The notes under the pieces: generated by a model
Databases searched by the model: none
What the model saw: only the letters and a program-made list of their open reading frames with translations
What the model was told of the DNA's origin: nothing
In this document: positions 1-23,294 of the stretch, in pieces
Position numbering within the stretch: position 1 is the stretch's first letter
Layout: each line of letters begins with the position of its first letter
Position numbers and translations under genes: made by a program
From: a virus
IMG/VR virus record: IMGVR_UViG_3300026534_000009
Coordinates: 1 to 23,294 of that record
Length of the DNA stretch: 23,294 bases
Direction: 5' to 3' (one strand)

Positions 1-43
1 TTATTCACATACTAACGGTTATTTTTGCAAGATATGTGAATAA
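1..43. other. DnaA-box-like sites, left part of putative origin
   Basis: TTATTCACA lies at 1-9 and its exact inverse TGTGAATAA at 35-43, with ACTAACGGTTATT between them (11-23). TTATTCACA is the DnaA-box form known from Campylobacterota. The same elements recur at the right end of the window (from 23153). If the two ends are joined, six boxes fall within about 185 bp, flanked by AT-only sequence on both sides, which is what a DnaA-dependent origin looks like. The origin role is inferred. Confidence 0.55.
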
Positions 44-65
44 CTATATATATATTTATAGTTAT
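40..65. repeat. 26-bp near-perfect palindrome, candidate telomere-resolution site
   Basis: ATAACTATA (40-48) pairs with TATAGTTAT (57-65), and the central eight bases also pair except for one T-T, so 12 of 13 pairs match. It is even in length and contiguous, as substrates of hairpin telomere resolvases are, and it sits about 335 bp upstream of the protelomerase-like gene. The sequence is almost pure AT, so a palindrome of this size could arise by chance. It also overlaps a DnaA-like box (35-43). Confidence 0.35.
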
Positions 66-79
66 ATATTTTTTTGTAT

Positions 80-160
80 TCCCTATTATATGGCTTTTTA
101 TATTTGTATATTTATATAAAAGTATATATAGTTTTATAGTTTTATAGTTTTTTAAGATTT
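80..160. other. AT-rich tract with direct repeat shared with right end
   Basis: This tract is nearly all A and T. The stretch from CCCTATTATATGGCTTT through TTATATAAAAGTATATATAG (81-131) resembles 23101-23152 in the same orientation, with small gaps. Three copies of TTATAGTTT-like sequence follow (about 127-152). It probably provides a DNA-unwinding or curved region beside the DnaA-like boxes. No gene is visible in 1-202. Confidence 0.45.
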
Positions 161-164
161 ATTG

Positions 165-173
165 TGTTATAAT
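165..173 (+). promoter_or_regulatory. Extended -10 promoter
   Basis: TGTTATAAT is a perfect extended -10 element, 30 bp upstream of the first start codon. There is no TTGACA at -35, only A/T runs, which is usual for vegetative promoters in Campylobacterota. It should drive the small gene at 203 and, by read-through, the protelomerase and partition genes. Confidence 0.6.
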
Positions 174-202
174 TCCTTACAACTTAACATAAGGCGGACA
201 AA

Positions 203-382
203 ATGGAACACATCGAACGAAAAGTAATTAGGTATAGAAACGGTACGCGTAGGGTGTTAGCCCAAGGTAACGGGATTTATACTATAAGCTACAAGCGTAA
301 GCAAATTAATGTAGTTGTTGACCCATATAGTGGGGCAGCTAATGAGGTTGAAGCAGGTATTAGCTTCTCAATAGCAATATAA
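203..382 (+). CDS. Small basic protein of unknown function (59 aa)
   Basis: An ATG at 203 follows AAGG (191-194) at a good distance and opens a 59-codon frame. The product begins MEHIERKVIRYRNGTRRVLA and is strongly basic in its first 35 residues (several Arg and Lys), with a hydrophobic tail GISFSIAI at the C-terminus. I do not recognise the family. It is the first gene behind a clear -10 element and ends 18 bp before the protelomerase start, so the two are very likely co-transcribed. A DNA-binding accessory role is possible from charge and position but is only a guess. Confidence 0.6.
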   Translation: MEHIERKVIRYRNGTRRVLAQGNGIYTISYKRKQINVVVDPYSGAANEVEAGISFSIAI

Positions 383-400
383 AAAGATAAGGGGTACATA

Positions 401-1861
401 ATGACATATCAAAAAGCATTTAACGAACTGTTACAAGGTAAACGCCTAACGGCTAAGGGTTGGGACGCTGAGCGTTATATTTACGCAGATAAAGAAAAAA
501 ACGGGCAAATCGTCGATAATGATGGTAAACCGTTTAATATGATGACCACAAATATTAAAGAGTGGTCTATTTGGAGTGAGCCAAAGGCTAAAGATGAGGT
601 TTTAGACCCTATGGGTGCTATGACTGCCTTAATGAGTGGTAAACGCCTAACGGCTAAGAGTTGGGACGCTGAGCGTTATATTTACGCAGATAAAGAAAAA
701 AACGGGCAAATCGTCGATAATGATGGTAAACCGTTTAATATGATGACCACAAATATTAAAGAGTGGTCTATTTGGAGTGAGCCAAAGGCTAACACAACCA
801 CTTTACCCGCTGAGTTTAAGGCTTTAATGGAGAATATGGCTAAAGAGCTAACTGAGCTTAAAAAGTCGGTTAATAATGACGGTATGACTAATAAGGGTCA
901 AGAGCTTTTAAAGTTGGTTTATGGTGTAGAGTCGGTTAAAGAGCTTAAAGAGCTATTTAAGAGCCGTTGGGAGTCTGTCAATAGTAAAAAAGACGCGTCT
1001 AAAGCTGTTGTAGAGTTTATCCCGTTCTGTTGGTTGGGTGGTCGTGAGATTAACACCGTAGCTAGTTATTATCGTGATATGCGAAACATCATTAAGGAGG
1101 TAGGCGGTGAGTATATGGAGTTGGGGTTAGATATTTTTGTCTTAAAGGGTGAAGTTTACGACCGTATTGCTGAAAAATCTATGAACGCCGTTAAAGAAAA
1201 AAGCGAAGAAGCTACCCGCGACGAATATGACGGCGAACACCTAGAGGCTATTATCTCTAAGCTAAAAGAAAAGGCTCAAAAAGCTTTAGAGCTTGACTTA
1301 GATGGTTTAGAGCCTAAAGCTCAGATTGAAGCTTGGAAAAAAGCGGGCTTGCCAATCGCAAAACAACAAACAGTAGATAGAGCTAGAGCGTATCTTTTTG
1401 CTACTTATTTAGCTTTAGTTACAGGGCGTAGAAGTGTTGAAATTTTAAAGACACTTGACATAGTAAAAGGTGGTAAAGAGTGGTTTTATGTGGGTGTGGC
1501 TAAAAAGGGCAAAGATAACGCTAAAATTAAAGCCTATAGCCTCGATACTGATTACGAATTTTTAAAGGCTCTTTTGTCTCAGCTTAGAAAGGATTTAGAT
1601 ACATCAAAGCTAACCGCTAAAGAGGTAAACAGTAAGTTCAACCGTATTTTTAACCGTGCTTTTAAAAAGCTTACTGATACAGATTACACCTTTCACGAAG
1701 CCCGTGAAATTTGGGCAGATATGCTCTATCTTCAAGAGGGCTATAAGTCGGGAGAGTGGACGGAAGAGTTTAACTTTAAAGCTAAGGTATTAGGGCATGA
1801 GATTAAAAAAGATAGATTAAAAGCTACTCATAGCTATATGACTAAAAAGGCTCAAAAATGA
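401..1861 (+). CDS. Telomere resolvase-like recombinase with two Tad2/DUF2829-like domains
   Basis: The C-terminal half (about residues 160-486) matches protelomerases (TelN/TelK/TelA type), enzymes that cut a palindromic site and rejoin each half as a covalently closed hairpin, giving linear DNA with closed ends. Visible catalytic candidates are R343/R344 in ALVTGRRSVEIL, K368-K371 in GVAKKGKD, R435 in HEAR, H466 in VLGHE and the nucleophile Y479 in HSYM; the H-to-Y gap of 13 is longer than usual. A Lys/Glu-rich linker precedes it. Residues about 1-64 and 65-131 are two nearly identical DUF2829-like domains (pattern: ALxxGKRLTAKxWDAERYIY, then DNDGKPFNMM and EWSIW), the family of the Thoeris inhibitor Tad2. 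Start ATG has TAAGGGG (387-393) upstream. It overlaps the ParA start by 4 bp. A plain tyrosine recombinase is the alternative; TGRR, the long helical insert and a partner ParA favour protelomerase. Confidence 0.75.
   Translation: MTYQKAFNELLQGKRLTAKGWDAERYIYADKEKNGQIVDNDGKPFNMMTTNIKEWSIWSEPKAKDEVLDPMGAMTALMSGKRLTAKSWDAERYIYADKEKNGQIVDNDGKPFNMMTTNIKEWSIWSEPKANTTTLPAEFKALMENMAKELTELKKSVNNDGMTNKGQELLKLVYGVESVKELKELFKSRWESVNSKKDASKAVVEFIPFCWLGGREINTVASYYRDMRNIIKEVGGEYMELGLDIFVLKGEVYDRIAEKSMNAVKEKSEEATRDEYDGEHLEAIISKLKEKAQKALELDLDGLEPKAQIEAWKKAGLPIAKQQTVDRARAYLFATYLALVTGRRSVEILKTLDIVKGGKEWFYVGVAKKGKDNAKIKAYSLDTDYEFLKALLSQLRKDLDTSKLTAKEVNSKFNRIFNRAFKKLTDTDYTFHEAREIWADMLYLQEGYKSGEWTEEFNFKAKVLGHEIKKDRLKATHSYMTKKAQK
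437..591 (+). repeat. Tandem duplication, copy 1 (155 bp)
   Basis: This copy is identical to 638-792 at an offset of exactly 201 bp (67 codons), with one visible base difference, which changes Gly to Ser (AKGWD versus AKSWD). The in-frame copies encode the two DUF2829-like domains. Near identity at the DNA level, including silent sites, indicates a recent duplication or ongoing gene conversion. Confidence 0.95.
638..792 (+). repeat. Tandem duplication, copy 2 (155 bp)
   Basis: Second copy of the 155-bp unit inside the protelomerase-like gene, in the same frame as copy 1. The 46 bp between the copies encode a short linker (KDEVLDPMGAMTALMS) that resembles the start of the gene in layout, so the full repeat unit is about one whole domain. 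Confidence 0.95.
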
Positions 1862-2427
1862 TTATCTCAGTAATTAACAAAAAAGGCGGGGTTGGCAAAA
1901 CCCCTCTTAGTGTGAGTTTGGCTATAGACCTTGATTATTATCTTATTACTAATGATGATAGCGTCGTAGAGGATATTATGCCTAATCCCGATATGGTAAT
2001 GATACAACGCGAACCCGTTTTAGTAGATGATACAGTTTATGATTTTGGCGGGTTTGTATCTGATAGTATGCTTCACATTATCGAAAAGAGCGATATTATC
2101 TTAGTACCATGTGATAACAAAATTGACTCAAAAAAGCGAACTGTTAAGACTATATTTGAGATACAAAAATATAACTCAAATATCCATATTGTAGCGACTG
2201 ACTATAAAAAAGATAAAGAGCTAATAGAGATAAAAGCAGACCTTAGAGATGTTTTGCCAAATATACCCGTCCTAGAGTTAAAACATACGGGGCTATATGA
2301 TAAAGTCGTAGAGTATGGTAAAAGTTTTAACGATATGGCTAAAGAGTCACCACTTATAAAGCGTAATTGTAGAGCAGTAATAGGTCAATACAACGAAATA
2401 CTAAAAACCGTTAAAGAAGGAGTTTAA
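1858..2427 (+). CDS. parA: ParA-like partition ATPase
   Basis: ParA-type Walker ATPases bind the nucleoid as ATP dimers and move plasmid copies apart. The deviant Walker A motif KKGGVGKT is at residues 8-15 directly after the first beta strand (MIISVIN), and VDDTVYDFGGFV near residue 57 takes the place of the Walker B/switch segment. At 189 aa it is a short, phage/plasmid-type ParA without an N-terminal DNA-binding domain. Its ATG overlaps the protelomerase stop (ATGA), and the next gene starts 2 bp after its end, so the three are translationally linked. The residue after GKT is Pro rather than the usual T/S-containing helix start, which is unusual but tolerable. Role inferred from motif and context. 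Confidence 0.85.
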   Translation: MIISVINKKGGVGKTPLSVSLAIDLDYYLITNDDSVVEDIMPNPDMVMIQREPVLVDDTVYDFGGFVSDSMLHIIEKSDIILVPCDNKIDSKKRTVKTIFEIQKYNSNIHIVATDYKKDKELIEIKADLRDVLPNIPVLELKHTGLYDKVVEYGKSFNDMAKESPLIKRNCRAVIGQYNEILKTVKEGV

Positions 2428-2429
2428 CA

Positions 2430-2708
2430 ATGAAAAAAAAGAAACCAAGCTTAAAAGATTTAGTGAAAAAAGAGGACGCTATGACCTTTGAAAAAGCCCA
2501 AGAGATAAAAGATAGGGCAAAGGTAGCAGACACGCCAAAGGTCGGGCGTAAAATGCTTGGAAAAAGCAAAGTAAGAAACAAAATTACTTTTTATGTAGAT
2601 GATGAACAATACGCTATTTTAAAGTCTAAATTGGACTATGACAAAAAACTATCAACTCCAAACGCTGTAGCCAAACATCTATTAGTTAAGATACTTGATG
2701 AAATATAG
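2430..2708 (+). CDS. Putative partition centromere-binding protein (ParB/RHH-like)
   Basis: A 92-aa basic protein directly downstream of parA, with AAGGAG at 2416-2421. The N-terminal 45 residues are Lys-rich and look disordered; the C-terminal part (KITFYVDDEQYAILKSKLDY, then STPNAVAKHLLVKIL) has a beta strand followed by two helices, as in ribbon-helix-helix proteins. Small RHH proteins downstream of a short ParA commonly bind the centromere and stimulate the ATPase. The assignment rests on position and the predicted fold; sequence identity to a named family was not recognised. Confidence 0.6.
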   Translation: MKKKKPSLKDLVKKEDAMTFEKAQEIKDRAKVADTPKVGRKMLGKSKVRNKITFYVDDEQYAILKSKLDYDKKLSTPNAVAKHLLVKILDEI

Positions 2709-2714
2709 CTCAAA

Positions 2715-2730
2715 AAGCCTTTTTAGGCTT
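2715..2730 (+). terminator. Small hairpin after the partition operon
   Basis: AAGCCT (2715-2720), loop TTTT, AGGCTT (2725-2730) form a 6-bp stem 7 bp after the stop codon. There is no T-run behind it, so it is a weak terminator at most. The rest of 2731-2802 shows no gene, although a strong AAGGAGG (2748-2754) stands there without a start codon after it, perhaps a relic of a lost small gene. Confidence 0.35.
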
Positions 2731-2802
2731 AGGGCATACCAAACTATAAGGAGGTTATAAAAAATCGGTTAAAAGCTAAGCGGTGGGCGTTATGCTCTTA
2801 TA

Positions 2803-2829
2803 CTAATACACCTTTAAGTTAAAAAATAC
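2803..2829. promoter_or_regulatory. Repressor-type operator, copy of the 18.8-kb site
   Basis: This 27-bp sequence (CTAATACACC, then TTTAAGTTAAAAAATAC) matches 18781-18807 in the divergent repressor region at 26 of 27 positions. It lies 13 bp before the start codon at 2842 and overlaps a possible -10, TATACT (2799-2804). The likely meaning is that the CI-like repressor at 18308 also controls the small genes here. Confidence 0.6.
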
Positions 2830-2841
2830 GGGAGTTAAAAA

Positions 2842-2949
2842 AATGAGTTATGAAATGTTGAAAACCCTCTTAAATCTGGCGGACAAAGAGGGTTTAAAAT
2901 TGTGTAGCGTTGCAGACTTGAAAAAGTTTGCTGAGAGCATTATATCATA
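2842..2949 (+). CDS. Small protein of unknown function (35 aa)
   Basis: An ATG at 2842 preceded by GGGAG (2830-2834) opens a 35-codon frame. The peptide, beginning MSYEMLKTLLNLADKEGLKL and ending KKFAESIIS, looks fully helical and amphipathic. I do not recognise it. It is the first gene behind the operator at 2803, so it may be a repressor-controlled early protein such as an antirepressor or Cox-like factor; this is inferred only from position. Confidence 0.5.
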
Positions 2950-2962
2950 AAAGGATTAGAAA

Positions 2963-3189
2963 ATGCCAAACAAATATGAAGTTAAAAAACCTACTGAATG
3001 AAAAAGAAGTAATTTTGAGCCGTGAGGATATCTTTAAAATCGCTAAATATGCTATTGAAAATAAAATTATAGATGTTGTTTGGTTTGGGGGGGGGTGAGT
3101 TTGATTATACCTCACTACAAAGTGATAACATAGAAATAGACAATATAGTCCTATTGGATAGTGAAGAGGTGGACGGTGAAGAGGGATAA
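2963..3189 (+). pseudogene. Small unknown gene broken at A6 and G9 homopolymers (possible phase variation)
   Basis: An ATG at 2963 has AAAAGGA (2949-2955) before it but stops after 12 codons (TGA 2999-3001). Removing one A from the A6 run at 2983-2988 joins it to a frame that also has its own ATG at 2976 (MKLKNLLNEKEVILSRED) and runs to a nine-G tract at 3087-3095, where TGA follows at once. With 8 G (or 11) the frame continues as GEFDYTSLQSDNIEIDNIVL to TAA at 3187-3189. The restored product would be about 70 aa, acidic at its C-terminus, of unknown function. G-tract slippage is the classic phase-variation mechanism of Campylobacter and Helicobacter; a sequencing error or decay is the alternative. 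As written, the ATG at 2976 gives a 40-aa peptide. Confidence 0.55.
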
Positions 3190-3201
3190 TCACTTAAATC
3201 G

Positions 3202-3372
3202 TTAAACCAAAGTAAAAAACTCTTTAAAATAATCCTCATGGACGCGATTGTCGAAGCCTTTAAAGTAGAGGTGTTTACCTTTTATCTTTAGTAACTTGTA
3301 CGGCTTTGGGTCATAGCTCTTTTTTCTGAGTCTGTAGAATTTATAAGAGCGTCCAATTATCTTAGGTGGCAT
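3202..3372 (-). CDS. Small basic protein at the end of the tail operon (56 aa)
   Basis: The stop codon of gene D overlaps an ATG (TAATG at 3372), the same coupling used several times in this operon, and opens a 56-codon frame ending 12 bp from the end of the convergent small gene. The product starts MPPKIIGRSYKFYRLRKKSY and is very basic and aromatic. I do not recognise the family. Position after D, where P2-like operons end, suggests an accessory late protein. Confidence 0.65.
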   Translation of the reverse strand: MPPKIIGRSYKFYRLRKKSYDPKPYKLLKIKGKHLYFKGFDNRVHEDYFKEFFTLV

Positions 3373-4316
3373 TATCTGCTAAACTCGACCGTCATAGACC
3401 ACCCACCCGAACTTAACGAATGAGTAACCGTTTTGATTTTATATACCCCGTTATTTTCGCCGTGGATAGTATTTACAAGTAGCATATTAGCACCCGCGTA
3501 GCAGATAGACCCCTCGGCAGTAAAAGAGCCTCTTATTATCCCCTCGTTTTCTTTGTCTAGTTTTGCTTGGGCTTTGATTTTAGCTTCTGTTTTATCTTTA
3601 AAAGACCCCGTATGATGTAATATAGGCTTACCATCTCCAACCTTTACTTTTATTTCTTTATTCTTTTTGTGGTCGTGATATTTGCACTCACACGATTTAT
3701 ATTCTTTTTTACTAGTCTCTTCTATATCTAAATTAGATACCGTTTCAGCGTCAAAAGTGAATAACGGTAATGTTTGTTTTTTTTGGACAAAAATTAAAGT
3801 CCGATTTTTAATCGTAAAAATCGCGTTATACTCATCAGCTAACTTTTTTAAAAAATCCAAGTCGCTTTGATTGGTTTGTGTTAAGTGTTTGATTTTTACC
3901 TCAAAGTCGCATTTAGACGCTAACCCGTTTTCTTTTGCTTTGAGTGCGATAATATCTTTTAGTGTGGTTTTCTCAAAAGTTTTAGATTTTTTTTCTTTTA
4001 TTTTACCTTTAAAATCGACACCCGTCGCACGAACCACTAAGACGCGGTTATCTATACGCCGTGAACCGTCAACAGTAAAAATACCACACGGCATAAACGG
4101 CACACCGTCATAACCAAAAAATAAAATCAACTCATCACCTTTTTTAGGCTTAATGTAGTCGAGGCTAACAATTGTTATCGTTACTTTGTCCGCGTGTGTA
4201 CCCTCTTGGTCTGTAAAATTGATAGATTTTATATCTTTACCAAGTGCTAAGCCAACCAAAGAGCCATTAGCCAATAAGAGATAAAAAGGCTTTTTTACGC
4301 TACTTGTTAGTCCCAT
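3372..4316 (-). CDS. D: Baseplate hub protein, P2 gpD family (late control D)
   Basis: P2 gpD-type proteins form the central hub of a contractile tail on which the spike sits. The 314-aa length, the early KPFYLLLANGSLVGLALGKD, the mid-protein segment SDLDFLKKLADEYNAIFTIK and the C-terminal SITC-type region with Gly/Thr turns fit the family (PF05954-like). It follows gene X with a 10-bp overlap and closes the U-X-D series, the order found in P2 and in R-type pyocin clusters. Start ATG has AAAGGTG about 10 bp upstream, inside gene X. Confidence 0.85.
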   Translation of the reverse strand: MGLTSSVKKPFYLLLANGSLVGLALGKDIKSINFTDQEGTHADKVTITIVSLDYIKPKKGDELILFFGYDGVPFMPCGIFTVDGSRRIDNRVLVVRATGVDFKGKIKEKKSKTFEKTTLKDIIALKAKENGLASKCDFEVKIKHLTQTNQSDLDFLKKLADEYNAIFTIKNRTLIFVQKKQTLPLFTFDAETVSNLDIEETSKKEYKSCECKYHDHKKNKEIKVKVGDGKPILHHTGSFKDKTEAKIKAQAKLDKENEGIIRGSFTAEGSICYAGANMLLVNTIHGENNGVYKIKTVTHSLSSGGWSMTVEFSR

Positions 4317-4525
4317 AGTGCTACACCTTTACCCGTTGGCAAATTCTCAATCTGATTAACTTTAAATTCATTTAGTAAAACCTTATCACCCGCGTTAAGA
4401 GTTACTTTGCTTAGTAGGTGTGGGTTATCCTCTAACACTTGCTTAACGGCTATTGTAGAGCCGTAAAAATCATAAACTATTTGGTCGATACGCTCACCAT
4501 CTTTAGCATGATAAACTTTACTCAT
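4307..4525 (-). CDS. X: Tail protein X (LysM-like)
   Basis: A 72-aa protein with the LysM-like pattern of P2 gpX: YHAKDGERIDQIVYDFYG, then an Asn-Pro pair (EDNPHL) and LNAGDKVLL. In contractile tails this small protein binds at the hub or tube end during baseplate assembly. It overlaps U (ATGA) and D, and has GGGGGCG before its ATG. Confidence 0.88.
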   Translation of the reverse strand: MSKVYHAKDGERIDQIVYDFYGSTIAVKQVLEDNPHLLSKVTLNAGDKVLLNEFKVNQIENLPTGKGVALWD

Positions 4526-4941
4526 ACAAACGCCCCCGCTACTGCACCTAAAATACTTAGACCTAGACCAAATCCACCTTTTGCACTTGTACGCTCTAAG
4601 GTTATATCGAATGTTTGCACCATATAAGAGCCATCGTTATTAAACTTATCTTTACCGCGTCTAATGTTTTTGATTAAGACATAGTAGTCATCTGTTTTGG
4701 TCGTAAGTCTTACGGGTTTCTTACGGTCTGCAATTGCTATGAGAGGGTCTATAGTACCCATAGGACGCTGAACCAATAAGCCTCTAAGTGTTAGGTGGTG
4801 TGACCGCCCGTTAACATCGTGAAAAGTGCTATCGTGTCCTAGTTGCTTATGTTCTGCAAAGTGATAGGTAAAAGTCTCTTCAAGCTGTTTAAAATGCGAC
4901 TCGTTCATAATAAAAGGAAATGAGTCTAATTTAGCCAACAT
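4522..4941 (-). CDS. U: Tail terminator/completion protein, P2 gpU family
   Basis: The 139-aa product, starting MLAKLDSFPF, carries the family signature HKQLGHDSTFHDVNGRSHHLTL with LRGLLV next to it and FDITLER near the C-terminus. P2 gpU-type proteins cap the tail at the head-proximal end or act in tail completion. I chose the ATG at 4941, which overlaps the muramidase stop (TAATG), over an upstream in-frame start at 4968. The C-terminus (GLGLSILGAVAGAF) is hydrophobic. Confidence 0.85.
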   Translation of the reverse strand: MLAKLDSFPFIMNESHFKQLEETFTYHFAEHKQLGHDSTFHDVNGRSHHLTLRGLLVQRPMGTIDPLIAIADRKKPVRLTTKTDDYYVLIKNIRRGKDKFNNDGSYMVQTFDITLERTSAKGGFGLGLSILGAVAGAFV

Positions 4942-5504
4942 TAGACAAACTCCGCACGATTGACCCAACCACGGTAAAAACGCTTTAGCGTTCTGTGCCT
5001 CTTAGAGAAGTAAGCCAAAAAGTGATAATAAGCTATCTCTACTTTGTCAAACTCTATACTAAATTTGTCGGGGTCATACTCATTGAGAGCCTTTAAAGTA
5101 ATAGCACCGACCCAACCATCAGACTTAACGCCTACTAGCTTTTGAGCCTTTTTAATGCCTTTACGCATACCAACATTAACACCAAATATAAAAATTTCCT
5201 CAGCGATTTTTTGAGAGTCCACAAAATCAAGTTTTGCCACATCCCAAAAACGGTGTTTATAAAATCCGTTTACTTTTTTTCTTAGAGTATCATCTTTAAA
5301 AAGCACCTTAGAGGCTTTACCCATAGAGCCATATTTTTTAAGTGCTGTATAGACGATACGCCAACCCATCCAACGCGGGTGAGCCTTTTCATAGATACCA
5401 CCCACGGTATAGCCTTTTTCACCCTTATTATAGTCTAGATAGTCCCTAGGACTGCTAAACTCTAATTGATTTAGTTTTAGCATTGCACTTTTAAAGTCTG
5501 CCAT
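4941..5504 (-). CDS. Endolysin, glycoside hydrolase 108 type N-acetylmuramidase
   Basis: This 187-aa protein fits the GH108 muramidases (secretion-activator-like phage lysozymes) that cut peptidoglycan at the end of the lytic cycle. E29 in KGEKGYTVGGIY is the probable catalytic Glu, followed by the typical W/H-containing segment (AHPRWMGW). Residues about 115-145 (KGIKKAQKLVGVKSDGWVGA) match the peptidoglycan-binding domain that closes this family. There is no signal peptide, so export depends on the holin encoded at 6095. It sits between the spanins and tail gene U, with TAATG overlaps on both sides. Confidence 0.8.
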   Translation of the reverse strand: MADFKSAMLKLNQLEFSSPRDYLDYNKGEKGYTVGGIYEKAHPRWMGWRIVYTALKKYGSMGKASKVLFKDDTLRKKVNGFYKHRFWDVAKLDFVDSQKIAEEIFIFGVNVGMRKGIKKAQKLVGVKSDGWVGAITLKALNEYDPDKFSIEFDKVEIAYYHFLAYFSKRHRTLKRFYRGWVNRAEFV

Positions 5505-5824
5505 TAGTTACCCCTTTTGGATTGATTTACATCAAGATATTTTTTTTCATATCTATCTAGCTTTGTTTCATATCCTTTTATTACCCTCTCTAGCTTTCTG
5601 TTTTGAGCCTTTAAGATAAGAATATTTTTAAAATCCATACACGCACCGATATTGACCCATTGACCACCCTTTAGAGCTTGGCACTCTTTGTAACCCGTGA
5701 CCCTCTTTTTTTTGGGTCTGTCAATCTTTTTAATTTTTGGATATTTACACGGCGTTTTTATGTATGCAGTAGAACAACCACTAAATGCTAAAACTAAAAG
5801 TGTCATCATCGTTTTTTTTAACAT
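5504..5824 (-). CDS. Outer-membrane spanin lipoprotein (Rz1-like)
   Basis: A 106-aa protein with a short basic N-terminus, a hydrophobic segment and a lipobox, LAFSGCS, giving a lipidated Cys at about residue 17. After it comes a Lys/Pro-rich stretch and a C-terminal coiled coil (about residues 68-100). Its start lies 44 bp inside the end of the inner spanin gene in another frame, the embedded arrangement typical of Rz/Rz1 pairs. Together they fuse the two membranes in the last step of lysis. It is longer than most Rz1 proteins. Start ATG has GGGGGTC upstream. Confidence 0.75.
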   Translation of the reverse strand: MLKKTMMTLLVLAFSGCSTAYIKTPCKYPKIKKIDRPKKKRVTGYKECQALKGGQWVNIGACMDFKNILILKAQNRKLERVIKGYETKLDRYEKKYLDVNQSKRGN

Positions 5825-6098
5825 CTTGACCCCCTTTTTTGGTCTGCAAATCTATAGCCTCAAAGTCTTTAACTACCTCTAAATTTTCCTCTATATCCTC
5901 GACTTCAAAAGTGCTTCTTTTTACTACCTCTTTTAACTCTTCTTTTTTAGTATCTATCTCAACTTGTTTACGCTTTGCTTCTCTCTTAAGCTCTTCTATC
6001 TCTTTACTCTTTAAGCCCAATATAACACTAAGAACCGTTACAATAAAAAGAACTATAGCCCAAGCGTAACGCTTTATATTTGTAAAAAAATTAATCAT
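5781..6098 (-). CDS. Inner-membrane spanin (Rz-like)
   Basis: This 105-aa protein has one N-terminal membrane span (residues about 10-29, WAIVLFIVTVLSVILGL) followed by a long charged coiled coil (about 30-80) that would lie in the periplasm. That topology and the overlap with a lipoprotein gene identify an i-spanin. It overlaps the holin gene (ATGA). The Asp-rich last 15 residues (DVKKNDDDTF) are not part of the coiled coil and may contact the partner. Confidence 0.75.
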   Translation of the reverse strand: MINFFTNIKRYAWAIVLFIVTVLSVILGLKSKEIEELKREAKRKQVEIDTKKEELKEVVKRSTFEVEDIEENLEVVKDFEAIDLQTKKGGQDVKKNDDDTFSFSI

Positions 6099-6361
6099 CT
6101 TTTGCCCCTATATTGATTAAACATTTCAGCGATTTTATTAATCGCACCCGCCCCAACTAACACACCGATAAAAGTATAGATATTTAGCTCTACAAGATTA
6201 TCTAATACGCTTTTTAACTTTTCAGTTTCTGAGGGATAAATAATCACTTTGACTACTACTAAAACCAATAGTAGTAAAAAGGTGTATCGTGATATTTTTG
6301 TCGATAATTTTTCTTTTTGTTTAGCCGTTGACTGTGGCTCTTGTTGCTTTTTTTCGTCCAT
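6095..6361 (-). CDS. Holin-like membrane protein
   Basis: An 88-aa protein, starting MDEKKQQEPQST, with a charged N-terminus and two hydrophobic segments (YTFLLLLVLVVVKVIIY and YTFIGVLVGAGAI), ending in a basic tail NQYRGKR. Size, two spans and the position before spanins and endolysin indicate the holin that triggers lysis. I chose the ATG at 6361, which overlaps the nuclease stop (TAATG) and has AAGGA at a good distance; a TTG nine bases upstream is possible. The family was not recognised from sequence alone. Confidence 0.7.
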   Translation of the reverse strand: MDEKKQQEPQSTAKQKEKLSTKISRYTFLLLLVLVVVKVIIYPSETEKLKSVLDNLVELNIYTFIGVLVGAGAINKIAEMFNQYRGKR

Positions 6362-6849
6362 TACAAACAATCCTTACTAATGAGATACCAGATACCTTTT
6401 TTTTTGGTTTTGGCTCTTTTTTCTATAGCGTATAAAACGCGTTTCGTTTTGTAGTCTATATCTGCGTGGGCGTAAACTTGGGCGTAACCATCTCGAACTA
6501 TTTTGAAGTTAAAACCCTTTACCCATACTAGATAACGCCCGTAATAATCCGTACCAACCCGCAAAAAAGAGATACTAGACCCGACGGGCAAATTATGAGT
6601 TGTGTATATCTTTGATAAATTACCAAGGTGTAAAAGTTCACGCTCAGTAAGCTTGCACTCTTTGGACTGCTTACGGCTCTTTTTGCTTTTATAGCTTTCG
6701 GGTGTCTCTATACCAATCAATCTAGCTTTAAACACCACACCCTTATAACTAATCTCTATCGTATCGCCGTCTATGATACGATGTACCGTTCCAATATCCC
6801 ACGCCATTAAATAACCACCTAATACTAAAAATAATAATAATTTACCCAT
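6361..6849 (-). CDS. Secreted thermonuclease-like (SNase family) nuclease
   Basis: Staphylococcal nuclease-type fold (Ca-dependent cleavage of DNA and RNA). Residues 1-16 form a signal peptide (GKLLLFLVLGGYLMAW). The family landmarks follow: VHRIIDGDTI (D27, D29), ARLIGIETPES (R43, E48, E51) and DYYGRYLVWV (R105), equal to the metal ligands and the R35/E43/R87 catalytic set of SNase, with Glu replacing Asp at the GIDTPE position. The C-terminal KRAKTKKKGIW also fits. It would act outside the cytoplasm. It is wedged between tape measure and holin with TAATG overlaps, so it is made with the tail. Possible jobs: destroying incoming or released DNA, or cargo of the particle. Campylobacter prophages are known to carry a DNase (dns in CJIE1) that blocks natural transformation, a useful parallel though a different family. 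Confidence 0.85.
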   Translation of the reverse strand: MGKLLLFLVLGGYLMAWDIGTVHRIIDGDTIEISYKGVVFKARLIGIETPESYKSKKSRKQSKECKLTERELLHLGNLSKIYTTHNLPVGSSISFLRVGTDYYGRYLVWVKGFNFKIVRDGYAQVYAHADIDYKTKRVLYAIEKRAKTKKKGIWYLISKDCL

Positions 6850-9287
6850 TACGCTATATCCTCATAACTTCTATTTTCTTTGTCATAATTAATTTCTTTC
6901 ATTGCTTTTTCTACTTGGGCTACAAAGTGGTCATTATCAAATTTACCATCAGTTGTTTTGACATGGACATTTATAGCCCCTACATTTACTTTAGTGGTCC
7001 TTGGATGACTTACCCCACCCGCACTAGCTAAAGTAGTTTCGTGGCGGGTATTCACATCATTAAAGGTAGTTTGTGGCTTGTAGTAGCTCGGTGTCTTATG
7101 TGTAGATACCGACGCGTAAGTCGTGTTATTGACGGGCTTTAACGACGCATGAGGCTTACTTATTGCATCTCTTAGACTCGTTGGGTGAGCCTTTAAGGTA
7201 GGGGCTTTATCATAAAATCTACTTTGTTGTCTATGTGGTTTTAAAGCCTTTGGTATATTTGCTTCACGCTCACTAAGAGACCTCGAACCCTTGGGCGGTT
7301 TATCGCTACTACTAAAGATATTTTTAGCACCGTTCCAAGCTGACGAAGTCCACTTTTTAACCGTGCCAACCATTGAGCCTATCCAAGCGAATTTTTTAGC
7401 TATCCAATTAAAAAAAGACGCAAAAGGTGCTTTTATTTTGGCTACCAATTTACTAAAAAAGCCCGTGATACCTGACCAATTTTTAGCTATCATGCCTATA
7501 GGAGACCACGCCCAAACTTTGGCTAAAAATGCTTTACCTCGTTTGAAGTAGCCCTTAATACCCGTCCACATACTGCTAAAAAATGGTTTTATCCGTCCCC
7601 AATTTTGATAAATTTTATAAGCACCATAGGCTATAGCCCCAATGGCTAACCCTATTGGGTTGAGTAAAAAAGCTCTACCCAACCAAAGCACCGCACGACC
7701 CGCAAACCTAGCACCAAAGCTTAAAACCCTCATAGCTGTTTTAGACTTTGCTACCCAACCTATAAACGACCCCGCACCCTTGACTAAGCCTATAAAAGGT
7801 GAAGCCAACCACGATAACGCTTTAATCGCTACCATCGCACCACCTACTTTAAGAGCTATACCGCCGTAAGTGTGTATTAACTCTTTATTCTCGGTGTAAA
7901 ATTTACGCGTCCACGCTATAGCTTTTGGTATCGTCTCTAAAAAAGATATGTAAGTCCCCTTTAATTGGTCACCAAGCAAAATAGCCTCAGCGGTTATCTT
8001 ATTTTTTACCGCCGTTTCTCTAGCTTCACTTGTAGCCATTTTTACGGCATACTCAGACGCGACGGCTAACATCATTTTTTTATCTGCGACGGTCGCTAAA
8101 GATTTATCTAAAGTATCCAATTTGCTACCCATATTTGAGATTACATTAGCCCCTTGACTGCCAAAAGTCTTAATCATCTCTTTATCACTCATGGAACTTT
8201 TTATCTCTTTAATAATAGACTTAAGCTCACCCGCCCCTTTTTTCTGTAGCCGTGAATAAAAACCGAATTTGTCATCAGTCTTTTTAAATCTATCGGTCAA
8301 GATTTTAAAAGAAGTCGCGGCTAATTCAGGTGAAACTTCAAGAGTATTCATAAAATTTGAAATAGCGGCGGCGTTCTGAGGTTTGAACTTTAAGCCACGA
8401 AATACGCCCGATAATCTGCTAGTAGTATTTATCAAGTCTCTAGCTGAGTTAGAGCCGTTGTTTTCTAGGTGAGTAAAGGCATTAGTAAGCACCGAAATTT
8501 TACGGATAGGTATATCCATACGCTCGGACATTTTCGCAAAATCACGCCCGACTTCTGAGGTATCTAAATCCATAGCTACCGACGCTTGGGCTATATCTGT
8601 CGTAAATTGTGGCAAATCTTTAATTTTTACACCACTTCTACCGCCCCCCGCTTGAATTTGTGCTATTTCTGAGGGTTCAAGTAGTGAGCCTTTAGGAGAA
8701 GAAACAATTTTTAGAATATTTCTTTTTAACATAACAATCTGTTTGTCATCTGCGTTGGTCGCTTTTTTTACATCTGCCATAGATGACTCAAATACCATAG
8801 ATTTACGGACGGGGTTAACTTGGGCTACCGCACCAATAACCGCACCCGTAGCCACACCACCCGCAAAGACGGCGGTATTTTTTATCTTACTAGAGGCATA
8901 ACCACGAACCCGACCCGTTACGCGTTTAGCCCTTGAAGCTTTAGACGCGTGTGTCATTGATTGATTGTATCTATTGGCACTATGAGCGATTGAGGTCATA
9001 TCTTTTTTGACCTCAGATATAGAGCGTTTTAGTGGATTAGCGTCAAAGGCTGACGCGTCCATCTCACGCCTAAACTTTTTGGCTGATTGGTGCATACGGC
9101 TAAGGTGATTAACGGTGGTGTGTAGTTGATTATTGAGCGTTGGAAATGATACGCCCTTAAAAAGTTTGATTTTTTCGACTGCTTTAGCGTAAGTATGGAT
9201 ATCCTTAAAAGAGGCTTGCATGAAGCCCGAACCCTTTATAGCTGAGTCCCAAACTATGTTAAACGATAAAGCACCACTACCCGCCAT
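6849..9287 (-). CDS. T: Tail tape measure protein (P2 gpT-like)
   Basis: At 812 aa this is the largest gene of the operon. The N-terminal third is rich in helices (residues about 60-120), followed by the TP901/P2-type segment VFESSMADVKKATNADDKQ and Q/G-rich loops (EIAQIQAGGGRSGVK), a central hydrophobic region (about 480-570, with WLASPFIGLVKGAGSFIGW and LLNPIGLAIGAIAYGAYKIY), then W-rich repeats (WAWSPIGMIAKNW) and a low-complexity His/Ser/Thr-rich tail. Tape measure proteins set tail length; by the rough rule of 0.15 nm per residue the tail would be about 120 nm (inference). Start ATG has AAAAAAGGCG upstream. Confidence 0.9.
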   Translation of the reverse strand: MAGSGALSFNIVWDSAIKGSGFMQASFKDIHTYAKAVEKIKLFKGVSFPTLNNQLHTTVNHLSRMHQSAKKFRREMDASAFDANPLKRSISEVKKDMTSIAHSANRYNQSMTHASKASRAKRVTGRVRGYASSKIKNTAVFAGGVATGAVIGAVAQVNPVRKSMVFESSMADVKKATNADDKQIVMLKRNILKIVSSPKGSLLEPSEIAQIQAGGGRSGVKIKDLPQFTTDIAQASVAMDLDTSEVGRDFAKMSERMDIPIRKISVLTNAFTHLENNGSNSARDLINTTSRLSGVFRGLKFKPQNAAAISNFMNTLEVSPELAATSFKILTDRFKKTDDKFGFYSRLQKKGAGELKSIIKEIKSSMSDKEMIKTFGSQGANVISNMGSKLDTLDKSLATVADKKMMLAVASEYAVKMATSEARETAVKNKITAEAILLGDQLKGTYISFLETIPKAIAWTRKFYTENKELIHTYGGIALKVGGAMVAIKALSWLASPFIGLVKGAGSFIGWVAKSKTAMRVLSFGARFAGRAVLWLGRAFLLNPIGLAIGAIAYGAYKIYQNWGRIKPFFSSMWTGIKGYFKRGKAFLAKVWAWSPIGMIAKNWSGITGFFSKLVAKIKAPFASFFNWIAKKFAWIGSMVGTVKKWTSSAWNGAKNIFSSSDKPPKGSRSLSEREANIPKALKPHRQQSRFYDKAPTLKAHPTSLRDAISKPHASLKPVNNTTYASVSTHKTPSYYKPQTTFNDVNTRHETTLASAGGVSHPRTTKVNVGAINVHVKTTDGKFDNDHFVAQVEKAMKEINYDKENRSYEDIA

Positions 9288-9339
9288 AAATACGCCTTTT
9301 TTAAGGCATATAATGGCTAAAATTGAATATTTTTTAAAG

Positions 9340-9357
9340 CCATATAAGCATATATGG
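9340..9357. repeat. Inverted repeat in the gap before the tape measure gene
   Basis: CCATATA (9340-9346) and TATATGG (9351-9357) form a perfect 7-bp inverted repeat with a 4-base loop, in the 118-bp AT-rich gap between two operon genes. It may be a regulator site or an mRNA hairpin; -10-like sequences on the minus strand nearby would allow an internal promoter. Confidence 0.4.
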
Positions 9358-9405
9358 AAAAAATATATAAAATTGTTTATAATAGCCTACAAAAAGAGGG
9401 TATTT

Positions 9406-9873
9406 CTAAAAGGTCATAGCCTCTAATTTTACTTCTTTTTCTTTTAACTCTTTGACTTTTTTGTCTGTTTTTTCTACATCGCAAATCTCTAAAGCTTTAT
9501 TTATAAAAGGCTGTAAGCTGATATTGTATTTTTGATTTTTATCTTTTATCCAAAAAGGATTATCTCTTTTTAGCTCTGCATAGTGTCGTTTTGATTTTCC
9601 ATTGAGTCCATACTTGATACCCTCTTTATCATAATCTATCACATAGATTAGGGGGTATCTATCACACCCAAGAGTTACACTATCGGAGCTAAACGCCCAA
9701 GTTGAGTTAATATCTTTTTTTGATATTTTAAGCTCTTTTTTGACCCAAATAGTAGCCTCTAGCTGAGAGCGTATATCTTTTAAATCTTGGTCGCGTTTTG
9801 CCTCAGCCTTTGACGGTGAAAAGTACCAAACTAAACCACCAAACACTAAAAGCCCTATTAATAAATCTTTCAT
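9406..9873 (-). CDS. Membrane-anchored protein of unknown function
   Basis: A 155-aa protein with an N-terminal membrane anchor (MKDLLIGLLVFGGLVWYF), then a charged helix (AEAKRDQDLKDIRSQLEA), a globular part with two Cys (LGCDRYPLIYVIDYDKEGIKYG and EICDVEK) and a Lys/Glu-rich end. I do not recognise the family. I chose the ATG at 9873, which has AAGG six bases upstream, over the in-frame ATG at 9888. Its place between E/E' and the tape measure gene is not a standard P2 position, so it is an accessory of this element, perhaps superinfection-related or a periplasmic factor. Confidence 0.65.
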   Translation of the reverse strand: MKDLLIGLLVFGGLVWYFSPSKAEAKRDQDLKDIRSQLEATIWVKKELKISKKDINSTWAFSSDSVTLGCDRYPLIYVIDYDKEGIKYGLNGKSKRHYAELKRDNPFWIKDKNQKYNISLQPFINKALEICDVEKTDKKVKELKEKEVKLEAMTF

Positions 9874-9932
9874 TATCTGCCTTAACATAGTTATTTTAGA
9901 AAATTATATCATAAGAAGATTACGCGTGAGAC

Positions 9933-10363
9933 TTACATTTGAAGCCCACGCGTTTTAAGTTCCATTTCGTGTATTTTAACGGCTTGTTTGTAGTATTTTA
10001 GCCATTCACTCACCGTCATAGCCTCTTGACGGTTTATATCTATGTGTAGCCGATAGGATATGAAGCTTACACCCTCTATGCGTGTATCTTCATCTATGAT
10101 AAAAAACTGTTATACGCCTCCGTAATAGCATAAGCGTCTTTTAGTGCTAGTTGGTCTAACTCTTCTACTTCAATATCACATAGATTACAGAATAAACGCT
10201 CTTGTAGTTCATCTTCTGAGGGGATAGACTCTCTAGCTATTTTTTCATCTTTAATAGTAGGCTCACGCATTGTAAGCGTATCTTTCCACACACCACTAAA
10301 CGGATACTCGCGACTTAGCTTAATCGTCTTTGGTTCTGCATATTGTACTTTTTTGTTACCCAT
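9933..10363 (-). CDS. Tail assembly chaperone gpE+E', -1 frameshift product
   Basis: Near the end of the short E frame the heptamer T TTT TTA (10106-10100, minus strand) stands in the correct phase for -1 slippage. Reading on in the -1 frame gives 55 more codons (beginning IIDEDTRIEGVSFISYRLHI, ending KTRGLQM) to TAA at 9935-9933, for a product of about 143 aa. P2 E/E', lambda G/GT and relatives all make a long chaperone this way, and both forms are needed to load the tape measure. The extension has no start or ribosome site of its own, and it exactly fills what would otherwise be a 200-bp gap. Confidence 0.75.
10094..10363 (-). CDS. E: Tail assembly chaperone gpE (short form)
   Basis: An 89-aa protein with the tail-chaperone pattern of P2 gpE / Mu gp41 (PF10109-like): KTIKLSREYPFSGVWKDTLT followed by MREPTIKDEKIARE and a helical C-terminal half. 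P2 gpE is similar in length. It binds the tape measure during tube assembly. It starts 1 bp after the upstream gene; its last codons overlap the slippery heptamer that gives E+E'. Confidence 0.8.
   Translation of the reverse strand: MGNKKVQYAEPKTIKLSREYPFSGVWKDTLTMREPTIKDEKIARESIPSEDELQERLFCNLCDIEVEELDQLALKDAYAITEAYNSFLS
10100..10106 (-). promoter_or_regulatory. Slippery heptamer for programmed -1 frameshift
   Basis: T TTT TTA in the zero frame of gene E (codons AGT TTT TTA), the X XXY YYZ type used by many tail chaperone genes (P2 uses TTTTTTG). The zero-frame stop TAG is one codon further on. Confidence 0.75.
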
Positions 10364-10364
10364 T

Positions 10365-10601
10365 TTATAGCCCCTTAAATTTTACTTTTGTTACACTCAA
10401 TACTTTACCTTGGATATACTCCACCACTTCAACACTCACGCCATTATCGTATGTTTTGACTTTTTCGTCTGTGTCATACTTTCTAAGGCGTTTAATATCA
10501 TCTATATACTTATCGCCCACCGTACGACTTGGGATATCAAGGTCAATGATAATGTCACCCTCACCCTCTTCTAGTTGTACGACTTCTTTTCTTTTTGCCA
10601 T
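10365..10601 (-). CDS. Small tail-operon protein of unknown function (78 aa)
   Basis: An acidic 78-aa protein (EEGEGDIIIDLDIPSRTVGD near the N-terminus) whose second half is beta-rich (YDNGVSVEVVEYIQGKVLSV). I do not recognise the family. It lies directly upstream of gene E with a 1-bp gap and has AAGGGTAAC before its ATG. Position between the tube genes and the tail chaperone suggests a role in tail assembly. Confidence 0.65.
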   Translation of the reverse strand: MAKRKEVVQLEEGEGDIIIDLDIPSRTVGDKYIDDIKRLRKYDTDEKVKTYDNGVSVEVVEYIQGKVLSVTKVKFKGL

Positions 10602-10717
10602 TTGTTACCCTTTTTGGTAGATTTTAAAGGCGGTTTTAGCCTTAGACAAAGATAACCTATAGTTACCCTCTACTAAAGCCGATAAAGAGATAAATTATCT
10701 CTCTATCGTTGCACCAC
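10602..10717 (-). other. Intergenic gap within the late operon
   Basis: No gene is visible. The gap holds the long palindrome at 10680-10708 and the ribosome binding site of the next gene. Confidence 0.6.
10680..10708. repeat. 29-nt near-perfect palindrome
   Basis: CGATAAAGAGATAA (10680-10693), one central A, and TTATCTCTCTATCG (10695-10708) pair at 13 of 14 positions. On the minus-strand transcript it makes a strong hairpin 10 bases after the ACP-HU stop codon. No T-run follows, so it is more likely an RNA processing, stability or attenuation element, or a protein site, than a terminator. Its odd length argues against a telomere-resolution site. Confidence 0.75.
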
Positions 10718-11275
10718 TTACTTGTTAAGAGCGTTGTTAAACTCGTCAGAACCCTCAAACTTGACTTTTGTCACCGCTGGAAATGCTTCTGTTTTCTTAG
10801 TCGCTGGGTTATATCTGTTTCTAGCCTTGAACTCAACGGCTGTAAATGTTCCGAAGTGTCTCATTTTCACATCTTTACCCGCTACTACTGCATTTTTTAC
10901 TCTATCTTCAAAGATGTCAAGGATTTTTCCTACCTCTTCAATGTTTACACCCGTAACCCCTGCTTTTACCGCCTCAGTGTGTACCTCGTGAGCCATTTCG
11001 TTTTCTGTTACTGTATTTTTTGCCATCGTTTTTTCCTTTTCGTTTAGTTTGTTTTGAATATATGTTAGGGCGTTGCCCACGCTTTTTATAGAGTCTAAAT
11101 CTTTATCCTCTACCTCAATATCATATTTATCCTCAACCGCTGTTACTACATCTATAGCGTCCAATGAGTCAAGACCCAAATCATCTACAAAGAGAGTATT
11201 TTCAGTTATGCCGTCATCTTCTATGCCTAGAGTAGCGACGATTAAGGCTATAAGGTCTTTTAACATCTTGACCAT
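10718..11275 (-). CDS. Acyl carrier protein fused to an HU/IHF-like DNA-binding protein
   Basis: One 185-aa frame holds two unrelated domains. Residues 4-80 are an acyl carrier protein: helix 1 MLKDLIALIVATLGI, then DDLGLDSLDAIDVVTAVEDK, where S37 of the DSL motif is the expected 4'-phosphopantetheine site, and an acidic helix. Residues 84-185 are HU-like: EVGKILDIFEDRVKNAV, KMRHFGTFTAVEFKARNRYN and PATKKTEAFPAVTKVKF, the RNP arm and C-terminal strand of the HU/IHF family. M84 (ATG 11026) has AAAAGGA at a good distance, so the HU part may also be made alone. The fusion start may be 11275 or 11266. The gene sits between tail tube FII and a small tail gene, not near any lipid or polyketide genes. 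Function of either part in tail assembly is unknown. Confidence 0.85.
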   Translation of the reverse strand: MVKMLKDLIALIVATLGIEDDGITENTLFVDDLGLDSLDAIDVVTAVEDKYDIEVEDKDLDSIKSVGNALTYIQNKLNEKEKTMAKNTVTENEMAHEVHTEAVKAGVTGVNIEEVGKILDIFEDRVKNAVVAGKDVKMRHFGTFTAVEFKARNRYNPATKKTEAFPAVTKVKFEGSDEFNNALNK

Positions 11276-11278
11276 TCT

Positions 11279-11767
11279 CTAGTTAACATTTTGGCGATAC
11301 TCTGCCAACAAGTCCACGCCGTCAATGACCATTACATCATTAAGACGGTCATAGACCACCTCGGGCTTACCGTCAACCGTTTTGGTGTATCTGTCCACTT
11401 TGATTTTAACTTTACGCGTTACCTCCTTACCCTCTTCTAGTGTACCATCGTCTAGCTCGTGGATTTCACCTTGAACCGTGATAACTAAAGGTACATCTGT
11501 CGCGTCGCGTCTAATGTTTCCCTTTAGTACCAATGGTAATCTATCTTTAGGCTTTAAGTTATTTTTGTTGTACTCAGCCATAACGATATTAGAATATTTT
11601 TCAAAACTAATCGTCATATACTGAGCTTTAAGCTTCCCGCTTGATATGTCATCTACTACATCCATATCTAGCTTAGGTTGCTCGACCTTGCCCGTAACTC
11701 CAAGGTGTCCAACACCTTGGACGGACGCGTTTAGACCGTTTAAAATATCTTTATCAGTTCTTGCCAT
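11279..11767 (-). CDS. FII: Major tail tube protein (P2 FII family)
   Basis: The 162-aa product resembles P2 FII (PF04985): the MTISFEKYSN-type strand, a central YNKNNLKPKDRLPLVLKGNI, the EIHELDDGTLEEGKEVTRKV segment typical of the family, and a C-terminal strand MVIDGVDLLAEYRQNV. It polymerises into the inner tube that is driven through the target envelope. Start ATG has GGAGG; it follows the sheath gene after 5 bp. Confidence 0.9.
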   Translation of the reverse strand: MARTDKDILNGLNASVQGVGHLGVTGKVEQPKLDMDVVDDISSGKLKAQYMTISFEKYSNIVMAEYNKNNLKPKDRLPLVLKGNIRRDATDVPLVITVQGEIHELDDGTLEEGKEVTRKVKIKVDRYTKTVDGKPEVVYDRLNDVMVIDGVDLLAEYRQNVN

Positions 11768-11772
11768 TGTTT

Positions 11773-12966
11773 TTAACCTCCGATTATTTTCATAAGGATA
11801 GGACTAAATCTATCCGTAAAGCTACACTCAACCTCAAAGCGTCTAACTGTAGGCATATTCTGCATTTCAGCCACAAGGTAAAATTTACCCGCTGTTAGTG
11901 CCTCTTTGGTGTTTTTCTCTGGATGCCAAAACACATCATAACCCACTAAAACATTAGCACCTTTAAGAGATAGACAAAGCCCATCTACTGAGTCTTTGGC
12001 ATGGATAAGCACATCCGCACCACGGTCTATAGCCCAAAACACACCCTCTTGGACTGCTTCACCGATACGGTCAAACACTCTCACCCGCTCTAGGCTTTGC
12101 CAAATGCTGTCGGGGTCTGTAGTCTCAAAGCCCCAAAGTCTAAAGCCTTTGTAGTTAATCACCGTAGCGATACCAAGCGTTCTAAGTCTATCAGCCTCGC
12201 ACTCTTGACCCGCGATAAACTCAATCGGTCTAGCCGTTCCGCTGATACCTTGCATTACGCGATTAGAGGCACTGTTAGCCCACCCGTACTCTTTGAGTCC
12301 GTCGGAGTGTGCTATCATACCCGCCACCCTTGCACTCATTGGCTCAGTGATTGTCTTGTTAGCTGTCGTATCCCATACTTTTACATACGGGTCACACACC
12401 ATAAGCCGACGCGTTCCGAAGTCTTTCATTTTAGCTGTTGCTTCTGCTTCATCTTTGGCATTAAGGTCAACGATACCCGTAGCCGATAAAGATGTAGCTA
12501 CTGCCTCAATCTCTGCTTTTACATCGCCGTCATGGCTGAACCGTGGAGCGATAATCAAGTTTGATTTAACGCCATAAACCGCCATAGCTGTTTTGGCTTT
12601 GTCGATACCGTCAATAATCGCACTTTTTACTTTTGTCTCTTCATAAAAAAGCTCAGCTTGTTTTTTGCTTTGTGCTTCTGTAATCGGTACAATATGCACG
12701 ACTAGCGGACTAAGTACGCCTTGGTCATTAATACCATCGACCGCACCGCTGATAGTTCCTTTTGATTTATCAAAGTCACTTTTTGCTTTTTCTGCATTGC
12801 CATAGTGCATAATGTAGTTATGCTCTTTTAGCTTATCTTGCACCTCTTTACCTAGTGAGGCTAAAACAACGGTCGCTATTAAAAAAATCGGTGTTGATGA
12901 TTTTATTCTAATAGGACGCGAAGCGTTAGCACTCGTTGTAATATTTACACCGTAGTTACTACTCAT
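11773..12966 (-). CDS. FI: Tail sheath protein (P2 FI family)
   Basis: A 397-aa contractile sheath protein. It begins with a short strand (YGVNITTSANASRPI), then TPIFLIATV, a Rossmann-like part (LNAKDEAEATAKMKDFGTRR, LMVCDPYVKVWDT), the segment MSARVAGMIAHSDGLKEYGWANSASNRVM, which is the sheath hallmark, GFRLWGFETTDPDSIW, FDRIGEAVQEGVFW and a C-terminal strand FEVECSFTDRFSPILMK. Length is close to P2 FI (396 aa). Presence of a sheath proves a contractile rather than a siphovirus-type tail. Confidence 0.95.
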   Translation of the reverse strand: MSSNYGVNITTSANASRPIRIKSSTPIFLIATVVLASLGKEVQDKLKEHNYIMHYGNAEKAKSDFDKSKGTISGAVDGINDQGVLSPLVVHIVPITEAQSKKQAELFYEETKVKSAIIDGIDKAKTAMAVYGVKSNLIIAPRFSHDGDVKAEIEAVATSLSATGIVDLNAKDEAEATAKMKDFGTRRLMVCDPYVKVWDTTANKTITEPMSARVAGMIAHSDGLKEYGWANSASNRVMQGISGTARPIEFIAGQECEADRLRTLGIATVINYKGFRLWGFETTDPDSIWQSLERVRVFDRIGEAVQEGVFWAIDRGADVLIHAKDSVDGLCLSLKGANVLVGYDVFWHPEKNTKEALTAGKFYLVAEMQNMPTVRRFEVECSFTDRFSPILMKIIGG

Positions 12967-13199
12967 TATATACCCCTTTGTACTGATATGGTTTTGTTTT
13001 TAGGGTCGTAATTGATACCATCACCGCACCCACCGCGTGTTATATTTCCGTTATCATCTGCCCATTCAAAATCGCAACACATCCACGCGACAATAGTCCC
13101 GTCATCTTGCTTTTTGTAGAGGTAGTGATTTGTTTCGTCGCTAAAATGCTCTTTTAACTCATCTAAATGTAAAATCGCATTTGAAGTTGTTTTACTCAT
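12966..13199 (-). CDS. Small protein of unknown function (77 aa)
   Basis: An acidic 77-aa protein with a Cys pair and aromatic residues in the middle (WMCCDFEWADDNGNITRGGC). I do not recognise the family. It overlaps the DUF1353 gene (ATGA) and ends on the sheath start (TAATG), so it is firmly part of the operon. It may belong to the fibre/sheath accessory set; no function is proposed. Confidence 0.65.
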   Translation of the reverse strand: MSKTTSNAILHLDELKEHFSDETNHYLYKKQDDGTIVAWMCCDFEWADDNGNITRGGCGDGINYDPKNKTISVQRGI

Positions 13200-13522
13200 C
13201 TTTTTACTCCATATCTTAGTCTATGATAAAGCTTTACAGCCCTTATCATCGCTCTTGTTTTAAAACTATCCTCTATCTCAAGAAGCAACTTTTCAAACCA
13301 AACATCTGCCAAACGATACTGCTCTTTATCGCACAACCAATCATGCACGATAACAGCAGGTAGATATTTCGGTTTAAAGGGTGGTATAAACCACCAAAAA
13401 AGCCTCGGTATATTTGCACCGTTACTCTTGTATCCCTTTGGAATAACAAAACTCTCACTTATCTTGTAAGGCTTTGCAAGAACTACTTTGTTATCTCTTG
13501 TAGGATAAAAGATAGGTTGCAT
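13196..13522 (-). CDS. DUF1353-family phage protein
   Basis: A 108-aa protein matching DUF1353 (PF07087): FVIPKGYKSNGANIPRLFWW, then AVIVHDWLCDKEQYRLADVWFEKLL with the conserved HDxL and ADxxF elements. The family is common in phage genomes beside tail fibre or lysis genes; its role is unknown, and the conserved His/Asp suggest a possible enzymatic site. Start ATG follows GAGG of the previous gene end. Confidence 0.8.
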   Translation of the reverse strand: MQPIFYPTRDNKVVLAKPYKISESFVIPKGYKSNGANIPRLFWWFIPPFKPKYLPAVIVHDWLCDKEQYRLADVWFEKLLLEIEDSFKTRAMIRAVKLYHRLRYGVKR

Positions 13523-13524
13523 TT

Positions 13525-13971
13525 TTAAGCCTCTTTAAGCAAATCATCTTTAAGTTTTCTATACTTAAAGTAAATCTCTTTAATTTTTTGTGAACCTTTT
13601 TTTATTAAAACACCAAAATCAGCTTTAGAAAAACTTACAGTTTGATTATTTACATCAATCCACTCTATCTTTTCTTTATCTCCAGCGATATTAAAAGCTA
13701 CTGCCATAGTTTTGATAACATCTTCATTCATAAAAATATCATCAATAACAAAGCCTTTTAGCTCTTCGTTTCGTTGCTTATCTAGTTCTTTTATTGCACT
13801 CTCTATATTTTTTACAATCTCAACATCTGCTAAACTCAAGCCAAGCTCTTTTAGCTCATCTTTAAAAGATTGTTTTTTAAGAATATCTCTATCAACAGAC
13901 TTAAAAACAACCCTATATTTATCATCCATACTTAGATATTTTTCTTTTTTTATAATTACATTAAATTTCAT
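13525..13971 (-). CDS. Tail fibre assembly-like protein (DUF4376-like)
   Basis: This 148-aa, Lys-rich protein lies directly after the fibre gene where a fibre chaperone is expected. Its C-terminal part (EWIDVNNQTVSFSKADFGVL followed by a long basic helix KGSQKIKEIYFKYRKLKDDL) resembles DUF4376, found in fibre assembly proteins. The middle is helical and acidic. GGAGG precedes the ATG. Like the fibre gene before it, it is very poor in CpG and richer in A/T than the rest of the operon. Confidence 0.6.
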   Translation of the reverse strand: MKFNVIIKKEKYLSMDDKYRVVFKSVDRDILKKQSFKDELKELGLSLADVEIVKNIESAIKELDKQRNEELKGFVIDDIFMNEDVIKTMAVAFNIAGDKEKIEWIDVNNQTVSFSKADFGVLIKKGSQKIKEIYFKYRKLKDDLLKEA

Positions 13972-13972
13972 T

Positions 13973-14581
13973 TTATGCCTCCAAAATTTCTAAAGAGTTT
14001 TTTACCTCTTCATTAAGAATGCCATCACCTTCATCGCCTCTTACATCCTCATAAGGAATATATTTAAGCTCATGGCAATTTGACCAACCATCAAAAAGAA
14101 GATAACTAGATTGATTTGTAAAATAGACATCTAATCCACCATAAAGTTTACCATTGTAAGTAAATTTGCAAGGTTTTGCATGGTCTGCATCTAAAGCTAT
14201 TTTATACAAATCCATATCCTCTGAGTTATATTTTGCAATAGCTTTTATATCTATAACACATGAACTTTGAACACAGCAACCATTAAGCCTGACTAAACTA
14301 AATCTGCCCTCTGTGTAGCTAAAAGATGATTTCCTAGAACCATTACCATCAGTAAGTTCAACTAATGGAAGAACACATTTATAGTAATCACTTCTACTAG
14401 ATATAACACCTTTATATTTTTTAAGCCCGATACCTGCACTTTCAAAATTATTTTTCCAACTCTCCAACTCTTGTAACTTATCAGATACCTGTCTATTCCA
14501 TTTTGCTATCTGCCCTGTTGCCAGATTTGGTATTCTTTTCACTTCTTGCACCAAGTCAGCTACTGCACTTGCTAAACTCAT
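13973..14581 (-). CDS. Probable tail fibre tip / receptor-binding protein
   Basis: A 202-aa protein with an N-terminal coiled coil (ASAVADLVQEVKRIPNLATG, QVSDKLQELESWKNNFES) that could trimerise, then a beta-rich C-terminal domain with several Cys (YYKCVLPLVEL, LNGCCVQSSCVIDIK, KPCKFTYNGKLYGGLDVYFT). This design and the place after the gpH-like gene and before a fibre chaperone point to the host-recognition tip. The domain itself was not recognised. The gene has almost no CpG, unlike its neighbours, which suggests exchange from another source. Confidence 0.55.
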   Translation of the reverse strand: MSLASAVADLVQEVKRIPNLATGQIAKWNRQVSDKLQELESWKNNFESAGIGLKKYKGVISSRSDYYKCVLPLVELTDGNGSRKSSFSYTEGRFSLVRLNGCCVQSSCVIDIKAIAKYNSEDMDLYKIALDADHAKPCKFTYNGKLYGGLDVYFTNQSSYLLFDGWSNCHELKYIPYEDVRGDEGDGILNEEVKNSLEILEA

Positions 14582-14583
14582 TT

Positions 14584-15138
14584 TTAACCTCCGTTTACTT
14601 GTTTGATTTTTGCTTCCAAGCTATCTGCTACCCTCTGTGCTTCTAAAGAAAAAACACTTATTGTAGGTAAGAAAAATAGCTCTTCAGCTTCTATCGCTGT
14701 TAGGTATTTAGAACTTCTAAACACCACCTCACCCGCGTTACCCTTGATGGGTATCTTTATCGGGAATTGACCGCCTATCTGCTCGTTAAGATAGATAATA
14801 GGGGTCTTTGCTACTGTGGCTACTAGCTTATCATCACTCATAAGGATTACGCCGTATAAATGCTTATCGTAGCTATCTTCATTGGTCATATCTACAACCG
14901 CCGTAAAGATACCGCTATCGTCAAAATAAGTAGCATCAGCGTCATACTCTGCAAAGATATATTTTTGCACTTTTGCATAAGTTAACCCCGCCGTATTCTC
15001 TAGTAGAGCTTTTAGCGTTTTATCGTCCAATCCGTCCACACCGATTAGCCCTACTCTGTTAAACTTATCTCTCATTTTAGAGTTTAAAAAGTCTAAGAGT
15101 TGGGCATTTGGTATAGCGGTTAAACCTCTATTTGCCAT
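14584..15138 (-). CDS. Tail-collar fibre N-terminal protein (gpH-like)
   Basis: The 184-aa protein occupies the place of P2 gpH after gpI. Its second half (HLYGVILMSDDKLVATVAKT, then PIIYLNEQIGGQFPIKIPIK) matches the N-terminal tail-collar fibre domain (DUF3751-like) that attaches fibres to the baseplate. It ends after the attachment domain plus a helix, and the following gene would supply the tip: a split fibre instead of the single long gpH of P2. Start ATG has AGGAGG and lies 19 bp inside the end of gene I. Confidence 0.65.
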   Translation of the reverse strand: MANRGLTAIPNAQLLDFLNSKMRDKFNRVGLIGVDGLDDKTLKALLENTAGLTYAKVQKYIFAEYDADATYFDDSGIFTAVVDMTNEDSYDKHLYGVILMSDDKLVATVAKTPIIYLNEQIGGQFPIKIPIKGNAGEVVFRSSKYLTAIEAEELFFLPTISVFSLEAQRVADSLEAKIKQVNGG

Positions 15139-15794
15139 TGGTAACCTCCTTTTAAATTAGTATCGCTGAGCGTTACACTCTCATTGATATTTTTTCTTAG
15201 TGTTGGGTCAAACACCCAACCGACACTAACCCCCGTATCATCACCCATAATCACCTCGTTTATATCCAAGTAGGGGTGAAGCATTACGGGGCTATTTAGC
15301 GTACTTACCGACACCGTAGCGATTATTGGTGGCATACGCACCTTAAAGCTGTTTAGGTGGCTTCTTACGTTTTTAGCGTTATCTATAAGCCTTTTAGCGG
15401 TGCTAAATCGCTTGGAGCTGTAAACTTTTGACGGGTCTTGGCTTATCGTGACTTCTACATCAAAAAGCCCCACCGTTAAACCTACATCAAACCACTCTTT
15501 TAACTCAGCGTCGCTAAACATCACCGCTATAGTTTTTTTCACGGCGTACACCGTGCCTTTGTGGCGGTGTATTTCAAAGGCATTATTTAGATACGCTCTG
15601 GCTTCATCATCTGTAAGACCCGAAATATCCACACTATAGGCTATAGCCAAGTGAGACAACAAAGAGCTATTAGCCTCTAAAGGTAGAGTTGATAGATTTA
15701 CTTTACGGTTTAGACCGTCCACTAAAAAATTAGCGTTTTTTTGGTCATCTGCTGAGGCATTTGGTGGGAGCAGATTAAATCTATTTTTACTCAT
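15120..15794 (-). CDS. I: Baseplate protein gpI (tail protein I)
   Basis: A 224-aa protein with the gpI pattern (PF09684): FNLLPPNASADDQKNANFLV, the LSHLAIAYSVDISGL part, ARAYLNNAFEIHRHKGTVYA and VKKTIAVMFSDAELKEWFDV. gpI joins gpJ and gpW as a wedge of the baseplate. It overlaps J and H by a few bases. The C-terminal third is less conserved and may bind the fibres. Confidence 0.88.
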   Translation of the reverse strand: MSKNRFNLLPPNASADDQKNANFLVDGLNRKVNLSTLPLEANSSLLSHLAIAYSVDISGLTDDEARAYLNNAFEIHRHKGTVYAVKKTIAVMFSDAELKEWFDVGLTVGLFDVEVTISQDPSKVYSSKRFSTAKRLIDNAKNVRSHLNSFKVRMPPIIATVSVSTLNSPVMLHPYLDINEVIMGDDTGVSVGWVFDPTLRKNINESVTLSDTNLKGGYQWQIEV

Positions 15795-16905
15795 ATGTAG
15801 CCTCTTTGTATCTTAGATTTAACGCTTTGATTTTGATAATCTCGGTCTTATCTGTTATTGTGTCTCTAAAGCTTGTATTTACTTTATAAACGCCGTTTAC
15901 TTGTAGATTTTTGATTACTTCTGTGCGGGTAAGGTGCTGACCAATAACAAAGCTTTCACGCTCAAAATTTGCTTTTATCATAGCGTCTGCTTCTGACTGA
16001 GTGCCAATATCAAAAAGCTCTATCTCGGCGTTAATCGTGACCTCTTTAATTCCCGCACTATAGACGCAAACATCATCGCCCAACGGGCGGACTTTTTCGT
16101 CACTTAGATTAGCCTCTACTCTATCAATCATCACACCATCGACACCCTCTTTAGCGTATAGATAAATATTTACTTCAAGAGTGCCTTTTTTACCATATAC
16201 CACCGCGTCGGTTATTCTTTCGTCTGCTGAATAAATCCAATAAAGATAAGAGTCAACGCTACCCGCCGTTGAGAATTTGCCTAAAGCTATAATAGCTCTA
16301 ACCCTTAGAGCGTCATCACTCTCTGCATCTGAGCCGTAGGCGTAATCTTCTGTAGCGACTGCCTCAGCTACAAAAGGTAGCGGGGTCGTGATAATCTCGG
16401 TTTTAAGTTTGGTCGTTTCGATAAACGCGTCTAACTCTACTTTGACAATAACTGATTTTTGACCCGCTTTAATAGTTGTATCTTCTAATACATAGGCTTT
16501 ATAGGTACCGTCATCATCTATAAGCTCGGTTAAGCTTGGAATAGTTACATCGTAGCTTAAAGTATCACTAAGCTCAAATCTATAGTTAGCGTATGGCTTA
16601 GAGCCTTTTAAACGCCACACATCTAAAAAAGCCGTCAAGTGGTCTAAAGCCTCACCCGTAGCCGTAGTTATGAGCAGTTGCTTTATGATATAGTTATCGT
16701 GGATTTGCCCTTGATACTGCTTGTAAGTAAGGACTCTTAAATCTTTCATATATCTATCAGACTCTAACGGCTTATAATTTGGTAGATACTCTTTGAGTCT
16801 GTCTATATTCTCTTGTAGTAGCTGATTATAGTCTTTTACCTCTACAATCTTTGGAGCGGGTAGCTCTTGGATTTGAGTTAGTATATTTTTATTATGCAAA
16901 GCCAT
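15787..16905 (-). CDS. J: Baseplate wedge protein gpJ (Baseplate J-like)
   Basis: The 372-aa product shows the Baseplate_J landmarks: TGEALDHLTAFLDVWRLKGS, the strand-rich middle with TTIKAGQKSVIVKVELDAF, EDYAYGSDAESDDALRVRAI and AGSVDSYLYWIYSADERITD, with RTEVIKNLQVNGVYKV near the end. It forms the wedge core that opens on contraction. I chose the ATG at 16905 (MALHNKNIL), six bases after AAGGGG, over an upstream in-frame start at 16932. It overlaps W by 14 bp. Confidence 0.92.
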   Translation of the reverse strand: MALHNKNILTQIQELPAPKIVEVKDYNQLLQENIDRLKEYLPNYKPLESDRYMKDLRVLTYKQYQGQIHDNYIIKQLLITTATGEALDHLTAFLDVWRLKGSKPYANYRFELSDTLSYDVTIPSLTELIDDDGTYKAYVLEDTTIKAGQKSVIVKVELDAFIETTKLKTEIITTPLPFVAEAVATEDYAYGSDAESDDALRVRAIIALGKFSTAGSVDSYLYWIYSADERITDAVVYGKKGTLEVNIYLYAKEGVDGVMIDRVEANLSDEKVRPLGDDVCVYSAGIKEVTINAEIELFDIGTQSEADAMIKANFERESFVIGQHLTRTEVIKNLQVNGVYKVNTSFRDTITDKTEIIKIKALNLRYKEATYE

Positions 16906-17227
16906 TAAAAACCCCTTGAATATAGCTACCATCTGTAAAGTTTAAGCGTGTAGATATTTCGCCTTTTACTGCGTCAACCCCTAACACTTTTACACTCTCT
17001 AAGACTTTTCTAGTCTCCCAAACAGACGCGTCCATCAAAACCCGTCTATAGTCGATTAGAAACTCATCATCTATACGACGGTCTATAAGCTCGTGAAAAT
17101 CACACCCAAACTCTGGCAACATTGCAACCGTCTTTTTGGGCGTAGTAAAGATGTTCTCAAAACTCTCTAATATAGAAACCTCAAACCCATCACTTTTAGC
17201 CTCTAAAGAAAAAGTAACTTGACTCAT
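16892..17227 (-). CDS. W: Baseplate protein gpW (gp25-like)
   Basis: A 111-aa protein of the GPW/gp25 family, a small baseplate wedge protein with a lysozyme-like fold lacking activity. Recognised by SILESFENIFTTPKKTVAML followed by EFGCDFHELIDRRIDDEF and YRRVLMDASVWETR. It overlaps V at ATGA and J by 14 bp. Confidence 0.9.
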   Translation of the reverse strand: MSQVTFSLEAKSDGFEVSILESFENIFTTPKKTVAMLPEFGCDFHELIDRRIDDEFLIDYRRVLMDASVWETRKVLESVKVLGVDAVKGEISTRLNFTDGSYIQGVFNGFA

Positions 17228-17742
17228 TTAGTAGCCTTTACCGTGCTTGACCCGTCGCTATGCGGTGCGTTTGTGTAGGGGCAAATAGACTCAGCGGTTA
17301 TCACACCTTGACCCCCCTCACCTAAATTAATATCAGAGCTATCTACTAGCACTTTATCCGCCTTTACTGTAGCCTCTGAACATATAATATTTAACTTACT
17401 AGGTGAGTCGATTTTAAGCTCACCATCGCGTAGGTCAAATGTTACCGTCGTGCCATCGCCAAATTCGACGACCTCAGTATCATCACCCGCCCCGCTTGGT
17501 GGCTTGAAATTATCATAATATAGACCTTTTAGGACAAAGCCGTCACGGTTAGAGCCGTGGGGGTTCAGTATTAGCACTTGGTCACCTACATTGGAGGGGC
17601 TAAAGGACTTTTTAGACTTGGTAGCGTTAGGAGCTATCACGGGTAGCCAATCGGTCACGCGTCCATCTACTTTAACTTTAGCTAAACCGTCGCTATTTTT
17701 AACCTCGGTAATAGTGCCTATTTGTATGCTACTATTTGACAT
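17224..17742 (-). CDS. V: Tail spike / baseplate assembly protein gpV
   Basis: A 172-aa membrane-piercing spike protein. It has an N-terminal OB-fold (IGTITEVKNSDGLAKVKVDG, WLPVIAP, VGDQVLILNP), then a stretch of short beta repeats (GDGTTVTFDLRDGELKIDSP) that form the triple helix, and a tip CPYTNAPHSDGSSTVKATK that contains one His where P2-type spikes usually have an iron-binding HxH. I chose ATG 17742; an in-frame TTG at 17748 is possible. It overlaps the upstream holin-like gene by 11 bp. Confidence 0.9.
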   Translation of the reverse strand: MSNSSIQIGTITEVKNSDGLAKVKVDGRVTDWLPVIAPNATKSKKSFSPSNVGDQVLILNPHGSNRDGFVLKGLYYDNFKPPSGAGDDTEVVEFGDGTTVTFDLRDGELKIDSPSKLNIICSEATVKADKVLVDSSDINLGEGGQGVITAESICPYTNAPHSDGSSTVKATK

Positions 17743-18097
17743 CTTCAAGCCTCGTAATTCTCTTATGGATAGAGCTTAGGGACTCTTCTATCCTAATGAG
17801 TCTTTGGACTTTTTCTAGTTGTGTTTTATGTACAACATCGTAACAATCATCAAGCTTTTTTCTTTCGTGATTGATGGTTCTATCAAAAAAGTTTTGAGAT
17901 AGTTTTAATTCATTAATCAATAGTTGATAAATCTCGTTTTGATGGTTCAACGACTTATTAATAGACTCAAATATTTCTCTATCTTCTGTTATTCTTTCGT
18001 CTGCTTTTTCTGCTAATCTCTTTATTCCATACAATAGAACCAATACAAACGCCCCAAGAACGCCATAATCTAAAAAAATCTTTTCCAAGTGATACAA
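17732..18097 (-). CDS. Membrane-anchored coiled-coil protein, holin-like, first gene of the late operon
   Basis: A 121-aa protein with one N-terminal membrane span (YGVLGAFVLVLLYGIK) followed by a long charged helix with heptads to the C-terminus, resembling XhlA/BhlA-type small holin-associated proteins. R-type pyocin clusters also start with a holin gene just before V, so the place fits. The frame opens with TTG codons only: TTG at 18097 is very near AGGA, while TTG at 18088 has AGGA nine bases upstream, so the true start is uncertain. Which of the two membrane proteins (this one or the 6.1-kb one) acts as holin cannot be told. Confidence 0.6.
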   Translation of the reverse strand: MYHLEKIFLDYGVLGAFVLVLLYGIKRLAEKADERITEDREIFESINKSLNHQNEIYQLLINELKLSQNFFDRTINHERKKLDDCYDVVHKTQLEKVQRLIRIEESLSSIHKRITRLEDVK

Positions 18098-18307
18098 TCC
18101 TAACCTTTATAACTTTTAAGTCAAGCCTTTAAAAGAGGAACTAAAAGGCTTAACCAATGCTTGACGGGTAATTATTTCTAAAAAGTGATTTTAAGTAAAG
18201 CCATATATGGGCTATGTGGTAGGCTTGTAGATAAAGAGGTATTTTTTTGTTTTTTTGTTGGTGGTAGGTTGTTTAGAGGTGACCGACGCGGTGGTCGGTC
18301 ATAGGTT
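18098..18307 (-). promoter_or_regulatory. Late promoter / activator region and repressor hairpin
   Basis: No gene is visible in this 210-bp gap. It must hold the promoter of the late operon. It contains two imperfect direct repeats, GTGGTAGGCTTGTAG (18216-18230) and GTGGTAGGTTGTTTA (18261-18275), 45 bp apart, which are candidate activator sites, and nested inverted repeats GTCAAGC/GCTTGAC and AAGCCTTT/AAAGGCTT between 18120 and 18165. A minus-strand -10 is not obvious, as expected for an activator-dependent promoter. Confidence 0.5.
18281..18300. terminator. Hairpin downstream of the repressor gene
   Basis: GACCGAC (18281-18287) and GTCGGTC (18294-18300) form a perfect 7-bp GC-rich stem with a 6-base loop, 8 bp after the repressor stop. 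No T-run follows directly on the minus strand; A/T-rich sequence comes about 30 bp later. It probably separates repressor and late transcription. Confidence 0.5.
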
Positions 18308-18739
18308 TTAATCCTCTATTTGAGCCTTAAACTCTTCTAATTTTTTGTGTACTTGGTCTAAATAGGCGGGAGGAGCATACTTAAAAAGAGTGGCTAAATG
18401 CTCTAACTCTTTTTTACTATTTGTAGAGATATTAGCGTCAACCTTGATATAAAAAGAGTTGTTATCTCCTATTTGCTTATTTAACACGCCGTTGGTAATA
18501 TCTGCTTGGTCGTTTGACTCAACGCACAACTTACGACCCTTACCATAAAAAAGCCAATTTAGATTAATCTTTTTTTCTTTTGCCATAGTCATTAATCTTT
18601 GGTATGGTAAAGCCGTGTTACCATTTTTCCACTCACTCACGCTTTTAGTGCTTACCTTAAAATATATAGCTAACTCGTTTTGAGTTGCAACCTCTAGCAC
18701 TTCTTTAACCCTTTCTATTATCTCTTTAGTGTCAAGCAT
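18308..18739 (-). CDS. CI-type phage repressor (helix-turn-helix)
   Basis: The 143-aa product matches the N-terminal domain of phage CI-type repressors (PF07022): VKEVLEVATQNELAIYFKVS followed by TKSVSEWKNGNTALPYQRLM and NLNWLFYGKG. The C-terminal part is short and helical (HLATLFKYAPPAYLDQVHKK), with no Ser/Lys peptidase domain, so RecA-driven self-cleavage is unlikely and another inducing route is needed. It is transcribed away from the cro-like and replication genes and has AAGGA before its ATG. It probably binds the sites at 18760-18850 and at 2803. Confidence 0.85.
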   Translation of the reverse strand: MLDTKEIIERVKEVLEVATQNELAIYFKVSTKSVSEWKNGNTALPYQRLMTMAKEKKINLNWLFYGKGRKLCVESNDQADITNGVLNKQIGDNNSFYIKVDANISTNSKKELEHLATLFKYAPPAYLDQVHKKLEEFKAQIED

Positions 18740-18894
18740 TGGTTATCCTTTTGTATATAATGTTACTTTTAAGTTAAATTCTAATACACCCTTAAGTTAA
18801 AAAATACTAAAATGTTACATTATAAGTAACTTATTACTTATAACTTAAATTATAGGCTACTATAGCTTGTATTTTCATAAAAAGGAGCTTAAAC
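18740..18894. promoter_or_regulatory. Divergent promoter and operator region
   Basis: The 155-bp region between repressor and cro-like genes is full of symmetric sites: TTAAGTTAAA at 18769-18778 and 18792-18801, the inverted form AACTTAAATTA near 18842, GTTAC-N7-GTAAC (18814-18830) and AAGTAA-CTTA-TTACTT (18824-18839). 18781-18807 is repeated almost exactly at 2803-2829. TATAAT on the minus strand (about 18819-18824) is a likely repressor promoter; the plus-strand promoter would lie just before AAAAAGGAGC (18880-18889). Confidence 0.7.
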
Positions 18895-19119
18895 ATGGCG
18901 GTAAAAAGTAACCCTATCACGGTATATCTATACGAGAAAAGAAATATTACTTTGAGTTTGTGGGCAAAAAAACACGGTTTTAACCCTACAAGTGTACGAA
19001 ATACTTTTTATGGAATTAGACCAATAAAAAAAGTTGTAAATTTTATAAGAGAGAATGATAACGAACTTTGGGAGCGTTTACCTGCTGAGTCTAAAGCCAT
19101 ATCAGAGGTGGTAGCATGA
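18895..19119 (+). CDS. Cro-like helix-turn-helix protein
   Basis: A 74-aa basic protein opposite the repressor, with a probable helix-turn-helix: NITLSLWAKKHGFNPTSVRN followed by TFYGIRPIKKVVNFI. Size, place and the strong AAGGAG site suggest a Cro- or Cox-like switch protein that starts the lytic program. It overlaps the primase gene (ATGA), so it leads the replication operon. Confidence 0.65.
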   Translation: MAVKSNPITVYLYEKRNITLSLWAKKHGFNPTSVRNTFYGIRPIKKVVNFIRENDNELWERLPAESKAISEVVA

Positions 19120-20168
19120 GCAATAAAACAGACCTAGAGGCTTTAAAAAGCAAATTAGATATTATCACTTTAGCTGAGAGTTACGGCTTTGAATTTAAAC
19201 AACCAAGTGGAAATAGATATAGAGCTGTAAAAAATCTCCTCAGAGACGAAAAAACAAGCTCACTAGATTTTTTTAGCGATACTCAAAAGTTTTATGACCG
19301 CGGGACGGCTGACGGCGGGGATGTTATCGACCTTATAGGCAAAATGGAGCACCTAGACGCGACTCAATCAATCATAAGAGCTAAAGAGTTAGCGGGTGAA
19401 GATACCTATAGCGTCGAAAAAAGAGAGGCTAAGCCCGTAAAGAAAAAGGTTAAAAAGATTGATTTTAATCAGCTACAAAAACAAGCACTACAAGAGTTAC
19501 AAGCCGTTAAAAGTCCAACACCTTTTATAGAGTTGATAAAAGAGGACAAAGGTGGTAAAATTATTAGTGAAGAGTTAAATATAAATAAAAGATATGGTAA
19601 ACTATTTGAGGGTTTATCTTTTGCAGTAGGATTAAAACCTAAATTTGAGTATATTTTTAATCATCTTTTGGGTTGGTCTGATTTTTGGCAAAGCCCAACG
19701 CTGATACTCAAAGACCTAGACGGTCGTGTCGTTGATATAGTAGCGTATAGACCACACGACAAAAAAACGGGTCAAGAGATTAGCGGTATGAAATACTACT
19801 ATAAAAACTTTAACGGTCGTGGTGAGCGTTTTATCTATCCTTATCAAAAAGAGGTAGAGCGTATCGCTGAGCGTGAAGAGTATATTATCATAGGAGAGGG
19901 ATTAAAAAATGCCCTAAATGCTCTTATTTATGGTGTGCCATTTATCACTATAGAGAGTACGGGCAACGTGTTAAAATTATCTGATAGTCTTAAAGAGACC
20001 ATTTTGTCATATATTGCCAAAGGTTGGGGTGTAGCGACTGCCTTTGACGGTGACAATGCAGGGGAAAAAGCCTATCGTAATTTTTTATCATTGTTAGGTT
20101 TTGAGGTAGATAATATTTTAGATTTTACCTCAAATAAAGATTTTGTCGAATATCTAAAGGCGGACTAG
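19116..20168 (+). CDS. Toprim primase-like replication protein
   Basis: A 350-aa protein. The N-terminal 80 residues follow the CHC2 primase zinc-domain pattern (LDIITLAESYGFEFKQPSGN, then RDEKTSSLDFFS and FYDRGTADGGDVIDLIGKM) but without the zinc-binding Cys/His, as in the Toprim primase-like proteins of some mobile elements. The Toprim domain is in the C-terminal half: YIIIGEGLKNALNALIYG with its catalytic Glu and AFDGDNAGEKAYRN with the DxD. It should make primers or assist the helicase of the next gene, whose start directly follows its stop. A Lys-rich linker lies at about residues 103-120. Confidence 0.75.
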   Translation: MSNKTDLEALKSKLDIITLAESYGFEFKQPSGNRYRAVKNLLRDEKTSSLDFFSDTQKFYDRGTADGGDVIDLIGKMEHLDATQSIIRAKELAGEDTYSVEKREAKPVKKKVKKIDFNQLQKQALQELQAVKSPTPFIELIKEDKGGKIISEELNINKRYGKLFEGLSFAVGLKPKFEYIFNHLLGWSDFWQSPTLILKDLDGRVVDIVAYRPHDKKTGQEISGMKYYYKNFNGRGERFIYPYQKEVERIAEREEYIIIGEGLKNALNALIYGVPFITIESTGNVLKLSDSLKETILSYIAKGWGVATAFDGDNAGEKAYRNFLSLLGFEVDNILDFTSNKDFVEYLKAD

Positions 20169-21707
20169 ATGACACAAAAAACAAATTATACACACAAAAC
20201 ACGATTAGGAAATACCTCTAGTGTTATTGGCGATTTCATGCAAAAAATGGCTATTAAAAAGAGAGGTACAAACCAAGAGGACAAAAGAGAAAATCCTTTA
20301 AAAGATAAAGAGCAAATCGCTTTAATTATGGAGATTTTTAGCCGTTGTCATAATGTAAAGATAGACGGTCAAAAAGAGATATTGTTAGACTTGTTAGATG
20401 GTCAAGTTCAACACATAGAACGAAACTATAAAAACTTTTCTACTATCATTAAAATTACATTTCGTAGCGTAGCTAAAGAGGGTTATGAAAATATCAACCT
20501 ACCTAAACTTTTTGAAGTGATAAAGTCTAAAAACTCATACAGTTTTAGAACCTCAAAAAGTATATTTAACGAGCGTAATCAATTAGTGGTCAATGAAGCT
20601 AGAAAAGAGCTAATAAACGAGCTCAAAATCAACTATAACTTTAATATCGGTGATATAGATAAAAAGAGTTATGACGAAATTGTAAGCGGTATTAATAATC
20701 ATTGGCGAGGCTTAGTGCCTCTCATACTTGACCACATCGTGGCGGGTAAATTTGTCTCAGACAAAAAAAATCTTTGGTTATTAGTAATGGCTGATAGTAA
20801 CTTTGGTAAGTCAAAATTGTTTAAATGGATAGAGCCTTTTGGCGGGTCTGTTTTTATGGATTTTAAAGACTTGGTTAGCGACGGAATTAGCAATAAATCA
20901 CCCGACGAAATAGAGGGTAAAATGTGTTTGGTCGTGGACGAAGTTACAAGTTTTCACCGTAAACTATTTGAGGTAGAAGATTATTTAATGATTAGACCTA
21001 TGCGTAATCATGCAGTTAAAATACCTATCAATAGTAGAATACTACTATCAGCCGACGGCGGTACTTTTAACAATGAGTACATGGATAAACAAATCGTTAA
21101 CCGTGTAGCTGTAGTAGATTTAAGAGGCACTAATACGGGTGAGCTTGGAGACCTTAGCATAACTCACAAACACGGACGCTATAAAATAGCCTTAGTTATG
21201 ACCCATTGGCTCTATACTGAGATTTTTAAGCGACTCCAAGAGTATAGAAGCCTAGACCATATAGATAGAGCCAATAAAGCAGATAACACAATTCAAGAGA
21301 TTTTTAACCGCTACAAGCAAAAGAAAAGCGACTTTTTCGAGATTGTCAAAGCCTCTCTTTATGAGATACTACCCGAACCATCGACTGCACTTGATGATTA
21401 TCATGCTAGAATACTTGGAGAAGCTATTATTTATCGTGAAGATGGCTATATCATTAAGCGACCGCAAGAAATAATCAATAAGATATTAATCAATTATGAT
21501 AAATCATTAGAGTATGAACTAGGATATAAAAATATCAAACAGATTGAAGCTAAAATTAGTGGATTTAAAATCGGGTCGTTCAAAGTAGATGGTAAGACTG
21601 TTAGAGGTCTATTTATACCAAAAAATCAAGACCCAAAAAGTCTAAGCACATTAGATAAAGTAGCCTCCATTAAAAGTATGGCTAAAAAGGTTACCATAAA
21701 CGCTTAA
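20169..21707 (+). CDS. SF3/D5-like replicative helicase (ATPase)
   Basis: The 512-aa protein has an ATPase core near residues 200-320: Walker A MADSNFGKSKLF (about 206-214), Walker B KMCLVVDEV (about 250-258), then a polar strand KIPINSRILLSADGG with the sensor Ser/Asn and the NRVAVVDLRG end typical of phage and plasmid superfamily-3 helicases (P4 alpha, D5-like). The N-terminal part (SRCHNVKIDGQKEILLDLLD) is helical and the C-terminal part resembles a winged helix (IINKILINYDKSLEYELGYK). With the upstream primase-like protein it would form the origin-melting machine, perhaps at the repeats just downstream. Confidence 0.75.
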   Translation: MTQKTNYTHKTRLGNTSSVIGDFMQKMAIKKRGTNQEDKRENPLKDKEQIALIMEIFSRCHNVKIDGQKEILLDLLDGQVQHIERNYKNFSTIIKITFRSVAKEGYENINLPKLFEVIKSKNSYSFRTSKSIFNERNQLVVNEARKELINELKINYNFNIGDIDKKSYDEIVSGINNHWRGLVPLILDHIVAGKFVSDKKNLWLLVMADSNFGKSKLFKWIEPFGGSVFMDFKDLVSDGISNKSPDEIEGKMCLVVDEVTSFHRKLFEVEDYLMIRPMRNHAVKIPINSRILLSADGGTFNNEYMDKQIVNRVAVVDLRGTNTGELGDLSITHKHGRYKIALVMTHWLYTEIFKRLQEYRSLDHIDRANKADNTIQEIFNRYKQKKSDFFEIVKASLYEILPEPSTALDDYHARILGEAIIYREDGYIIKRPQEIINKILINYDKSLEYELGYKNIKQIEAKISGFKIGSFKVDGKTVRGLFIPKNQDPKSLSTLDKVASIKSMAKKVTINA

Positions 21708-21709
21708 AA

Positions 21710-22104
21710 GGTTGTAATCAACTACAACCACCACCCCAACGGGTTACACGCCTTGTAACCCGCCATACACCCCACCAAAGCCCCATGTCATCGAGCCTTT
21801 AAAATATAAAGCTCTCTTTTAGGTTACAAGGTTACATAAGTTACATTAAAAATGGCGTTAATTAAAATATATTTTTGTAAAAGTGCCTTAATGCCCTATT
21901 GTAGGGGTCTATTTTTATTTTTTTTTATTTTATGTTATTTTCTATGTAACTTATGTAACCTATCTTTTAAGACCCTATATTTGGGCATTTTATTATATTT
22001 TTTATATGTAACTCTATGTAACTTGACGTAACCGCGTGTAACTTTTGGCTATTTTTTACCATTAGGTTACATCGGGTTACATGGTTTAAAATTTACTTGT
22101 AACC
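21710..22104. repeat. Array of GTTACA / TGTAAC repeats (iteron-like, putative origin)
   Basis: About 14 copies of GGTTACA or its inverse TGTAACC occur in 400 bp after the helicase gene. Forward: 21742, 21822, 21830, 21840, 22065, 22075. Inverse: 21754, 21945, 21954, 22007, 22017, 22027 (CGTAACC), 22037, 22098. Two pairs form dyads: GGTTGTA-N6-TACAACC (21710-21729) and GGGTTACA-N5-TGTAACCC (21741-21761). A/T-only sequence of about 100 bp lies in the centre (21840-21945). The layout matches a replication origin with initiator or helicase-loader sites around an unwinding region. No gene is visible in 21708-22220. It could also be a regulator or centromere site. Confidence 0.65.
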
Positions 22105-22178
22105 TCTACTTTTTAGCCTTTAAGAGGGAAATTTAAAGATTTATTTACGCCATAGGTAAAAAACTTAGATATTTTAGA

Positions 22179-22184
22179 TATAAT
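22179..22184 (+). promoter_or_regulatory. -10 element for the Ogr-like gene
   Basis: TATAAT lies 37 bp before the start codon at 22221, after an A/T-rich stretch (TTAGATATTTTAGA) without a -35 consensus. AAAGGAG (22206-22212) is the ribosome site. Confidence 0.55.
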
Positions 22185-22220
22185 TTAAACCTATAAGGTA
22201 ATTTAAAGGAGACTATAAAA

Positions 22221-22442
22221 ATGTTATGCCCTAAATGTTTGACAAATACCCGCGTAACCTCTACCAATAAGCTAAGTTATGAAGGTGTGCAAAGATACCG
22301 TTATTGTCCGAATTGTCATTTTGGATTTATCACTAAAGAGACCTTACAAGCTGTAACCGCTACTACAAGCATTTTTAACGATGAAAAAAAAATGACTGTT
22401 AAATATGGTCATCAAGCCCCCAACGATGGTCAAGTGACCTAA
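22221..22442 (+). CDS. Ogr/Delta-like zinc-finger protein, probable late activator
   Basis: A 73-aa protein with CPKC at residues 3-6 and CPNC at residues 29-32 around a basic/aromatic stretch (NKLSYEGVQRYRY), then HFGFITKETLQAV. This is the pattern of the P2 Ogr / P4 Delta zinc-finger activators of late P2-type promoters. The partner tail genes here are P2-like, so activation of the 18.1-kb late promoter is the natural guess. A NrdR-like or Com-like zinc finger is an alternative. Its 3' end contributes one arm of a 19-bp inverted repeat. Confidence 0.7.
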   Translation: MLCPKCLTNTRVTSTNKLSYEGVQRYRYCPNCHFGFITKETLQAVTATTSIFNDEKKMTVKYGHQAPNDGQVT

Positions 22443-22475
22443 AAAGTGGTTTTTAAGACCATATTTAACAGTCAT
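22392..22475. repeat. 19-bp perfect inverted repeat spanning the 3' end of the Ogr-like gene
   Basis: ATGACTGTTAAATATGGTC (22392-22410) has its exact complement at 22457-22475, with a 46-base loop that itself holds GGTCA-AG-TGACC (22429-22440). The left arm is coding (MTVKYG), the right arm intergenic. The transcript would fold into a long hairpin just upstream of the next ribosome site (AAAGGAG, 22486-22492). It may act as a terminator, a translation switch or a protein site. Confidence 0.85.
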
Positions 22476-22498
22476 CAAAAAAATAAAGGAGCTACCAC

Positions 22499-22972
22499 AT
22501 GGCAAAAACGACGCGTTTATCATTAGATAATAACTCTTTGGTTATTGATTACAGTAATACCCAAGAGCTCTATGACCTACTAAGGGGAATACACGGCTTT
22601 ACTGAGATAGAGTTAGCCGAGAAGTTTGATTTAACTCTATCAGCGGTACAGAATTGGACTAAAAAAGACCGAGAACCGCCCGAATGGATTATAGTATATC
22701 TATCCGAGACTTTAGAACTCAAATTAAGTCTAATTGGCTATATGCTAAAGCTTAAAAAGGCTTCATTTGTAACCTTTAACATAGAACAGATACAAGCAAC
22801 TATACGGGACTTTAGGGTCGAGTCCAACACTGACTTACCCCAAAACCCCTTTACGCTTCAAATTGGCAACCTTATAACAGAGTCAAAGGCTATAGATACC
22901 GCCGTATTATCCAATATGGCTAAGATATTAACACAATTCTACAACGAACACACCCGAACCACCAACGACTAA
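22499..22972 (+). CDS. Helix-turn-helix protein of unknown role
   Basis: A 157-aa protein with a central helix-turn-helix (ELAEKFDLTLSAVQNWTKKD, residues about 38-57) followed by REPPEWIIVYL, which resembles the DNA-binding parts of phage repressors and of plasmid copy-control proteins. The C-terminal half is helical and not recognised. It is the last gene before the AT-rich region and DnaA-like boxes, so it might regulate replication or bind the origin. It has AAAGGAG before the ATG. Confidence 0.65.
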   Translation: MAKTTRLSLDNNSLVIDYSNTQELYDLLRGIHGFTEIELAEKFDLTLSAVQNWTKKDREPPEWIIVYLSETLELKLSLIGYMLKLKKASFVTFNIEQIQATIRDFRVESNTDLPQNPFTLQIGNLITESKAIDTAVLSNMAKILTQFYNEHTRTTND

Positions 22973-22978
22973 CCTTAA

Positions 22979-23006
22979 AGCCCCGTATCTAAGAAATCGC
23001 GGGGCT
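22979..23006 (+). terminator. Terminator-like hairpin after the last gene
   Basis: AGCCCCG (22979-22985) and CGGGGCT (23000-23006) form a perfect 7-bp GC stem with a 14-base loop, six bases after the stop codon. A T-run is missing, but placement and the GC stem make a terminator or insulator the likely role. Confidence 0.6.
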
Positions 23007-23152
23007 ACTTCAAGTAATCAAAATAATCACTCTACTATATAGTAATTATATAAAATTATAAATCTATACATATTTTTCTATAAATATATAAATTACAAAA
23101 CCCCAATATATAAGGCTTTATAATTTATATAAAAGTATAAAAATATATATAG
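23007..23152. other. AT-rich tract left of the DnaA-like boxes
   Basis: Almost all A and T, with no gene. It contains a perfect 12-bp palindrome, TACTATATAGTA (23033-23044), and the copy of the tract also seen at 81-131 (CCCCAATATATAAGGCTTTA and on, 23101-23152). It probably serves as an unwinding region next to the DnaA-like boxes. Confidence 0.5.
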
Positions 23153-23294
23153 TTATTCACATATATTATAACCATAGGGTGAATAACCGTGAAACATTAC
23201 TAACGGTTATTAGTTATCAAAAGAACAGTTATTCACATATTTTCAACCAAAATTTGACGAACTGTGAATAACCGTGAAACACACGAACGGTTCT
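23153..23294. other. DnaA-box-like sites, right part of putative origin
   Basis: TTATTCACA at 23153-23161 and 23229-23237, TGTGAATAA at 23263-23271 and a one-mismatch GGTGAATAA at 23178-23186. GTGAATAACCGTGAAACA occurs twice (from 23180 and 23265), each time followed by an ACGGTT arm; the first makes a perfect 9-bp inverted repeat AATAACCGT/ACGGTTATT (23182-23211). ACTAACGGTTATT (23199-23211) is shared with 11-23. Confidence 0.55.

Follow-up and report, generated by a model that had tools for sequence, protein, structure and literature searches.

What is an acyl carrier protein (ACP) doing in one gene with an HU-like DNA-binding protein, in the middle of a contractile tail operon? The gene is a minus-strand ORF (10718–11275) in a 23,294-nucleotide virus record, IMGVR_UViG_3300026534_000009, which we analysed over its whole length and refer to as the window. 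It encodes 185 aa as listed, or 182 aa if translation starts at 11266. A sequence-only reading had placed ACP and HU in one frame here, and the frame from 11275 to 10718 is indeed open throughout, with both domains matched: residues 7–73 match PP-binding (PF00550, 43.3 bits versus a cut-off of 20.8) and residues 108–184 match Bac_DNA_binding (PF00216, 53.9 bits versus 22.4), each at more than twice the curated cut-off. The corresponding PHROGs matches were phrog_5934 for the ACP part and phrog_379 (DNA binding) for the HU part. The ACP domain (11048–11266, minus strand) has its Ser37 codon, the predicted 4′-phosphopantetheine site, at 11165–11167 (minus strand) in a DSL motif with the context DDLGLDSLD. 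The HU/IHF domain (10718–11026, minus strand) retains FGTF and an R-x-R-Y-N-P-x-T arm, with the Asn-Pro codons that supply the DNA-wedge proline at 10805–10810 (minus strand). The true ACP start is more likely 11266 (M4) than 11275 because the sequences of three relatives start at the position that corresponds to MLKDL.

The surrounding genes, all on the same strand, place the fusion between an FII-type tube gene and a tail chaperone, which bears out the tail-operon location read from the sequence. Upstream lie the sheath gene (11773–12966, phrog_23, 51% identity to a Helicobacter pullorum prophage) and the tail tube gene FII (11279–11767), which matches phrog_55, a family labelled 'head closure' in PHROGs, and aligns with the annotated FII/tube genes of relatives. 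Downstream are an ORF of 78 aa with no family match (10365–10601), which is present in the fusion clade, and the tail assembly chaperone gene (10094–10363, phrog_166). We found the same fusion over nearly its full length in three other IMG/VR contigs, at 94, 93, and about 64% protein identity, and in each fusion contig inspected the order was sheath, tube, ACP-HU, an ORF of 77–80 aa, and chaperone. Three of the four fusion contigs are close to one another. Because four separately assembled contigs agree, a sequencing error or chimera is ruled out, and the fusion is a genuine, conserved gene.

Ser37, whose conservation the sequence-only reading had made a point to check, is invariant in all four fusions, as are the DSLDAID stretch around it and the HU arm RYNPAT. 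The linker between the domains is free of stops down to ~64% identity, and its indels keep the frame in all four contigs. Pairwise dN/dS among the three close contigs was 0.04–0.09 for both ACP and HU; against contig L004 it was 0.33–0.35 for ACP and 0.10–0.15 for HU where computable. Since the values against L004 are higher for ACP and still low, the ACP part, judged by its codons, is evolving faster than HU yet is still constrained.

Is the fusion then a common feature of such tails? The sequence-only reading had proposed looking for it in other Campylobacterota tail clusters, and there the expectation failed: in annotated Helicobacter, Campylobacter, and Sulfurimonas relatives, chaperone comes after tube, separated by no more than a short unrelated ORF, and neither ACP nor HU is present at that place. 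A scan based on the sheath gave 62 loci. ACP was found in 0 of 44 records of sheath relatives and HU in two of the 44 (contigs L034 and L093), plus L033, a contig that ends within its HU gene. Annotated relatives and sheath-relative scans together rule out ACP-HU as a general Campylobacterota tail feature. In L034 (1733–2041) and L093 (46–354), a stand-alone HU gene lies precisely between tube and chaperone, at the same site after the tube gene as the fusion. It shares 49% identity and a homologous start with the HU part of the fusion, whereas these operons lack both the ACP and the 78-aa ORF before the chaperone. On the gene content between tube and chaperone in these relatives, two lineages share HU at the tail site, and one of them has ACP joined to HU.

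Beyond tail operons, a tblastn search of 50,697 phage records returned only ACP matches, none spanning 80% of the fusion, and no fusion was found in plasmid records. A scan of GTDB representatives, which used exact 8-residue patterns that distant fusions may escape, found only stand-alone ACPs. Our literature search returned no report of ACP-HU fusions, and the combination, made of two well-known parts, is apparently unreported before. Stand-alone ACPs are frequent in viral contigs, one IMG/VR scan giving 104 places, and HU accompanied them in none of 50 such contigs. Like the ACP of the fusion, the stand-alone phage ACPs (phrog_5934; Erythrobacter phage R6L and roseobacter prophages) are phage-encoded and have the DSL motif, but they are free-standing. 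Phage ACPs have been interpreted as auxiliary metabolic genes, not always with fab-type neighbours (PMC8224337), and the function of phage-encoded ACP has been termed unclear (PMC5463345). Separately, adjacent pairs of ACP-like ORFs occur in three other viral contigs (L112, 924–1450; L113, 5866–6392; L128, 5914–6373).

These distributions bear on the strongest rival to the explanation we prefer below, namely that two independent activities, an extra acyl carrier and an ordinary phage nucleoid protein, share one ORF, two translationally coupled genes having lost the stop between them and the resulting fusion being tolerated. Stand-alone viral ACPs are common and have a proposed metabolic role (PMC8224337), L034 and L093 have a stand-alone HU gene where the fusion sits, and the linker is short and mostly encodes the HU ribosome site. 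Against this, the frame has stayed open in four contigs despite linker indels, ACP alone would need cleavage or a frameshift to be released, there are no fab or acyl genes nearby, and no other ACP-bearing viral contig of the 50 pairs ACP with HU. We regard two independent activities as a serious contender that is nevertheless somewhat unlikely.

Release of ACP by a programmed frameshift ending it before HU was rejected: no slippery heptamer lies in frame at the A-rich junction, where AAA AAC falls in another frame. The junction differs in contig L003, and although one shifted frame does contain stops, no observation favours their use.

We then compared the ACP part with known carriers. Against the NCBIfam models of fatty-acid-synthesis (FAS) ACPs it scored just under the cut-offs (PRK00982, 68.7 versus 71 bits; TIGR00517, 64.5 versus 70.45 bits) and, being also fused, it falls outside the free-standing AcpP equivalog. 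The DSL serine is invariant across the four fusions and a 33-sequence alignment that includes stand-alone viral and bacterial ACPs. A first AF2 model built on the four fusion sequences was shallow (pLDDT 54.6) and was discarded, and an alignment that added stand-alone HU misaligned HU with the ACPs and was not used. The retained model, built on the 33 sequences (mean pLDDT 81.1), gave the structure prediction that had been proposed for this gene: the ACP part is predicted to adopt a confident ACP four-helix fold, with pLDDT mostly 82–94, the HU part is weaker (blocks down to pLDDT 51), and the orientation of the domains is not to be trusted (pTM 0.48). Foldseek matched the ACP part to solved FAS ACPs at an rmsd of about 1.0–1.4 Å (TMt 0.8–0.9), including Helicobacter pylori ACP, MukBEF-bound ACP, and the ACP in a complex with holo-ACP synthase (1f80, TMt 0.89). 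Sequence identity to the Aquifex, E. coli, and H. pylori ACPs is ~35%. The four-helix fold, the DSL serine, and the acidity are shared with FAS-type AcpP; the joined HU and the lack of fab neighbours are not. The sequence-only reading had reported no acyl-transferase or synthase genes nearby, and no such gene, fab-type or otherwise acyl-enzyme, was recognised among the window genes scanned. ACPs with a DSL motif belong to families that are known substrates of holo-ACP synthase. By family and predicted fold, the ACP part looks like an ACP of fatty acid synthesis that the host holo-ACP synthase could modify.

In NCBIfam the HU part lies close to IHF and HU. It scored 31.8 bits against IHF-alpha (cut-off 111) and 26.3 against HU-beta (157), both below the NCBIfam equivalog cut-offs, and its sequence matches among structures were HU, IHF, TF1, and Hbb. 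With HU/IHF proteins (PF00216), phrog_379, and SPO1 TF1 it shares FGTF and the Asn-Pro arm, and the intercalating-proline residues N73 and P74 are invariant in the fusions and in stand-alone HU. It differs from HU/IHF and phage HU-like proteins in being joined to an ACP, in its longer N-terminus and fewer basic residues, and in its place in a tail operon. HU proteins are known to dimerise and bend DNA. The arm stretch has a net charge of +6, but the whole domain has only +1 in the window and −1 in L004, and several basic arm residues of the canonical HU motif are presumably replaced. Because the domain is barely basic and basic arm residues are presumably replaced, the affinity for DNA predicted from this sequence is uncertain.

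The contrast in charge between the two parts raises the possibility that ACP serves as an acidic regulatory or solubility arm of HU, DNA-mimic-like and autoinhibitory, for which phosphopantetheine would be dispensable; how much long product is made relative to short would then set the strength of DNA binding. The ACP part is strongly acidic (net −13, pI 4.05) next to a near-neutral HU (+1), and an internal start would permit mixed dimers. However, a plain acidic arm needs neither an invariant DSL serine nor a recognition helix so close to those of FAS ACPs, and we consider this reading improbable.

Can HU also be made alone? The sequence-only reading had proposed an internal start with its own ribosome site, and both proved to be conserved. 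A Shine-Dalgarno-like AAAGGA (11034–11039, minus strand) lies 7 nt before an in-frame ATG at 11026, from which a putative HU-only product of 102 aa would be translated. The AAGGA core and the spacing are identical in the four fusions, which all read AAGGA, 7 nt, ATG GCA AAA at the aligned point. This start is homologous to that of the stand-alone HU gene, which in L034 reads AAGGAG-ATGTT-ATG GCA AAA. A Shine-Dalgarno match of at least 5 bases precedes 20 of the 34 gene starts in the window and 9 of the 113 internal ATGs in window genes; with a 6-base match and 7-nt spacing, the 11026 ATG has the best ribosome site of those nine by match and spacing. Between the window and L004, 24 of 27 codons are unchanged in the 3′ half of ACP and the junction, compared with 48 of 86 (Fisher p = 0.002; scan-corrected p = 0.023; a post hoc comparison). 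This low synonymous change fits a constrained translation start, and it may also have other causes. Given that the internal start signals are conserved and match the start of stand-alone HU, two products, ACP-HU and HU alone, are likely.

A well-supported internal start also suits a neutral fusion, in which HU from this start would be the sole working product and ACP a passenger. The purine-rich site seen before the ACP start in relatives (GGCGGG or GGAGGG) is absent from the window, which would fit such a passenger. Purifying selection on ACP (dN/dS 0.04–0.35) and its invariant serine argue the other way, and we think a neutral fusion very unlikely.

Around the fusion we also looked at RNA structure. 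No structured RNA was predicted at the internal start (z = 0.26), and no Rfam family matched the window. Right after the stop codon of the fusion and before the chaperone genes, folding predicts two tandem RNA hairpins (10639–10708, minus strand), within a 119-nt stretch with a folding z of −6.35. Tandem hairpins are predicted in all four fusion contigs; L034 and L093 each have one hairpin at this position. From the predicted folds, the transcript may undergo processing or attenuation between the fusion and the chaperone; if so, ACP-HU would group with the abundant sheath and tube messages.

Does the ACP instead act on the tail itself? In this alternative, its acyl group would acylate a tail or lysis protein, or anchor a protein at the membrane. 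The position directly after the tube gene of a contractile-tail operon is suggestive, and some protein acylations elsewhere (HlyC type) draw their acyl group from ACP. Yet no acyltransferase was recognised in the window, an HU fusion is unexpected for such a role, and annotated relatives share the tail layout without ACP or HU at that place. The sequence-only suggestion that a tail protein is acylated found neither an enzyme nor a candidate substrate, and we judge it the least probable of the readings considered.

The explanation that we prefer, tentatively and at less than an even chance, is a dimer, made late, that binds DNA and uses its ACP arm to dock or titrate a host partner of ACP. Starting from the fusion, the conserved serine, the internal start signals, and the operon position, all of which can be read directly in the DNA, we infer the following steps. 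The single tail-operon gene would give the whole ACP-HU chain and also, by initiation at the internal ATG (11026), HU without ACP; the HU parts would pair and bind DNA, so that a dimer could carry no ACP arm, one, or two; and host holo-ACP synthase would attach phosphopantetheine to the serine. The holo-ACP arm, held on DNA, would then dock or titrate a host protein that normally recognises ACP, and capture of this partner would tune the behaviour of the nucleoid or of the element during tail making. We favour this explanation because both domains score above cut-off, the frame is open, dN/dS is low, and the serine is invariant, and also because of the internal start signals and the low synonymous change at the junction. 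It is weakened because no partner was identified, no acyl enzyme is nearby, only four contigs have the fusion, and the HU domain is barely basic.

A precedent for ACP as the partner of a DNA-organising protein is the MukBEF-AcpP complex (PMC8602292). That association is non-covalent, whereas the ACP of the fusion is covalently joined. To our knowledge MukB is gammaproteobacterial and would not be expected in the group to which the host probably belongs, and since the closest tail relatives are Campylobacterota, the analogy with MukB is weak.

A bolder version, in which the hybrid couples to DNA, while tails are produced, a host pathway that recognises ACP, be it fatty-acid enzymes or some other partner of ACP, and the internal start sets the dosage of the arm, seems rather unlikely to us; on that reading, a DNA-bound hybrid of ACP and nucleoid protein would be a kind of regulator not described before. 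Should the ACP arm act on DNA, a virus-like element would have a new means of linking genome organisation to lipid metabolism or to ACP partners. The in-gene start, if true, would offer a clean case of one ORF giving a tagged and an untagged DNA-binding protein. The gene is also a compact one in which to test the purpose of phage-encoded ACP, which the literature terms unclear (PMC5463345).

What kind of element carries such a gene? The closest tail relatives of the window are Campylobacterota, and the host of this small linear virus-like element is probably a relative of Campylobacter or Helicobacter. A protelomerase-domain protein of 486 aa is encoded at 401–1861 (plus strand; PF16684, 31.8 bits versus 27) and gave a tblastn match to the protelomerase of Halomonas phage phiHAP-1; a protelomerase is also present in both fusion contigs that reach that region. 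A ParA-like ATPase gene (1858–2427, plus strand) follows directly, and the element also bears primase-like genes. Inverted terminal repeats lie at 1–150 and 23050–23294, with units GTTATTCAC...GTGAATAAC, and contig G001 is collinear over almost the whole window, the right ends falling within a few bases of each other. By sequence, the terminal repeats look like the hairpin telomeres of a linear plasmid. The contractile tail and lysis module is complete (3372–18097, minus strand), and no head or packaging genes (capsid, portal, terminase) were recognised among the window ORFs scanned, the window covering nearly all of the element. Protelomerase, ParA, terminal repeats, and tail and lysis genes without recognised head genes suggest a linear element with hairpin ends that has tail and lysis functions and lacks a head; it may be a satellite or a linear plasmid resembling a tailocin.

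Some minor features of these elements were also seen. Tad2 is an anti-Thoeris protein family, and the N-terminus of the protelomerase protein has two nearly identical Tad2-like repeats, the first matched by PF11195; the fusion of Tad2 to a protelomerase is odd because of this anti-Thoeris membership. The layout differs in contig G002 (the same as L181; 1–754 compared with window positions 21567–21708 and 3214): ~600 nt separate its replication-gene end from the tail operon's 3′ end, and protelomerase and ParA are not between. In the lysis region of the window, a secreted-looking staphylococcal-nuclease-like protein (PF00565) is encoded at 6361–6849 (minus strand), and a PF00565 nuclease-like gene is also present in the HU-only contig L093 (3618–4103).
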